Of a DNA stretch of 64,000 nucleotides, positions 1 through 64,000 are shown piece by piece (position 1 is the first letter of the stretch; every line of letters starts with the position of its first letter). Location: assembly GCA_030540715.1 (NCBI GenBank), contig JAUNVQ010000006.1:48048-112047 (forward strand). Direction: 5' to 3'. The stretch comes from Actinomycetaceae bacterium. GTDB lineage: Bacteria > Actinomycetota > Actinomycetes > Actinomycetales > Actinomycetaceae. Below the pieces are notes generated by a model, which saw only the letters and a list, made by a program, of their open reading frames with translations, made no database searches and was not told the origin of the DNA. Position numbers and translations under genes: made by a program.

Positions 1-3000
1 TCATGAGCTTTTTCCGATTTTTCCCCCGTTATACCGCCATCGGTATCGTCATTATCCGGGGTGACAACGGGTGTTTGAGGCATCGTATCTACTCCTGCGA
101 ATGGTTCTATTTCCACGGTGGGTAATTGCTTTGATATGGCGTAGCACAGTCTAGGCCCTGGCATAGCAGTACCAGTTAGCGCCACAGCATCAATATTGAC
201 ATCAATATCATCGCGAAGCTGCGAAGGCTGAATAACTTGCCCATGAGCATAAGGAATTCCAGCTTTTATGTTATCGGCATCTTGAAAAGATCCGCCTGTA
301 AGCATCTGATACATCAGTGCAATAATGTCGTGACCGTTATCAACAGCACCTTGTTGTGGTGATCGGGGGACAACAGCATTTTCGCAACACAGTGTTAATG
401 TTCCGTACGAATCAATAAATACATTGTCACTTGTGATGGCTCCCAAAGCTGTGTTGTGTTGGTGAACCTGCTGGGTAAGATAAGCAAGAACCCGTGTGAT
501 GGCAGTGATTTGTGAAGCCTTCAACCCTTGGCCTAGCAGATCCGTTAACGCCTTTCCAGTAGGAACAACAAAGGCAACAATCTGGGGGCTATGGACAAGA
601 ATCTGCTGAATGCGGTGGGGTTTATCAGCAGCTTTTACCCGAGCCACACTGGTTGCCCATTCTTGCCACTGATCGAGTGACGAGAGTGAATTTGGAGGGT
701 TGTCGGTATTGTCACTGGCATCACACGTGAAGGTGCTGTCCCCATGGTGAGTGTCATTAGTGTGATCATTAGGCTGTTCACCATGTGCTGCAATGGCCTT
801 TGGGTGAGCATTATCATCTGACTTAGTGTCAGACATAACTGCTGCTTCGTCCTCTTCTTTTATGAGCGTAGACACAGAAACTGTGCCTTCTTCACCTTGC
901 AGGTCATCCGTCTTATCGTTGGATTTAGCGTAAGATTCTTCGCCATATTCGTTACCACAATGGCCAGCATCTGGTAATAACATCAAGTGAACATAGGTGT
1001 CAGTTGGAAGATACTTATCGGACACTGTTTTGGCGCGCCACAGTGTACGGTCAGGTTCAGTAGCTGACCATAAACATTCAATTAGCTTGTAGGTATCGTC
1101 AACAACATGGCCCGCTGCATATTCTTCAGCCACGTTTACCTCCTGATGTATTGGTGTGACAATGGGAAGAGCGCCAGTAATCGGTGCAGGTTCTGCATAG
1201 CCTAAAGATTGCTGGCTTACGAGAGTTTCCATAGTCGCTGAATCTAGTTTATCGTTGATTTCTGTTTCATTGGGTGATGGTTGCGCATCTTCAACAGCAG
1301 GCCCAATAATCGGGTCATTCACAAGCCACCGTGAGATATGGGTACTACCCAGTTTACGTGCAAGGGGCTGTAACAACATCGATGCACCGCGAGAACGTAC
1401 AATCAGAAGACTCACAACAAATACACCAAACATTACGAATCCCACACCAAATACTCGCATAATCGCCCCGAAAAGGTGAGTTGAAGTGGAACCTCCATCG
1501 CTGCCAGAAAAACGTCCCCAGTGTTCCAAAAGCATGTAGCCAGTAGCTGCTGCTGCAATAGTTGCAGCCACGGAACGCAAAAACTCGTTGACAATAGGGA
1601 CAAGGCGAATAGAAGGAATCCTTCTACGCACTACAATAATGCCGATGAGGCACACTATAAAATAGGCCAGAGCTTCGCCAAAAGCCGCGCTTTGAGTCCA
1701 TAATCGAGCGGGAAGAAGATAGTACCCAGCAAAAGAACAACCCGCGATGACAAAAAGCTGTGGAATCTGAATGAAGAAAACTGTGCGAGCATCATTATCA
1801 GCTAAAAACACACGAGTAATGAGTGACCATATGGACAATGCAGGAATCGCAAAAGCATATATTATTAGCACGCCAGCATAAACTTCGACCTCTTCGAAAC
1901 TTCTGGTAGGCATAATAATTTGCATTGTTGGTATTGCTGCTACCGATAACGCAGCAGTAAAGAACGATGTAAGTGGTAACATGACACAGCTAATACGAAC
2001 AAACTGATGAGCCACGGCGCGTAATTGTCCGCGAGAGACTAGGTCACTGAGCTGAGTAAAAAGTGCTGTTGTAATTGATAAAACAATTGCTGACTGCGGT
2101 ACCATAAATACCATAAAAGTAGTGGTCCATGCGTTTGTTGCTGCAATAGTGACGCCATGTTCAACCGCGTAACCGTTAGCTGCCGCAGCAACATTAGATT
2201 GTGCAAGGAAGCCTATATAGTTCATACACATGGAGGCAAAAGACCATGCGGCTGTTTTTGATACAGCACTGAAATCGTATCCGCCCAAGCCAAACACAAG
2301 TTTTAGGCGAAAACCTGAATGGTGTAGTGGAATCAGCAATACCATTGCTTGGGCAATAATACCCAATGTGGCACTGCCGCAAAGTAACCAGATGGGACCT
2401 GCCGTCCATATCTGTGGCTGAGTGGCCCATTTATCGGCATCACCATAAATAAAAATAAAGGCTAACAACCCAGGAATTGCAATAACGTTATTTAATACCG
2501 GAGCCCACATATAGGGGCCAAAAGAGCCTTGAGCGTTAAGCAACTGCCCCCAGATAGTGTACAGACCATAAAAAAAGATTTGAGGCAGACATAAAAGTGA
2601 AAAAGCAACTGCAACGGCTTTCCACGAAGGTGCCATCTGCGAAGCAAAGATATTGACCAGTACCGTAGCACCCAGTACAGCCAACAGCGTTAACACCATA
2701 AAAATAACAACGAAAAGTGTTAGCAGACGGTTGATATAGTCGCTACCATTTTTTCGTTGCAATGCCCGTACAAACTGCGGCACTAAAATTGCGTTCAATA
2801 CCGATACTGCCAGAAGATTGTATAAAACATTTGGCATAGTGTTTGCGACCTGGAAAGCATCGGAGGCTCCCGTTGAACCAATCGCCGCAATCAAAAGTAT
2901 AGAACGAACAAAACCAAGTAGCCGTGAAAGGAGCGTGCCAGCGCTCATCACAAAAGAGGCACGTAAAATATTTGTTCGTTTAATTTGTTGACGATTTGCT

Positions 3001-3080
3001 GCCGCCACTTCGTGGCTGTGTGTTTCACTGCCACCCTTGTGTGGCCGCGCAGCGGAAGGCTGTGAGATATGTCGTTCCAT
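1..3080 (-). CDS. murJ: MurJ/MviN lipid II flippase with C-terminal pseudokinase-like domain (3' end outside window)
   Basis: Predicted integral membrane flippase that moves lipid II across the membrane for peptidoglycan synthesis. The frame starts at ATG 3080 behind a GGAGGG ribosome site and stays open to the left edge, at least 1,026 codons, so the C-terminus is missing. The first 560 or so codons are hydrophobic with MurJ-type segments, such as 'LLGFVRSILL' near residue 50 followed by 'ASDAFQVANTMPN'. A polar, acidic linker follows. Around residues 800-960 the sequence looks like a degenerate protein kinase: 'NVFIDSYGTL' resembles a catalytic loop without its Asp/DFG set, and 'IIALMYQMLTGG' resembles the helix F region. 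Mycobacterial MviN has the same build, with a pseudokinase that binds FhaA; an equivalent partner here is inference. The NUDIX gene lies 176 nt upstream in the same orientation. Confidence 0.93.
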   Translation of the reverse strand, partial: MERHISQPSAARPHKGGSETHSHEVAAANRQQIKRTNILRASFVMSAGTLLSRLLGFVRSILLIAAIGSTGASDAFQVANTMPNVLYNLLAVSVLNAILVPQFVRALQRKNGSDYINRLLTLFVVIFMVLTLLAVLGATVLVNIFASQMAPSWKAVAVAFSLLCLPQIFFYGLYTIWGQLLNAQGSFGPYMWAPVLNNVIAIPGLLAFIFIYGDADKWATQPQIWTAGPIWLLCGSATLGIIAQAMVLLIPLHHSGFRLKLVFGLGGYDFSAVSKTAAWSFASMCMNYIGFLAQSNVAAAANGYAVEHGVTIAATNAWTTTFMVFMVPQSAIVLSITTALFTQLSDLVSRGQLRAVAHQFVRISCVMLPLTSFFTAALSVAAIPTMQIIMPTRSFEEVEVYAGVLIIYAFAIPALSIWSLITRVFLADNDARTVFFIQIPQLFVIAGCSFAGYYLLPARLWTQSAAFGEALAYFIVCLIGIIVVRRRIPSIRLVPIVNEFLRSVAATIAAAATGYMLLEHWGRFSGSDGGSTSTHLFGAIMRVFGVGFVMFGVFVVSLLIVRSRGASMLLQPLARKLGSTHISRWLVNDPIIGPAVEDAQPSPNETEINDKLDSATMETLVSQQSLGYAEPAPITGALPIVTPIHQEVNVAEEYAAGHVVDDTYKLIECLWSATEPDRTLWRAKTVSDKYLPTDTYVHLMLLPDAGHCGNEYGEESYAKSNDKTDDLQGEEGTVSVSTLIKEEDEAAVMSDTKSDDNAHPKAIAAHGEQPNDHTNDTHHGDSTFTCDASDNTDNPPNSLSSLDQWQEWATSVARVKAADKPHRIQQILVHSPQIVAFVVPTGKALTDLLGQGLKASQITAITRVLAYLTQQVHQHNTALGAITSDNVFIDSYGTLTLCCENAVVPRSPQQGAVDNGHDIIALMYQMLTGGSFQDADNIKAGIPYAHGQVIQPSQLRDDIDVNIDAVALTGTAMPGPRLCYAISKQLPTVEIEPFAGVDTMPQTPVVTPDNDDTDGGITGEKSEKAH

Positions 3081-3256
3081 CGCCCTCCTTGTTCTTTGTG
3101 TTTTACGTGTGTATCGGCGTAGTTTCCAATGATTATGACACTACTACATCACTCGAAAAAAATCACAGGGGCGTAAGCTCTGATAGTCAGCATCACAACA
3201 ATTCCACAGCCAGTTGATATGATACGGTGTGTAGTTCATGTGACACGGTAGTGAGC

Positions 3257-3781
3257 TTAAGGTTCGTGAAGAAGTTCCAACGCGCGAGCTACCACCTTAC
3301 GTTCATTGGCATAGACCAATAAACTATCAAGCTCATCTAGGCGAATCCATGCCGCACTTTCAGCTTCATGGTCAGGATCATTTTCTACACCGATAGTTCC
3401 ACCCGTTGCCTGCAACAGAAAATGGTGAACGATTTTATGAACATAACGTCCAGCACCGCAAAACCAGTAATCAATTGTTGCTAAAGGTGCCAGCACACGG
3501 CCTTTAATTCCAGTTTCTTCGAAAACCTCGCGTACCGCGGTGTCGTGAATATGTTCGCCAATCTCAATATGTCCTTTAGGAAGGCACCACTCAATGTGAC
3601 CGTGGCGGTTACGTCGGGCAATAATTGCTGCGTAACCAACACCGTCTTCAACTTTGACGATTACTCCACCAGCAGATTCCTCGCCAACAACAGGTAAATG
3701 TTTTTTTCGTGTGTTGTAATGCAGACGATGAACAGATCGGTATCGTCGGCGGGGAGCACGCGGACGACCAATCTTTGACAT
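3257..3781 (-). CDS. NUDIX hydrolase (MutT family)
   Basis: Predicted Mg-dependent pyrophosphohydrolase acting on a nucleoside diphosphate-linked substrate. A complete NUDIX box is present: G-x5-E beginning 'GHIEIGE', then 'REVFEETGI' (REUxEExGU). The N-terminus is short, basic and arginine-rich, as in mycobacterial MutT4, the equivalent gene in the same position between the CCA enzyme and MurJ. An upstream ATG at 3847 is in frame, but ATG 3781 gives the family-like start 'MSKIGRPRAP'. There is no Shine-Dalgarno before 3781, so the message may be leaderless. It diverges from the CCA-adding enzyme gene and points toward murJ. Substrate unknown. Confidence 0.88.
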   Translation of the reverse strand: MSKIGRPRAPRRRYRSVHRLHYNTRKKHLPVVGEESAGGVIVKVEDGVGYAAIIARRNRHGHIEWCLPKGHIEIGEHIHDTAVREVFEETGIKGRVLAPLATIDYWFCGAGRYVHKIVHHFLLQATGGTIGVENDPDHEAESAAWIRLDELDSLLVYANERKVVARALELLHEP

Positions 3782-4047
3782 AGTATCGAGTGTAATCTTT
3801 ATTACCGCATAATGCTCACATTCGGCGTATCTTGGACAGGGCGGCAAGCATTAACACAGTAAAATATCAACAGTATTGCAAAGTTAATAGAAAGTTTAAG
3901 GGATACCTTCAGGGTGAGTGGTCTATGATGGCCGATAGATGCCTGTAGTAAGCAGACAACATATCGTCAACAAGCAACCGATCCGCACTAAACAGACAAT
4001 TTGTCGTGAATTTACGACTTACGGTGACAAACGATAAGGACAACAAT

Positions 4048-5550
4048 ATGGCGAGTGCACAATGCGCACCAACAAGTCTTGACCTGGCTCTGGGTAGGCA
4101 ACATCCACCTTCTTTACCTACCAATGTGCTGGAAGCAATGGCGCACTGTCAAAATGTAATGCAACAACTTCCACACGCAATTATGCATACGGCTCAGGTT
4201 TTCAGCGATGCTGGCTACGAGCTATCACTGGTGGGTGGTCCAGTCCGTGACGCATTTTTAGGCTATGCACCCAAAGATTTTGACCTAACAACGAATGCGC
4301 ACCCCCAAGAGATCGAACAACTATTACGTCGTGCAGGGGCATCAACATGGGATATTGGGCGAGACTTTGGCACAATTGGTGGACATCTTCAAGGGTGTGA
4401 CATTGAGATTACAACATATCGAACCGACCAATACACACCACGTTCACGCAAACCCCACATTGATTATGGGAAAGTCTTAGAGGGCGATTTATCACGGCGT
4501 GATTTTACCGTGAACTCAATGGCTTTGCGCCTACCGGATTTTACGCTGGTAGATCCTCACGGCGGTTTACAGGATTTATTGGAGGGGGTACTGGATACAC
4601 CAGTGAATCCCACACAGTCATTTGATGATGATCCGCTACGGATGATGCGTGCTGCACGCTTTTGCTCACAGTTGGGATTTGATGTTAGTGAACGTGTTTT
4701 AACGGCTATTGACCAGATGAAAGAACGTCTTTCGATTGTTTCGCTTGAACGTATTCAACAAGAATTCTACCGTTTAATAATTGGCATGTATCCGCGCCGA
4801 GGTATCGAGATGCTGGTTTATACGGGCCTTTGTGACCTGGTGTTACCTGAACTGTCAGCACTTCAACAAACTGTTGATGAACATCGTCGTCATAAAGATG
4901 TGTATGAACATACACTAACAGTTTTAGATCAGGCTATTGCTTTAGAAACCGATGATGATGGCCCAGTACCACGGCCAGATTTTATTTTGCGTTTTGCCGC
5001 GATAATGCATGATATTGGTAAGCCAGCAACCAGACGTTTTGAAGGTGGCGGTACGGTAACCTTTCATCAACACGATATCGTGGGTGCACGTATGACCCGT
5101 AAAAGAATGAAGCATTTACGCTTCGATAAGAAAACTATTCAGGCGGTATCTCACCTGGTGGCACTTCATTTACGTTTTCATGGTTACGGCGAGCAGTCCT
5201 GGACAGATTCAGCAATACGCCGCTACGTGGCCGATGCGGGAGATCAGCTTCAGCGACTGCATCGTTTGACCAGGGCTGATTGTACAACACGTAATCAGCG
5301 CAAAGCACGCTATCTATCAGCAGCCTACGACGATTTAGAGCATCGCATTGACGAGGTCGCCCAAAAGGAAGAACTCTCGAAGATTCGCCCCGATCTTAAT
5401 GGTGAACAGATTATGCACATCCTTGGTCTTTCACCAGGGCCCGAAGTTGGCAAGGCCTATAAGTTTCTTCTTGACCTTCGCATGACTCAGGGTGAACTTG
5501 GTGAAGAAGAAGCAAAGAAACGCCTACTAGCATGGTGGGATGCTCAATAG
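4048..5550 (+). CDS. cca: CCA tRNA nucleotidyltransferase
   Basis: Adds or repairs the 3' CCA of tRNAs. About 500 residues, usual for the actinobacterial enzyme (often labelled PcnA). The nucleotidyltransferase head has 'GGPVRDAFLG' and the metal-binding 'DFDLTT', then the tRNA-binding middle region and a C-terminal HD domain with 'MHDIGKP'. A longer frame begins at 4006, but ATG 4048 has AAGGA at a good distance ('gataaggacaacaat') and is preferred. It is divergent from the NUDIX gene, the conserved actinobacterial arrangement. Confidence 0.93.
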   Translation: MASAQCAPTSLDLALGRQHPPSLPTNVLEAMAHCQNVMQQLPHAIMHTAQVFSDAGYELSLVGGPVRDAFLGYAPKDFDLTTNAHPQEIEQLLRRAGASTWDIGRDFGTIGGHLQGCDIEITTYRTDQYTPRSRKPHIDYGKVLEGDLSRRDFTVNSMALRLPDFTLVDPHGGLQDLLEGVLDTPVNPTQSFDDDPLRMMRAARFCSQLGFDVSERVLTAIDQMKERLSIVSLERIQQEFYRLIIGMYPRRGIEMLVYTGLCDLVLPELSALQQTVDEHRRHKDVYEHTLTVLDQAIALETDDDGPVPRPDFILRFAAIMHDIGKPATRRFEGGGTVTFHQHDIVGARMTRKRMKHLRFDKKTIQAVSHLVALHLRFHGYGEQSWTDSAIRRYVADAGDQLQRLHRLTRADCTTRNQRKARYLSAAYDDLEHRIDEVAQKEELSKIRPDLNGEQIMHILGLSPGPEVGKAYKFLLDLRMTQGELGEEEAKKRLLAWWDAQ

Positions 5551-5721
5551 ACTGTACTTGTGCGTGCTTACCAGTATGTGTGAATTGTAGTGGGGGGGTA
5601 TGGAATATGAACATACGAGGAGGCTCACAGCAGTGCTATAGATTGCAAAGCTGGATATCATTTGCGAAGCTAGAGTTTATACGTGTACCTAGGATGGGTA
5701 GGGCAAAAGGGGATGATACCG

Positions 5722-6303
5722 ATGCGCACACGACGAAGTTTTAGACCATTGTATGCATTGGGTGCCGCAGTGTTGATGGTGGTATCCTTAACGGGCTGTT
5801 CTGGAGAGGCTGACAGCAAGGTTACCTCGCCTAAAGTTCAGGAAAATTCACAGGAAGCAACGCGCCCAAAGGATAATAAAAAATCACAGCAGTGTGGAAC
5901 AAATAAGCAGGCCATTACTGCTATTGAAACAGCTCGTTCTATTTACGAGGGCGTAGCTATTGCTATTGAACGTAAAGATACGAAGGAACAGTGGGAAGTT
6001 GAGATCGCTCATGGAGATGAGCTTCATGTTATTTATGTAACCTGTGATGGAGCCTCTGTGAAAAAAAGTGATGCAAGGATAGAAACAATAGATAGCGATG
6101 ATCAGCACTATATTGCGGGTGTTGAAGTACCACTTACTGATGCGTTGCAGAAGGTTCTGGGGCATAAGACACTTCTTGAAGAGGCCGAACTAGATGATAA
6201 AAATAACCGTCTATTATGGGAAATTGAAATGGATTCCCTTGAAGATCAGCATGATGAAAAGGTGTGGATCGATGCAGTTTCGGGCGATGTCATCATCGAG
6301 TAA
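5722..6303 (+). CDS. Lipoprotein with PepSY-like domains
   Basis: Predicted secreted lipoprotein of 193 residues. A lipobox ending 'SLTGC' follows a basic n-region and a hydrophobic core (residues 8-28). The mature part has a low-complexity Lys/Gln/Ser linker and then two short segments resembling PepSY motifs: 'AITAIETARSIYEG..' with 'WEVEI', and 'VPLTDALQKVLGH..' ending 'VWIDAVSGDVIIE'. PepSY domains are usually linked to protease inhibition or extracytoplasmic binding; the role here is inferred only from that similarity. ATG 5722 is chosen because AAGGGG lies 9 nt upstream; ATG 5713 directly abuts the same site. Confidence 0.78.
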   Translation: MRTRRSFRPLYALGAAVLMVVSLTGCSGEADSKVTSPKVQENSQEATRPKDNKKSQQCGTNKQAITAIETARSIYEGVAIAIERKDTKEQWEVEIAHGDELHVIYVTCDGASVKKSDARIETIDSDDQHYIAGVEVPLTDALQKVLGHKTLLEEAELDDKNNRLLWEIEMDSLEDQHDEKVWIDAVSGDVIIE

Positions 6304-7545
6304 TCATCACAAAAAATAAAAGTTATTCTATGTTTGAATTCAGCAAATTGTTTATTTTTAACTATCGTCCAACCGTTATCTTGGTGAAAAGATAGACGAG
6401 CCGAATATATTAACTACAGTGTATAGCGTAAGAGTAACATCCAGTATTGAATTGATGTATTAGGTGGAGGGGTAAAAGCTTGAATAGTGTAAGAGAAATA
6501 GTTTTTTACTAGGAAAAACAACAAGGGAAAGAGAATTAAAAAGGGGGGAGCCCTGCTGGGTATTCAGGCTCCCCCCTTATATATTCCACCGTGTTTCAGA
6601 TAGTCTATGTGTGACCGGGAACGGGGATAACTCCCCGATTATACAGATCATTCTAAACCATAAATCATATTTTATCTTGACGCCTTTGATTTTTATTGAC
6701 TGCAAGATCGATTTTTGTGTCGACAGTGTCAAAACTCGGTACTTAAGTACCAAGGATGTGTAAGTATTGGCTAGTGTTTTGTCTTTTGGAAACGATAAAT
6801 AAAAGATGTTATATAGATCACTTATTCCAAAAAATAAGAAAACTATGTTGGTAAAAGACAATTATTGTCACGAAATCAGTTGATGGAAGAATCATTGTCA
6901 GATCAATGCCCCCTTGAGCATAAAAAAGTAAGGTGATGAACCTCAAACATATTCTTAGGTAGCGCGTATCAAAGATATATGATTTGTGAACCATTGGATG
7001 TAGCAGCGTGTTAACAAATATCCACTGTTGCTACCTGAATTTAAGTATCTGGCAGAAGAAGGCTGAAGGTGTCCTTGTTATCGTCGTGACGTTCTTTTGT
7101 GATTCACTGGTCATGCTGGCCCCTAAGCCTTTGAGAAAAGATAGTGTCTGCTGGTGATGGTTGGTCTTGTTATGCGTATCGTGAAAGTGACATACAGCGC
7201 TTTCCTTGCCTTCCGTGACACGAAGAATACAGTTGCGAGTTTGCTGTTGATGATGTGATGCAGCCACGACTTCAAGGTCATCATTTTTCAGGTATTAATC
7301 GAATAAAGATAACGTCACACAATAAACTCTGTTTCTTTAGGTGTAGATAAGCTCTTTTTTCAGCGGTGCAACAACGCAGCAGATAGTATCAACGAACTTA
7401 TTGTTCTTGAGTTAAGTCACGGACGTATCAATAATTTTATGTATAAATGTATCCACCTTGTAACATCTTGCTGCCAGGTGACAAACTAGAAGTATGACGA
7501 AATGATGATAAAATCATGTGTGTCGGTTAATTGAGTAGGGAACAT
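6304..7545 (+). other. Long gene-free stretch between lipoprotein and JetD-like gene
   Basis: About 1.24 kb with no convincing gene on either strand. It is AT-rich and holds one strong hairpin (6543-6576). Short frames on the minus strand (6577-6861, 7031-7267) have no recognisable motif and no ribosome site. In complete MksBEFG/JetABCD systems the missing partner genes would lie next to the JetD/MksG gene, so this may be the scar of a deletion; I could not recognise any JetABC fragment by eye. Confidence 0.6.
6543..6576. terminator. GC-rich hairpin, probable terminator
   Basis: Perfect 10-bp stem GGGGGGAGCC / GGCTCCCCCC with a 14-nt loop, flanked by A's on the left and TTATAT on the right, so it could stop transcription in both directions. 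It lies 240 nt after the lipoprotein stop. Confidence 0.65.
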
Positions 7546-9087
7546 ATGGCCAGAAAGCTGTTGCGCACACCCCAGGATATTCGCTCGATCCTGTCGCAGA
7601 AATATAATCGCCATGTCACAACATGGTTGGTTCAACCGGAACTAGCAACATATTCGTTGCCTTTGGGTACTCCCACACTTCACGTCGCCCAAAATTCGCC
7701 GCAAAAAGTACAAAATTGGATAGATTTGTGGCAAGAAGAAATCAACGACTTTCCCCACTGGAATCTCCAATTGATGTCCCCTACCTGGCGGAATGTTGAA
7801 TTCACTTCCATTCCAGCACGGGTAACCATTATGGGGCCTGGTATTATTGCCGATTTATTGGGAAAAAGTGATGACTGGAAGCTCCTCAGAAAACGCTACA
7901 GCGAGCTCTATGACCGCTTGGCAACAAAAAACAACGAGTCCGCATCTATTATCGCCTCTGCGATGAAAAAATGTCTGCCGGAAATCCGTAGTTGCACAGA
8001 CGACGATTTTACCTATGTGATTGACCTTGCAATATGGTTACGCAACAATGCGTCCTCTGCAACGCACATGCGTGAACTTATGATGTCGGGTCAGCGGTGG
8101 ATGATGGAACACGCAACGTTTATCTCTATCCTTGTTGAAGCCGCACGAGCCTGTTCAGGGCTTACCGGGGGCCGCGATATTGGCATCACCACACCCCCCG
8201 ATGGTATGAGGTGGACATATTTTCTTGACGAATCATTGCGTCCCGCCGGTATCCGTTCCTTTATGGCAACTATTGACCAGCTAGCACAATTGCGGTTGAA
8301 ACCAAAAGTCGTCCTCTTATGTCAAAGTCAATACTTCCTTTATGCCATGCCAGACCTTCCCGATACCATCGCTATCCATACAGGAACACAAGATATTACA
8401 GCCTTTGCGCAACTTCCGTGGGTTCGCGAGGCAACGGTACTTTATTGGGGATCTATCGACACCAACAATTTTGGGAATGTTAATCAACTGCGTAAACATC
8501 ACCCCAGGGTACGCACGGTTCTTATGGATTCATCAACTCTGTTGAAATACGAAGACATGTGGGACTGCGAAACTGAGGCGTCCGTTGAACGTTTTCCCCA
8601 CTTGATTCCAGTGGAGCGTGAAACATGTTCGTTTATCTTGCAGTTGGGTACGTCGCGTTATTCAACAGGCGAAGTTCAAGCCTACGTCAAAGATATGTTG
8701 ACATCCTGGGGAACAATCCATGTAGAAACCCCTATGGAAATGTCAATATCACATCAGCAGCTTCAAGAACGCCTGGGCATCATGGATATGATTGGCGAAC
8801 CGCATATTGAAGACAACACATTTGTCTGTGCAGTACGCCTTGACCAAGATAAACTCCCGTGGGATGAGGCGTTGCCGGCCGTTGAAAAAGCTGTGGAATA
8901 TATTGTGATGCGAAAAAAAGATCGTCATATAACCGATGATGGTAACTCAGCTATTGGAAACGCTCATGACCAAGTTGAACGTTCAATCGAAATTCACCAT
9001 ACCGATGACAGTGCTGTATCTGGAGACAAAGATGAATGCGGTCACAATGTAACAAAAATTGAGACAGCGCATGGTAGATTCAACTAA
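7546..9087 (+). CDS. Orphan JetD/MksG-like protein (DUF3322-DUF2220) with altered Toprim residues
   Basis: 513 residues. The whole length resembles JetD/MksG, the nuclease subunit of Wadjet (JetABCD) and MksBEFG anti-plasmid condensins. N-terminal DUF3322-type features are 'TPQDIRSIL' and, mid-protein, 'MRELMMSGQRWMMEH', the counterpart of the family's 'YLRQ..GVDTKF.E.H'. The C-terminal half follows the Toprim-like DUF2220 region: 'AMPDLPD', 'LPWVR', 'YWGSIDTNN' (about residue 300) and 'VLMDSSTLL' (about 327). Key positions differ from the family as I know it: the 'EN' acid is 'QS' (about 259), 'GDIDTHG' reads 'GSIDTNN', and the 'RLEQE' segment is not visible. It is therefore probably not a standard nuclease. 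No JetA, JetB or JetC gene lies in the window. ATG 7546 is preferred over TTG 7531 because of the upstream TAGGGA. The last 17 nt overlap the amidase gene, suggesting coupled translation. Confidence 0.82.
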   Translation: MARKLLRTPQDIRSILSQKYNRHVTTWLVQPELATYSLPLGTPTLHVAQNSPQKVQNWIDLWQEEINDFPHWNLQLMSPTWRNVEFTSIPARVTIMGPGIIADLLGKSDDWKLLRKRYSELYDRLATKNNESASIIASAMKKCLPEIRSCTDDDFTYVIDLAIWLRNNASSATHMRELMMSGQRWMMEHATFISILVEAARACSGLTGGRDIGITTPPDGMRWTYFLDESLRPAGIRSFMATIDQLAQLRLKPKVVLLCQSQYFLYAMPDLPDTIAIHTGTQDITAFAQLPWVREATVLYWGSIDTNNFGNVNQLRKHHPRVRTVLMDSSTLLKYEDMWDCETEASVERFPHLIPVERETCSFILQLGTSRYSTGEVQAYVKDMLTSWGTIHVETPMEMSISHQQLQERLGIMDMIGEPHIEDNTFVCAVRLDQDKLPWDEALPAVEKAVEYIVMRKKDRHITDDGNSAIGNAHDQVERSIEIHHTDDSAVSGDKDECGHNVTKIETAHGRFN

Positions 9088-10174
9088 GCCAATCCAGCCC
9101 TCGGGCAGGATTCCTTCAGGAGACCTTTCGGTTTATACCGCTTCAGACAATGAGACTGCGAAGCGCTACTCTTGCGTAAATGGACCAATCATCGGTGGGG
9201 AATCGGTGAACGTAACACCGGCAGGCACGCCCTCTGGAATGCCCCCAAGACGTTCACGTAAAAGCCGCAGATCTTCTTCACGCGGTGTTCGCATTGCCGT
9301 TATTTCAGTTGCATCATTGCTGATGGTTGTTCTTATTGCGGTTGGGGCGGTGGCGCTTTTTGGTTCCAACCAACAGTCAAAGACAGCAACATCCAAGCCA
9401 TCGCAAATGATCAGGGAGTCGCAGGGGCGCGCATCCGATAAGAAGGAAGACGTTGTATCAACGATGGCGGCACCAAAAGTTGATGTCGACAAAAAAGGTG
9501 ATTCCATTGTCAGTAAGCTCACGCAATCAGGTGGAACAGCACTTCGGGGCAAGACAGTGCTGGTTGATCCCGGACACAGTGGGGGAAGCATTCCCGGCCA
9601 CAACGTGCCAGATGGGCGCGGTGGTTTTAAAGTATGTAATAACAGTGGTACTGCCACCAATGATGGTTACCCCGAACATACGTTTAACTGGGATGTTGCC
9701 CAACGTTTGAAAGCCAAACTGGAAGCTGCTGGGGCAAAGGTCGTGATGACGCGCAACAATGATAGTGCTGCCGGTCCTTGCGTTGATGAGCGTGGAAAGA
9801 TGTCGGCGCAAGCTGACGTTGTGGTGTCAATCCACGCAAACGGCACAACAAATCCCGCGGTCAAAGGGTATTTTGCCTTGGTGTCGTCACCGCCACTCAA
9901 TGAAGCTCAGGGCCAGCCATCTGTGGATTTGGCGCAGTCTATTATGAGCGCTTTGGCAGCGCAGGGGTTTGCGGCATCGCCAAACTATCCTCAGGGTTTG
10001 ATGAAACGCAGTGATATTGCCGGGCTGAATTTTTCGGTAAAACCAGCGGTAATGATGGAGTTGGGCGAGATGCGAAACCCAGAAGAAGCAGCGGTGATGA
10101 AAACTGAGGCCGGGCGCGAACGCTATGCTGTGGCCCTGTTTAATGGCTTGGCAGATTGGGCAAAAACCCATTAG
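9071..10174 (+). CDS. N-acetylmuramoyl-L-alanine amidase (Amidase_3), membrane-anchored
   Basis: Zinc amidase that cleaves the bond between N-acetylmuramic acid and L-alanine in peptidoglycan. It has 367 residues: a disordered N-terminus, one transmembrane anchor (about 71-97), a Lys/Ser/Thr-rich stalk and an Amidase_3 domain (about 159-365). Zinc ligands fit 'VDPGHSG', the Glu of 'YPEHTFN' and 'SIHANG'; the catalytic Glu fits 'MMELGEM'. Organisation and motifs resemble mycobacterial Ami1 (Rv3717), though that one is secreted. ATG 9071 overlaps the JetD-like gene by 17 nt; a longer frame begins at 9059. Sharing a transcript with a condensin-type protein is unusual. Confidence 0.92.
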   Translation: MVDSTKPIQPSGRIPSGDLSVYTASDNETAKRYSCVNGPIIGGESVNVTPAGTPSGMPPRRSRKSRRSSSRGVRIAVISVASLLMVVLIAVGAVALFGSNQQSKTATSKPSQMIRESQGRASDKKEDVVSTMAAPKVDVDKKGDSIVSKLTQSGGTALRGKTVLVDPGHSGGSIPGHNVPDGRGGFKVCNNSGTATNDGYPEHTFNWDVAQRLKAKLEAAGAKVVMTRNNDSAAGPCVDERGKMSAQADVVVSIHANGTTNPAVKGYFALVSSPPLNEAQGQPSVDLAQSIMSALAAQGFAASPNYPQGLMKRSDIAGLNFSVKPAVMMELGEMRNPEEAAVMKTEAGRERYAVALFNGLADWAKTH

Positions 10175-10280
10175 TGGTATCACGTTGTGCTGGGGCAGAG
10201 CACTCAGTGATTTCATTTCGGAGGGCGGAGCTACTCGCATTTGTATAAGCGATATTGAACAGGGTAAAGTATTATCCGTT

Positions 10281-10356
10281 GCCACCTTAGCTCAGTCGGT
10301 AGAGCAATTCACTCGTAATGAATAGGTCGTGAGTTCGATTCTCACAGGTGGCTCCA
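10281..10356 (+). tRNA. tRNA-Thr (anticodon CGU)
   Basis: Full cloverleaf: acceptor GCCACCT/AGGTGGC, D-arm GCTC/GAGC, anticodon stem ATTCA/TGAAT with loop CTCGTAA (anticodon CGT at 10314-10316, reading ACG), T-arm GTGAG/CTCAC with loop TTCGATT, then T and an encoded CCA. A terminator follows at once. The accessory island begins on its 3' side, a common integration spot, although I found no duplicated tRNA 3' end downstream. Confidence 0.97.
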
Positions 10357-10363
10357 CTTAGAC

Positions 10364-10400
10364 GCCCATTTGGATACAAATAGTCCAGATGGGCTTTTTC
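10364..10400 (+). terminator. Rho-independent terminator of tRNA-Thr
   Basis: Stem GCCCATTTGGA / TCCAGATGGGC (11 bp with one G-T wobble) followed by TTTTTCTTT, 8 nt after the tRNA end. Confidence 0.9.
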
Positions 10401-10401
10401 T

Positions 10402-10830
10402 TTGTCAGCGCTGGTTTTCATGGGGTTAGTAGGCTTGTGAGCCTCGTTTGCGGGGGCTATTGAGGACTCTCTAACGGGTTCCAGACGTCAAAAAGGCTCA
10501 ACTGATTCCTTCCGCACGGTTGCCATCAAAAGGTATAGTGTTCCGTCAAAAAGTATGGGTGTTTCCGTCAAAAGGTATGCCTTGAAAAAACTCCCTAAAA
10601 CGATTGAGCTACTCCTTACGGGCTCCACCAGGTCATGGGCGTGTAGATGAAACAAGAACCGACTTATCCGTTTCTTTGCTCGCTTCTTGGTAGTGAAAGC
10701 TGTTGGACTTACCGCACCTACGTCCTAAGGTGTTACGTACGTAACAAGTTTTACAATACGGATGCGAAGCCCATATTCCCTGTATCGCATCCCTCCACAC
10801 TCAAGTGGTCAAACAGGAAGGAATAGACTG
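10402..10830 (+). other. Gene-free junction of the accessory island
   Basis: No gene is visible between the tRNA terminator and the toxin-like gene. The stretch contains the triple short repeat described separately, and the palindrome TTACGTACGTAA at about 10733-10744. It looks like residue of past insertions. Confidence 0.55.
10522..10580 (+). repeat. Three tandem copies of a CRTCAAAARGTATR motif
   Basis: Copies at 10522-10538 (CATCAAAAGGTATAG core), 10541-10558 (CGTCAAAAAGTATGG) and 10562-10580 (CGTCAAAAGGTATGC), spaced about 20 nt apart. Repeated short motifs like this can be transposase- or integrase-binding sites at an insertion-sequence end, but no transposase gene is present. Confidence 0.6.
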
Positions 10831-11329
10831 ATGAAAAGTAGAGTATTGAAAGCTGTAGTGGCTTCCCTAGCCATGTTGATGGGCTCTGCATTAGGTATAG
10901 TACCTAGTTTCGCTGACTCGAATGTTGGCGGGGACCTAACGTCTGTAGGTGAAAACACCTATGCTCATGCCTCTGCGTTGCCTGAGCGTTCAATTCCCTG
11001 CACTCCACTCGGGTCGCTAACCCCCATGAATGTGCAGGCAATTGATTCCCCCGAGATCGTACCGATGTGTGGTGGAGGTAGAATTCCAGCTACCATCGCT
11101 GGCTTCCGGGTTTCACCTCATGCAGCATCACGCATGGCCGAGAGGAATATCTCTACTTCTCAGGTTCACGCTACCTTGACTAAAAGGATGCAAATATTAC
11201 GATTCGGAGCATAGGAACCATCCCTATTATCGCCGTAACGTAGTGGTTGCCACAGGGGGGAATACTATTCTCACGGTTTATATCTCCCCTAGTGGTCTGC
11301 CTAGGCGTTTTCAACCTATCATGTACTAG
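10831..11329 (+). pseudogene. Secreted DUF4258-like toxin-type protein, frameshifted
   Basis: ATG 10831 has a good ribosome site (GGAAGGAA, 8 nt). It begins with a signal peptide (basic start, hydrophobic core, 'SFADS' cleavage region near residue 29). The first frame ends at the TAG of 11212-11214, soon after 'HAASRMAERNIS', which looks like the start of a DUF4258-type fold. From about 11195 the +1 frame continues sensibly with 'YYDSEHRNHPYYRRN', 'NTILTVYISPSGLPRR' and stops at 11327-11329. One extra A at about 11194 explains both frames. DUF4258-type domains occur as C-terminal ends of polymorphic toxins; toxicity here is inference. It may be truly broken or a sequencing error. Confidence 0.66.
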
Positions 11330-11337
11330 GAGATGAA

Positions 11338-12192
11338 TTGGCTTCAGCAATCTTGATTAGTTTCGTAGTTGGTAAGCCGTATAATGACGGCACTGGCGGG
11401 GCTTTGATCTCCATTCAGGCATCTGGACCATCCGGATATTGGCAGTTTTGCGCAGTGACAGAATCTCGGAGTTTAGTTTGGCAAATCCGTGAAATGACTG
11501 TATGGAGCGACCTAGCGAACCAGGGTTCTGGTTTCAGTGATGAAGATATGGAGCTAGCGAGTTTCGTTCCTCTCGAGGGAGGTTTTGAGCTGGCTCTTAT
11601 GTCGACACCCAAAGGATTCGCTATCGAGGCTCGTGAAGACGCTCGAAAACTCGATCTTCGTAGACACACACGTATTCACGTTAGCCCGGAGGAAATTACG
11701 AGATTCGTGGACGGAATGCTTGCATGTAGCTGTGGCGATTGCATGGAGGTGACTATCGGCGAGATTGATTATTTCGCGGAGACGAACCCTGAATCAGTTC
11801 CGATGGTTCGGGTATTCCGAGACGGTTTGGTTGAACTACGTAATCAACCCGGACAATTTGTTGGCTTATCTATAAATCTCGATGATTTGAGCTTTGTGCG
11901 AGATATTCTACAGAGTACTTCTGCGAGATTGACTAGTGCCGATGGATGGAGTGAACCAAGCAAGCAGACATATTGGTGTCCATCAGCGGCTTTGCGTCTA
12001 GAAGCGACGATTATTACCGATCCTGAATCCTTGCAAAGACATCTTGAGCTCACGGTTTGTACATCTGAACATGGCGCTTTATGGACCGTGCCTATGGCGT
12101 GTTCTGAGGCTATGGAGAGTATAGATAGCTTTAGTAAAGATTCAGAATCGGTGGTCCTTTACGGCCGGGTACTTCCGGCTCTGCCAGTTTAG
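11338..12192 (+). CDS. Hypothetical protein, possible partner of the toxin-like gene
   Basis: Not recognised. 284 residues, soluble and acidic, no signal peptide or membrane segment. A TTG start at 11338 has AGGAGATGAA directly upstream, and the gene begins 8 nt after the restored stop of the toxin-like gene, so the two look co-transcribed. Notable parts are 'CSCGDC' near residue 129 and two segments with similar phrasing ('VWSDLANQGSGFSDED' and 'LSINLDDLSFVRDI') that could mark a duplicated fold. The position immediately after a secreted toxin-like protein suggests an immunity protein, but nothing in the sequence proves it. Confidence 0.6.
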   Translation: MASAILISFVVGKPYNDGTGGALISIQASGPSGYWQFCAVTESRSLVWQIREMTVWSDLANQGSGFSDEDMELASFVPLEGGFELALMSTPKGFAIEAREDARKLDLRRHTRIHVSPEEITRFVDGMLACSCGDCMEVTIGEIDYFAETNPESVPMVRVFRDGLVELRNQPGQFVGLSINLDDLSFVRDILQSTSARLTSADGWSEPSKQTYWCPSAALRLEATIITDPESLQRHLELTVCTSEHGALWTVPMACSEAMESIDSFSKDSESVVLYGRVLPALPV

Positions 12193-12392
12193 TGACACTC
12201 ATGGATATTGTCGGTCTGCTCAACTCAGACAAGTTGTCACACATGTAAGTTTGAGTCGATCAGATGCTTGGCTTGATTAGGGTGTTACTTCCAATTTTGA
12301 TTGCGAGTAACCCCTTTCGAGTTAATGCGCAATATCATGTGAGTCATAAGGCAGAGTCCTTTCTAGCCGTGCACCTGTTGCATTGCTGCTAG

Positions 12393-12620
12393 CTCTCCAG
12401 CGGGCAAATCCGCCACGGTAACCACCCGGTGCTCTCGTGGATGGTCGACAACATTCACGTGCGCACAGACCCAGCCGGCAACATCAAACCCGACAAACAA
12501 CGCTCCACCGAGAAAATCGACGGCGTCGTCGCCACCATCATGGCTTTAGATTGTGCCATCAGGGGCGGCGGACAAACAAACGGGAGCGTGTACGACGGGC
12601 GCGGACTACTCGTGTTCTAG
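12393..12620 (+). pseudogene. C-terminal fragment of a phage terminase large subunit
   Basis: The reading frame carries 'GQIRHGNHPVLSWMVDN', 'VRTDPAGNIKPDK', 'EKIDGVVATIMALD' and 'GSVYDGRGLLVF', the characteristic end of HK97/TerL-type terminase large subunits (nuclease domain C-terminus). Only about the last 75 residues remain; an in-frame TAG lies at 12390-12392 and no start or upstream part is visible. The base composition is clearly more GC-rich than the surroundings, as expected for imported phage DNA. Its stop overlaps the stop of the convergent Abi gene inside one CTAG. Confidence 0.85.
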
Positions 12621-13390
12621 GGACGCAGCTTGCGTATGGCTTTAACGCGTGAATTAGCGATGATCCACTGTGCAGCATCAGGATCAATGCGGGCTGCGGT
12701 GTTTTTTAACGCGGCAGCGTAGGCATCGAGCCGTTTGGTCTCAGCCGTTGTCGGTGCTGCCTCGAGAATCAACGGTTCTTGATGTGAAGCCCGATTACGT
12801 AGCTCGCGGATGAGCTCTACGTCAGATTCAAAGTCGGCTCGGTTGCGACTTCGGTAGTGGGGCATGCCTCCGTTATCGAGATTGACGAGTGCTTTCCAGA
12901 TGGTGACCTCATGGCGCGGGGTCAACAAGAAGCGCCAGTTGTCGAATGAGAGTTCTGCGATCACTTGATCTGGGGTAGCTACCCGTCCGCGTTTTTTGAG
13001 CCGGCGTTCGACTTTGGCTACGGAGTTTTGGAAAGGACCGTTGAAGTGGTAGCGGTTAGTCGCGTGATACCAGTCGGGATGGCTATAGTCTCTGGTAAGG
13101 CGGTCGTGGATGAAGTTACGGAGGAGTACCTCGACGTGGCCGAAATCTTCCAATAGCGCCTTGGATAATCTGGTGTTCCAGATGTAGAGAAGGTCCGGCC
13201 TTGCAGCGGCCGCGTAGCGGTGTAGCCGTGGTGCAGAGAACCAACTCTCCAAATAGCCCAAGCTCGCTTCCGCCTCAGGGGTGTGGTAGTCTAGAGAGCA
13301 GAAAGCCTCGGATTGGTCAATGTCGTGAAACATCGATACACCGCCGGGGCTATTGCTTTGTCCCACAGCTTCCTGGTTGTGTTCACTCAT
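12617..13390 (-). CDS. Abi_2-family abortive infection protein
   Basis: 257 residues of the AbiD/AbiF (Abi_2) family: 'YLESWFSAPRLHRY' in the N-terminal part, 'LFDW'-type middle replaced by 'IAELSFDNWRFLL', and near residue 198 the family signature 'LRNRASHQEPL'. The last gives the R-x4-H pattern of HEPN-type RNases ('RNRASH'), so RNA cleavage in response to phage is a plausible mechanism (inference from the family). The start ATG overlaps the stop of the upstream gene by 4 nt, meaning translational coupling. Its stop overlaps that of the terminase fragment. The pair sits in an island beside a tRNA, the usual setting for defence genes. Confidence 0.82.
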   Translation of the reverse strand: MSEHNQEAVGQSNSPGGVSMFHDIDQSEAFCSLDYHTPEAEASLGYLESWFSAPRLHRYAAAARPDLLYIWNTRLSKALLEDFGHVEVLLRNFIHDRLTRDYSHPDWYHATNRYHFNGPFQNSVAKVERRLKKRGRVATPDQVIAELSFDNWRFLLTPRHEVTIWKALVNLDNGGMPHYRSRNRADFESDVELIRELRNRASHQEPLILEAAPTTAETKRLDAYAAALKNTAARIDPDAAQWIIANSRVKAIRKLRP

Positions 13391-14064
13391 CGGCTTTCTC
13401 TATCACGCGAGAACCACTTTAACTGCGAGGCATCTTCAAGAAGAGCTTCTGAAGTCCAGACCTTATTCATCGGTCCTTGACGAGACGGCAAGTAATTATG
13501 CGCGTACTGGTATGAGCCGTGGTGGTCAAAGGGTTTCACAATGAAGCAGCGCCCACCAGATTGGCTGAAAACGTTCGGCACCCATTCCTCGATATGCCCA
13601 CCGTCAAGGATGAAACCAGCGTAAGAAGCCACAACGATTGATTTATTGGCAACCAGAAAGTCAGTGTCTTCCTGGCTCACGCGCCAATGTCCCGTCACGC
13701 GCAGGGTTCCATCAACTATCTGCTCCCAGGTATCAGCAGAAACGTTACTATTGACTTCGTCAAGGACATCTTTGCATCGCCCCCATGTTGCATCGAAAAA
13801 CAGAGAGGGACGAGCTTTCTGTTTTTCAACCCCCATCGAGCAGACTAGAGCTTTCTGTCCATCTTCAACCATCAAGGGACGGTTTCGAGCAGACGACAAG
13901 TATCCAATGTCCCAGCCTGAATACTGTTGATTTCGCTGATTAGCGCCATCTGGAAATACCGAAATGAGATTGAGATCGATGAGTTTACTCATCGTATTAG
14001 AACCAACACCCAGGATTTGCTTGGCGGTTTCAAAGCCGTAAACGGCGTTATCAAAACTGTGCAT
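13387..14064 (-). CDS. Unknown partner of the Abi protein, N-terminal HTH-like region
   Basis: 225 residues, first gene of the two-gene Abi operon (4-nt ATGA overlap). The N-terminus 'GFETAKQILGVGSNTMSKLIDLNLIS' looks like a winged or MerR-type helix-turn-helix. The remainder is not recognised; it includes a hydrophobic strand pair around 'SIVVASYAGFILDGG' and an aromatic C-terminus. By analogy with other two-gene Abi modules it may be the repressor, sensor or antitoxin of the RNase-like partner, but I see no known antitoxin signature. About 190 nt of promoter space lies upstream. Confidence 0.68.
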   Translation of the reverse strand: MHSFDNAVYGFETAKQILGVGSNTMSKLIDLNLISVFPDGANQRNQQYSGWDIGYLSSARNRPLMVEDGQKALVCSMGVEKQKARPSLFFDATWGRCKDVLDEVNSNVSADTWEQIVDGTLRVTGHWRVSQEDTDFLVANKSIVVASYAGFILDGGHIEEWVPNVFSQSGGRCFIVKPFDHHGSYQYAHNYLPSRQGPMNKVWTSEALLEDASQLKWFSRDRESR

Positions 14065-14251
14065 AACAGCATGCCTCTCTGTGCAGGTAGCACCTGATAC
14101 GTGCTACGTGACTAATTCTTTCGTTTGAATTCGGTTTACTAGTTGTCTAGCGAACCGCTCCAATAGCAAGTAGACCATATTTCGAACAGCATGTCAAGCA
14201 AGAGTAGGCAGATTCACCTAGTCTCAATTTGTAGGTGGTAAAGCAGCAAGA

Positions 14252-14488
14252 ATGTCGATGGTCTTGGCGGTTGTTCCTTCGCAGGACTACGACGAGTGTT
14301 ACTTCATGATTCTTGCACCAAAGGAGGAGCAGCCCGCCTTCGAGTTCCTGACGAAGCACTTCTCCTGTCGATACGAGCAGGGGATAAATGGTTCCTTGCG
14401 AGATTTTCTTACCGATGTTCTATTCATGCTTCTGGATGTCTCTGAGAACATTTTCATTTCTAAAAAGACTGCAAGAAGGTGGGTGTAA
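14252..14488 (+). CDS. Small hypothetical protein
   Basis: 78 residues, not recognised. It starts at ATG 14252 after 'gcagcaaga' (weak ribosome site). Sequence is mixed, with an amphipathic C-terminal half ('LRDFLTDVLFMLLD'). It ends in TAA immediately before the ATG of the next small gene, so the two appear to be one unit. It is transcribed divergently from the Abi cassette, across a 187-nt gap, and could be an accessory gene of it. No function can be assigned. Confidence 0.5.
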   Translation: MSMVLAVVPSQDYDECYFMILAPKEEQPAFEFLTKHFSCRYEQGINGSLRDFLTDVLFMLLDVSENIFISKKTARRWV

Positions 14489-14776
14489 ATGGGCGACATA
14501 GATGTGCTGAGACGGGTCTATGGCCAGCTGACGCTCACTGATATCGTAAAGGCACGTGAGCGCGAACTGAAGGACGAAACATACAAAGCTCTTGCGAATT
14601 CTGGTCTCTATTCGTGGGTGGACATTCCCCTTTTATATCCTGATACAGATGATGATGATGAAACTGGGTGCTCAGATTACTCCAACGACGTGCCATCGAG
14701 CAGCGATTCGAGTGAGACACCGAGTGTAAAGAATCGGGTGCGCCGGATTCTAAGACTTCTCTCCTGGCGTGTGTAG
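14489..14776 (+). CDS. Small hypothetical protein with acidic Ser/Asp-rich tail
   Basis: 95 residues, not recognised. ATG 14489 directly abuts the stop of the preceding small gene. The N-terminal part is helical ('VLRRVYGQLTLTDIVKARERELKD'). Residues 52-78 are Asp/Ser-rich ('DTDDDDE' and 'SSSDSSE') and the end is basic ('VKNRVRRILRLL'). Likely part of the same mobile region. Confidence 0.48.
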   Translation: MGDIDVLRRVYGQLTLTDIVKARERELKDETYKALANSGLYSWVDIPLLYPDTDDDDETGCSDYSNDVPSSSDSSETPSVKNRVRRILRLLSWRV

Positions 14777-15193
14777 GAGGTGGGTGCATGAGAACCGCGA
14801 TTTTGCACCCATCCAGTCTGGTTTTGCACCCACGCAGCCCCTTGTATCCAAATCAGTCACTAAACATCCGAAACTCCGTTGTATCGTTATATAGTCATGT
14901 AGTGATAAATCATTTGATGCTGTTACACGCACCCACACACTTTTTTGCTGCTAGGCTGAGCATAGCAAATGCCAGCACTCAGCCCTGTGAGAATATCACG
15001 TTTTATGCTGAAGATAAGTAAAGAAATGGCTTCCAGGGTATAACACAGATCAATCATTTATGAATGGGAAGGTCTGTCACACGCAATTTGTACTGTCAGA
15101 TTGGATGATATTCCCAAAAACAGTTGTGACAGCGTATCCTAAAGATACGTAGCACAATGTAAGTGCCACAAGAATTTAGGTAGGAGAAAACCA
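14777..15193 (+). other. Gene-free right flank of the island
   Basis: No gene or clear repeat is visible. Core-chromosome genes resume after it, so a former attachment site could lie here, but no copy of the tRNA-Thr 3' end was found. Confidence 0.5.
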
Positions 15194-15757
15194 ATGACCG
15201 ACAACTACAACCCACAGGCGCAATCCCCTCAAGAGCCAACACAGCCAAAAACCGCTACGCCCCCTCCACCAGAAGCCAACCAGGTGGAATCGGCTTCGAT
15301 CGAACGTAGTCAAGAACAACCTCAGCATCATCAGAGGCCCAACGGTCAATCGCACATGGGGCAACCGCAGACCTCGCCCTCAGCTCAACCTCAGTCCGCT
15401 CAGGCCCAGTCTGGACAGCAGCCCTACGGCCAACAACAATATGGGCAACCCCAGTACGGACAGCAGCCCTACGGCCAACCTCAGTACGGGCAGGCCTCAG
15501 GGGGATACCCTGTCCCCGTCGGTGCTGTTCAGAAGTCTCGCATGGTGGCGGGACTTCTTGGCATACTGTTGCCCGGATTTGCTGCACATAATTTCTATTT
15601 AGGCTTTACCGGGAAGGCTGTTTTGCAGTTGGTCCTCAATATCTTCACCTTAGGTATTGCTTCGTTATGGCCATTTGTCGAGGGTATTATTTACCTCGTC
15701 AATAAAAACGACCCGAAGTGGTCGGTAGATGCCGATAACATTCCGCTTCGAGATTAG
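15194..15757 (+). CDS. TM2 domain membrane protein with Gln/Tyr/Pro-rich N-terminus
   Basis: 187 residues. Residues 1-110 are low complexity with near-tandem 'PYGQQ' and 'QYGQP' units. The C-terminal TM2 domain (about 115-180) has two membrane helices separated by a short turn: 'KSRMVAGLLGILLPGFAAHNFYLG' carries the typical Gly/His/Phe/Tyr pattern and the second helix follows 'LGIASLWPFVEGI'. TM2 proteins are common in Actinomycetota; their role is poorly known. Start supported by TAGGAG 8 nt upstream. Confidence 0.87.
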   Translation: MTDNYNPQAQSPQEPTQPKTATPPPPEANQVESASIERSQEQPQHHQRPNGQSHMGQPQTSPSAQPQSAQAQSGQQPYGQQQYGQPQYGQQPYGQPQYGQASGGYPVPVGAVQKSRMVAGLLGILLPGFAAHNFYLGFTGKAVLQLVLNIFTLGIASLWPFVEGIIYLVNKNDPKWSVDADNIPLRD

Positions 15758-16011
15758 TGTTAATTGATTTCACTTGGTGGCATCTACCCCCATTCTTGAA
15801 AAAAGTATGAGTTAGTATTGACAAGAACGATATTTTCAAGGGGTGGGTGCCACTTTATTTTTGCTCTTTCGATACAATCCTGTTCAAAAGAAAACGGGTT
15901 CACAATATTGAAACATTGTCGTTGCGTGGATGCTTACCGAAAGACCATTCTTGTAAAACAGTGGAGGTAAGTTTGCGATGAAGCAGATTCCTACGAATGA
16001 AAGATCTTTTC

Positions 16012-16381
16012 ATGATTATTACAACCACACCAACTGTAGAAGGCCATCCCGTTACCCAATATTTAGGTATTGTCAATGGTGAGACAATTGCTGGTATCAA
16101 TATTATGAGAGATATTGGTGCTGGATTTCGCAATGCCTTTTGGGGGGCGCTTCGAAGATTACGAGCAAGAGCTTGTTCAGGCTCGTGATAGTTCATTAGC
16201 TAAGATATCTCAACGAGCAGAACAGATCGGTGCACAGGGTATAGTGGGCTTTCGTTTCGATTACGAGGTACTTGGTCAAGGAAATATGCTGATGGTTGTT
16301 GCCACCAGAACAGCTGTGAGATTTAACGAGATGCAACTGGGTAGCCATGGTGCAGGTTTCGTACTCATTCGGCTTACATGA
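16012..16381 (+). pseudogene. UPF0145 (YbjQ family) protein, frameshifted at TTTTGGGGGG
   Basis: The family normally has about 107 residues. Here '[11 protein letters not shown]', '[12 protein letters not shown]' and '[12 protein letters not shown]' lie in one frame, while '[11 protein letters not shown]', 'AQGIVGFRFDYEVLG' and 'MLMVVATRTAV' continue in the next. The switch is at TTTTGGGGGG (16138-16147): removing one base restores a complete UPF0145 sequence with nothing else lost. YbjQ proteins form pentamers and are described as possible metal-binding proteins. A recent disruption, slippage at the homopolymer or a base-call error are all possible. A short extra tail follows the family end. 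Confidence 0.85.
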
Positions 16382-16432
16382 GTGCTCAGTTGCCAGGCAG
16401 GGCAAGTAGATTGAGTGTTTTTATATAAAACA

Positions 16433-16464
16433 GTGCCCGCACCACTTAATGGTGGTGCGGGCAC
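16433..16464 (-). terminator. Terminator of the VWA surface-protein gene
   Basis: Perfect 13-bp stem GTGCCCGCACCAC / GTGGTGCGGGCAC with a 6-nt loop. Read on the minus strand it is followed by TGTTTTATATAAAA, so it ends the gene at 16488-17759. It also faces the UPF0145 gene. Confidence 0.87.
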
Positions 16465-16487
16465 CGTGTGAAATATTCAGAGGTGAA

Positions 16488-17759
16488 TTAGCTCTGGCGA
16501 CGTGTGCGCATAGAAATTGTTATTCCAGCTCCGGTAGCAATCAGTAGCATTGCAATGGTGCCAAGAGCATCTGTCTGTGCACCTGTTTTAGCCAACTGTG
16601 GTTTTATAGTGGGCTTAGGTGCTGGTTTCGGATCCGGCTTGGGATCTGGCTTTGGTGTTATTGGCTTAGGATCTGGTTTTGGATCTGGCTTTGGTGTTGT
16701 TGGTTTCGGATCCAGTTTTGGAGTGGTTGGCTTGGGATCCGGTTTTGGATCTGGGGCCGCGCTGCTCTTGGTGTTTGTCACATCACACACCAAGATGTTA
16801 TCTTTTGCAACTTTTACATCGAATGATGATGCTGTAAATGTTGTGGGAACGGCATCACCGTCAGTGATTTTGCACTTTACGTCAATAATTGTGTAATCAG
16901 GTGCATTTTGTGTAACAGTCACTTTTTCGCCCTTAGGGTCCACAACACCTGATTGCAACGACACGTAACCTGTTTCATCGGTGACAACTGGTGTGCCTCC
17001 AACAGAGAACTTCCAGTTACCAACATCGCCTTCGACACCTTTGGCAAGGTGGTTATTGATATTAATAGTTGCCTTACAGTCTGCAGTCACAACATTCTTC
17101 AGCGGTGCAGTCAGCTGTTCATAGCTTTCAGCTGTGAAAATATGTTTTTCACTGGTTGGCAAAGCAAGTTCGTATTTACCAAGGTTCTGAATTTCATTGT
17201 CGACGATGATCATTGAGATGACGGTACCAGCTTTTTTCAAACGTTCCGCGTGTTGATGGTCTTCGTACCACAACCAACCATCGGTAATAAAGAAAATCTG
17301 ATCGTATTCTTTGTCGCCGATTATCTTAAAAGCAGTTTCGCCAAGCGAATCACCCGAAGGATGTTCTGGAATCCAGTTGGCGACTGCCTTTTTAGCTGCA
17401 TTTGCACCTGCTTTCGTACGTGTGGAAAAGGGCTTATTGTCCGCACCAAACAGTCTATCTTTTGGACTAATGACGCCTTCTTCCGATTCGCCGTCCGTTG
17501 AATAAAAACCAACATGGGATGCGGTACCGTTTAAAGCATCAAGCAAATGATCGGTCGCATCAATGACATATTCCTGATTTCCAGTCATAGAACCCGATGT
17601 ATCAATAACGATGGCGATTTTTTGTCCGCATGAACCTGCTGCGCTGCTTTCTGGTGCAGCCTGGGCTGTTGTTGTGGGGAAGACGATTGCTAAAGCGACA
17701 AACGCTGCTGCCAGGGCAGCAATAATCCTTCCCAATGTGCTTGGTCGAATTGTTGTCAT
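16488..17759 (-). CDS. Sortase-anchored von Willebrand factor A surface protein
   Basis: 423 residues, exported and wall-anchored. Signal peptide to about residue 34 ('AQAAP'). The VWA domain follows, with an intact MIDAS 'DTSGSMTG' (about 53-60) and 'FFITDGW' further on. Next is a beta-rich domain (about 225-335) and a Pro-rich stalk (about 340-385) of repeated 'PDPKP' units. The C-terminus is a sorting signal: 'LAKTG', a hydrophobic helix and an 'RTRRQS' tail. The build matches adhesins or pilus-tip proteins of actinobacteria; ligand unknown. The stalk codons form imperfect tandem DNA repeats (about 16610-16755) that could vary in number. No sortase gene lies in the window. Confidence 0.9.
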   Translation of the reverse strand: MTTIRPSTLGRIIAALAAAFVALAIVFPTTTAQAAPESSAAGSCGQKIAIVIDTSGSMTGNQEYVIDATDHLLDALNGTASHVGFYSTDGESEEGVISPKDRLFGADNKPFSTRTKAGANAAKKAVANWIPEHPSGDSLGETAFKIIGDKEYDQIFFITDGWLWYEDHQHAERLKKAGTVISMIIVDNEIQNLGKYELALPTSEKHIFTAESYEQLTAPLKNVVTADCKATININNHLAKGVEGDVGNWKFSVGGTPVVTDETGYVSLQSGVVDPKGEKVTVTQNAPDYTIIDVKCKITDGDAVPTTFTASSFDVKVAKDNILVCDVTNTKSSAAPDPKPDPKPTTPKLDPKPTTPKPDPKPDPKPITPKPDPKPDPKPAPKPTIKPQLAKTGAQTDALGTIAMLLIATGAGITISMRTRRQS

Positions 17760-18679
17760 GTGTCATACTCCTGGAGTGGGTCATCTGACAAAGCTCACAC
17801 ATACAAAACCAACGCGGTGAAATAAAGAAAGCCTTGCCTCGTATTTCCATTTTCCTTCCATAGAATATAGAAAAGTAGATGCAGTTACCAGGTGAATTGT
17901 AGTGAAATCCATTCTCAATCCACCTTGACCAATGAGAGCTTCATCATCTAAAACTCGTTAACAATCTGAAAATCTCAAGAAGTAATAGCAGTTCTTGATG
18001 GATATGACCGTACCAGCACGGCATATGTCATGATTTACCTAAAAGTATAAAGAATCGCAGAATGTTTGTGATTTGTGAAAAACTCTCATCTGCCCTTATT
18101 TGCTTCTAGGTTTAGTAATTGGAATCACATAATACTTTTCATTTGCGTTACTACCCGTATCTGACGTAGCGTTCTCTACTTTGCAGCCCCATTAATGTCG
18201 ATGTTGAAGCAGATGCGTTACCTGGCGTATTCAATCCGTAGTGTAGTCACATCTCGATCTGGTAAACCTAGTGTGTGGCTTCAGTGGTGGACATTAGGCT
18301 AAACGTCCTATGGAAAAAATAAGGGTCGTCAAATAGTTCTCAACAATAATTAACCCAAGGGGTGATTGGCGGTTAACTCAGTGAGGAAGTCCTAAAGGTT
18401 TTGATATAAGACACCTTATGATTAAGATCCTTATTGGTGAAGAAAACTCCGACACTTCGGCAACTGTGTGTGTTCGCTATCTTACATTTATTGAAGCCCA
18501 AAAAATGGAAAAGCAGTGCATTTTATTCACTTAGTCATGGTAAACTGAAGTGTCTTTAACCAGCGAAAATATGATTTTCCCCACTCCAATGGATGCAAGA
18601 GGCTATAACTCGTAGAGCTCATGCACATTTGGAATAAATCTTTTGCTGGTGCGACGGTATTACAGAGAGGAAATACCCT
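17760..18679 (+). other. Gene-free region between VWA gene and PTS operon
   Basis: About 920 nt, AT-rich, without a recognisable gene, tRNA or riboswitch. It must carry the divergent promoters of the VWA gene and the PTS operon. No antiterminator-type hairpin was identified. Confidence 0.55.
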
Positions 18680-21286
18680 GTGAATGATAATTCTCAATCG
18701 CGGCGCGTTCAATTAGTCGCCCCGCTTTCGGGGGTCATGCTGCCTATCGAACAGGTGCCCGACCCCGTTTTTGCAAAGAAAATGGTGGGTGATGGTGTCT
18801 CCATTGACCCGCTGAGTAACATGTTGGTAGCCCCCGTCAATGGGGAGGTTATTGACCTGCAGCCTTCAAGCCATGCTGTCACTGTTCGTAGTGACGAAGG
18901 GCTTGAAATCCTTATGCACATTGGTTTAGATACAGTGCGTCTGGTGGGTAAAGGTTTTAACCCTGTCATTAAAGAGGGCGATCGCGTAGCTGTTGGCGAC
19001 CCGCTAGTCGAGATCGATTTAGACGAAGTTGCCCGCAAGGCAAAAAGTTTGCTGACCCAGGTGGTTGTGACTAACACCGAAATGGTTGCCTCAATGGAGG
19101 TAGCCCAAGGCGTTGTGAATGCAACGGCTGATGTGGTTGCAGTCGTTGAACTTGCTGAACCAACAGATGGCGCAAGTGGAGGCGATGTTGCTGGAGCAAA
19201 AACTGTTGTTTCTGACGGTATTTTGGTTCCCAACCCAACTGGTCTTCATGCACGCCCTGCGGCAACCTTGGTGGGCTTAGCCAAAAAGTATAGTTCAGAC
19301 ATTCGCCTGCGACGCGATGATGATTCCGCAAACGCGAAGTCGATTGTGTCAATTATGGGTCTTGCCGTAGCTTGTGGTCAAAAAGTAACACTGACCGCTC
19401 ACGGTGTTGACGCGCGTGAGGCAATCCTTGAGCTAGAAGCAGCAATGCGTGACGGCTTAGGTGAAGATTGCCCGCCTTTGTCTGGAACTGATGACACCGC
19501 TCCTATTCCTGCGATTAAAATAACTGCTGATAACGATAAATCCGCTGAACCAAAGTCAGGTGACTGGAATCTTCTGCTTGGAGTTTCAGCATCGCCAGGT
19601 CTTGGCATTGGAACAGTAGTGCAGGTTCGCCGTGCCGACATCGTTGTTGAAGAATTCGCGGACGACCATCACAAAGAACGTCGTAAGCTCAATAGTGCGA
19701 TCGATCGTGCACTTCTTGACCTGTCAGCATTAGAGCAGCGTCTAGAAGAAGAATCATCAGCCGATAAGGCTGCTATATTCGCTGCCCACCAGGAAATTCT
19801 TGGGGATCCGGATCTGCTTGATTTAGCTGGAAGCGCTATTGATAAAGGTAAGTCAGCCCCCTTTGCGTGGCGTGCAGCGTTTAATAACTTTGCCGACCAG
19901 CTAGAAGCCTTACCAAATGAAATCTTGGCAGCACGAGCCAACGATGTGCGCGATGTTGGCCATCGTGTTCTGGAAGAACTAACAGGTCAGCGCTCAGAAA
20001 AGAAAGAATTACCTGATAATGCGATCCTCATTGCTGAGGAATTGACACCTTCTGATACTGCCCAATTGGATCGTTCAAAGGTTGCAGGTTTTGCCACGAC
20101 TACCGGTGGTGCGTCCTCACATGTAGCTATTATTGCGCGCTCACTAGACATCCCTGCTGTTGCTGGCATTGAAAGCCGCGCATTGGATATTGAGGACGGC
20201 ACCCAGGTGATTTTGGATGGAACCGCTGCTTCCTTGAAGACTAATGTCACTGATGACGAGGTAAGTCATTTCAGAGGACGCCTGGAGCAACTCTCGGCAC
20301 AAAGGGCTGCAGAAGAAGCACATAAGGATGAACCGGCACTGACCACAGATGGTCACCAGGTTCAAGTTGTTGCCAATATTGGCGGAGTTGAAGATGCTAA
20401 AGAGGCCCTAGCCAAGGGAGGCGAAGGCATTGGGTTGCTGCGTAGTGAGTTCGTCTTTATGGGCCGTGCAACGGCGCCCAGTGAAGAAGAACAAGCTCAG
20501 GTATATGCGGATTGCGCGCGTGCCCTTTCCCCAGGTCAACCACTTGTTATTCGGACACTGGATGTTGGTGGAGACAAGCCGCTTAGCTATGTGCATATTC
20601 CCGCTGAGGAAAATCCGTTCCTGGGTATGCGCGGTGTTCGCATTGGGTTAGAAGAACCATCCTTGCTGCGTTCACAGCTGCGCGCTATTTTTGCTGCAGC
20701 TGATGCAGGTGCAAAGATTCACGTCATGTTCCCAATGATTGCCACCGTTGATGATTGGCGTCAGGCTAAAGCGATCTTTGATGAAGAACGTGAAGCATAC
20801 GGTAGTGACGTTGATGTCAGTGTTGGCATCATGATGGAAGTTCCTTCCGTTGCCATTATGGCACGTCAATTTGCAGCACTTGATGGCTGCGACTTCTTTA
20901 GTGTGGGAACAAACGACCTTACCAGTTACACATTGGCAATGGATCGTGGACATCCGAAATTGGCTCCACAGGTGGATCCGTGTAACCCAGCAGTGTTGTC
21001 ATTGATTCACAACGCTGCTCAGGCTCTGCACGAAAACGGCAAATGGCTGGGTGTTTGCGGCGGTATTGCTTCAGACCCGCAAGCTGTGCCGATTTTGGTT
21101 GGTCTTGGTGTGGATGAACTCAGCTGTTCAATTCCCGCTATTCCTTCCGTCAAAGCAGTGATTCGCAAGTATTCACTTGACACCTGCAAGCAGCTGGCTG
21201 CACAAGCCATGACATGTACCACCCCAGCTGATGTTCGTGCCCTGGTTGATAGTAATGCCAGCGGCTCTAAGGAGGACGCATCATGA
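18680..21286 (+). CDS. Fused PTS protein EIIA(Glc)-HPr-Enzyme I
   Basis: 868 residues combining three soluble parts of the phosphoenolpyruvate sugar phosphotransferase system. EIIA of the glucose type (about 10-140) has its active His in 'LMHIGLD' (about 78). HPr (about 175-262) has its active His in 'LHARPA' (about 187) and a Ser in 'NAKSIVSIMGL'. Enzyme I (about 295-850) has the phospho-His in 'TTGGASSHVAII' (about 480) and PEP-binding 'DVGGDKPL'. So one protein takes phosphate from PEP to the last soluble carrier. GTG 18680 has GAGGAAA upstream. The stop overlaps the next gene's ATG (ATGA). Pseudomonas NagF has the same domain order. Confidence 0.95.
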   Translation: MNDNSQSRRVQLVAPLSGVMLPIEQVPDPVFAKKMVGDGVSIDPLSNMLVAPVNGEVIDLQPSSHAVTVRSDEGLEILMHIGLDTVRLVGKGFNPVIKEGDRVAVGDPLVEIDLDEVARKAKSLLTQVVVTNTEMVASMEVAQGVVNATADVVAVVELAEPTDGASGGDVAGAKTVVSDGILVPNPTGLHARPAATLVGLAKKYSSDIRLRRDDDSANAKSIVSIMGLAVACGQKVTLTAHGVDAREAILELEAAMRDGLGEDCPPLSGTDDTAPIPAIKITADNDKSAEPKSGDWNLLLGVSASPGLGIGTVVQVRRADIVVEEFADDHHKERRKLNSAIDRALLDLSALEQRLEEESSADKAAIFAAHQEILGDPDLLDLAGSAIDKGKSAPFAWRAAFNNFADQLEALPNEILAARANDVRDVGHRVLEELTGQRSEKKELPDNAILIAEELTPSDTAQLDRSKVAGFATTTGGASSHVAIIARSLDIPAVAGIESRALDIEDGTQVILDGTAASLKTNVTDDEVSHFRGRLEQLSAQRAAEEAHKDEPALTTDGHQVQVVANIGGVEDAKEALAKGGEGIGLLRSEFVFMGRATAPSEEEQAQVYADCARALSPGQPLVIRTLDVGGDKPLSYVHIPAEENPFLGMRGVRIGLEEPSLLRSQLRAIFAAADAGAKIHVMFPMIATVDDWRQAKAIFDEEREAYGSDVDVSVGIMMEVPSVAIMARQFAALDGCDFFSVGTNDLTSYTLAMDRGHPKLAPQVDPCNPAVLSLIHNAAQALHENGKWLGVCGGIASDPQAVPILVGLGVDELSCSIPAIPSVKAVIRKYSLDTCKQLAAQAMTCTTPADVRALVDSNASGSKEDAS

Positions 21287-23055
21287 GCAATGCACAAGAA
21301 ATAGTAAAGGCCGTAGGCGGGGCCGATAACATACTGAGCCTGACTCACTGCGCTACAAGGTTGCGTTTTGAACTTGTTGATGCTTCCGTCATAGATATTA
21401 CACAGGTTGAAGCCATCGAAGGCGTGATGGGAGCGGTTCCTCAATCTGGTGACCGTTTCCAGGTGATTATTGGTGGAGCCGTGCAAACGGTATTCAACGA
21501 GATCAACCAGCTTCCTGAAATGGCGGCATCAGGTGGTCAAAGTGCTGATGAAGTCAAGGCTGCGATTCGCGCTAAATCACGTGGAAAGAACGCCTGGGTA
21601 GACGCATTCTTTGAATACCTTTCTGATTCTTTCCGACCACTGCTGGGTGTGTTGCTTGGTGCATCACTGATTATCGCATTCGCTGCTGTGTTGGACGCTC
21701 TTGGTATCGTTGATTTCCGCGCCGCTGATAAAGCCGCAGGCTGGGTGTTCGTTGATGCTATGTGGCGTTCAGTGTTCTACTTCCTGCCAATTATGGTGGC
21801 ATATAACGCGGCAAAGAAACTCAATGTTGATCCCTGGGTGGGTGCCACAGTCATGGGTTCTGTGATGACACCAGAGTTCGCTAAACTCTCTGATGTTAAA
21901 GCCGTTGCATCAACTGTGTGTACGGATACACAGTTTGGTCAGACCTGCATGGCCAATATCTTTGGTATTCCCATGCAGCTCAATGACTATGGGGGCCAAG
22001 TCTTCGTACCCTTGATCATGGCTGCGGTACTTGGTCTGGTATATAAGTTCTGGAAATGGGTTTTCCCCGAGAATATCCAGATGGTTTTCGTACCATTCTT
22101 CTCGATGCTCATCATGATTCCGCTGACCGCATTTTTGATTGGACCGCTTGGTATCTGGTTGGGTTCGGGTATTGGTACAGGCTTAGCATGGCTAAACGGC
22201 AATGCTCCGCTAGTATTCGCAATCCTTATCCCATTACTGTACCCATTCTTGGTGCCACTTGGTTTGCACTGGCCTTTGAATGCGTTGATGCTTGTCAACA
22301 TCAAAGAGCTTGGCTACGACTTTATTCAAGGCCCCATGGGTACATGGAACTTTGCATGTTTTGGTGCAACAGCTGGTGTGTTGTTGATTGCGATACGTGA
22401 AAAAGACAAGACGATGCGACAAACTGCAACAGGTGCTTTAGCGGCAGGTCTGCTTGGCGGTATTTCGGAGCCTTCGTTGTACGGTATTCACCTGCGCTTT
22501 AAGCGAATCTATCCAAGGATGCTTGTTGGCTGCTTTGTTGGTGGTGTAATTGTTGGTGTTCTTGGTGGCGTGAAAACCCAGGCATTCGCATTCACATCGC
22601 TGCTTACTATCCCCGTATTCGAACCAATATGGAAATATAGTATTGCGATTACGGCTGCCTTCTTTACAGCACTCATCCTGGTGTACATTAGTGATTATCG
22701 AACACCTGAGCAGCGTGAAGCTGCACGTCTGGCAGGTTCTGTTGATGCAGTGGCACAGCCTGAACCCAAGGTGATTGTTGTCAGCGACGCTGAAACCAAC
22801 CAGGCAAAGCAGTGGATAGATGCACTTGGCAACGCAGACAATATTGAAGAAGTCGAGCTGACCGCAGAAACACGTATTCGTGTTAACGTGAAAGACTCGG
22901 CACTTGTTAATGTGGATGCGCTAAAGAAAGCAGGACTACCAGCAGCAGTTGAGGTAACACCCAATGTGTGGCACCTGATCGCTGGCTTAGAAGCCGAACA
23001 GTATTCAACTGCAATGTCACGGCGACTAACCTCGTCAGCAGTAGCAGTTCAATAG
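21283..23055 (+). CDS. PTS sugar permease EIIB-EIIC with extra C-terminal EIIB-like domain
   Basis: 590 residues. The N-terminal EIIB domain (1-85) has the phosphorylated Cys23 in 'SLTHCATRLRF'. The membrane EIIC domain (about 105-475) is of the glucose/beta-glucoside family. Residues about 505-585 ('ALGNADNIEEVELTAETRIRVNV.. LKKAGL') align with a second EIIB but lack the Cys (the region reads 'ELTAETR'), so it is probably non-catalytic. With the preceding fused protein this makes a complete transport system. The sugar cannot be read from the sequence; glucose, GlcNAc and beta-glucosides are candidates. A terminator follows at 23151. Confidence 0.92.
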   Translation: MSNAQEIVKAVGGADNILSLTHCATRLRFELVDASVIDITQVEAIEGVMGAVPQSGDRFQVIIGGAVQTVFNEINQLPEMAASGGQSADEVKAAIRAKSRGKNAWVDAFFEYLSDSFRPLLGVLLGASLIIAFAAVLDALGIVDFRAADKAAGWVFVDAMWRSVFYFLPIMVAYNAAKKLNVDPWVGATVMGSVMTPEFAKLSDVKAVASTVCTDTQFGQTCMANIFGIPMQLNDYGGQVFVPLIMAAVLGLVYKFWKWVFPENIQMVFVPFFSMLIMIPLTAFLIGPLGIWLGSGIGTGLAWLNGNAPLVFAILIPLLYPFLVPLGLHWPLNALMLVNIKELGYDFIQGPMGTWNFACFGATAGVLLIAIREKDKTMRQTATGALAAGLLGGISEPSLYGIHLRFKRIYPRMLVGCFVGGVIVGVLGGVKTQAFAFTSLLTIPVFEPIWKYSIAITAAFFTALILVYISDYRTPEQREAARLAGSVDAVAQPEPKVIVVSDAETNQAKQWIDALGNADNIEEVELTAETRIRVNVKDSALVNVDALKKAGLPAAVEVTPNVWHLIAGLEAEQYSTAMSRRLTSSAVAVQ

Positions 23056-23150
23056 CATTCGACTACTTACGAGCTACCAGGCGTAGCCTGAGGTTAATAC
23101 ATATCAGTGTATTTTCCTTTGTATGTATTGACGAGCTCTCAGTTTATTAA

Positions 23151-23190
23151 GTGGGCACCCTGACGATTACGCTCAGGGTGCCCACTTTTC
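23151..23190 (+). terminator. Terminator of the PTS operon
   Basis: Perfect 13-bp stem GTGGGCACCCTGA / TCAGGGTGCCCAC, 9-nt loop, then TTTTCC. Confidence 0.93.
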
Positions 23191-23322
23191 CATCTTGTCA
23201 ATGACCTGCCAAAGTAGTCTTTCCTTACAACAGTAGATACTTTTACGTTTCAACTGCCTTCCATTGCCCTGATAAGATGACTACGATAGTCGTGGTACTC
23301 ACAACAGAAAGCCAGGTGCGCA

Positions 23323-24357
23323 TTGCCTGTTCTTGATATGAACAACCCTGACGAGGTTAAAGAATACGAAACCTTTATCTCCACCAGTCCTTACGGTCAC
23401 ATGCTGCAGTCACTACGGTGGGCACAAGTAAAAAATAACTGGGATCCCCACTACGTGTACTTGCGTAATAATGCAGGTAATATATCGGCCGCGATGTCTG
23501 TTTTGGCAATTAAAAACGATGGCGAACATGCTTTTCTGTATGCACCACGCGGTCCCGTCTGCGATATTTACGACACCGATACTGTGAGGGAGCTTATTTC
23601 TTTGATGGGGGGGGGTGAAAACAGCTATGTCGCCAAGCAGCAGGCATTTGTTCTTCGTATGGATCCCGATGTGATCTATGACCAGCAGCTTATTGATACC
23701 TACGCTTCCATTAATGGAATGAATGTGCGCAGCCGAGATATTGGTGATGAACACGCTTTTTCAAACCCACGCAATCACATGATTTTGCCCTTTCATGGCC
23801 GCAGCATCGATGACATTATCGCGACCTACCCCAAGAAATTCCGCTACCAAATTCGTCGAACATATAAAGATGGCCTGCACACAAGAATGTTCACAGTGAA
23901 AGATGCCCTATTTTCACAGGCACTTGATCGTTTCTATGATCTGACGCAGCAGATGGCACAGCGCAAAGGGATAAGTTATCGCCCTCATAACTATTTTGTA
24001 CGACTATGCCACGCTTTTGATGATGTACGCCTGTATGAAACCTATGACGATGATGACGAAGTGTTATCAAGTGGCATTGTTGTTCACTACAATAAGAAAG
24101 CCTTTTATATTTATGCTGCAACCTCTGATAATAAACGGCATCTACAACCTAGTGTACAAATGATCATTGAAGCGATGCGTCATGCAGTAGATGCTGGAAT
24201 GGATCATTTTGACTTTGGGGGTGTCTACACCTTCGATGCTAGTGATGGGCTGTACCTGTACAAATCCAAATACTGTGGCCCTGATGGTCGCCAAGAATAT
24301 ATTGGTGAGCTGGATATGGTTTACAATACTCAGCTGTATCAGGACTTCATCAACTAG
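23323..24357 (+). CDS. FemAB-family peptidoglycan bridge aminoacyltransferase
   Basis: 344 residues of the FemX/FemAB type, using aminoacyl-tRNA to add residues to lipid II or the cross-bridge. Signs are an N-terminal 'GHMLQSLRWAQVKNNW', a middle 'KFRYQIRRTYKDGL', then 'LYETYDDDDEVLSSGIVV', and a C-terminal GNAT-like end 'GMDHFDFGG.. LYLYKSKYCG'. Such enzymes imply an interpeptide bridge instead of direct cross-linking. Codons at 23607-23615 are nine consecutive G's ('MGGGEN'), a slippage-prone tract where a one-base change would truncate the protein. TTG 23323 has CAGGTG upstream; ATG 23338 is an alternative start without a ribosome site. Confidence 0.88.
   Translation: MPVLDMNNPDEVKEYETFISTSPYGHMLQSLRWAQVKNNWDPHYVYLRNNAGNISAAMSVLAIKNDGEHAFLYAPRGPVCDIYDTDTVRELISLMGGGENSYVAKQQAFVLRMDPDVIYDQQLIDTYASINGMNVRSRDIGDEHAFSNPRNHMILPFHGRSIDDIIATYPKKFRYQIRRTYKDGLHTRMFTVKDALFSQALDRFYDLTQQMAQRKGISYRPHNYFVRLCHAFDDVRLYETYDDDDEVLSSGIVVHYNKKAFYIYAATSDNKRHLQPSVQMIIEAMRHAVDAGMDHFDFGGVYTFDASDGLYLYKSKYCGPDGRQEYIGELDMVYNTQLYQDFIN
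23607..23615 (+). repeat. G9 homopolymer inside the FemAB gene
   Basis: Nine G's in frame (ATG GGG GGG GGT). Reading one base out of frame reaches a stop about 60 nt later. Confidence 0.95.
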
Positions 24358-24517
24358 GCTCAACTGTATTCTTTTTTGGAAAGGTGGCTTGGTGTTCCAC
24401 AGTACTTATGCCCCTTTTGCCAATAAAACGCTTAACATTGTCAAACAGGTAAAATGTATTAATCACGCAAGCGCTATCAGGCGTGTTGACACCGTGTAGT
24501 AGCTTTGAGTGGAACGG

Positions 24518-24958
24518 CTATTCTTTCGCATTTTTAATTGACTTCGAATGGGGCGGTATGCTCAAAGCAATACACGAAACAAGGCGGTCATGAGCCTTAT
24601 TCCAGCTATGTTCAGAGGGCGTGAGCGGGTACATGTCGTATTGGGAATCCTGAAAATCAATACCCACATATGTACGAAAAGTTTTTGTACAAAAGTCAGT
24701 AGTTTTTTCTGCTAAAACATCACGTCCGGGATACTTGCCACCAGCAAGAACTTTCACGCCAACAACCTCTGAATTGTGTTCTTTTGTGCAGGGGACAGGC
24801 GCAACGTCAGTGATTTCTTCACGCAATAACAATACCTCATCCGATGCGGTAAAGCACTGCCCTACCCGCAGTGACAGTGCCGAATCAGAACAGGCACTTA
24901 AACTCATACAGGTAACGCATATGCCTACAAAAATCGCAGCATAGCGTTTTAACCTCAT
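24518..24958 (-). CDS. Septum_form-type lipoprotein
   Basis: 146 residues. Lipobox 'SLSAC' after a hydrophobic core, then 'LRVGQCFTASD', 'VAPVPCTKEHNSEVVGVKVL' and paired cysteines ('DFCTKTF', 'LVSCIAL'). This Cys/His pattern is typical of the Septum_form lipoprotein domain widespread in Actinomycetota. It would act outside the membrane; the exact function is unknown. It lies 35 nt downstream of the Pit gene in the same direction and could be the last gene of that operon. Confidence 0.78.
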   Translation of the reverse strand: MRLKRYAAIFVGICVTCMSLSACSDSALSLRVGQCFTASDEVLLLREEITDVAPVPCTKEHNSEVVGVKVLAGGKYPGRDVLAEKTTDFCTKTFRTYVGIDFQDSQYDMYPLTPSEHSWNKAHDRLVSCIALSIPPHSKSIKNAKE

Positions 24959-24993
24959 TGCCTCATCACCTCACACTGGCCTTTTCGCATCTA

Positions 24994-26046
24994 TTAATAC
25001 TGCAAGAACAGATGCAACAGTTGATAGCATAAAGCCGAAAAAGCTCCCGCAGCAGGGAGTGTTAAAACCCATGCAATAAGAATATTGCCGGCAACACCCC
25101 AGCTTACTGCTGATAGGCGTTTGGTGGCACCAACGCCCATGATGGCTGAAGATACAACCTGTGTTGTCGATACAGGGGCATGAAAGATGTAGGCCGTGAA
25201 ATATAGCACCGATGCCGATACGCCCTCTGCAACAAAACCGTGAACAGGCTCAACTTTGAAAACCTTTTTGCCAAGAGTCCGCATAATGCGTCCCCCACCA
25301 GCAAGTGTACCAAGTGATATTGCCAATGCAGCTGCGAACTTCACCCAAAACGGGATCACAAGCTCACCACCAACGTCACGCAGGCCCTCGTATTGGAAAG
25401 CCAAAAGTGCCAATACGATGACACCCATTGTCTTTTGGGCATCCTGTAGGCCATGTCCTAATGCCATAGCAGCAGATGAAAAAATCTGCGCCCGCCTAAA
25501 ACGACGCATTGTACGGTGATAAGGCCGATTTTGCAGTAACTTGAGGATGAAGCTTAACACCACAAATGAAATAATGAACCCAATAAAGGGGCTAACAAAC
25601 ATTGGGATAATTACGTGGTCAATGATACCCCACCATTGTACTTTCGTGACCGATGCTAAACCTGCACCCGCAAGGCCGCCAATAAGGGCGTGAGATGACG
25701 ACGACGGCAACCCAAACCACCACGTAATAAGATTCCAAGCAATGGCACCAATAAGGGCAGCCATAATAATCACAAGACCGTGAAGGTTATCCTCGGGAAC
25801 AGGCGAATCAGAGAATTGCGAAATATCGATAATGCCATCACCAATAGTTTTAGCAACCTCTGTACCCAAAAGTGCCCCCACCATATTCATAACACCAGCC
25901 ATAATAAGCGCTGTACGAGGTTTCAAGGCACGTGTTGATACGCATGTTGCAATAGCGTTGGCAGCATCATGAAAACCGTTGGTAAAGTCAAAAACCAGCG
26001 CGGTGATAATAACAAAGATGACGAGGAATAAGATCAGCGATTCCAC
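24994..26046 (-). CDS. pit: Pit-family inorganic phosphate transporter
   Basis: 350 residues, low-affinity phosphate permease moving metal-phosphate with protons. Both Pit signature repeats are present: 'DFTNGFHDAANAIAT' near residue 20, and a second half with 'SSHALIGG' and 'HAPVSTTQVVSSAIMG'. About ten hydrophobic segments. Start ATG 26046 lies 2 nt after the stop of the DUF47 gene, so the two are co-translated. Confidence 0.94.
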   Translation of the reverse strand: MESLILFLVIFVIITALVFDFTNGFHDAANAIATCVSTRALKPRTALIMAGVMNMVGALLGTEVAKTIGDGIIDISQFSDSPVPEDNLHGLVIIMAALIGAIAWNLITWWFGLPSSSSHALIGGLAGAGLASVTKVQWWGIIDHVIIPMFVSPFIGFIISFVVLSFILKLLQNRPYHRTMRRFRRAQIFSSAAMALGHGLQDAQKTMGVIVLALLAFQYEGLRDVGGELVIPFWVKFAAALAISLGTLAGGGRIMRTLGKKVFKVEPVHGFVAEGVSASVLYFTAYIFHAPVSTTQVVSSAIMGVGATKRLSAVSWGVAGNILIAWVLTLPAAGAFSALCYQLLHLFLQY

Positions 26047-26048
26047 CG

Positions 26049-26666
26049 TCAGGACTCCTTCATTGCGATAGTTTCAATAACATTGGCCAACTGCTCAAAT
26101 GAGTCAATGGCTTCTTCAAGGCTTTCAATGATGTCTTTAATTTTGATGATTGTGATAGCATCCAGGCCCGAGTTAAACAGTTCGGCAAGCATCTTGCGAT
26201 AGTAGCGGTCTCCGTTGTTTTCTAAACGGTTAATCTCGACGGTGTAATCTTTGAGATCCGTTAATGTTTTCAGTCGCTCCATTGCATCGGCAGTTAACTG
26301 TGAACACTGTTGCAACACCTTGACCTGCTTGGACAATCGCTTAGGAATATCGTGCATTTCGTACAGGACGATAAGGTCAGCGGCTTCATCCATAAAGTCA
26401 AGGCAGTCATCAAGTTTAGCGCCGATAAGTGAAATATCGTCGCGGTCCAAAGGAGTAACAAATGTTTCGTTGAGTTTGCGCATAATCATATGGGTGATTT
26501 CGTCACCGGCATGCTCAACATCATGCAGGTGATTACGTGCAGCAGTACGTTCTGGTTCGTCCTCTGAAATAACCTGTGCCAGCAAGTCTGAAGCCTTGAC
26601 AAGGTTTCTTCCGTTTTCCGCAAAAAGTGAATAAAAATCGGTCTTTGGTTTCCTTTTGAACTTCAC
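26049..26666 (-). CDS. DUF47/PhoU-like accessory protein of the Pit transporter
   Basis: About 205 residues, helical, DUF47 family: 'KPKTDFYSLFAENGRNLVKAS' at the start, then 'HDVEHAGDEITHMIMRKLN' and 'PLDRDDISLIGAKLDDCLDFMDEAAD', which carry the acidic metal-binding pattern of PhoU proteins. DUF47 proteins form pairs with Pit transporters and regulate them. GTG 26666 is chosen because AGGAG is 5 nt upstream; GTG 26672 overlaps that ribosome site. Confidence 0.93.
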   Translation of the reverse strand: MKFKRKPKTDFYSLFAENGRNLVKASDLLAQVISEDEPERTAARNHLHDVEHAGDEITHMIMRKLNETFVTPLDRDDISLIGAKLDDCLDFMDEAADLIVLYEMHDIPKRLSKQVKVLQQCSQLTADAMERLKTLTDLKDYTVEINRLENNGDRYYRKMLAELFNSGLDAITIIKIKDIIESLEEAIDSFEQLANVIETIAMKES

Positions 26667-26835
26667 TGGCACTCCTATAAAGTCGGGAAAAATAGTACCA
26701 TGCCTAGATTAAGCGATTTCATCCCTGAATTGCACGTTTCTGGCAAGAAAAATTATTCGAATTCGTACGTTATGCGCCTATGGTGGTGATGTGTGAATTA
26801 TTCCATAGACGATAGTTGCTCTGCGGTAGGTAACA

Positions 26836-26917
26836 GCGCCAGGCCGAGAAGCGCCAGTCGGCGCTATGGCCGCTCGTAGCGGCAGATGTTGGAGCCCGGG
26901 GCTAAACGGCCTGACGC
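26836..26917 (+). ncRNA. GC-rich multi-hairpin element, candidate structured RNA
   Basis: An outer helix GCGCCAGGCCG (26836-26846) pairs with CGGCCTGACGC (26907-26917), 11 bp with one mismatch. It encloses three local hairpins: AGCGCC/GGCGCT (26850-26865, loop AGTC), GCCGCT/AGCGGC (26869-26883, loop CGT) and AGCC/GGCT (26893-26903). This would fold as a four-way junction. It stands out as GC-rich in AT-rich flanks and lies between the divergent DUF47-pit operon and the membrane-protein gene at 27037, so it could be a leader of either or a separate RNA. It does not match a riboswitch consensus that I know, and is not a tRNA. Confidence 0.5.
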
Positions 26918-27036
26918 ATTTCCGATTATATACGCTTCGTTGGTCGGGCGCGTATTCAACGGTTACACTAAGGGCGTAGGAAGTGCCAGGGACGGTACAC
27001 ACATATTGATGATGACCCAAGGTGAGGAGCATCCGC

Positions 27037-27891
27037 ATGAGTGATAATGTGTTGATAACCACTGACCACGCTGAAGGTCTGGCAGATGACAGGCGCTTTA
27101 TGGGCCTGGTTAGTGTTGTCAGTGGCCTGCTTGTAGCGCTCTGCGGTTTACTGCCCCGTTCTTTTACCGTTGTACTGGCACTACTATTTGTTCTTGCCTT
27201 CAGCTATGGGTGGGGAACTTTTATGCAATCCTTTGTAAAGTCCTCGCCGCTTACCGTTCAAATCATGGTTGCTATTACCGGTGTTGCAGGTGTGTTAGCA
27301 GTGTGGATAAGTAACGATCTAGCTGCGGCAGCAATGGTTCTAGGACTTGTTGTGATAGCTGCGTTTATTTCAGAGATGATGCGCTCACTCCCACGAAAAA
27401 ACACGTTGATGTCAGTGTCTGGAACAGTGCTGGGATCAATTTTTGCGGTTTTGACAGCATCATGGGTGAGCTTGAACGAGCAGGCATTATGGCATGAAAC
27501 AATTTTTCCAGCAGGTATTGCGGTAACGGTGATTGCAGTTGCGGGAATGTTTTTTACAAAACGTTCTTTCCATCGAGTATCACTATTTGGCGCAGGAGCA
27601 CTGACCGGTGGAGTAACCGCAGCGATTCTTGTTGCTACTGGCGTATTGGACAGACTAAAAATAGTAGTGCTGTCAACCGTTCCCTATATGAGCCAGCATC
27701 CCCATGTTGCACTTGTGGTAGCCGGTGTGGCCTTAGGTATTGTTTTTGCAGGCCTTATTGTGTTTTCATCATTTTTTGCTGACTATTCTCACCATGTTTT
27801 TGGGGCCTCAGAGCGTATTTGTTTTGGAGTAATGCCCGTTATGTTGGCTGGGTTGCCGCTATATACTTTTATTCGCGTTGTCGGAACCTAA
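27037..27891 (+). CDS. Polytopic membrane protein of unknown function
   Basis: 284 residues with about eight or nine membrane segments in two similar halves, no large soluble domain and no recognised transport motif. ATG 27037 has GAGGAG 7 nt upstream; a GTG at 27022 is less likely. It is divergent from the phosphate transporter and downstream of the multi-hairpin element. A permease role is only a guess. Confidence 0.75.
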   Translation: MSDNVLITTDHAEGLADDRRFMGLVSVVSGLLVALCGLLPRSFTVVLALLFVLAFSYGWGTFMQSFVKSSPLTVQIMVAITGVAGVLAVWISNDLAAAAMVLGLVVIAAFISEMMRSLPRKNTLMSVSGTVLGSIFAVLTASWVSLNEQALWHETIFPAGIAVTVIAVAGMFFTKRSFHRVSLFGAGALTGGVTAAILVATGVLDRLKIVVLSTVPYMSQHPHVALVVAGVALGIVFAGLIVFSSFFADYSHHVFGASERICFGVMPVMLAGLPLYTFIRVVGT

Positions 27892-27988
27892 AACTATCAG
27901 CCCCAATACTTACTGTGAGGATACGTAGCATAACTTTGCTCCAGTGTGGGATGTGAGACTTCTGGTCTTAGCTGGGCGTGGTAGGCGT

Positions 27989-27998
27989 GGGGGGGGGG
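27989..27998 (+). repeat. G10 homopolymer between genes
   Basis: Ten consecutive G's, 135 nt before the nitrobindin start. Too far from the start to lie between -35 and -10 of an obvious promoter, unless the leader is long. Confidence 0.95.
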
Positions 27999-28057
27999 AT
28001 TTCCTTCATTGCAGCGTGGAAAGTTGGCGTGTTGAAAAAAACGCTTCACGAGGGCGC

Positions 28058-28078
28058 AGCCCGTGCGTTGCACGGGCT
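28058..28078 (+). terminator. Strong hairpin, possible terminator
   Basis: Perfect 9-bp stem AGCCCGTGC / GCACGGGCT with loop GTT, between the membrane-protein gene and nitrobindin. No T-run follows, so it may be another kind of structure. Confidence 0.45.
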
Positions 28079-28132
28079 ATTATCGTGCCTGCTGTATTGG
28101 CACACTCCTAACAATCGGCATAAGCTAAAAGC

Positions 28133-28768
28133 ATGATTAGTCTTCCTTCAGATGTGCCAACGACGCTTCGCCCTCTTGCATGGATTATCGGAAGTTGGCA
28201 AGGATTTGGAACACGCACGCGGCCAATATTCAACCACACCACGGGGCAGCTCCACGCTGAAACTACCATCGAACATTTGGTAGGAAACATCGCATTTTCT
28301 ATATCGCAAACACCAAATGAACTGGTGCAACATACCCAGATTTTTCATGCCGCACCGCAGGATAACAAGGTTGTACCTATGACCTTGAGTGCTGATACTG
28401 CTTTGAACTGTCTTGATGCTGCCAAGTTGTGGTGGGAAGAAAAAACCGTGTGGAGTGTTACTCATTCACGTGTGGCTACAAAAAATACCCCTGCAAGTGC
28501 GCGAGCTGAATGTGTTTCACATGGCATTGTGACCTTCGCCGAGGACGCGCACCCCTTGGTCAACACCCAATGGAGTGCCACTGTAACTGGGCCACGCATT
28601 ATGATGGCAACACACCAGGGTAGTGCCAAGCCACTTAGCAGCGTGACCCGAAGTTTTGGCCTGGTTGGCGGCGAACTCATGATTGTGCAAGACCTGGCAA
28701 CTGCCACACAGGAACTGTCAGAATGGTGTGTACGTATGGAAAAAATTAGTGTCGATAACGTCTTCTAG
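28133..28768 (+). CDS. Nitrobindin (FABP-like heme-binding beta-barrel)
   Basis: 211 residues of the actinobacterial nitrobindin/THAP4-like family: 'LRPLAWIIGSWQGFG' at the start contains the family's G-x-W-x-G-x-G turn, and the rest is beta-barrel-like. Homologues bind ferric heme and act on NO or peroxynitrite. The conserved distal His near the C-terminus is not certain here. In many actinobacteria this gene precedes ygfZ, as here. Confidence 0.85.
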   Translation: MISLPSDVPTTLRPLAWIIGSWQGFGTRTRPIFNHTTGQLHAETTIEHLVGNIAFSISQTPNELVQHTQIFHAAPQDNKVVPMTLSADTALNCLDAAKLWWEEKTVWSVTHSRVATKNTPASARAECVSHGIVTFAEDAHPLVNTQWSATVTGPRIMMATHQGSAKPLSSVTRSFGLVGGELMIVQDLATATQELSEWCVRMEKISVDNVF

Positions 28769-28964
28769 GCTGACACGGCTGGTTGCATGTCTGATTGGGT
28801 AGAGGTCTGTATATTCTGACAACTGATTTTATCAGGTAGGTAAGTGACGTGTTCACCGCTGTAGTGAGTGTGCTAGCCCGCGTGGCCTGCTGCGCATAGT
28901 CTTGGGTGGACTGTTCAACAATGATCGATAGAATTGATTTGCACCCGTACACAGGAGGATTCTT

Positions 28965-30458
28965 ATGACTGACACAAGCACCCTTGGCCAGAACAGCGGT
29001 GAAGACGCAACCAGCAATTCCAGCACAATTCCTAGCAATGACGAAAGCTGCGAGGCCGGCTATGGCGACCCCTCTGCGCAGTTCCATGCCTTTATACACG
29101 GCGCAGGAATCGTTGATTTATCGCATCGTGAAGTTGTGGCAGTTTCTGGCCCCGATAGGTTGACATGGTTAACAACGCTGAGTTCACAAGTGGTTGATAC
29201 TCTTACACCTGGCGATTCTCAAGAACTTCTGCTGATGGATGCACAGGGCCATATTACTTTCGCAGCGGGTATTTTTGATACGGGAACGGTTGCATATCTG
29301 CTGGTGGATCAAGGACAGGGGGCAAAGTTAGCTGCATTCCTTGAATCAATGAAATTCATGCTTCGCGTCGATATTAAGTACGCCGACAACATGGTGCAAC
29401 TAGGTTTTGTTCCTGGCGGTTCGGTTGAGGCTGCTCTTTCCTTGATTGCTCACACCGCTGCCCATCAAGCCAATGTGGGCGCTGACCCGCACAATAGTAC
29501 GGAAGATGCCGTGGACTTTGCCGCAAAAAACCCTGTTAAAGATGCTGCATATTGCGCCGACGATGCTACTTTACCAACAACTACGCCACACACATCACAC
29601 AGTGCTGTGCAATCCCTTCCAGGCAGTGGTGTGGATTGCAGTAATACTGATATCCCAGAATTGGGTGACACCGATCAGTTCCACAAGGGGTGTGTTATTG
29701 GTGTGTGGCGGGATCCGTGGCCAGGAATTACAGAGGGCGGAACCACCTATTTTCAAGGAACTATGCCCTTTGTTACCCCTACTGCGATAGCGGTTGTGGA
29801 CGTATTGCGAAGGGAACAATTTATCGAGGCATGGCTGACATTGGCGAAAGGCTACGGCAGTTTCCCTGCAGAAACCGATGATGGTTATCCTATCAAGAAG
29901 CCGATACTCTGCGGCTGTGATGCGTGGCAGGCTGTTCGTATTGCCAATTGGCGCCCCAGCTTTGCTACCGAAGTTGACACAAAATCAGTACCCCATGAAC
30001 TTGACTGGCTACGAACTGCAGTTCACCTGCATAAAGGATGTTATTGTGGTCAAGAAACAGTAGCCCGAATTGTTAATCTTGGGCGCCCACCACGACGCAT
30101 GGTTTTTATTCATATTGACGGCTCCACCCATGAACGTCCACAGCATGGAGCCGATATTGTCTATGGAAAACGTGCAATGGGTAAGTTGACCTCTGTGGTG
30201 TATCACCCGGAAGAAGGGTGGATTGGTTTGGGGGTTGTGCGCAGAGCCGCCCCCGACGAGGAGTGCGCGCAAATAGTGTGGACTAAAACATGTGATGATG
30301 ACGAGCCGAACAAAGTGAGTGTGAGCGCTACTGTCACGGCGATTGTTTCGCCCTTAGGAAAATGTTTGGAATCACCGCAGAGCCGGCCTGGGCAAGGTTT
30401 GAGGCGTTTACCAGGCGCTAGTGGAAAAATGCCAAATACGGGGATCGGACTGGGCTAA
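28965..30458 (+). CDS. ygfZ: YgfZ/GcvT-like folate-binding protein
   Basis: 497 residues. GcvT-like fold with the YgfZ signature 'KGCYCGQE' at about 356; starts with 'DLSHREVVAVSGPDRLTWL'. YgfZ proteins use tetrahydrofolate in the assembly or repair of iron-sulphur enzymes. It is longer than the usual 350-400 residues because of an N-terminal extension (about 35) and a His/Asp/Thr-rich insert (about 165-225). Start supported by AGGAGG. It lies between nitrobindin and dtd. Confidence 0.9.
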   Translation: MTDTSTLGQNSGEDATSNSSTIPSNDESCEAGYGDPSAQFHAFIHGAGIVDLSHREVVAVSGPDRLTWLTTLSSQVVDTLTPGDSQELLLMDAQGHITFAAGIFDTGTVAYLLVDQGQGAKLAAFLESMKFMLRVDIKYADNMVQLGFVPGGSVEAALSLIAHTAAHQANVGADPHNSTEDAVDFAAKNPVKDAAYCADDATLPTTTPHTSHSAVQSLPGSGVDCSNTDIPELGDTDQFHKGCVIGVWRDPWPGITEGGTTYFQGTMPFVTPTAIAVVDVLRREQFIEAWLTLAKGYGSFPAETDDGYPIKKPILCGCDAWQAVRIANWRPSFATEVDTKSVPHELDWLRTAVHLHKGCYCGQETVARIVNLGRPPRRMVFIHIDGSTHERPQHGADIVYGKRAMGKLTSVVYHPEEGWIGLGVVRRAAPDEECAQIVWTKTCDDDEPNKVSVSATVTAIVSPLGKCLESPQSRPGQGLRRLPGASGKMPNTGIGLG

Positions 30459-30599
30459 TATCCCTAAATGTCACTGCATGCAGATTTGTATGTAGCCCGA
30501 GGTTGTTGTGCTACGTAAATGGAAAGGCTGCCATGCCACAGCAGCTGGGGTGGGATAAAATCTTTCACAATAGCGTTCAAAGTGAAGTAAAGGAGCACA

Positions 30600-31025
30600 A
30601 TGAAAGCCGTGATACAGAGGGCACTTGAAGCTCACGTCAGTGTAGATGGTAAGGTCATTGGTAGTTTTGACGGGCCGGGGCTGGTGGTGTTGTTGGGGGT
30701 GACACACGAGGACGGAGCGACGCAGGTTGCTACAATGGTTCGTAAAATCGCGGAGTTAAAACTGACGGAAGATATGCAATCAGCTGAAGAAGCTGGGTTG
30801 CCTGTGATGGTGATTTCGCAGTTCACGCTGTATGGCTCAACACGTAAGGGGCGTAAGCCATCGTGGACGCACGCTGCTCCCGCTTCGATTGCTGAGCCTT
30901 TATATCAACAGGTTATCAATGGTTTGAAGGCACGTGGATTACGTGTTGAAACCGGCAAGTTTGGCGCAATGATGAAAGTTCGTTTTACCAATGATGGGCC
31001 CTTCACTGTGATGGTGGAGTGCTAA
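30600..31025 (+). CDS. dtd: D-aminoacyl-tRNA deacylase
   Basis: 141 residues, the standard length. Removes D-amino acids wrongly attached to tRNA. Both active-site motifs are present: 'SQFTLY' (about 78) and the Gly-cisPro motif in 'NDGPFTVMVE' near the C-terminus. Start supported by AAGGAG 5 nt upstream. Confidence 0.96.
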   Translation: MKAVIQRALEAHVSVDGKVIGSFDGPGLVVLLGVTHEDGATQVATMVRKIAELKLTEDMQSAEEAGLPVMVISQFTLYGSTRKGRKPSWTHAAPASIAEPLYQQVINGLKARGLRVETGKFGAMMKVRFTNDGPFTVMVEC

Positions 31026-31409
31026 GCGGGGTAGTTGTTGACTGGGCTCGGGTGTTGTAGCTGGGTCGTGCACGGTCAGCAAGATCCGCAAGGTTCAGGC
31101 TGACTTGCAAGATCCAGCTTCGGGGCCTTGGCGTTAAGCAACGATACGTCTGCTCTTACCCTGGGCACGCTCCAGGTTCGGGGGTGCTTTAGGCACGGTC
31201 ACTATTTATAGTCCCGGTTACTCACTGTCACAAGGTTTTGGCTTTGGAGTTTGGTGATACCTGGTGGTGCGGTTGTGCTTGGCTGAGGCTAAGGTTTAAG
31301 CCTGGGAGGCAGGCGGTGCTTGATGCTGTGGTTGTGCTCAGGCCACAGAAATCTTTGGCCCGGGAAGGATGTGCAATGGGGAAGAAGAGGGCTAGGGTGA
31401 AACGGGCTG

Positions 31410-31668
31410 GAAATAGTGAAAGTGCTCAGACCGTGTGGCCTGAGCACTTCCTGTTCCCCATCTCAAAGAGCAATGAAAATGAAATCTAAAGCATATGTAA
31501 TTGTGTGACAAGGTCTTTTTGTTGGTCCCTGACCTTGTATGTATAACAATAAATCCGAAGTATGGGCGTTAAATGGGCTCAACCTGAAAGAAACTATAAA
31601 ACGCATGTAATTGTGCAATCATTATTAGCTATACCTGCATAAATGCTAACTATGTGTGCTTTGTCACT
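31410..31668 (+). repeat. Intergenic repeat, copy 1
   Basis: The first 82 nt (31410-31491) are identical to 31955-32036; similarity continues, imperfectly, for about another 180 nt. The identical part begins with a 10-bp hairpin AAGTGCTCAG / CTGAGCACTT around loop ACCGTGTGGC, then 'AAAGAGCA' and ATG of a short frame. An inverted copy of TGTGGCCTGAGCAC lies just upstream, near 31337. Confidence 0.9.
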
Positions 31669-31954
31669 ATTTGTAGAAGTCTGTGGATGTATGTGCGGGG
31701 GTGTTGAAGTGTTACGGAGGGGGCGAATGGGTGAGAGCTGTAAATGGTGTGTGACTCATAATGATAGTCCAGTGTGATCGTCGACACAATGTTCATGCAA
31801 TCTTGTAGCTGCCCTGAATCTTTGTTTGTCTGATTGAAAACCTAACAAGAATGACCAGTGTTGGTGTTGTGAAAGAGGTCAGTATTCTTTGATATGTGCT
31901 GCAGGTTGTGGTGCATGTTGTAGTGGAGGCAAGTGGAGGAAGGCAAGTGGGATA

Positions 31955-32213
31955 GAAATAGTGAAAGTGCTCAGACCGTGTGGCCTGAGCACTTCCTGTT
32001 CCCCATCTCAAAGAGCAATGAAAATGAAATCTAAAGGTTATTCAATTGTGCGACAAGGTTTGTGTGTTGGTTCTTTTTACCTTGTGACTACAACACTAAA
32101 ACCCTAGTATGGGTGTTAAATGGGCCCAACCTGAAAGAAAGCATAAAATGTGGAATATTAATACGATAAATCTGGTATAACCTGCATTAATGCAAAGTCT
32201 GTGCGCTTAGTCA
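31955..32213 (+). repeat. Intergenic repeat, copy 2
   Basis: Direct repeat of copy 1 with an offset of 545 nt. The short frame after the hairpin is longer here: from ATG about 32019 it encodes 29 residues ('MKMKSKGYSIVRQG..') with a hydrophobic middle. Confidence 0.9.
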
Positions 32214-32292
32214 CACTTAAATTTTTCGGTGAAAGAATGAGTTTTGGTAAGCAGCAGAATGTAATTCCTTGAATCAGTGCTTAATTCGCCCT

Positions 32293-32814
32293 TTACGCAT
32301 CAAGCTTTTGTTGCCATAGGTTGCGAATTGTAGGAGTAGTCAGGACAAAACGGATAAGCTCCATAGTGTAAATCTCGGCAGTGTCCATGGATTGAATGGC
32401 ATTAACAGCTACGGTAGCAACATCTTCCATATCCCATCCATAAATACCAGCTGAAATAGCTGGAAAGGCAATGGAATGAGCTCCAGCTTTTACAGCAGCA
32501 CGTATACTTCGAGTAAAACAGTTGGCAAGGTCACCGGGATCTGTTTGTCCAACGTGGCGGTTTGGGCCTACAGTATGAACAATCCAACGGGCGGGAAGAT
32601 TGTATCCACCTGTCACAACTGCGTGTCCAACGGGTAGGCCATCAGGTAAAGTAGCAGAACGAAGCTTGCGGCACTCAGCAAGAAGCCCGGGCCCTGCGGC
32701 ACGGTGAATCGCGCCGTCAACTCCACCACCTCCCAGAAGTGACGAGTTTGCCGCATTAACAATCGCATCTACTGATTGTTGCGTAATGTCTCCAGTGACT
32801 GCTTCATATTTCAT
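32293..32814 (-). CDS. Macrodomain protein (O-acetyl-ADP-ribose deacetylase-like)
   Basis: 173 residues, single macrodomain. 'DAIVNAANSSLLGGGGVDGAIHRAAGP' is the classic ADP-ribose-binding loop, with later 'FPAISAGIYGW'. Predicted to remove or bind ADP-ribose. The frame is open upstream to 32904, but ATG 32814 gives the family start 'MKYEAVTGDIT'. The sequence TATGCT lies 7 nt before this ATG and could be a -10 box of a leaderless message. Confidence 0.92.
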   Translation of the reverse strand: MKYEAVTGDITQQSVDAIVNAANSSLLGGGGVDGAIHRAAGPGLLAECRKLRSATLPDGLPVGHAVVTGGYNLPARWIVHTVGPNRHVGQTDPGDLANCFTRSIRAAVKAGAHSIAFPAISAGIYGWDMEDVATVAVNAIQSMDTAEIYTMELIRFVLTTPTIRNLWQQKLDA

Positions 32815-33255
32815 GGTTCTAGCATATCGTGGTACCCCACGTTTGAATATCGTCATGGAAAAGACCACAGTGTTGGTGCCCTTATTACCGAAAAGTCTTG
32901 CCACAAGCCCTGTTGTCAGCCCAGGTTGTCAGCGCTATTGAAACCTCGTCATTCTTGACCTTTTCACTTGTTCGTAACATCTTCGACTAGCGTAATATTT
33001 CGCTTGTCGTCTATCTTTGCTGTGTCACATAATCTTGCTTCCAGTAGTTATTCCCGCGCGTACCGATGAACGGATTCTTTTCAAAGCACTGCGGTGGCAC
33101 TGCTCTGGCTTGCATGTAAACTGCCAGGATACTCACGCCTGTGGCGAACAAATGGGCCTTTCTTACCTGGCACGACAATAATGGTAGAAGGGAATCGTTA
33201 AATAATTCGATAAGTCTTGCCACTGCATCCCTTATCACTACCATGAAGGAGCACT
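32815..33255 (+). other. Divergent promoter region of macrodomain gene and clpC
   Basis: About 440 nt without a gene. Contains an AGCG-N8-CGCT inverted repeat at 32989-33004 and TTGACC at 32955. These do not match the CtsR, HspR or ClgR operators closely enough to name a regulator. Confidence 0.4.
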
Positions 33256-35793
33256 ATGTTCGAGCGTTTTACCGACCGAGCACGCCGCGTTGTTGTCCTT
33301 GCTCAAGACGAGGCACGCGAACTTAACCATAATTATATCGGTACAGAACACCTGCTGCTTGGTCTTATTCAAGAGGGTGAAGGCGTAGCCGCTAAAGCCC
33401 TGGAAATGATGAATATTAGTGGCGAAAAGGTACGCGAGCAGGTTATTGAAATTATAGGTGAAGGTGATTCCGAACAGGGCCACATTCCGTTTACACCACG
33501 CGCGAAAAAAGTACTTGAGCTGTCGCTTCGTGAGGCCTTGCAGCTGGGGCACAATTATATTGGAACCGAACATATGCTGCTTGGTCTTATTCGAGAGGGT
33601 GAAGGCGTAGCCTCTCAGGTTCTTACAAATCTTGGTGCAGATTTATCATCAGTTCGTCAAAATGTTATCCAGCTGCTCAACGGCTATCAGGGCGGGGAAC
33701 GCAAGGGCGGCGAAGCCGTGGGAGTTGGCCACGGTGCTCAGGGGCCAGCAAAATCAGGTTCAGCTATTCTTGATCAGTTTGGGCGAAACCTGTCGCAGGC
33801 CGCACGTGAAAACAAACTTGACCCTGTGATTGGGCGCAAACCAGAGATGGAACGCGTCATGCAGATCCTTTCGCGGCGTACCAAGAATAATCCTGTGCTT
33901 ATTGGGGAACCTGGTGTTGGTAAAACTGCAGTTGTTGAAGGGCTTGCACAAGCAATTATTCGCGGTGATGTTCCCGAAACACTTAAAGATAAGCAGCTGT
34001 ATTCGCTAGATATGGGCTCGCTGGTTGCGGGTAGTCGTTATCGCGGCGATTTTGAGGAACGCTTAAAGAAAGTACTGAAAGAGATTCGCACACGCGGCGA
34101 TATTATCCTGTTTATTGACGAGATTCACCAGCTTGTTGGTGCGGGTGCAGCCGAGGGCGCCATTGATGCGGCCTCTATTTTAAAACCCATGCTGGCGCGC
34201 GGTGAACTTCAGACTATCGGTGCTACGACGAATGAGGAATACCGTAAATATATTGAAAAAGATGCTGCCTTGGAGCGCCGCTTTCAGCCAGTGAATGTGG
34301 AACAGCCAAGTGTAGAAGAAACGGTGCAGATCCTTAAAGGCTTACGTGATCGCTATGAAGCCCATCATCGCGTGATTATTACCGATGATGCAATCAAGAC
34401 TGCGGCAACGTTGGCTGACCGCTATATTTCAGACCGATTCTTGCCAGATAAGGCGATTGATCTTATGGATGAGGCCGGTGCTCGCCTGCGTATTTACCGC
34501 ATGACAGCGCCTCCAGAGATTCGTGAATTAGATGAACAAATTAAGGCCGTGACAAAGGAAAAAGAATCGGCAATTGACGATCAGGACTTTGAACGCGCGG
34601 CTGCTCTTCGCGACAAGGAAAAGAACCTCAGTGAAGAACGTGCAAAGAAAGAAGCAGCGTGGAAGGCCGGCGACCTGGATCACATTGCCGAGGTTGATGA
34701 AGATGCTATTGCTGAAGTATTGGCAATGGCAACGGGTATTCCAGTCTTTAAGATTACCGAAACAGAATCAGCGAAACTGCTGAATATGGAAGAAGAACTG
34801 CATAAACGCATTGTGGGTCAAAACGAGGCCGTGCGCGCTCTTTCACGTGCAATCCGTCGTACACGTGCGGGGTTAAAAGATCCGAAGCGTCCTGGTGGTT
34901 CGTTTATTTTTGCTGGTCCCACAGGTGTTGGTAAAACAGAGCTAGCAAAAACGCTAGCAGAGTTCCTGTTTGATGACGAGGATGCCTTGATCCAGCTGGA
35001 TATGTCAGAGTTTGCGGAAAAACACACGTCGTCACGGATGTTTGGGGCTCCTCCAGGATATGTTGGCTATGATGACGGTGGACAACTCACCGAGAAGGTA
35101 CGCCGTAAACCATTTTCTGTGGTTCTTTTTGATGAGATCGAGAAGGCGCACCCTGATATTTTCAACACTCTTCTTCAAATCTTGGAGGACGGTCGCCTGA
35201 CAGATTCGCAGGGTCGCACAGTAGACTTTAAGAACACAGTTATTATTATGACAACGAACCTTGGTACGCGTGATATTAATAAGGGTGTGCTGACAGGCTT
35301 CCAGGCATCCGGTGAACTGTCTACAGACTACACACGGATGAAGTCGAAAGTTACGGAGGAACTCAAACAGCATTTCCGTCCAGAGTTTTTGAACCGTGTT
35401 GACGAAGTACTGGTGTTCCCACCACTGGATCGAGAAGAAGTGAAAGAGATTTCAGACCTGCTGATTAAGCAGTTGCAAACACGTCTTCTTGAGCAGGATA
35501 TGTCACTGGAACTCACTGCGGCAGCTCGCGACCTTATTGCTGAGCGCGGTTACGACCCGGTGTTGGGTGCTCGTCCGCTGCGTCGAGCTATTCAGCGCGA
35601 CATTGAAGATGCGTTGTCTGAACGAATCCTGTTTGGACAAATCAGTGAAGGCGACCATGTGATCGTTGATGTGGCGATTGATGATATGGGTGCGAAAGAA
35701 TTTACTTTCACTGCTGCTCCGGGTCTTATTGACAACACCAATTCAAGCGATAATGATGACCGTACTGATAGTGTTGAAAAGGACGAACAATAG
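33256..35793 (+). CDS. clpC: ClpC ATPase
   Basis: 845 residues, AAA+ unfoldase feeding the ClpP protease. The N-domain has its two Clp repeats ('[13 protein letters not shown]' and '[13 protein letters not shown]', residues 1-145). D1 Walker A is 'GEPGVGKTA' (about 217). A UVR-type middle helix follows ('[17 protein letters not shown]', about 435). D2 Walker A is 'GPTGVGKTE' (about 555), with 'LDMSEF' and '[12 protein letters not shown]'. AAGGAG precedes ATG 33256. Full length, nothing unusual. Confidence 0.97.
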
Positions 35794-35888
35794 CCTACAG
35801 AATGTCTCAAACTGTACTGACCGTTTCTTTACCCGCTATGTGGTAAAGCGGGAAGGGATAGACGGCTCAACAAAACAAAGGATAAGCA

Positions 35889-36620
35889 ATGGATTTTCGT
35901 AATGAATCACATGCAGTGACAACGCGACGTATGGGATCGGATGAACCGATTACCGCTGAAAATCTTAATAAGCATATTGATCGAGTTTTTCAAGACCGCT
36001 ACACGTGTCGTGCCTATGATGGTGGACGCACAATTTCGGAAGCGGACTGGAAGACGATTATTCATGCAGCGTGGCGTTCACCTTCGTCAATGGGTATGGA
36101 ACCGTGGAGTTTTGTGCGTCTTAAAGATCCGCAGCTGCGAAAAGATTTGCTTCCCTATGTGTGGGGCGCTCAGGAGCGCTGTGAAGCAGCAGCAGAATGG
36201 GTATTGCTGCTTGGGCGTGCAGCAGATGACGTAAAGCCAGATTCCGAATATGTGCATGATTTGATTGTGAATGTTCAGGGGTTCCCAGAAGAAAAAATGC
36301 CGATGCGGCGCAAAAAAATTCAAGAGTTTATTGGTGATGATGCCGGCACAAACTGGGAACCAAAAATCGTTGAAAAGTGGATTCAACAGCAGGTTTATAT
36401 TGCGCTTGGCAATATGATGACCGTTGCATCAATGCTTGGTATTGATTCGACACCCATCGAGGGCTTCAATAAAGAACAGGTGACAAAGTTCCTGGTTGAA
36501 CGCGGCATCGTTGATCCCGAGCATTTCCGTGTGGCATGTTTTGCTGCTTTTGGTTATCAGCGCCAGCCGGGTAAAACAAAGGTACGCCGACCAGTTGACC
36601 AGGTTTACCGCGAGGTCTGA
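35889..36620 (+). CDS. Nitroreductase-family oxidoreductase
   Basis: 243 residues, flavin-dependent NAD(P)H oxidoreductase of the NfsB/NfnB type. Recognised from 'RYTCRAYDGGRTISEADWKTIIHAAWRSPSSMGMEPWSFV' (the Arg-Ser-type FMN phosphate region), 'ALGNMMTVASMLGIDSTPIEGF' and 'FAAFGYQ'. Substrate unknown. The next gene starts 12 nt downstream, so the two are likely co-transcribed. Confidence 0.88.
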   Translation: MDFRNESHAVTTRRMGSDEPITAENLNKHIDRVFQDRYTCRAYDGGRTISEADWKTIIHAAWRSPSSMGMEPWSFVRLKDPQLRKDLLPYVWGAQERCEAAAEWVLLLGRAADDVKPDSEYVHDLIVNVQGFPEEKMPMRRKKIQEFIGDDAGTNWEPKIVEKWIQQQVYIALGNMMTVASMLGIDSTPIEGFNKEQVTKFLVERGIVDPEHFRVACFAAFGYQRQPGKTKVRRPVDQVYREV

Positions 36621-36632
36621 TCGAGGGCCGAA

Positions 36633-37982
36633 ATGAAGGTACTTGAGTTTAGTATTGATGACTACAGTGTTGAAGAACATGTGTTAGAAGTTCCGCTTAA
36701 CTGGGCAGCATCGGGCATCTCAAAGGGTGAAGCCATAGCCAATACTGCAGCGGGAGTATCTTCTGGCGAAACAATCGACATCTTTGCACGGGTCATTACA
36801 CCAAAAGGTGGTAAAAACTATCCCTACGCAGTTTTTATGCAGGGTGGGCCAGGTAGCTATTCACCCAGGCCAGTAGGTATCACTAGCTGGCATAAGACAG
36901 TTTTGGAACGCTATCGCCTAGTCATGTTTGATCAGCGTGGAACCGGCAGATCTCACGGCTTAGATCGCAACCGCATTCTTTCTCGCGGTAATGCTACAGA
37001 TCAAGCACGGTTCATGCGATGTTTTGCCACCGATTCAATCGTTCGTGATGCCGAAGCCTTCCGCACCTACCTTGGTGTTGAAAAGTGGACTCTGATTGGA
37101 CAGTCTTACGGCGGTTTTATTAATACCCAGTATTTGTCAATGGCACCAGAGGGTTTAGCAGGATCAATCGTGTTCGGTGGACTACAGATAACCACTGATG
37201 AACATGGAAATCAACTGAATGCGGATGACCTCTATCGGGCGACCTACCAAATTGTGGCAAAACGCTGCCAAGATTACTACGATGCCTTCCCTGACGATGA
37301 GGCAATGATTCGTCAGGTCTGCGCCCATGTGGATGCTGTGGAGGAGTTTTTACCATCGGGTGAAAAGCTCACATCAAAACGGGTGCGTGAAGTTGGTATT
37401 TGTTTGGGTCGTAAGTATGGTTTTGAAACCCTGCACTATCTGTTTGAACAGCCCTTTGTAGGGTCTTGCCTTGGACGTAGATTCCTTTACGGACTGTACC
37501 AGATTCTGAGCTTTGAAGACAACCCTCTGTATGCTCTGATGCACGAGTATATTTATGCGTTGCCTGGTCAGGCTACCAACTGGTCGGCTGACAGGATGCG
37601 CGCAGACATTGTTGGTATGGAAGTTGATGCAAACCCAAACGATGAATCGCAACCCTATTATTTGACGGGCGAACATATTTTTAGAACTACGTTTGATTCC
37701 GATCCCGCATTAGAGGGTCTTGGTGAGTGCGCAGATGTTTTGGCGCAGACAACAAATGCGTCACGCAAATATGACCTGAAAGTGTTAGCCAACAATGACG
37801 TTCCTTGCGTGGCATTGGCATATACCCGTGACAATTTTGTTCCTTACGAGTTTTCGAGGGCGACTGCCAATAATATCAAAGGTCTGCAACTGGTAACGGA
37901 TACCGATAATCAACACGATGGTATTCGACATATTAATGCAGACACTTTCCGGAAGCTCATGGATGCTATTGAGCCGCATTAA
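36633..37982 (+). CDS. Proline iminopeptidase-like alpha/beta hydrolase (S33)
   Basis: 449 residues, cytoplasmic, no signal peptide. Oxyanion-hole 'MQGGPGS', then 'VMFDQRGTGRS' and the nucleophile elbow 'GQSYGGF' (Ser about 155). The C-terminal Asp and His of the triad fit 'YTRDNFVP' and 'HDGIRH'. The large cap region is typical of S33 prolyl aminopeptidases, which remove N-terminal proline. Follows the nitroreductase gene by 12 nt. Confidence 0.9.
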   Translation: MKVLEFSIDDYSVEEHVLEVPLNWAASGISKGEAIANTAAGVSSGETIDIFARVITPKGGKNYPYAVFMQGGPGSYSPRPVGITSWHKTVLERYRLVMFDQRGTGRSHGLDRNRILSRGNATDQARFMRCFATDSIVRDAEAFRTYLGVEKWTLIGQSYGGFINTQYLSMAPEGLAGSIVFGGLQITTDEHGNQLNADDLYRATYQIVAKRCQDYYDAFPDDEAMIRQVCAHVDAVEEFLPSGEKLTSKRVREVGICLGRKYGFETLHYLFEQPFVGSCLGRRFLYGLYQILSFEDNPLYALMHEYIYALPGQATNWSADRMRADIVGMEVDANPNDESQPYYLTGEHIFRTTFDSDPALEGLGECADVLAQTTNASRKYDLKVLANNDVPCVALAYTRDNFVPYEFSRATANNIKGLQLVTDTDNQHDGIRHINADTFRKLMDAIEPH

Positions 37983-38149
37983 AGAGGACGTATCGTAAGC
38001 TGCTTCTTCAAAAAACTCATTAAAATCCCTGGTCAAAGAAAACCCTAGAAATATACCTTAAAAGTTGGGTAGCCTTTTCCATCAAATCAATTGAGTGCTC
38101 CTTGTTACACTTTAGGTGTCCTTACCTTAATGAGTGAAGAGGTGTTTTC

Positions 38150-38659
38150 ATGGAATATATCATTGTCATATTATTTTTTGGCCTTGTTGGTGCAGCACTT
38201 TTTGGGTTTCGATGGTTGATGAGTAAGGCAGCAGAGAAAGCTCAGTCGGCAATTGGTCAAGGGGTGCGTACCCTTGCAAATAAAGATCGTGCAGCTCTTG
38301 CAAAATCGTTGCGTAACGAGATTCTTAGTTTTTATACATCGCTTACTGATGAACAGGTAATCATTGAAATTCAAAAGCGTTATCCAATGGAGCCCGTCGA
38401 GAACTGTCCCCTTATTACCGCTGTGCCAACATTATATATTGCCGAGGCCAAGCCTACGAATATGGTGATCAGTGTCAACCGTGATGCTGGACTTGTGGCA
38501 CTTCAAGCCGAAACTCAGGCCCCAGGTAAAACCCATATTACATTTGCGGTAGTTGAATATTATGATGACAGTGGAGCCCCTCGTGGTTTTCGAAAGATGG
38601 AAGCTCTTATTCAACAGATTATTGGAATCTGTCAGCAGTACCCAGCCCAAGGTGTTTAG
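38150..38659 (+). CDS. Small single-pass membrane protein, unknown
   Basis: 169 residues, not recognised. One N-terminal membrane helix (about 2-24, 'IIVILFFGLVGAALFGF'), then a cytoplasmic or external alpha/beta domain. GAGGTG precedes ATG 38150. It shares the 'MEY' start and membrane-helix layout with the next gene, 17 nt downstream, so they are probably a co-transcribed pair and perhaps distant paralogues. Confidence 0.7.
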   Translation: MEYIIVILFFGLVGAALFGFRWLMSKAAEKAQSAIGQGVRTLANKDRAALAKSLRNEILSFYTSLTDEQVIIEIQKRYPMEPVENCPLITAVPTLYIAEAKPTNMVISVNRDAGLVALQAETQAPGKTHITFAVVEYYDDSGAPRGFRKMEALIQQIIGICQQYPAQGV

Positions 38660-38676
38660 AGGGCAGGATTTTTCAC

Positions 38677-39450
38677 ATGGAATACGTCAAGGGAATTATT
38701 ATTCTTGCCGTTTTAGTTGGAATTGCTTACAGCTTTGTTTGGCTGTTTAAAGCACTTGGTCGCGGTGCCGTCAAGGCAACATATCGGGTGACTCACAGCG
38801 ATGAAAAACGCATTAGTGATGAGCTTTTGAATAACGGAATTATTATCATGTTTGCTGGCCGTTACCAGGATTTTTATGAACGCTTAACGATTCAAGAACG
38901 TATCGTTGAAGAAGGTAAACTCCTGTTTGCTGAAGAAGGTCGTTTTGAGAGTTATAGTCGGCCTGGCGAAAATGGAATATGGACTGTCGGTTTGCTACTT
39001 GGGGGTGATGCCGTTGGTCTAGGGTTATTTACGCCAAGCGAGAATAAACCAGAAGTTCACTTCAGAATCTTAAAGGCACATACAGTTACTGGTGTAATCG
39101 TAGGCGTGGAACACTGGATAGGCTTTATTGAGCGGGCAAAGGCTCTGGGGCAGCAGATGATTTCGCAGAGTAGAGGACATCGTGATTCCCAGGAAATAAG
39201 CCAGATGAACTCAAGCCCTTTACCTGAAGTTTCATCTGCAGCAGAACCGATACAAAGCTCTAGTCCAGCATCCAGTGCTGCAGCGCCTGCAGGTTTTATT
39301 TCCCCGAACCAAGGTAATGCTCCAGGGGGTGAACAGTATTCAGTATCTCAAAGCAGTCCTGGTCACATGCCGCCCCCGCCGCCTGCTTCGACAGCTTTGC
39401 CTGGTTTTGTTTCCCCGAACCAACCTCCCATTCCACCACGTCATAGTTAG
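38677..39450 (+). CDS. Membrane protein with proline-rich tail carrying repeated SPNQ motif
   Basis: 257 residues, not recognised. N-terminal membrane helix (about 5-27), a compact domain to about 160, then a disordered Ser/Pro/Ala tail in which 'GFISPNQG' and 'GFVSPNQP' repeat (about 207 and 245). The tail could be a docking segment. Partner of the preceding gene. Confidence 0.7.
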   Translation: MEYVKGIIILAVLVGIAYSFVWLFKALGRGAVKATYRVTHSDEKRISDELLNNGIIIMFAGRYQDFYERLTIQERIVEEGKLLFAEEGRFESYSRPGENGIWTVGLLLGGDAVGLGLFTPSENKPEVHFRILKAHTVTGVIVGVEHWIGFIERAKALGQQMISQSRGHRDSQEISQMNSSPLPEVSSAAEPIQSSSPASSAAAPAGFISPNQGNAPGGEQYSVSQSSPGHMPPPPPASTALPGFVSPNQPPIPPRHS

Positions 39451-39485
39451 GCTCTCGGTAGAAGTCAAAGAGTGGTGAAAACATC

Positions 39486-39523
39486 AAAGAGGGCGGTACA
39501 ACGCAAGTTGCTCCGCCCTCTTT
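39486..39523. terminator. Bidirectional terminator
   Basis: Perfect 11-bp stem AAAGAGGGCGG / CCGCCCTCTTT with a 16-nt loop, A's on one side and T's on the other, between convergent genes. Confidence 0.92.
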
Positions 39524-39536
39524 GCTAATGAAAATA

Positions 39537-41267
39537 CTAGGATGCTGTTAAAGTTAACTCAAATACAGGCACTGCCAGTGCTAACACGGTCAAGGTAATC
39601 AGCACTACGCCGATTAGGTTGAGCCAGATACCCGTTTTTATCATGTCAGCCATACGAACATAGCCAGAACCATAGGCAATGGCGTTCGGTGGTGTTGCCA
39701 CAGGCAACATAAACGCGCATGTTGCCGCTAAGGCCACAGGAATCACGAACAACATAACGTTGTGACCGCCATATCCAAGGCCCATACCCACTCCACCAAT
39801 AATCGGTAGGAAGGCTGCAGCTGTCGCCGTGTTGGAAGTCAGCTCGGTCAAGAAAATCACAAGCATCGTGATAATCACTAGAATTAGGATAACAGGCAGG
39901 CCCTGCAATCCTTCAACCTGTTCGCCAATCCAGTTTGACAAACCCGTTTGCGAAAACTGATGAGATAGTGCCAAGCCACCGCCAAACAGCAGTAAGATAT
40001 CCCACGGTAGATCCTTCGCTGTTTCCCAGTTAATCAAGCGTACACCGCGTTTGGGGTCTGCTGGAATAATGAATAGCAGCATGGAAACACTAAGGGCAAC
40101 AATGGTGTCAATACCTTTAATTGATACATCGTAGTGCTTTAAAATAAAAGGAACCACAACCCAACTAAATGCTGCGGCAGCAAATAAAATAGCAACCCAA
40201 ATTTCACCAGCTGACATTTTACCTAGTTTGTCGATCTCGTCTTTAATAAGCTTTTTTCCACCTGGAATTTCATTAATTTCAGGTTTGAACAAAACATAGG
40301 TAATAACAAACCAGCCAACCAGCATGAATACCGCTGCCAAAGGAACACCCACCAGCATCCATTCACCAAAGTTAACGGTAATATTTTTTTCTTTCAAATA
40401 TCCAACTAACAGGGCATTGGGTGGAGTGCCAATGATGGTGCCAAGTGAACCAATCGATGCCGAATATGCGATTGCCAGCATAAGGCCTACGGCAAAGTTA
40501 GAATGATGCTGTACGGCATGTTCCTTCACCGTATCAATAGTGTCTTTTGCGCCTGCAATAATTGTACCAATAGCACCACCTTTTGTTGCATCACGTGCGA
40601 CCTCGGGAATTTCTTCAATTTCTTCAGCTAGTTCTTCTTGGTCGTCTGGTGTGAATGCTTGATTGCCAATCAGGTGTTCGACAAGAGTTAAAACAGATAG
40701 GCCGATTGGTAGCATCATCACAGCTGTTGCCGTATTGGAAACCCACATCGATAAAAAGCCAGTAGCTATCATAAAACCGCCAATAAGTTGGCGTGGCTTT
40801 GTTCCAACAATACGGACAACGTTAAGAGCAATGCGCCGATGTAGGTTCCACCGCTGCATCGCAAGAGCCAAAATGAAGCCTCCCATAAATAGGTAAATAA
40901 TGTGGGAGGCATAGGGGCCTGCCGCATCAGAAAATGGTGCTACCTGTAGTAGTGGGAATAGTGTCATGGGAACCAACGCGGTTGCTGCCAGCGGAATTGC
41001 TTCGGTCATCCACCACACACCCATGAGCACTGCAACTGCAGCCACAATGGGCATTCCGTCAAGGTTCATACCTTCAAGGTCTTCTGGTTTAATGCTGCGT
41101 TTTGCTACTTCTGCAGCATTGTCAGGCATAGCGTAATAGATGATGACGGCCAGGACAATACCTGATAGTAAGCCGACAACGCGGGTGATCCAAATTTTAG
41201 GGTCTGGCGGCACATATTCTGCTGCCTCGGGAACTGGGCCGGTATCGTGAACAATTGGTGTACTCAT
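39537..41267 (-). CDS. DASS-family sodium/dicarboxylate symporter
   Basis: 576 residues with about a dozen membrane segments, SLC13/DASS type: 'GVWWMTEAIPLAATAL' early, 'MWVSNTATAVMMLPI' and near the end 'TELTSNTATAAAFLPI' are the paired SNT sodium/substrate motifs. Likely imports succinate, fumarate or malate, as do SdcS and the corynebacterial DccT. A charged loop (about 210-260) is longer than usual. ATG 41267 has AAGGAG 7 nt upstream; the frame is open to 41312. Confidence 0.92.
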   Translation of the reverse strand: MSTPIVHDTGPVPEAAEYVPPDPKIWITRVVGLLSGIVLAVIIYYAMPDNAAEVAKRSIKPEDLEGMNLDGMPIVAAVAVLMGVWWMTEAIPLAATALVPMTLFPLLQVAPFSDAAGPYASHIIYLFMGGFILALAMQRWNLHRRIALNVVRIVGTKPRQLIGGFMIATGFLSMWVSNTATAVMMLPIGLSVLTLVEHLIGNQAFTPDDQEELAEEIEEIPEVARDATKGGAIGTIIAGAKDTIDTVKEHAVQHHSNFAVGLMLAIAYSASIGSLGTIIGTPPNALLVGYLKEKNITVNFGEWMLVGVPLAAVFMLVGWFVITYVLFKPEINEIPGGKKLIKDEIDKLGKMSAGEIWVAILFAAAAFSWVVVPFILKHYDVSIKGIDTIVALSVSMLLFIIPADPKRGVRLINWETAKDLPWDILLLFGGGLALSHQFSQTGLSNWIGEQVEGLQGLPVILILVIITMLVIFLTELTSNTATAAAFLPIIGGVGMGLGYGGHNVMLFVIPVALAATCAFMLPVATPPNAIAYGSGYVRMADMIKTGIWLNLIGVVLITLTVLALAVPVFELTLTAS

Positions 41268-41574
41268 CTGGTAACTCCTTAAGGGGTTATCGTGGGGTAT
41301 CGTTACGCTCACCTAGCATCGTTGCTAAGGGCGTATAGGGTTAGACTAGTTGGTTCTTGGTGAAACGTCTACTAAATCTAAAAAACTTTATCTAACCTTT
41401 ATGAAAAAGGGTGTTATCTGGGGGCTGTGTTTTACGGAATTCAGTTTGTCTTTAAAGGTGGTCAAGGTGTATTCAAGAAAGGTCTAACAAGGTAAAAAGC
41501 CTGTTCAGATATGATTTCGGAGAGAAGGTTTGGTAAACTATTAACGACGTTATATTCCAAGGGAGGAGTTCCAC
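41268..41574 (+). other. Divergent promoter region (DASS transporter / SDR)
   Basis: 307 nt without a gene; no operator could be named. Confidence 0.45.
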
Positions 41575-42372
41575 ATGAAAAATCTTGCACGCCGTTTTGA
41601 AGGAAAAGCAATTATTATTACCGGAGCGGCTGGCGGTATTGGGCTTTCAACTGCAATACGTTTAGCACAAGAGGGCGCGGGGCTGACACTGGTTGATATT
41701 AACGATAAGGCACTTGACCAGGCAAAGAATACATTGCTGAAACAGGTGCCTGATGCCGGTGTGATTGTGACATGCGCAGCTAATGTTGCTGACGAGAAAG
41801 AGGTTATCAACTATGTCACCACCTCTGTGAAAAAGTTCGGTAAAATTGATGGTTTTTTCAATAACGCCGGTATTGACGGTAAGCGTATGCCTCTTGAAGA
41901 CTATTCAGTAGAAGAATTCGATAGGGTGATGGCAATTAATGCCTCTGGTGTGTTCTACGGATTAAAGTATGTGGTTGAGCAAATGAAAAAGCAGGGATTC
42001 GGCTCCATTGTTAACACGGCTTCAATTGGTGGACTTCGTGGTTGGGGGCATCAATATGGTTATGTTACCTCAAAACATGCTGTTATTGGTTTAACAAAAG
42101 CAACAGCGGTAGAGTTTGGGCCCAATAATATTACTGTTAATGCGATTGCTCCAGGTGGCATCAAAACACCGATGGCTGAAGAAGCGATGCGCCGCCTTAA
42201 CCCAGACGATCCTGAAGCGGCTGAACGTGAGTTTGCTGCAGCTGTGCCAGCAAAACGGATGGGAACCCCCGAAGAAATCGCGGCAGCTGTTGCTTTCCTT
42301 CTGAGCGAGGAAGCAAGTTTTATCAACGGTCACGTATTGGTTGTTGATGGCGGTCAGATGGTTAAACAGTAA
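41575..42372 (+). CDS. Short-chain dehydrogenase/reductase
   Basis: 265 residues, classical SDR. NAD(P)-binding 'TGAAGGIG' (about 17-24), acidic 'LVDIND' suggesting NAD preference, 'NNAGID', active-site Ser in 'NTASIGG' and 'YGYVTSKHA' (Tyr-x3-Lys). C-terminus 'VLVVDGGQMV'. Resembles FabG-like and 2,3-butanediol-type dehydrogenases; substrate unknown. GGAGGAG precedes the ATG. Confidence 0.92.
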   Translation: MKNLARRFEGKAIIITGAAGGIGLSTAIRLAQEGAGLTLVDINDKALDQAKNTLLKQVPDAGVIVTCAANVADEKEVINYVTTSVKKFGKIDGFFNNAGIDGKRMPLEDYSVEEFDRVMAINASGVFYGLKYVVEQMKKQGFGSIVNTASIGGLRGWGHQYGYVTSKHAVIGLTKATAVEFGPNNITVNAIAPGGIKTPMAEEAMRRLNPDDPEAAEREFAAAVPAKRMGTPEEIAAAVAFLLSEEASFINGHVLVVDGGQMVKQ

Positions 42373-42447
42373 GTTGTGTAAGTCAATATAACGGCGTGGC
42401 CCAAGCTACCAAGGTGAGCACTGGTGAAGGCTACCCCTTTTCAAGCT

Positions 42448-42481
42448 GACCCCCTTGCTGCAAAGAGGCTGTAAGGGGGTC
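42448..42481. terminator. Hairpin between convergent genes
   Basis: Stem GACCCCCTT / AAGGGGGTC (9 bp) with a 16-nt loop, between the SDR gene and folE. No T-run, so a terminator role is only likely. Confidence 0.55.
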
Positions 42482-42585
42482 CTTCATGAAGAGGCGTTTT
42501 AATGAGGAGTGTAACGTTACAGGCCAGCGACTTTCACTGTTGAAAAACTGCTTTACCAGGCTATGATATTGGGAAGAAACAATCT

Positions 42586-43161
42586 TTATGAGCCATTGAC
42601 AATCAACGACAACACTTCAGCGCGTGTACGCGGGTCAGAACGAATAGTGCCACGCAAAGCAGAAGTCACAGTTTTGGCACCTGGTTTTTGGATTCCTCGC
42701 ATGGTCATACACATATGTTCTGCTTCTATCACTACAGCTACGCCAGAGGGGTGTAACTGCTTTTCTAATGAGTCCGCAATTTGCGAGGTCAAGCGTTCCT
42801 GAACCTGTAAGCGCCTGGCGTATCCTTCAACAACACGAGCTAGTTTCGATAAACCAGTCACACAGCCATGATTGGGAACGTAGGCAACGTGGGCAACACC
42901 AAAGAAGGGCAGTAGGTGGTGTTCACATTGGGAATAGAAATGTATATCGCGAACCATCACAAGTTCATCGTGGTCAATATTGAACACTGTTTCTAGTGCC
43001 TGGCTTGGCTCACTGTGTGTACCCGCCAACAGTTCTTTCCAGGCTTTTGCCATCCGGGCAGGAGTGTTACGTAACCCTTCGCGTTGGGGGTCTTCCCCCA
43101 ACGCAATTAATAGATCGCGTGTAGCTTTTTCGACAGCGGCTTCATTGTATTGTCTTGTCAC
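42586..43161 (-). CDS. folE: GTP cyclohydrolase I
   Basis: About 191 residues. First step of folate synthesis: GTP to dihydroneopterin triphosphate. Zinc-binding and active-site residues lie in '[13 protein letters not shown]' and 'HMCMTMRG'; also '[14 protein letters not shown]'. GTG 43161 with GGAGG 5 nt upstream is the best start; in-frame ATGs at 43173 and 43188 lack a ribosome site. With any of them the gene overlaps the 3' end of ftsH, so it is translated with it. Confidence 0.94.
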
Positions 43162-45715
43162 CGCGTCCTCCATTGGTGTTTGATACATCTAAACCGAAAA
43201 GATTTGGATCAAGGTCTGCAGGATGCTGTTCTTTATTCGCACTGCTTGTTACTGTGTCGGCGTGTGAACCATTAGAGGGATTGCCAGCTGCATGATCTTG
43301 CTCGCGTTTATCTGATGTCGTCCCGTGTGTTGGTGTTGCGCTGGGTAAAGACCCAAATGAACGTTCAGTAAACGTGGGTGTGTGAACTGTTGCTGTAGTG
43401 TCGGCTGGTGGAGGAGGATTAAATATGGCCGACGTTGTTCGAATAGTTGGTGCTGATCGAGTAGGTGGCGTGGGTGGTGCAGGGTGTGTTACCTGCGAAG
43501 GTGGCGTTGGTGTCTTTTGTGAAGACAACGTTGCGCCAGGCTGTGAGCCACTTTCATGAATTAAGCTATCACCTTGTATATGTACAGGCGAAATTCCTTT
43601 TGATGGTGTTGGTGGTGTAGAAGAGAACTGTTGGGTTGTATCCTTACCATCGATACCGTCGCTTGCTGAATCAGTTTTCGTTGCAGCATCGTGAACATGT
43701 GAAACATCAACGGCTGTCTTATTGTTAGCTGATCTAGCGCCGCTTGACTTATTGACATCTGGTTGATTTGTTGGCGGCTCAAGTATCGGGTCACCAAACT
43801 TTGTTCCAGGTACTGCCGCATCAGAAGCATAGGACCAGTGTTCACGTTGGGGTTGTTTTACAACAGCCTGGAAGATTTCGTCAAGTTCAGCTTCTAAAAG
43901 CGTTTCTTTTTCAATTAACCGCTGAGCCAAAGTATCAAGCACTTCGCGGTTACGCGAAAGAATCTGCCATGCTTCACGCATCGCGTTATCCATCAAGGTA
44001 CGCACATCATTGTCGATCATTGATGCTGTAGCTTCGGAATAATCACGAGATTGAAAACCTTCTTTCCCTAGGAAAGGCTGAGTATCTTCATGACCATGTT
44101 TGACGGGGCCAATATGCGAAGACATCCCGTAGTCTGACACCAAAGCACGTGCAGTTTTTGTTGCCTTTTGAATATCGTTTGAAGCCCCGGTTGACGGATC
44201 TAAGAAAATTAGTTCTTCGGCAACACGCCCACCCAAAGCGTAAACTAGTTCGTCAAGCAGTTGGTTGCGGGTTTTATTGTATCGATCCTCAGTTGGCATC
44301 ACCATGGTATAGCCAAGAGCTCGCCCTCTGGGTAAGATTGTCACCTTGGTGACAGGGTCAGTATAGTTAAGCGCCGCAGCACAAAGCGCGTGTCCGCCCT
44401 CGTGATAGGCGGTAACAGCTTTATCATGTGGGTTCATAACACGAGTTCTTTTTTGTGGGCCAGCTATCACGCGGTCAATTGCCTCGTCAAGAGCGCGGTT
44501 ATCAATAAGGTCAGCATTGGATCGAGCTGTCAGCAGTGCCGCCTCGTTAAGTACATTAGCCAGGTCAGCCCCAGTAAAGCCCGGTGTGCGTTTGGCAACC
44601 GTTGCCAAATCAACATCTTTTGTCATAGGTTTACCTTTGGCGTGAACATGCAAAATAGCTTCACGGCCTTTCAGGTCGGGAGCTTCAACAGCAATTTGAC
44701 GGTCAAAACGCCCTGGACGTAACAGTGCAGGGTCTAATACATCTGGCCGGTTGGTGGCGGCAATCATAATAACGTTCGTGTTTTCGTCAAAGCCATCCAT
44801 CTCGACCAGAAGCTGGTTAAGAGTTTGTTCGCGTTCATCATTGCCGCCACCAACACCAGAACCCCTGTTGCGGCCAACGGCATCAATTTCGTCAACAAAA
44901 ATAATTGAGGGTGCATGTTCCTTTGCTTGGTCAAAAAGATCGCGTACGCGTGAAGCACCTACACCCACAAACATTTCAACAAACTCTGAACCGCTCATTG
45001 AATAAAAAGGTACGCCGGCTTCCCCGGCAACAGCTTTCGCTAACAGTGTTTTGCCTGTTCCTGGTGGGCCATACAGCAAAACACCTTTAGGGATTTTGGC
45101 GCCAAGAGCATGGAATTTCTGAGGAATAGACAAGAATTCGCGAATTTCCTGTAGCTCTTCAACAGCTTCATCTTCGCCGGCGACGTCTTCGAATTTCACT
45201 TTTGGTGCGTCATCAGATTTTCGCACCTTGGATTTTCCAAAGCTCATAAACTTTGCTCCACCTTGCATCTTTGAGGTAAAGAACAGCAAGATGGCAAAGA
45301 ATACGCCAAATATCAGTAGCATCTGTAAAATGGATGACCACCACGAGGCTGTGGGGTAGATGGAATTAAAACCGTCTTTGTACGAGCCTTTTTGGATAAG
45401 TTCGTCAACCTGTTCGGCTTGGGCCCGGGTATAGGTGAAAGTGACCCATTTTGTTGGTTGCGGTGGAATAAGTGTTGTAGAGTCTGAACGAACTTTTGGG
45501 GTATAGTTTTCGGTTAAATCAATGGTTACCTGCTGTGTGCCATCGTTAACAACTGCGCGTTTGACAGTGTTGCTTTTCAAAATCTGCAGACCTTCAGAGG
45601 TATCGATCACGGAGGGGGACAATAGTTGCGTTGTCATCCAGATCAGCAGGGTAACAATGACAATAGGTATAGCCCAGACAATCCAAGAACGCTTCTTTGT
45701 CTTCTTCTTTTCCAT
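43142..45715 (-). CDS. ftsH: ATP-dependent zinc metalloprotease FtsH with long disordered tail
   Basis: 857 residues. Membrane-bound AAA+ protease. Two membrane helices (about 10-28 and 107-128) flank the periplasmic domain. Walker A 'GPPGTGKT' (about 215), Walker B '[11 protein letters not shown]' and the zinc site 'HEGGH' (about 438) are intact. From about residue 620 there is a Pro/Ser/Thr-rich low-complexity tail of some 230 residues, longer than most FtsH tails. ATG 45715 (MEKKKTKK) is preferred, with GGAGG about 11 nt upstream; a longer frame starts at 45745. First gene of an operon with folE. Confidence 0.96.
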
Positions 45716-45915
45716 ATTCCGCAATCCCTCCATATGTACCGGCATGCGTGCTGACGTACAACTGCGCTTGTCGTTATTGTTTCACCATCTCACAGCCTAG
45801 TGGAAAGTGGTGACGATCTGTGACTCCGCGCGCAAGATTTCGCTCTAGGCAACAGGAATTGCTTGCGAAATCACATTTTTATGCAGCAGCTGTGGCATAG
45901 CCGTACTCTTGTTTT

Positions 45916-46791
45916 ATGAATACTTCTACAGGACTGAGCACGTGCAACAGGGTTTTTTCTTTTCGGAGGGCGCAGCATAGCCCTCTTGTGATGGGCATTG
46001 TGAATGTGACACCGGATTCTTTTAGCGATGGCGGCATATACGATACCTCCGCAACTGCTATCGACCACGCATATCAGCTGGTAGAAGACGGAGCCAGCAT
46101 CATTGATATTGGTGGTGAATCGACACGACCTACATCGCAGCGTATCAGTGCGGCTGAAGAAATTCAGCGTATCGGCGAAGTGGTAAAAGAGTTAGCACAT
46201 CAGGACTTCTTGTTAAGTGTTGACACGATTCATAGTGAAACCGCAGAATATGCTATCAAAGCTGGTGCAGACATCATTAACGATGTGTCGGGTGGGCTTT
46301 ACGATCCACGGATGGTGCAGGTCATTGCGCGCAGTGATGTTGCCTATGTTGTTCAGCATTGGCGAGGAACACCTGATGTGATGGATCAACTTACTGACTA
46401 TTCGCATGATGGCGGGGTAGTTGAGGGTGTGATTGTTGAGCTTTCACAGCGAATGGAGCAGTTGCTGGACAGCGGGGTGGATGAACTTCAAATTATTATT
46501 GATCCAGGTATCGGATTTGCAAAAACATCTTGGCAGTCATGGCAGCTAATCAGGAATAGTCACCATATTGGCGAAAAACTGGGGCGGCCTGTTCTTGTGG
46601 GACATTCACGTAAACGTTTTTTAGCTGAAGCATGTGCGCCCAATCAGTGGCATAGTCAGCGCGACAATGCTACTGCGGCGCTGAGTGCCCTGTTAACTCA
46701 GAAAAATATCTGGGCAATCCGTGTACATGACGTGCAATCTAATGTCACAGCACTCAGAAGTGCTTTATGCTGGAATGGTAGGCAGATGTGA
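45916..46791 (+). CDS. folP: Dihydropteroate synthase
   Basis: 291 residues. Joins dihydropterin pyrophosphate and p-aminobenzoate; target of sulfonamides. Both signatures are present: 'MGIVNVTPDSFSDGG' (about 26) and 'DIGGESTRP' (about 66); later 'IIDPGIGFAK' and 'VGHSRKRFL'. The ATG lacks a Shine-Dalgarno. It is divergent from ftsH and followed by folBK. Confidence 0.96.
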   Translation: MNTSTGLSTCNRVFSFRRAQHSPLVMGIVNVTPDSFSDGGIYDTSATAIDHAYQLVEDGASIIDIGGESTRPTSQRISAAEEIQRIGEVVKELAHQDFLLSVDTIHSETAEYAIKAGADIINDVSGGLYDPRMVQVIARSDVAYVVQHWRGTPDVMDQLTDYSHDGGVVEGVIVELSQRMEQLLDSGVDELQIIIDPGIGFAKTSWQSWQLIRNSHHIGEKLGRPVLVGHSRKRFLAEACAPNQWHSQRDNATAALSALLTQKNIWAIRVHDVQSNVTALRSALCWNGRQM

Positions 46792-46850
46792 AACCTTAAT
46801 TGACTTCATCATCTTCATTTAAGGTAAACAACTGTGACGGAAGGAAAGAT

Positions 46851-49199
46851 ATGCTGACGTCTGGGAACCCACCTGTTCAGGGGCTAGATTACATTCGGTT
46901 TTCGGGGCTGCGCGCTTACGGTAAGCACGGAGTATATGACGAAGAACGCGAAAATGGGCAACTATTTATTATTGATGCCGATATTTTTACCGATACCCGC
47001 GACGCGGCGGCTTCCGGGGATCTTTGTGATACTTTTGATTATTCTAAGGTTGTGCAGGTAGCCAAAAACGTTATCGAGGGCGCAACGCATCATCTTATCG
47101 AAGAGCTAGCTCAAAAAATTGCTGATGATCTGCTATGTCTTGACCGTGTTGAGGCTGTGCGGCTATGTTTGCATAAGCCCGAAGCACCTATTGATGCACA
47201 GTTTGATGATGTATCGGTCACTATTTGGCGTGGCAAGGCTTTTGACCGTAGTTGTGGTGAGGAAAAACATGAGGTTGCTCTTGCTGTTGAAACCGATGGA
47301 CAAGCCTCAGATATTGAACAGGATAATCAGGTAACACACGGTATCAACCCAGGTGATGCACAGGTATTCACAGAGGTTGATGAAGGCAAGATTCATGAAC
47401 GCGCGGCTTTACCTGATGGTGGCGCAGGTGAGTCTGTACGTGCTGTGCACAGCGCCTCAGACTATGAGGCAGTACTTCGTGGTGCAGACGGTGGCATTGA
47501 TGATGTGCCAAGCGCTCCGCTTAGTGTGGTTATTGCTTTGGGGGCGAATCTGGGTGAGCCAATCAAGACGCTGCGCAAGGCGATCGCTGATATTTCACAA
47601 TTAGAGGGCGTTGGGCTGGAGTCTGTTGGTACTTTGATTCGCACTGAACCCGTTGTAAAGCAACAGCAAGATGCGCAGCCGGACTACTTCAATACGGTCA
47701 TTGGCATACAAAGTGTTTTGAGTCCACGCCAGCTTTTTCACCGTTTACAAGACATTGAGCAAAAATATGGCCGTGAAAGAAAAGAACGATGGGGAGCACG
47801 AACAATAGACATTGACTTAATTGACATAAAAGGTATTGTCAGTGAAGATCCCGAGTTAACGATTCCGCATCCACGTGCCCATGAACGTGCATTTGTTCTT
47901 ATGCCATGGACGGCAATAGAACCCAATGCCCGTCTTGGTGCGCATGGCGAAATTATTACCCTGTGCGAACATGCTGATGATAGGCGTGGCATTAAAGAGA
48001 TGTGGGAATACTGGTATGGCTCAGATGTTGACAAGGATGTTCCAGCGCCATCAACGGGAACGGGAGCTCTTCCCCTGCCGCAGTGGCTCAACGTCAGCGC
48101 ACGAAAAGAAGTACGAATCGTTGATGATCCAGACGCGGTAAGCCAGGTGCATACCATTCAAAATGTCCCCGAAATACTCAAACGCAGAGGTTGGCGTGAG
48201 GCCTCAGCACGACATGCGGGTAATGGCTCAGCTCCTGGCGATTCAAGAGTGCAATCCCTGATTGAGGGTGTGCCAACTGTATCTTCTGCGCCAATGTCAC
48301 CGTCTACACCTTCCGCCAGTGATCTGCCACATGGTAACGCAAAGCAGGCTTCAGCAGCACAGGTGGCAATGATGCAGGGTAATATACCACAGGGACAAAG
48401 TGGTGCTGCGGGGGTACCACTGGCATCCGCTGTTAATGTTGCTGGTCAACCGCAGGTTGCTCATGATGCTACTACGCCTCCTCCATTTCCGGTGCTTTCA
48501 TCATCGACCGATCAACAGAAGAAGAAGGTTAGTGTATGGCGACGTTTTTTGGCGTGGCTGTCGTTGGCGCCATCAGAATATAATGAGGCATATCCGCTGT
48601 CCGCACCTGGTGGTGACAATCACTTTCAGCATTCGTCTGCGCCTCAGTGGCCAACAATTAATGAACACAATGCTTCGGCTCCCGCTACTGCGCAAACACC
48701 AGTTGCTATCTTTGATGAAGACGATGGGGAAGACAGAACCCGCCCGGTAAGCAGGATTGAAGATGACAGTGCAGCTACTGAGGGAAGTGATGATAACTGC
48801 GAAACAGCGCCGATCGCTGCACCACTACCAACGACGGTTACTCGCACACCAATTATTCACGGTCGTTCACGCAAGCAAAATCATCTTCAGCAATCCAATT
48901 TGCACCAATCTGGTGGGCAACAGGCTAATGCTGCGCAAGGAGGATCACCACGTAGAGGCACTTCTAATGATGGTGATCCCACCCAGGTGAGTACCTCACA
49001 GGTGCAAGCAGAAGGTGGGGACATGGATAGGACTGACACTGACGATGCTGATTTAGGTGATAGTCAATCAGGTAGATCACAACGGGAACAAGACCCTGCA
49101 GTTGCTCAAGCACAGCGTATTGCCCAAAATGTTTCTGATGTAAAATCGCAGATAGTGCGACCAACAACAACTGGATCAATTCCTGTGGTTAAAAGCTGA
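46851..49199 (+). CDS. Bifunctional FolB-FolK with large disordered C-terminal extension
   Basis: 782 residues. Dihydroneopterin aldolase (about 10-125: 'DYIRFSGLRAYGKHGVYDEER') is fused to HPPK (about 222-380: 'VVIALGANLGEPIKTLRKAI', and signature 'ARTIDIDLIDI'). Together they perform two consecutive steps before FolP. Residues about 400-782 are a Gln/Ser/Pro-rich low-complexity tail of unknown purpose with a short basic-hydrophobic patch ('VSVWRRFLAWLSL', about 565). FolB-FolK fusions are known in Actinomyces and Bifidobacterium. ATG 46851 has GGAAGGAAAG upstream; an open TTG lies at 46800. Confidence 0.93.
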   Translation: MLTSGNPPVQGLDYIRFSGLRAYGKHGVYDEERENGQLFIIDADIFTDTRDAAASGDLCDTFDYSKVVQVAKNVIEGATHHLIEELAQKIADDLLCLDRVEAVRLCLHKPEAPIDAQFDDVSVTIWRGKAFDRSCGEEKHEVALAVETDGQASDIEQDNQVTHGINPGDAQVFTEVDEGKIHERAALPDGGAGESVRAVHSASDYEAVLRGADGGIDDVPSAPLSVVIALGANLGEPIKTLRKAIADISQLEGVGLESVGTLIRTEPVVKQQQDAQPDYFNTVIGIQSVLSPRQLFHRLQDIEQKYGRERKERWGARTIDIDLIDIKGIVSEDPELTIPHPRAHERAFVLMPWTAIEPNARLGAHGEIITLCEHADDRRGIKEMWEYWYGSDVDKDVPAPSTGTGALPLPQWLNVSARKEVRIVDDPDAVSQVHTIQNVPEILKRRGWREASARHAGNGSAPGDSRVQSLIEGVPTVSSAPMSPSTPSASDLPHGNAKQASAAQVAMMQGNIPQGQSGAAGVPLASAVNVAGQPQVAHDATTPPPFPVLSSSTDQQKKKVSVWRRFLAWLSLAPSEYNEAYPLSAPGGDNHFQHSSAPQWPTINEHNASAPATAQTPVAIFDEDDGEDRTRPVSRIEDDSAATEGSDDNCETAPIAAPLPTTVTRTPIIHGRSRKQNHLQQSNLHQSGGQQANAAQGGSPRRGTSNDGDPTQVSTSQVQAEGGDMDRTDTDDADLGDSQSGRSQREQDPAVAQAQRIAQNVSDVKSQIVRPTTTGSIPVVKS

Positions 49200-49206
49200 T
49201 ACCGCC

Positions 49207-49710
49207 ATGAAAAAACTGCAAGTTATTTCCAGAAAATCGCTTGTTTACTGGTGTATTGCTACAGCCTTCATTGGCTATAGTGGTGTTCAAGTGATTATTG
49301 TTACGGGGTACACCCCGTTGATTATTCATCCAGTTAATGCGTTGGTATTTGTTGGGACTGCGATTGTGCTCGCTCTTTATGGCCGTGCAGTATTAAAATT
49401 GAAGGATCATCAGGAAACATGGCTCACGCATGATAAAGCAGGCTATGTGGTAGTTTTTGCTCAGGCATGTTTATACTTTAGTGCGATCATGGCAGGGTTT
49501 ATGGGTTCACAGTTAGTGGCGGGGATCATGCGTTATGAATCACCTGTGATGTTCAGATTAGCAATTGGTGCAGGCGCGTGCTTTGTTGCCGCAATTGTGC
49601 TAGGGCTTGTGGCAAGCAGTGTTGAGAAATGGTGCATTGTTGATGATGATGGTGATGAGGACTATCCGTCACAAGATAAAGGCCCATCAGGGGTTGCCAA
49701 TCCGGCATAG
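49207..49710 (+). CDS. DUF3180 membrane protein
   Basis: 167 residues, four membrane helices, acidic C-terminus ('DDDGDEDYPS'). DUF3180 members stand directly after folK in most Actinomycetota, as here. Function unknown. Confidence 0.87.
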   Translation: MKKLQVISRKSLVYWCIATAFIGYSGVQVIIVTGYTPLIIHPVNALVFVGTAIVLALYGRAVLKLKDHQETWLTHDKAGYVVVFAQACLYFSAIMAGFMGSQLVAGIMRYESPVMFRLAIGAGACFVAAIVLGLVASSVEKWCIVDDDGDEDYPSQDKGPSGVANPA

Positions 49711-49714
49711 TCCA

Positions 49715-50824
49715 ATGTCCACTTCTTCAACCATACCTGCCATGGATCATCACAAGCCTGCGAAGCGGCATCGTTACACTTCTACCAAGCATGAAGTTTG
49801 TGAGCAAGTAAAGCACAAGGATGTCCTGCGCATCCTTGGTGAGTGGTACGTCCACAATGCGCGTGCATTACCGTGGCGTGACCCCACCACCTCTGCTTGG
49901 GGAGTGCTGGTATCTGAAGTTATGTCACAACAAACTCCTATGAACCGTGTAGAACCTATCTGGCGAAACTGGATGGCATCGTGGCCTACCGCGCATTCAT
50001 TAGCTGCAGCATCGCCCTCCAAGATTATTGTTGCCTGGGCCAATTTGGGGTATCCGCGCCGCGCTCTTCGTCTTCACGAATGTGCGAAGGTTGTGAGTGA
50101 CGAATACTTGGGCAACGTTCCACAGACCTTTGAAGAGTTGATTGGTTTGCCCGGCATTGGTGAATATACTGCTAACGCTGTGCTCTGTTTTGCCTGGGGA
50201 AAACGAGTCTGCGTACTTGATACCAATATCAGACGTGTGCTGTTACGAGTATTTGATGGAATTGATCAACCGCCGCGTTCAATGAATAGCGCCGAAAAAC
50301 ATCGACACATCAGCCGTCTTCCAATTGACCTCGTTGATTCCATCGTCTGGAACAAGGCAATGATGGAGTTTGGTGCTTTGGTGTGCACAGCGCAAAAACC
50401 CGCTTGCTCCATATGCCCACTAGCGCGTCACTGCGTATTCCAACAATCGGGAGCGCATGTACATGGCCGTCACGTTAAAAAACAAACATGGGTAGGTACA
50501 GATCGTCAAGCACGAGGGCGTATTATGCGTTTGCTACGTGAGCTTCATGAACAACAGCGCTATTGTCTGAGTGTCGAGCGGGCGCTATGTGAGGCAAGAT
50601 TAACAAAACCTCCAGCCGCCAGCGGTGGGCAAGCGCGGAGCAACGCTGGAAGTGGTGAACACAAGCATGCAAAGGCCGCAAGTGATGCTACAGGCACCTG
50701 CGCACACCACACTGATGCAAACTTCGATAATACCCGGGCGAAGCGAGTATTAAAAAGCCTGATAGATGATGGTTTGATAGTGTATTGTGACAGTGAGCAA
50801 ACATCGGTTCGATTACCTGAATAG
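49715..50824 (+). CDS. mutY: A/G-specific adenine glycosylase
   Basis: 369 residues. Excises adenine opposite 8-oxoguanine. Catalytic Glu in 'VSEVMSQQTP' (about 70), helix-hairpin-helix 'LPGIGEYTANAV' (about 145), catalytic Asp in 'LDTNIRR' (about 168) and a complete 4Fe-4S set C-x6-C-x2-C-x5-C (about 223-240). The family's usual 'MLQQT' is 'MSQQT'. The C-terminal part is a short winged-helix-like end, not a full NUDIX domain. The frame is open to 49607, but ATG 49715, 5 nt after the DUF3180 stop, avoids a long overlap. Confidence 0.93.
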   Translation: MSTSSTIPAMDHHKPAKRHRYTSTKHEVCEQVKHKDVLRILGEWYVHNARALPWRDPTTSAWGVLVSEVMSQQTPMNRVEPIWRNWMASWPTAHSLAAASPSKIIVAWANLGYPRRALRLHECAKVVSDEYLGNVPQTFEELIGLPGIGEYTANAVLCFAWGKRVCVLDTNIRRVLLRVFDGIDQPPRSMNSAEKHRHISRLPIDLVDSIVWNKAMMEFGALVCTAQKPACSICPLARHCVFQQSGAHVHGRHVKKQTWVGTDRQARGRIMRLLRELHEQQRYCLSVERALCEARLTKPPAASGGQARSNAGSGEHKHAKAASDATGTCAHHTDANFDNTRAKRVLKSLIDDGLIVYCDSEQTSVRLPE

Positions 50825-50882
50825 AAGCACTAAACGGCGTGCCAGTGGGTAATCCAGTAACGAAAAGGCTACCGTAAATACT

Positions 50883-51551
50883 ATGTCTGCAAGTAATCGA
50901 GGTACTTCACGAAGGCCCGGCCCACCACGAGCAGCACGCGGTGTCCCTCCACGTGCCGGAAGGCCCATACCGCGCGGAAAGAAACGTCCAACACAAAAGG
51001 TATTCTTTTATCGACGCTTACTGGTTTTTGGGATCCTCCTTGCAGTGCTCGCAACAATCGTGTGGGGTATTTTGGCCGCCATCAACTATGTTCAGGCAGT
51101 CAAAGAAGTACAAGCGGAAGCCCAACGAAAAAAAGCGTATAAAGAACGTATCATCGAACCAGTTCCGTGTGACGTTAAAATGCTGAAAAAAACAGTTGCC
51201 TCGCCACCACAAAATGTCGATGCAGGTAAAACAATCGAGTTTGATGTTGAGGTTTACAATCCATCTATTGATGTGCCATGCACAATGGATGCTTCGAATA
51301 AAACTATTGGCATTGTGATAAAAACTGGTGATGTCACGGTGTATGACTCTACAAAGTGCCATGCAAAAGACGATGATTTGCAAATTCTGTTGGCCCCGGA
51401 ACTCGACTATAAAAAACACTTCACGTGGAACACCAAAAACTATGATGATACATGCAAAGAACAAGGTGAATCCCTACCAGGAACCTATCGTGTATCTATG
51501 AAAGTTGGTAAAGAAATAGCTCGCGAAGAACACCCCTTCGTTATCAATTAA
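50883..51551 (+). CDS. Single-pass membrane protein with extracellular beta domain
   Basis: 222 residues. Disordered Arg/Pro-rich cytoplasmic start (1-40), one membrane helix (about 44-68), then an exported beta-sandwich-like domain with four cysteines ('PVPCDVKM', 'DVPCTMDA', 'TKCHAKD', 'DTCKEQG'), probably two disulphides. Similar proteins follow mutY in other actinobacteria; function unknown. Confidence 0.77.
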   Translation: MSASNRGTSRRPGPPRAARGVPPRAGRPIPRGKKRPTQKVFFYRRLLVFGILLAVLATIVWGILAAINYVQAVKEVQAEAQRKKAYKERIIEPVPCDVKMLKKTVASPPQNVDAGKTIEFDVEVYNPSIDVPCTMDASNKTIGIVIKTGDVTVYDSTKCHAKDDDLQILLAPELDYKKHFTWNTKNYDDTCKEQGESLPGTYRVSMKVGKEIAREEHPFVIN

Positions 51552-51804
51552 GGAAGTGCAAAAAGCGCTCCTTCAAGAAGTCATTGTTAGTAATGCAAAG
51601 TTGATAGTTGGACAGGCTAAAACGTGTTCATTTGCATGTGATGTGTATTTGCCTTGCGGGCAAAAAAGATATGGCCCGTACGTGGAAAGACCGCTGGCAA
51701 AGGCTTGCAAGAATATTCACTATCGCCGCATTGTGCTTCGATGGATAGGAAAGCGGCGCATCACTAGCTGAGCGGTGCTTCGCAGGTAGAAAACTAGCGA
51801 AAAA

Positions 51805-53175
51805 TCAATTATTAGGAAGGCACGCCCCAACAGCTTGAGCGATATTTTCAACAGGCAGTATTGTCATACGTGGGAACTTGCCTAATTCATCACTTCTGGC
51901 AAATGGCACCACCGCAGTGGTAAAACCAAGACGAGCGGCCTCTTGAAGACGTTGTTGTACACCAACAGTTGCACGCACCTCACCGGTAAGACCAACCTCG
52001 CCAATAGCAACAAGACCGCTGGTGATAGCTCGGTTAGTAGCTGCTGAAAGCACGGCCATCACCACCGCTAAATCAATAGCTGGTTCCGTTGTTTTAGCGC
52101 CACCAACTGTTGACACATACACATCATTGGTGCCTAACTGCACATCCAGCCGTGCTTGAAGCACAGCCAGAGCCATAGATACACGCGAATGATCTAGCCC
52201 AGATGTGGTTCGTCGTGGGTTGCCACCACTGCCAGGGGCGCTGAGGGCCTGAATTTGAAGAGGCATAGGACGCCTACCCTCAAGGGTGACTGTGACACAG
52301 GTTCCTGGCACAAGGTTATCCGTTCCCGATAAAAATAGTCCTGAGGGGTCGGGAAGCTCCACAATACCTGCGGCCCCCAACTCAAAGCAGCCAACCTCGT
52401 CCGTTGGACCGTAACGATTCTTCAAACAGCGAATAAGTCGAAGGCGTGAGTGCCGGTCACCTTCAAATTGGCAAACAACATCAACAAGGTGCTCCAATAT
52501 ACGTGGGCCCGCAATACCGCCATCCTTGGTGACGTGGCCAACCAGTAAGACGGGCGTGTGGGTGCGTTTGGCTTCAGCTATCAAAGCGCCAGCAACCGCT
52601 CTTACCTGAGCGACACCCCCGGCTGAACCATCAACATCGCCGCTGGCAAGAGTTTGCACAGAATCAACAACTACTAGCGCTGGTTTCATTTGCTGAATAT
52701 ATCCCAGCGCCTTGGCAATATCGGTTTCTGCTGCCAAATAAAGCTCATCCTGAATAGCGCCAATTCTTTCAGCGCGCAGCCGTACCTGCGACGCAGATTC
52801 TTCACCCGTCACGTACAATACTCCAGATGTGGTGCGGGCTGCCATTTTTGCACAAACATCAAGCAGTAGAGTCGATTTACCAACCCCAGGTTCGCCGGCT
52901 ACTAAAATGACGGCACCTGGAACAATGCCTCCACCTAGCACACGATCAAGCTCACCAACGCCACTGGGAACAGCCCGCGCTGTTTCAATATCAATTGACC
53001 CAATTGGCTGCGCAGGCTTGACCGGTGTTTTTGGTACAACTGCACGCGGAACTTCGCCCTCTGAAACATCTTGTTCCAAAGTACCCCACGCCGAACACAT
53101 ACGGCATTGTCCAAGCCACTTCGCAGTGGTCCATCCACATTCCGAACAAACGAATTGTGTTTTTGCTTTCGCCAT
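51805..53175 (-). CDS. radA: DNA repair protein RadA (Sms)
   Basis: 456 residues, full length. Branch-migration helicase in recombination. N-terminal C4 zinc finger ('CSECGWTT' and 'CRMCSAWG'), Walker A 'GEPGVGKST' (about 95), the RadA 'KNRYG' motif (about 251) and a Lon-like C-terminal domain. Starts 19 nt after the trkA stop, so it is the last gene of a trkH-trkA-radA unit. Confidence 0.96.
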   Translation of the reverse strand: MAKAKTQFVCSECGWTTAKWLGQCRMCSAWGTLEQDVSEGEVPRAVVPKTPVKPAQPIGSIDIETARAVPSGVGELDRVLGGGIVPGAVILVAGEPGVGKSTLLLDVCAKMAARTTSGVLYVTGEESASQVRLRAERIGAIQDELYLAAETDIAKALGYIQQMKPALVVVDSVQTLASGDVDGSAGGVAQVRAVAGALIAEAKRTHTPVLLVGHVTKDGGIAGPRILEHLVDVVCQFEGDRHSRLRLIRCLKNRYGPTDEVGCFELGAAGIVELPDPSGLFLSGTDNLVPGTCVTVTLEGRRPMPLQIQALSAPGSGGNPRRTTSGLDHSRVSMALAVLQARLDVQLGTNDVYVSTVGGAKTTEPAIDLAVVMAVLSAATNRAITSGLVAIGEVGLTGEVRATVGVQQRLQEAARLGFTTAVVPFARSDELGKFPRMTILPVENIAQAVGACLPNN

Positions 53176-53194
53176 GATGTCTCCACGTTAAGGG

Positions 53195-53860
53195 TTAAGG
53201 GCGCTGTGCAAACTTTTCTAATAAGGTGGCATCTCCCGACACAATGATCACGTCATTTGAGTTAATACGTGTGGTATCGGAGGCATATTCAAAGGGCTGG
53301 CCAGGGCTCATCACTCCTAAAACCTTTACGCCGTAATGCTGTGGAATATCAAGCTCACCTAGATTAAAACCATGAGTTTCCTGTGGTGGATGCATCTTCA
53401 CAATCGAAAAACCCTTCCCCATCTCGATATAGTCAAGCATGGGGCCACCCACTAAATGAGCGGTACGTTGACCAGCATCAAACTCTGGATACACAACGTG
53501 GTGAGCACCTATACGCTGCAAAATACGGCCATGTTCACGACTTGTAGCTTTTGCCCAGATGGCGGGCATTCCAAGATCAACTAGATTAGCGGTGATAAGC
53601 ACGGATGCCTCCAGCGAAGATCCCACGCCAACAACAGCTGATTGGAAATCGTTAACTCCGACCTGTTCCAATGCCTCAACATTGGTTCCATCTGCTTGTA
53701 TAAGGGGTAGGCGGCCCTGCCACTGATTAATAATCTCCGGTGTCTTCTCGATTGCCAAAACTTCACGGCCAAGTCGGTTCAGTGTTGCTGCAACGGCGGA
53801 ACCGAAGCGACCCAGGCCAATAACGAGGGTACCTGCTGCGTCTTTTTCTTTGCGTGCCAT
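53195..53860 (-). CDS. TrkA/KtrA potassium-uptake regulatory subunit
   Basis: 221 residues. RCK_N Rossmann domain with 'VIGLGRFGSAVAATL' (NAD/ATP-binding) and a C-terminal RCK_C domain. Gates the membrane subunit encoded 22 nt upstream. Confidence 0.94.
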   Translation of the reverse strand: MARKEKDAAGTLVIGLGRFGSAVAATLNRLGREVLAIEKTPEIINQWQGRLPLIQADGTNVEALEQVGVNDFQSAVVGVGSSLEASVLITANLVDLGMPAIWAKATSREHGRILQRIGAHHVVYPEFDAGQRTAHLVGGPMLDYIEMGKGFSIVKMHPPQETHGFNLGELDIPQHYGVKVLGVMSPGQPFEYASDTTRINSNDVIIVSGDATLLEKFAQRP

Positions 53861-53882
53861 GTGTTCTACCTTAGCGCATTAG

Positions 53883-55295
53883 CTAGCCGATGGCGGGACG
53901 TTCTTCTGGCATACGGATAACGCGTTTTCTTTCACGCAGGGCAAGGGCCGCAGCTACAGTCATTGTTCCTGTGCGTCCAGCAAACATGAGGGCGGTAAGT
54001 ACGTATTTTGCAATGGAGGGAAGATCGGGAGTGATACCCGTAGACAGGCCGACTGTTCCAAAGGCAGAAATAACTTCAAAACCAATAACGTCGAGCGAAT
54101 ACTCGGTGACATTAAGGAGGAAAAAGATTGAGGTACCTACAAAGAGTGCACCAATACCAGTAACCGCAACAGCCAAGCGAACAGTAGAAGCAGGTATGCG
54201 TCGGTCGAAAGCCTCAATATCGCGATCGCCGCGTGTTTCAGCAATAACGGCCATTACAAGAACTGCCAGTGTTGTTACCTTGATGCCACCAGCTGTAGAG
54301 GCGGAACCTCCACCAATAAACATGAGCAAGTCGATCAAATACCATGAACCACGGGTCATTTGACCAACGTCAATAGTTGATAACCCTGATGAGCGCGAAT
54401 TGACGCCAAAAAGCATGGCCGCCTGTATCTTTTCATCCCAGGGGAGCTCTGCAAAAGTTCGCGGATTGTTGAACTCTGAGCTGAGTATCAGCACTGCAGC
54501 CAAAAGAAACAGGCCGCCGTAGGTGGTGAGCGTGAGCTTTGTATGCAAAGTAATGCGCGCACCTTCGTGCCAGTGGCGCCACAGATTAAGGCTTACAGGA
54601 AAGCCAATAGCGCCCAGGGCTGTTCCCACAATGACGGGTGTGACAAACCACCAGTCTCCAGCATGAGCTTCCATACCTTCCGGTAGCACCACAAAGCCAG
54701 CGTTGTTGAATATAGAGAATGCCATAAACAATGCGTGCCAGGTGGCCATAATAATGTTGTCGTTAAGGGTGATAAAACGAGGAAGAAGGACAAGGAAAAT
54801 CAGGAGCTCGCATGTTGATGACACAATAATGACGGCTTTAATCAGAGAGCCAACGGCTCCCAAAGATGCTGTTTTTGTTTCGGTTGCTGCCAACATGCGT
54901 TGGGTTAAACCAATATGTCGTGATACGGCTAGGGCCAGTAGCGATGCAAGTGTCATAACGCCAAGACCACCGATTTTCATAGAAAAGAGCAAGACAACTT
55001 GACCAAATACTGACCAGTAGGTTGCTGTATCAACTGTGACAAGTCCGGTGACGCACACAGCCGAAGTTGCATTAAACAGGGCATCGACAAAGGGTGCACG
55101 ATGACCAGTTTGCGTTGCTGCGGGTAACGATAGTAAAGCTGTGGCGGTAGAGATAATAAGAGCGAATGTTGTTAAGGCTAGGCGCGCAGGTGAGGTTTTT
55201 GCAAAATGGTCAATGCGGTTACGCAGATGTGCCATCCGAGAGGTGTGTTGAGGATCAGGAGCGGCGTAGGAGTCGCGATCACCGGGTTCGTTCAC
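53883..55295 (-). CDS. TrkH/KtrB potassium-transporting subunit
   Basis: 470 residues, eight-helix potassium channel-like transporter with four selectivity-type loops: 'TSAVCVTGLV', 'NNAGFVV', 'NSRSSGLST' and 'FGTVGLSTG'. Two of the four show the expected Gly. The N-terminus is extended and polar. First gene of the operon with trkA and radA. Confidence 0.94.
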   Translation of the reverse strand: MNEPGDRDSYAAPDPQHTSRMAHLRNRIDHFAKTSPARLALTTFALIISTATALLSLPAATQTGHRAPFVDALFNATSAVCVTGLVTVDTATYWSVFGQVVLLFSMKIGGLGVMTLASLLALAVSRHIGLTQRMLAATETKTASLGAVGSLIKAVIIVSSTCELLIFLVLLPRFITLNDNIIMATWHALFMAFSIFNNAGFVVLPEGMEAHAGDWWFVTPVIVGTALGAIGFPVSLNLWRHWHEGARITLHTKLTLTTYGGLFLLAAVLILSSEFNNPRTFAELPWDEKIQAAMLFGVNSRSSGLSTIDVGQMTRGSWYLIDLLMFIGGGSASTAGGIKVTTLAVLVMAVIAETRGDRDIEAFDRRIPASTVRLAVAVTGIGALFVGTSIFFLLNVTEYSLDVIGFEVISAFGTVGLSTGITPDLPSIAKYVLTALMFAGRTGTMTVAAALALRERKRVIRMPEERPAIG

Positions 55296-55670
55296 ATTCC
55301 CCTCTTTCTGCTAAAAACATTATGGTGCAGGCTCTTGCTGTGTGTCGATTGTATGGTGACACATAGTCATATTGCCAGTGAAACGCTCATGCGTCATTCA
55401 TTACTTTAATCACCAGCAGGGTTATGGCGAAAGTTCATCAACAAGTACGTTCTTGGGCAAGCGGTCAGAAACAGGGCGAGAGGACGAAAGTGGGACTTTG
55501 GGCCTATGGAAAATCTGAATGTTGTATAAGTTATATGTGTGAAATTTGAGGTATTATGGAATCGACTATGTGTTGAGTGTGGAAATACTCTACACTCAGC
55601 TATAGAACCACTGGATTGTCGATAATGCAACCAGTATGACAATTTTCATGAAGTAGCAAGGACGGATACG
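55296..55670 (+). other. Divergent promoter region (trkH / BldC-like gene)
   Basis: 375 nt, AT-rich near 55540, no gene visible. Confidence 0.45.
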
Positions 55671-55889
55671 ATGGCTCAGCAGCAAGCTCCACGTTTTGTG
55701 ACAGTGGCAGAAGTTGCCTCTCTCATGCGCGTGTCTAAAATGACTGTTTATCGTATGATTCACTCTGGTGAGCTTCCCGCGATCCGCGTTGGTAAGTCTT
55801 TTCGATTGCCTGAAGCAGCAGTCCATCAGCTCCTTCAATCAGGAGTGCATCAGTGGGAAGATGAAAGTGACTCTGCAGCCAATGGGTAG
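55671..55889 (+). CDS. BldC-like excisionase-type helix-turn-helix protein
   Basis: 72 residues, MerR/excisionase-type DNA-binding domain: 'FVTVAEVASLMRVSKMTVYRMIHSGELPAIRVGKSFRLPE'. Small proteins of this type next to the bS22 gene are conserved in Actinomycetota and include the developmental regulator BldC. AAGGA precedes ATG 55671. It is not a phage excisionase in this setting. Confidence 0.9.
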   Translation: MAQQQAPRFVTVAEVASLMRVSKMTVYRMIHSGELPAIRVGKSFRLPEAAVHQLLQSGVHQWEDESDSAANG

Positions 55890-56024
55890 GTAGACTTATA
55901 TAGGTCATTGCTTCCGTGATGTGTTCTGATAGTGGCGCTTGCCGTCAAGGGAAATATCATGCAGCATGAAGAAATGAAGAAACAGCCAAGAAGCCAACTA
56001 TAAATTTTATTAGAAGGGGGATCG

Positions 56025-56123
56025 ATGGGTTCGGTAGTGAAAAAACGACGTAAAAGGATGTCGAAAAAGAAGCACCGTAAACTGCTGCGAAAGACTCGCC
56101 ACCAGCGTCGCAATAAGAAGTAG
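56025..56123 (+). CDS. Small ribosomal subunit protein bS22 (AURKAIP1/COX24 domain)
   Basis: 32 residues, extremely basic: begins '[19 protein letters not shown]'. This is the actinobacterial bS22, found in mycobacterial 30S structures near the decoding site. GAAGGGGG precedes the ATG and a terminator follows. Confidence 0.95.
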
Positions 56124-56191
56124 CACAGATGCCTATGCTTCCTTACGGTAGTCGTTGGGAGGGTGACTAGGCGCGTATAGCTTTACATAAC

Positions 56192-56226
56192 AAAAAGCGG
56201 ATCTGATTTTTCAGATCCGTTTTTCT
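56192..56226 (+). terminator. Terminator after bS22
   Basis: Perfect 9-bp stem CGGATCTGA / TCAGATCCG with loop TTTT, then TTTTTC. Confidence 0.93.
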
Positions 56227-56584
56227 GTTTATTGTCCCCATTTTCTTAGTAAGTGAGGAATATCGTATTAACGTTCATCAGCGAGTTGCCTTGATTGGTC
56301 AATTTTTGTTTTTCGACAAATAATATTTACTTATCGGTTAACAATTCTGTTTCTACATGGAAGTATAAGTAGACTATGTTTTTAACATTGAGCGTCATAG
56401 CGATAAATGGAAGTAAAGTAAACATATATAGCTACTTACAATATTTGGCAAATACAAATTAAAGTATAAGTTATATCGAGTCTGAAACACTTCTCATTAT
56501 ATGATGAAAATAACTGTTTTTACATGACTTTTAGAGGCAGGCAAAGCGCGTTCTCTGTCGAAACTCTAAGATAGTGAAAACTAA
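56227..56584 (+). promoter_or_regulatory. Upstream region of surface pseudogene, similar to that of its neighbour
   Basis: AT-rich and gene-free. The part at 56476-56550 resembles 59048-59115 upstream of the second surface gene: 'TCGAGTCTGAA' versus 'TCGAATCTGAA', then 'TTATATGATG' versus 'TTATAAGATG', and 'TTTTAGAGGCAGG' versus 'CCTTAGAGGTAGG'. The shared upstream sequence suggests the same promoter and a tandem duplication. Confidence 0.6.
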
Positions 56585-58709
56585 ATGTTGAAAACTCGTC
56601 AAACCAGTGGATAATTCCACCGTCGTGTCGCAGGGGTGATGGCAACTCTTGCTGCAGCTTCATTAGCTCTCACCGGTCTTGTGGCAGCAGGCATAGGTGC
56701 CTGGGCTAATCTAGTTGCCGGTATGACGGGGATTATTCCGAATCCAGATAATCCCTCGGGTGTTACCAGTAAGATGTATTGGGGTCACGGAGCTGAAAAT
56801 CCAGAGGGTACCATCTGCGGATTTATTTTTGTTGAAAAAGGCGACTACAACACTCGCAGCGGATGGTATAAGAATAACTCTGGTGCTTTCTTTCACCTAG
56901 CATTCGGTGACGAGGCGCTTAAAGGTGTGGTCGTTCACGGTATGGTGACAACGAAAGACGGAGAAGTAATTCCGCGCCAACATGGTCCAAAGGTTGAAGC
57001 ATTGACGGCTGTTACCGATGACCAGGGTCGCTATTGTTTTGATTGTAGACCTTACGGCATGGAAGAACTAGGACGCGGTCTGGGACTTTATGATTTTGTC
57101 AAAGTGTGGCCTGAGCATCTTCTTGCCTATGATGCATACCCACAGGGTCTTGTGCCTCATTACTTTAATGGTGGAGGACGCACCACCCAGGTTCTTACAC
57201 AAACACTAAGTTTCTTGGCTCCAGCAGCTATTACTTCCGATGCACGTGCAGGTGTTGGGACGAAGAACCCTTACACGGGTGGTGCGAATATCTCTGGCGG
57301 CTACATTGATGGGGGGCTACAGTGTGGAACTGTTTGAGAGTGAAAATACCGAAGCAATTGATACGGAAATCATTAGGGTAGCAGACAAAACTGCTCCCGT
57401 TATTATAGCTCCAACAGAAATTACCGTAAGCGTTGGTGCTCCCGTTGCCGATGGTAACGAGATTACAGCCGAAGACGCCGTTGAAGGCAGCGTGATACCA
57501 ACTGTTCAGATCGGGCACAGTGGTTCTGGCCTGACATATGACGAAGCTACAGGCAAGCTCACAGGTAAAGGTGGCAAACCTGGCGACTACGTTATTACGG
57601 TGACAGCTAAAGGCAGTAAAGGCAATACAGTAGTTAAACAGATCCCGTTGAGTGTGCGACCCGATACACAGAACCCAACGATTGATGATGTTCTGGGTTT
57701 GAGTGAGGGCAAGATTGTTGGCAAGACTGGTCAAGAGATTGCACCAGTGACAATAAAAGCCTCTGATGATTCAGGTAAAGTTGTCATGTCAGTGAAGAAG
57801 GGTACAGCCCTGCCTAAAGGTCTTGTATTCAATCCAACAACTGGTGTTATTATTGGTAAGCCGCAACAGATTGGTACGGGCAGCTTCACTATTGTTGCAA
57901 CCGATCCATCTGGCAATAAAACCGAACAGGAGATTGCCTATGTCATCACTGATGGTGTGAAACCAACAGTGAAAAATCCGGGCGCATTAGATGCTTTTGT
58001 TGGTGAGGAAGTAACTTTGCCTATTGAAGCTAAGGATGACAATGAAAAGGTGACCTGCAAGGCAACTGGTTTGGCAAAGGGGCTCAGCATCGATCCTAAG
58101 ACCTGCACGATTTCTGGAACACCAACGGAAGAGACTGCAGGCAATAGTGTTGTGACGGTAACCGATGAAGCCGGTAATACAACGTCTGTTACCGTTGCGT
58201 ACAACGTTATTGATAAGAAGAAAGACACCGATGGTGATGGTGTGCCCGATGCTCAAAAGGTTTCCAATAACACAAACCCCGTGAATCCGAATCTCCCTGG
58301 TGATGTTGGGCGTCCTCAATAACCGCAACTGAATCCTTCAAACGGCCATGTTGTTGATGGTAAGGGACAACCCGGTAAAACGATCGAGAGCTGGGTGGAG
58401 GATAGGCTTGTTGGCGAAGGCATCATTGATGAAGATGGTCACTTCAGCGTGACGTTGAAGAAGCCTTTGGCGCCAGGTACACACTTCAAGGCCTACGTAG
58501 TGGATCCTGAAACAGGTCTTCGCTCTGAAGCTGCTGAAGGTGTAGTGAAAGTGGTGAAGGTTCCATTTGGTGCAGGTACAACGGGACCCGTTGGAGTGCT
58601 CTCAAAGACGGGTACTACCGCTGGTGTGTTAAGTGCTGTCGGCTTGCTTGCATTGCTGGTGGGTCTTTGTGTTCTTATAGCGCGTAGACGTGAGCATGAA
58701 GAAATCTAA
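56585..58709 (+). pseudogene. Degenerate LSKTG-anchored surface protein (deletion, two stops, frameshift)
   Basis: Paralogue of the gene at 59155. The N-terminus from ATG 56585 has a TAA at codon 10 (56612). Downstream 'MATLAAASLALTGLVAAG' matches the neighbour's signal sequence, and the N-domain with 'GTICGFIFVEKGDYN' follows. At G6 (57311-57316) the frame changes: upstream text ends 'SGGYIDGG', while the other frame begins 'GGYSVELFES', corresponding to neighbour residue about 1063. About 830 residues present in the neighbour are thus missing. Putative-Ig (He_PIG) repeats follow ('TGVIIGKPQQIGTGSFTI'), then TAA at 58320 and, in the same frame, a stalk, 'LSKTG', membrane helix and 'RRREHEEI' tail. 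Both stops would be CAA to TAA changes. Confidence 0.85.
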
Positions 58710-58726
58710 ATAAACACCGGAAAATT

Positions 58727-58774
58727 AAAGAGGGCGAAGGCTGCCTGATGTTGCTGCCTTCGCCCTCTTTTTGC
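58727..58774 (+). terminator. Terminator after surface pseudogene
   Basis: Perfect 15-bp stem AAAGAGGGCGAAGGC / GCCTTCGCCCTCTTT, 14-nt loop, then TT. Confidence 0.93.
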
Positions 58775-59154
58775 GTTCGAGGTGATGTAATGAGCCCAGA
58801 CAAATAGTTTCTGTAAGTAAACTCACACCACAATTCCTTTTCTTCCACAAGGTGCAGTAATAAAAGTATGAGAAATGGTGAAGATTTCAGTGTGAAGTGA
58901 ATGAAATGTAATCTTACTTCGGTTTTTATTGAAGTTCTTGCGCTGTTATGGCAAAAACGAAATATCGCGCAGGGGTCTATAAGAGTTTTCAAAATATTAG
59001 TTTACTTATTTTTCTTATTGTTCTCATTAAAGTTTTCATACAATTAGTCGAATCTGAAGGTTCTCTAATTATAAGATGTACCTGACTGTCCTTAGAGGTA
59101 GGTGACAGTGAGGTGTATCGTTTCTCTCCTCACCCCCATGAAAGTGAAGAAAAT
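58775..59154 (+). promoter_or_regulatory. Upstream region of the large surface-protein gene
   Basis: 380 nt, AT-rich, no gene. The part at 59048-59115 resembles the region upstream of the pseudogene. Weak ribosome site 'GAAAGTGAAGAAAAT' before ATG 59155. Confidence 0.55.
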
Positions 59155-62100
59155 ATGAATAGTAATTTAGTGGTTCGTAAAAAACTATGGCACTGGACAT
59201 CTGGCACTATGGCTACACTTGCAGCTGCATCACTTGCCCTAACGGCCATTGTTGCCGCAGGCCTTTTTGCTATAGCTTATCCTGCAGTCCGTGACGCACG
59301 CCCTGGACATGATGTTAAAGGCGGCATGATTTGCGGTATGACATATATTGAGCAGGGAACTGGTAATAATTCTGGCTCTAACCATACTGGCGGATATTTC
59401 GATGCCGAAAGTGGCGATATTGGCTTAGCTGGCATTAAAGTCCATGCTCTTTTGGTCAAGTATGACGGTACTGTGTACCCTGAACAAGATGGTGCTCAAA
59501 CCAAGCCTATGACGGTAGTGTCTAACGATAAGGGCGAATACTGTTTCGATTTTCATTCGGTTGGTCTGGCTGAACGCGCTGTACCGAACGAAAGAAAAAT
59601 TGATGATGGTGACTACGTAAAAGTCTGGCCCGAGGGTTGGAATCAAGATAAACTTGAACCGCTATTCTTCAACGCTGGTGGGCGGATGACCGAAGTTGAA
59701 ACGCTTCACCTACTGAACCTCGCGCAGACCACATTCAATAATGGTGGCATTGCATGGGGTGGATATTACTTTGGTGGTGCAAACACTACTGGTGGATATA
59801 TTGACGGGCTAAACTTCTCGTTCAAAGAAAAAACTCCGCGTGATGGTGGAGACGCTACCGGACCTCGTGCTCGACACCTGCCGGAATCAGAATGGAAAGT
59901 TTCTGGGTTCACTCGTGAAGAATTGCAGGGGACCAAGAATCGTTTGGATAAAAACGCTAACAATACTCAATGGTTCACTACCGTTTTGGGTGAACAACCT
60001 CTGTACTACGCAAACTATGGTGTAGAAAACTTGACTATAACGCCAGAGGATTCCGATGGGGATGGTGTCTCGGATGCTCAGGAAGTTCACGACAAGACCG
60101 ATCCAAATGATCCTTATAGCTACAAAGATAGAGACGATGACCGCGTCCCTGATGTTGTCGAAGAAGCCGATGGTACCCGTCCATGGGCCCTCATTAAAGC
60201 TAACGCCCGTAAATCATTTAAAGATAGCGATTCTGATGGTGTTCCTGACTATGTAGAGATCCGTCAGGGAACAGATCCCAACGATAGAACAAGTTTCCGT
60301 GATACTGATGGTGATGGACGTCCTAACTATAAAGAATATTATGATGTCAAACCCTATATTTGCGGTAAAGCCTATCAAGATATTGACTTCACCTATACGA
60401 AATATCAAGCTGGTGAACCCCCTATGCGCAACCTCCGAATTGTCGGTTCATCAGCACACTTGGCTGGCGACGATGTAACTGGTACCGCAACAACCTATTA
60501 TGACTACACAGATGATGAGGGACGTTGGTGTATTGTTTGGGATAGCTACGATGAGTTCTACCCAGATTGGTCGTTTGGTTACAGTCCCAAGGCATTCGTA
60601 ACAGCAGAACCCGAAGAAGGACTTAACAATGTCCCCTATATTCCGGCGCAAGATCCGTGGATGAAAGATTGGATTCTTAACCACAAGGCAGGTGTAGGAA
60701 ACAACCACTGGTTTAACTTTGCTGATCCTTTAGAAGCTCCTAAGGCAACACAGATTCTGCCATATTATTCTGGAGGTACACAGTGGGGTGCGGCTACTGG
60801 AATTTATCGTATTGCCCCCGCCTTCTTCGGTTTCTTTCCCACCACGCCCTCTGCTGATTACAGCGAAAACTATGGTTATGTTGGGCAGAGCTTTACCGCC
60901 ACGGTACAAAATGCCTATGAGGATACTGGGCCTTATAAGTTGATATGGGCTAAAGAGGGGACCAAGATCAAAGATTTGGATACAAAGGGAACTGTATTAG
61001 CTGATGTTCTAACCGCACAGGGACAAAATGTCACATTAGATTTTACTGTTCCAAATGATGCCAAGGTTGGTGCTTATGCCATCTATTTAGTCAGCGTTGA
61101 CGAGAGTGGTAATGTGCGTAAAGGCTTTATTCACGATGTTGATATTTTCAAAGTACTTGACGAACGTGGAGTTCATTTCGATTCCGCTGAAAAGCGTGAC
61201 GCTGTTTTAGATAATGATCTTCTTGACGAGAAATCAGAGACGCTAAAGCCAAAGCAAGACGAACCAGAAATTGATAACACGGCAGCAGATTCAAAGCAGG
61301 TGCATAAAGCCTATGTTGGAGACACAATTTACGGTTACTACCGTGGTATTGAGCCTCCTGCCCATAACGTCAAAGATGGAGAAAAACATGAGCCGTACAA
61401 ACTGGTCATGTCTAAACCAGGTACGGCCCCAATTGTGCTTGCTGAAAAAGTGGTTGGTGAAAAGGATCCCAAGCAGGGTGAGATAGCTCTTCAATATAAG
61501 AGTGAGTTTGTTGTTCCTACCGAGGCTACACCGGGAGACTATGAAATCTTGTTGATGCGCATATCAGACAACACGATTTATGATTCCCATCCACTTACAG
61601 TTCTTAATGGCCCCAAACTAGTTGTCGCAGATCCTCAATCAGCAAAGCAGGGCGCTATATCGCCCGCTATTACGGTGACGGATAAACGGCCAGACCACAC
61701 CTATAAGATGGCCTTCGTTGACAATAATAAAGTTGAGACTGAAATTCCAGTTGACTCCACAACATTTACTATTCCTCAAGATGCCACTTTGGGTATTGGT
61801 GAAGTTCGACTTATTGATATTACTGATGGAGCTAACCCAGTTGTTGTTGCGAAAGATTCGCTTGAGGTTCTTGACGGGCAAAAACCTGTGATTGAAACAA
61901 ATAATGTGAAGAAGATTCAAGGACAGCCCATTGTTCTTCCAGTAACGGTAAAGGACAACGTGGATAGTAACCTTGAACCCACATGTGAACCTCTGCCAAG
62001 TTGGTTAAAATGGAACGCAACTACTAGGCACTATGAAGGTACTGTTCCAGAAACTGAACCTGTTGGTGATGTGACATTGACATGCAATGTTACTGATAAA

Positions 62101-64000
62101 GCTGGAAATAAAGCCGATCCGAAAACTGTGAAGATTACGGTTGAAAAGAAGCCCGATGATCCAGCCCTTTCGGTTGATAAAACATCTGTTGAACCAGGTG
62201 GAGTAATTCATGCAAAAGTGGTTTCTCCGCGACCTGGAAAGACGTATACGGCGCAGTTATTTGATCCGAAAGGTATGCCAATAGATACACCTGTTGCTGT
62301 TGATAGTAATGGAGTTGATTTTATGGTTCCGGTAAAAGCTGCCGATGGTGCATATTCTGTCAAGCTTTTTGAGGACGGCAACCCTGATCTCATCGATGAA
62401 GAAACAATCACTGTTACTGACAAAACTGCTCCAGTGATTACAGCGCCAAAGACGATTACGGTACAAACTGCTCAAAGTGTTCCAAACACGGTAACGATCA
62501 CTGCGAAAGATTCAGTTGATGATGCAGTAACGGTAACAGCTCATATTGGCCCTAGTGGCTCAGGGCTTACTTACGATCCTTCTAGTGGAACTCTGAGCGG
62601 TACAGCTGGCGAACCTGGCACATATATCATTAATGTCACGGCAAAAGATACGAAGGGTAATCAAAGCTCTAGTACTGTCACACTGATTGTTACACCGGAT
62701 AAGAACAAACCAACAATTGATAATGTTGATGGTCTTGTAGGTGGGCAAATTAAGGGTAAAACTGGTACGGCTATCCAACAGGTAACCGTGACGGCCTCGG
62801 ATGATTCTGGTACTGTTACACTTTCTGTTAAAGATAAAACGAAGTTTCCTGCAGGGCTTTCATTTGAACCATCAACTGGAGTTATTAGTGGTACTCCTAC
62901 AAAGCCAGGTAAGGGGTCTTTTACCATCCTTGCAACTGATCCAAGTGGTAACACATCTAGTGTTGACATTCCATACACAATTGACGATGGAGTACCACCT
63001 TCGGTTAGTGTAGGAAAGATTGAAGGTACAAAGAATAAACCATTAAATGTCCCTGTTTCGGTATCTGACGACAGTGGGACTGTAAAATGTGCGGCCACGG
63101 GACTTCCTGCAGGCTTAACAATTGATGACACAACATGCATCATCTCTGGAACTCCCTCAGAACCTGGCACTGGTCAGGTGGTAATAACTGGTACAGATCC
63201 TTCGGGCAATGATAAAACAATTACTGTCGCCTATAAGATTGCAGATACCGATGCTGATGGTGATGGTATTGGTGATAATGAAGACAAATGTCCTGATACG
63301 CCTAAGGGCGAGATTGCTGACCAAAATGGTTGTTCTGCATCCCAAAGAGACACTGATCATGATGGATTGAATGACAAATACGAATTCACCAAGTGCTACG
63401 ACGTAAAGATTGTTGACGGTACTGGTGAAATTCCATGCCCAGCCAATCCGGAGGATCAAAAGAAGACACAGTTCAATAATGCTGATAGTGATGGTGATGG
63501 TGTTCCTGATGGTCAAGAAGTGAAAGATGGTACTAATCCATTAAACCCAGGTTCCTTCAAAGATACTGATAAAGACGGTATTCCCGATTATGTAGAAGAT
63601 CATGATTGTTACGATCCTTTAGCTAAAGGATCGGGAAAGATTAACTGCCCTGAAGATCCTCATCAGCAGCATCATACGGATAAGAATAAGAAGGATTCTG
63701 ATGGTGATGGTGTGCCTGATGGTCAAGAAGTGAAAGATGGTACTAATCCATTAAACAAAAATGACTTTAAGGATAGTGACGGCGATGGTGTTCCTGACGC
63801 AAAGGATAAGTGTCCGAACACTCCCGCTGATGCCGCAGTCGATGCCAATGGTTGTGCTGATTCTCAGAAGGATTCTGATGGTGATGGTGTTAAGGATGAT
63901 AAGGATAAGTGTCCTGATACGCCAACGGCCGAGAAGGATCTTGTTGATGCCAATGGTTGTGCTGATTCTCAGAAGGATTCTGATGGTGATGGTGTTAAGG
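59155..64000 (+). CDS. Giant surface protein with Ig-like and thrombospondin type-3-like repeats (3' end outside window)
   Basis: Open for at least 1,615 codons with no stop. Signal peptide 'MATLAAASLALTAIVAAG' (about 19-36). An N-terminal SdrD_B-like domain (about 55-220) contains 'GYFDAESGDIGLAG' and 'YVKVWPEG'. A first block of calcium-type repeats lies at about 300-400 ('DSDGDGVSDAQE', 'DTDGDGRPNYKE'), then a second SdrD_B-like domain (about 400-560), Ig-like domains, two putative-Ig repeats ('TGVISGTPTKPGKGSFTI', about 1235), and from about 1365 onward TSP3-like Asp-rich repeats. Such proteins are adhesins or wall-anchored; the anchor must lie beyond the window. Intact paralogue of the pseudogene upstream. 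Confidence 0.93.
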   Translation, partial: MNSNLVVRKKLWHWTSGTMATLAAASLALTAIVAAGLFAIAYPAVRDARPGHDVKGGMICGMTYIEQGTGNNSGSNHTGGYFDAESGDIGLAGIKVHALLVKYDGTVYPEQDGAQTKPMTVVSNDKGEYCFDFHSVGLAERAVPNERKIDDGDYVKVWPEGWNQDKLEPLFFNAGGRMTEVETLHLLNLAQTTFNNGGIAWGGYYFGGANTTGGYIDGLNFSFKEKTPRDGGDATGPRARHLPESEWKVSGFTREELQGTKNRLDKNANNTQWFTTVLGEQPLYYANYGVENLTITPEDSDGDGVSDAQEVHDKTDPNDPYSYKDRDDDRVPDVVEEADGTRPWALIKANARKSFKDSDSDGVPDYVEIRQGTDPNDRTSFRDTDGDGRPNYKEYYDVKPYICGKAYQDIDFTYTKYQAGEPPMRNLRIVGSSAHLAGDDVTGTATTYYDYTDDEGRWCIVWDSYDEFYPDWSFGYSPKAFVTAEPEEGLNNVPYIPAQDPWMKDWILNHKAGVGNNHWFNFADPLEAPKATQILPYYSGGTQWGAATGIYRIAPAFFGFFPTTPSADYSENYGYVGQSFTATVQNAYEDTGPYKLIWAKEGTKIKDLDTKGTVLADVLTAQGQNVTLDFTVPNDAKVGAYAIYLVSVDESGNVRKGFIHDVDIFKVLDERGVHFDSAEKRDAVLDNDLLDEKSETLKPKQDEPEIDNTAADSKQVHKAYVGDTIYGYYRGIEPPAHNVKDGEKHEPYKLVMSKPGTAPIVLAEKVVGEKDPKQGEIALQYKSEFVVPTEATPGDYEILLMRISDNTIYDSHPLTVLNGPKLVVADPQSAKQGAISPAITVTDKRPDHTYKMAFVDNNKVETEIPVDSTTFTIPQDATLGIGEVRLIDITDGANPVVVAKDSLEVLDGQKPVIETNNVKKIQGQPIVLPVTVKDNVDSNLEPTCEPLPSWLKWNATTRHYEGTVPETEPVGDVTLTCNVTDKAGNKADPKTVKITVEKKPDDPALSVDKTSVEPGGVIHAKVVSPRPGKTYTAQLFDPKGMPIDTPVAVDSNGVDFMVPVKAADGAYSVKLFEDGNPDLIDEETITVTDKTAPVITAPKTITVQTAQSVPNTVTITAKDSVDDAVTVTAHIGPSGSGLTYDPSSGTLSGTAGEPGTYIINVTAKDTKGNQSSSTVTLIVTPDKNKPTIDNVDGLVGGQIKGKTGTAIQQVTVTASDDSGTVTLSVKDKTKFPAGLSFEPSTGVISGTPTKPGKGSFTILATDPSGNTSSVDIPYTIDDGVPPSVSVGKIEGTKNKPLNVPVSVSDDSGTVKCAATGLPAGLTIDDTTCIISGTPSEPGTGQVVITGTDPSGNDKTITVAYKIADTDADGDGIGDNEDKCPDTPKGEIADQNGCSASQRDTDHDGLNDKYEFTKCYDVKIVDGTGEIPCPANPEDQKKTQFNNADSDGDGVPDGQEVKDGTNPLNPGSFKDTDKDGIPDYVEDHDCYDPLAKGSGKINCPEDPHQQHHTDKNKKDSDGDGVPDGQEVKDGTNPLNKNDFKDSDGDGVPDAKDKCPNTPADAAVDANGCADSQKDSDGDGVKDDKDKCPDTPTAEKDLVDANGCADSQKDSDGDGVK
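63478..64000 (+). repeat. Coding tandem repeats of TSP3-like units
   Basis: 'SDGDGVPDGQEVKDGTNPLN' is coded at 63487-63546 and again at 63700-63759, nearly identical in DNA. A 108-nt unit containing 'DANGCADSQKDSDGDGVK' begins at 63841 and repeats at 63949, identical for the 52 bases visible before the edge. High identity means recent expansion; unit number may vary between strains. Confidence 0.92.

What the first reader, a model, noticed from the sequence alone, without database searches (positions are those of the whole stretch)
7546..9087. Orphan JetD/MksG protein with altered Toprim residues
The protein keeps JetD landmarks over its full length ('MRELMMSG', 'AMPDLPD', 'YWG.IDT', 'LMD..TLL') in an intact 513-codon gene, yet the acids that coordinate metal in the family appear replaced (QS for EN, GSID for GDID) and no JetABC genes are nearby. 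An intact but probably non-cleaving JetD could be a Wadjet inhibitor, a DNA-binding adaptor or a domesticated protein with a role in the cell cycle.
Basis: partly seen in the sequence, partly recalled or inferred. Interest (0 to 1): 0.72.

Follow-up and report, generated by a model that had tools for sequence, protein, structure and literature searches.

The report
Retooled non-cutting Wadjet nuclease beside amidase
This bacterium carries an intact relative of JetD, the DNA-cutting part of the Wadjet plasmid-defence machine, whose key cutting residues have been replaced and whose usual partner genes were not found, so it has likely been repurposed into a non-cutting structural protein, a rare case of a defence nuclease that would have been given another job.

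Summary
ORF 7546-9087 is a full-length JetD/MksG homologue in which both metal ligands tested in MksG are replaced: E236 by Q260, D279 by S303. Further active-site positions differ too. The only orthologues found are three metagenomic proteins, 52-74% identical. All four share S303, S261, Q282, D435, K436 and a ~60-residue insertion; two still have E at 260, so loss was stepwise. In 142 other JetD rows (137 distinct) D279 never varies and E236 varies once. The four form one clade on a long stem followed by short branches, and their Toprim halves are about as conserved as in active JetDs. JetA, JetB and JetC were not found in the 99.75%-complete genome. I conclude it is a retained, probably non-cleaving pseudonuclease rather than a decaying gene; Wadjet inhibition is unlikely, and DNA binding in the canonical manner looks weakened. 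It lies directly upstream of, and may overlap, the genome's only Amidase_3 gene. A pole or septum scaffold working with that amidase is my best guess, unproven.

The parts
7546..9087 (+). JetD/MksG-like pseudonuclease gene, 513 aa
   Evidence: start shared with orthologues
7546..8160 (+). N-terminal DUF3322 / CAP-like half (aa 1-205); the RQLPIxGxDTKW motif is degraded at aa 176-185
8323..8328 (+). Q260-S261, where other JetDs have E-N (MksG E236-N237)
   Evidence: MksG numbering counted along the 8b7f alignment
8389..8391 (+). Q282, at the position of MksG Tyr258
8452..8454 (+). S303, at the position of MksG D279 (first acid of the Toprim DxD); the second acid, D305, is kept
8662..8835 (+). 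clade-specific insertion (aa ~373-430), about 60 residues before the former RLEQER motif
   Evidence: L353-R431 spacing is 78 in 4 of 4 clade members, 15-45 (mode 18) in 142 others
8842..8853 (+). D433-Q434-D435-K436 in place of EQER (MksG E349, E351)
8911..9084 (+). unconserved, low-confidence C-terminal tail (aa 456-513)
   Evidence: 7 of 38 aligned residues identical to P0002; pLDDT under 50 from aa 464
9071..10174 (+). N-acetylmuramoyl-L-alanine amidase with a likely membrane anchor (by eye), the only Amidase_3 match in the genome; its first ATG overlaps the JetD-like gene by 17 nt, but the true start is not proven
10364..10394 (+). intrinsic-terminator-like hairpin after the amidase and tRNA-Thr
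   Evidence: 10 such sites in 6200-10800, 4.6 expected in shuffles

Best explanation
The gene encodes a JetD/MksG-family protein in which the residues that the family uses to bind metal and cut DNA have been replaced, and it is predicted to be a non-cutting dimeric scaffold that likely acts at the cell pole or septum together with the cell-wall amidase encoded just downstream. Shown: homology over the full length; changes at the E236, N237, Y258, D279, E349, E351 and R352 positions; a clade of four that shares most of these changes and an insertion of fixed length; no JetABC found in the genome; an adjacent or overlapping gene for the genome's only Amidase_3. Inferred: absence of nuclease activity (from published MksG mutants); Toprim-mediated dimerisation (from the family's known fold); retention for a function (from clade conservation). 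Guessed: the pole or septum site (C. glutamicum MksG interacts with the polar scaffold DivIVA in a two-hybrid screen and is enriched at the septum, PMC10123090) and the link to the amidase (from gene order in one genome). My confidence in the layers separately: catalytically dead 0.85, retained for a function 0.8, scaffold at pole or septum working with the amidase 0.3.
Against: No nuclease assay. The second Toprim acid D305 is kept in all four, and E260 in two, so weak or metal-shifted activity is not excluded. The dimer was not modelled. The amidase link rests on one genome: 0 of 10 relatives' amidase loci read carry a JetD gene, and the gene neighbours of the three orthologues could not be read. 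The amidase start is uncertain: a start at its Met57 (9239) would leave a gap of 151 nt instead of an overlap. The insertion is only partly confident in the model, pLDDT 43-57 over aa 391-420. The orthologue count is a lower bound: the protein search missed canonical JetDs that were in its own query alignment.
Confidence: 0.42

Rival explanations
1. A non-cutting nucleoid or SMC cofactor: the dead JetD dimer still docks on DNA or on the housekeeping SMC complex and shapes or marks the chromosome, with no link to the amidase.
For: JetD's normal partners are SMC-family complexes (PMC10586767, passages); the genome encodes an SMC; D305 and the Toprim core are kept.
Against: The basic residues proposed to help bind DNA in MksG (R156, K166) are lost or patchy, and the CAP pI falls from a median of 9.72 to 5.87-8.45. 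Against this point: the clade's CAP net charges (2, -4, -1, 0) lie within the range of the other JetDs (-7 to 9).
Confidence: 0.25
2. A still active nuclease with rearranged chemistry, in which other acids replace E236 and D279.
For: D305 is kept in 4 of 4 and E260 in 2 of 4; an Asp at 340 is new and shared by all four.
Against: Several positions tied to catalysis or its surroundings change together, and D279A alone drastically impaired MksG.
Confidence: 0.1
3. A Wadjet antagonist that forms dead mixed dimers with an incoming JetD or blocks JetABC.
For: The fold is kept.
Against: Chromosomal, beside core genes; no JetABC in the genome; no phage relative and none from one viral scan; at most about 31% identity to the canonical JetDs aligned, which makes mixed dimers unlikely.
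Confidence: 0.08
4. A decaying leftover of a lost Wadjet operon.
For: JetABC was not found; G003 (L019) shows what decay may look like, a JetD with E changed to D and no JetABC beside it.
Against: Four divergent open copies share the same replacements and insertion length; residues 1-455 are 76-84% identical to P0002 by segment while the tail is 18%; codon usage is ordinary.
Confidence: 0.07

Closest known systems
MksG of Corynebacterium glutamicum (PDB 8b7f)
   Same: DUF3322 plus Toprim, near full-length alignment, best sequence and structural match among solved structures
   Different: MksG has E236, Y258, D279, E349, E351 and works with MksBEF; here these residues are changed and no MksBEF was found
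Wadjet JetD (PDB 7til, 8q72)
   Same: two-domain fold, Toprim core
   Different: no JetABC found, RLEQER motif changed, 60-residue insertion
Canonical JetD of Actinomyces glycerinitolerans (P0005 / G067)
   Same: best-scoring canonical relative in the family search (214 bits); falls in the same 21-row group of the tree, with modest support 88/92
   Different: has E and D at the metal site, with JetA and JetC beside it
Topoisomerase VI-A / Spo11
   Different: about 6-12% identity over the aligned part; active DNA-cleaving enzymes

Membership tests
JetD/MksG protein family | DUF3322 and JetD_C domains | tested here: met
   both far above cut-off
JetD/MksG protein family | overall CAP-Toprim fold | tested here: met
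   (monomer model)
Active JetD nuclease | metal-binding Glu (MksG E236) | tested here: not met
   Q260; (P0003 and P0004 keep E)
Active JetD nuclease | metal-binding Asp (MksG D279) | tested here: not met
   S303 in 4 of 4
Active JetD nuclease | conserved E349 and E351 | tested here: not met
   D433 and D435; P0002 keeps the first E
Active JetD nuclease | DNA cleavage | not testable with these tools
   needs protein
Wadjet / MksBEFG system | JetA, JetB and JetC encoded with JetD | tested here: not met
Topoisomerase VI-A / Spo11 | catalytic tyrosine in the CAP domain | not tested
   no structure-based position was read

The most novel reading that the evidence does not exclude
A plasmid-cutting Wadjet nuclease has been rebuilt into a non-cutting pole or septum adaptor that controls the cell's only Amidase_3 cell-wall amidase, linking the remains of a DNA-defence machine to cell separation.
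Probability: 0.15. Interest if true: 0.85.

Novelty: new variant of a known kind. Interest (0 to 1): 0.6.

Why it matters
JetD is known as the cutting subunit of Wadjet. A conserved lineage that has given up the cutting residues, gained an insertion and, in the one genome that could be searched, lacks JetABC would show that the JetD dimer has a use apart from cutting. It also warns that homology tools (PADLOC calls it JetD1) can label a probably dead nuclease as a defence gene. It gives a natural set of substitutions, lost in steps, for asking what JetD does besides cleavage.

Tried and rejected
Two scans of genome contigs and one of viral contigs matched some patterns but no relative. The phage search found none. 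The plasmid search gave 10 records, all at most 29.4% identical. The profile A1 over 213 family, 396 order and 396 phylum genomes (partly overlapping sets, the latter two drawn evenly from larger groups) gave no second member: the next-best match was 214 bits against 921. A profile search with A2 returned only the same four proteins; it did not return canonical JetDs that were part of its own query, so that search is insensitive and three orthologues is a lower bound. Wadjet antagonism and simple decay were considered and ranked low. Rfam gave one match above gathering score in 5500-11500, a tRNA, plus one weak match on the other strand at the same place, and nothing in 55300-64000; no RNA family explains the 1.24-kb AT-rich gap before the gene. 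NCBIfam has no model that matches. Paper searches showed no report of a natural non-cleaving or stand-alone JetD in the rows listed. Some lists were capped (20 of 30, 20 of 9,656, 15 of 1,169). I read only listings and passages: PMC10123090, PMC10586767, PMC13040014 and PMC8477406 by 'find'. Most subscription papers are not held. dN/dS was not possible: the orthologues came as proteins only.

Limits of the counts: the 120 proteins are the best listed of 652 hits to one active JetD, so they lean towards active ones. With 22 loci they make 142 rows, 137 distinct over the Toprim. A2 left out 9 of the 31 relative rows (fragments or rows with large insertions), but one search counted all 31 (D 31 of 31, E 30 of 31; recounted); some of these are near-copies. 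Gene neighbours were read for 22 relatives: 16 of the 25 other family genomes with a match, plus 6 of the order. JetC lay beside JetD in 20 of 22; the two exceptions are L019 and L021. Amidase loci were read for 10 of the 12 other genomes with a match; in one of them (G012) only 1.7 kb upstream was held.

Full report

THE ACTIVE SITE. Passages of the MksG paper (PMC10123090, read) name E236 and D279 as the metal ligands, whose alanine mutants had drastically impaired nuclease activity. They name Y258 as a residue whose mutant is strongly reduced, and E349/E351 as alternative nucleophile candidates. I counted MksG numbering along the alignment. The window protein has Q260 for E236, S261 for N237, Q282 for Y258, S303 for D279, and D433-Q-D435-K436 for E349-Q-E351-R352. 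In 142 other JetD rows, D279, N237, E349, E351 and R352 are 142 of 142, E236 is 141 of 142 and Y258 is 114 of 142. The one row without E (L005, genome G003) has D and no JetABC beside it. D281, the second acid of DxD, is kept here (D305).

A CLADE, NOT A BROKEN COPY. The protein search found three other members, 74, 58 and 52% identical over the alignment. All carry S303, S261, Q282, D435 and K436 (position 433 is D in three, E in P0002). All have 78 residues between L353 and R431, where the 142 others have 15-45 (mode 18). P0003 and P0004 still have E at 260, so E236 was lost after D279 (inference from the tree). In a 48-row tree the four form one group (100/100) on a stem of 1.74 changes per column, with end branches of 0.12-0.45. 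The tree tool flags the amino-acid make-up of all four as unusual, so their exact place is unsure. Fast change on the stem and then constraint is the pattern of a changed role (inference). In support, the five pairs of clade members whose CAP halves are 48-54% identical have Toprim halves 57-66% identical, against a median of 57% for canonical pairs with CAP identity 45-55%. The sixth pair (CAP 76%) has 77%, against a median of 78%. The Toprim is thus about as constrained although its chemistry is changed. Of 54 columns conserved in at least 85% of 22 canonical JetDs, 20 are kept in all four; about half of the 34 others are catalytic-site columns or lie in the RQLPIxGxDTKW motif. That motif holds R156 and K166 by my count, which the MksG paper suggests help bind DNA. 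The CAP half has a lower pI (8.45, 5.87, 6.66, 7.15 against a median of 9.72), although its net charges lie within the range of the others. So DNA binding in the canonical manner looks weakened, not excluded.

NO WADJET FOUND. JetB (PF13835) and JetA (PF11855) models, both of which ring in C. glutamicum, find nothing in the own genome (99.75% complete, 54 contigs). SbcC_Walker_B finds two ORFs: an SbcC-like protein and the housekeeping SMC with its hinge domain. JetC and JetA of the relative G067 (confirmed as JetC1 and JetA1 by PADLOC) find nothing here but do find G020's. Of 22 relatives with a JetD whose neighbours I read, 20 have JetC beside it.

THE NEIGHBOURHOOD. Upstream lie genes for thioredoxin, a pyridine-nucleotide-disulphide oxidoreductase that I read as thioredoxin reductase, MurJ (mviN), a NUDIX protein and pcnA, a chromosomal block that I recall as typical near the origin in actinobacteria. 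Directly downstream is an Amidase_3 gene with a likely transmembrane helix (by eye), the only Amidase_3 match in the genome. From its first ATG (9071) it overlaps the JetD-like gene by 17 nt. A start at Met57 (9239) would leave 151 nt between them. A tRNA-Thr (10281-10356) and a terminator-like hairpin (10364-10394) follow. None of ten relatives' amidase loci read carries a JetD gene (10 of the 12 other genomes with an amidase match), so the pairing was seen in this genome only.

HOW IT MAY WORK. Shown is the replacement of cutting residues in a conserved protein whose partners were not found. Inferred is a non-cutting Toprim dimer. Guessed is its place: in C. glutamicum MksG interacts with DivIVA in a two-hybrid screen and is enriched at the septum, and here the gene may well be co-transcribed with a cell-wall amidase. 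I therefore commit to a pole or septum scaffold working with the amidase, at 0.3 for that step, and keep an SMC or nucleoid cofactor as the main rival.

Noticed in passing
window 12617-14064 (-): Two-gene unit: an Abi_2-like protein (Pfam E 3.1e-5, just under cut-off; PADLOC PD-T4-5 E 3.5e-9) whose start overlaps by 4 nt the end of a 225-aa protein with no Pfam match; a possible abortive-infection pair near the JetD-like gene.
   Followed up: partly
window 6304-7545: 1.24-kb AT-rich gap (GC 0.375) before the JetD-like gene with no convincing ORF or Rfam match.
   Followed up: partly
L019 (G003), JetD at 9936-11246 (-): Another JetD with the metal Glu changed to Asp and no JetABC within the 20 kb read, while near-identical JetDs (L043, L044, L045) keep Glu and G064's has JetA and JetC beside it; possibly an early stage of loss.
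   Followed up: partly
L021 (G005), ORF 10689-11177 (-): A 163-aa JetD fragment without JetC in the stretch read, a likely decayed Wadjet remnant.
   Followed up: no
window 10281-10356: tRNA-Thr (cgt) directly after the amidase; the four genes beyond it (10762-14064) have no Pfam match above cut-off, so an island at the tRNA is possible.
   Followed up: no
   Followed up: no
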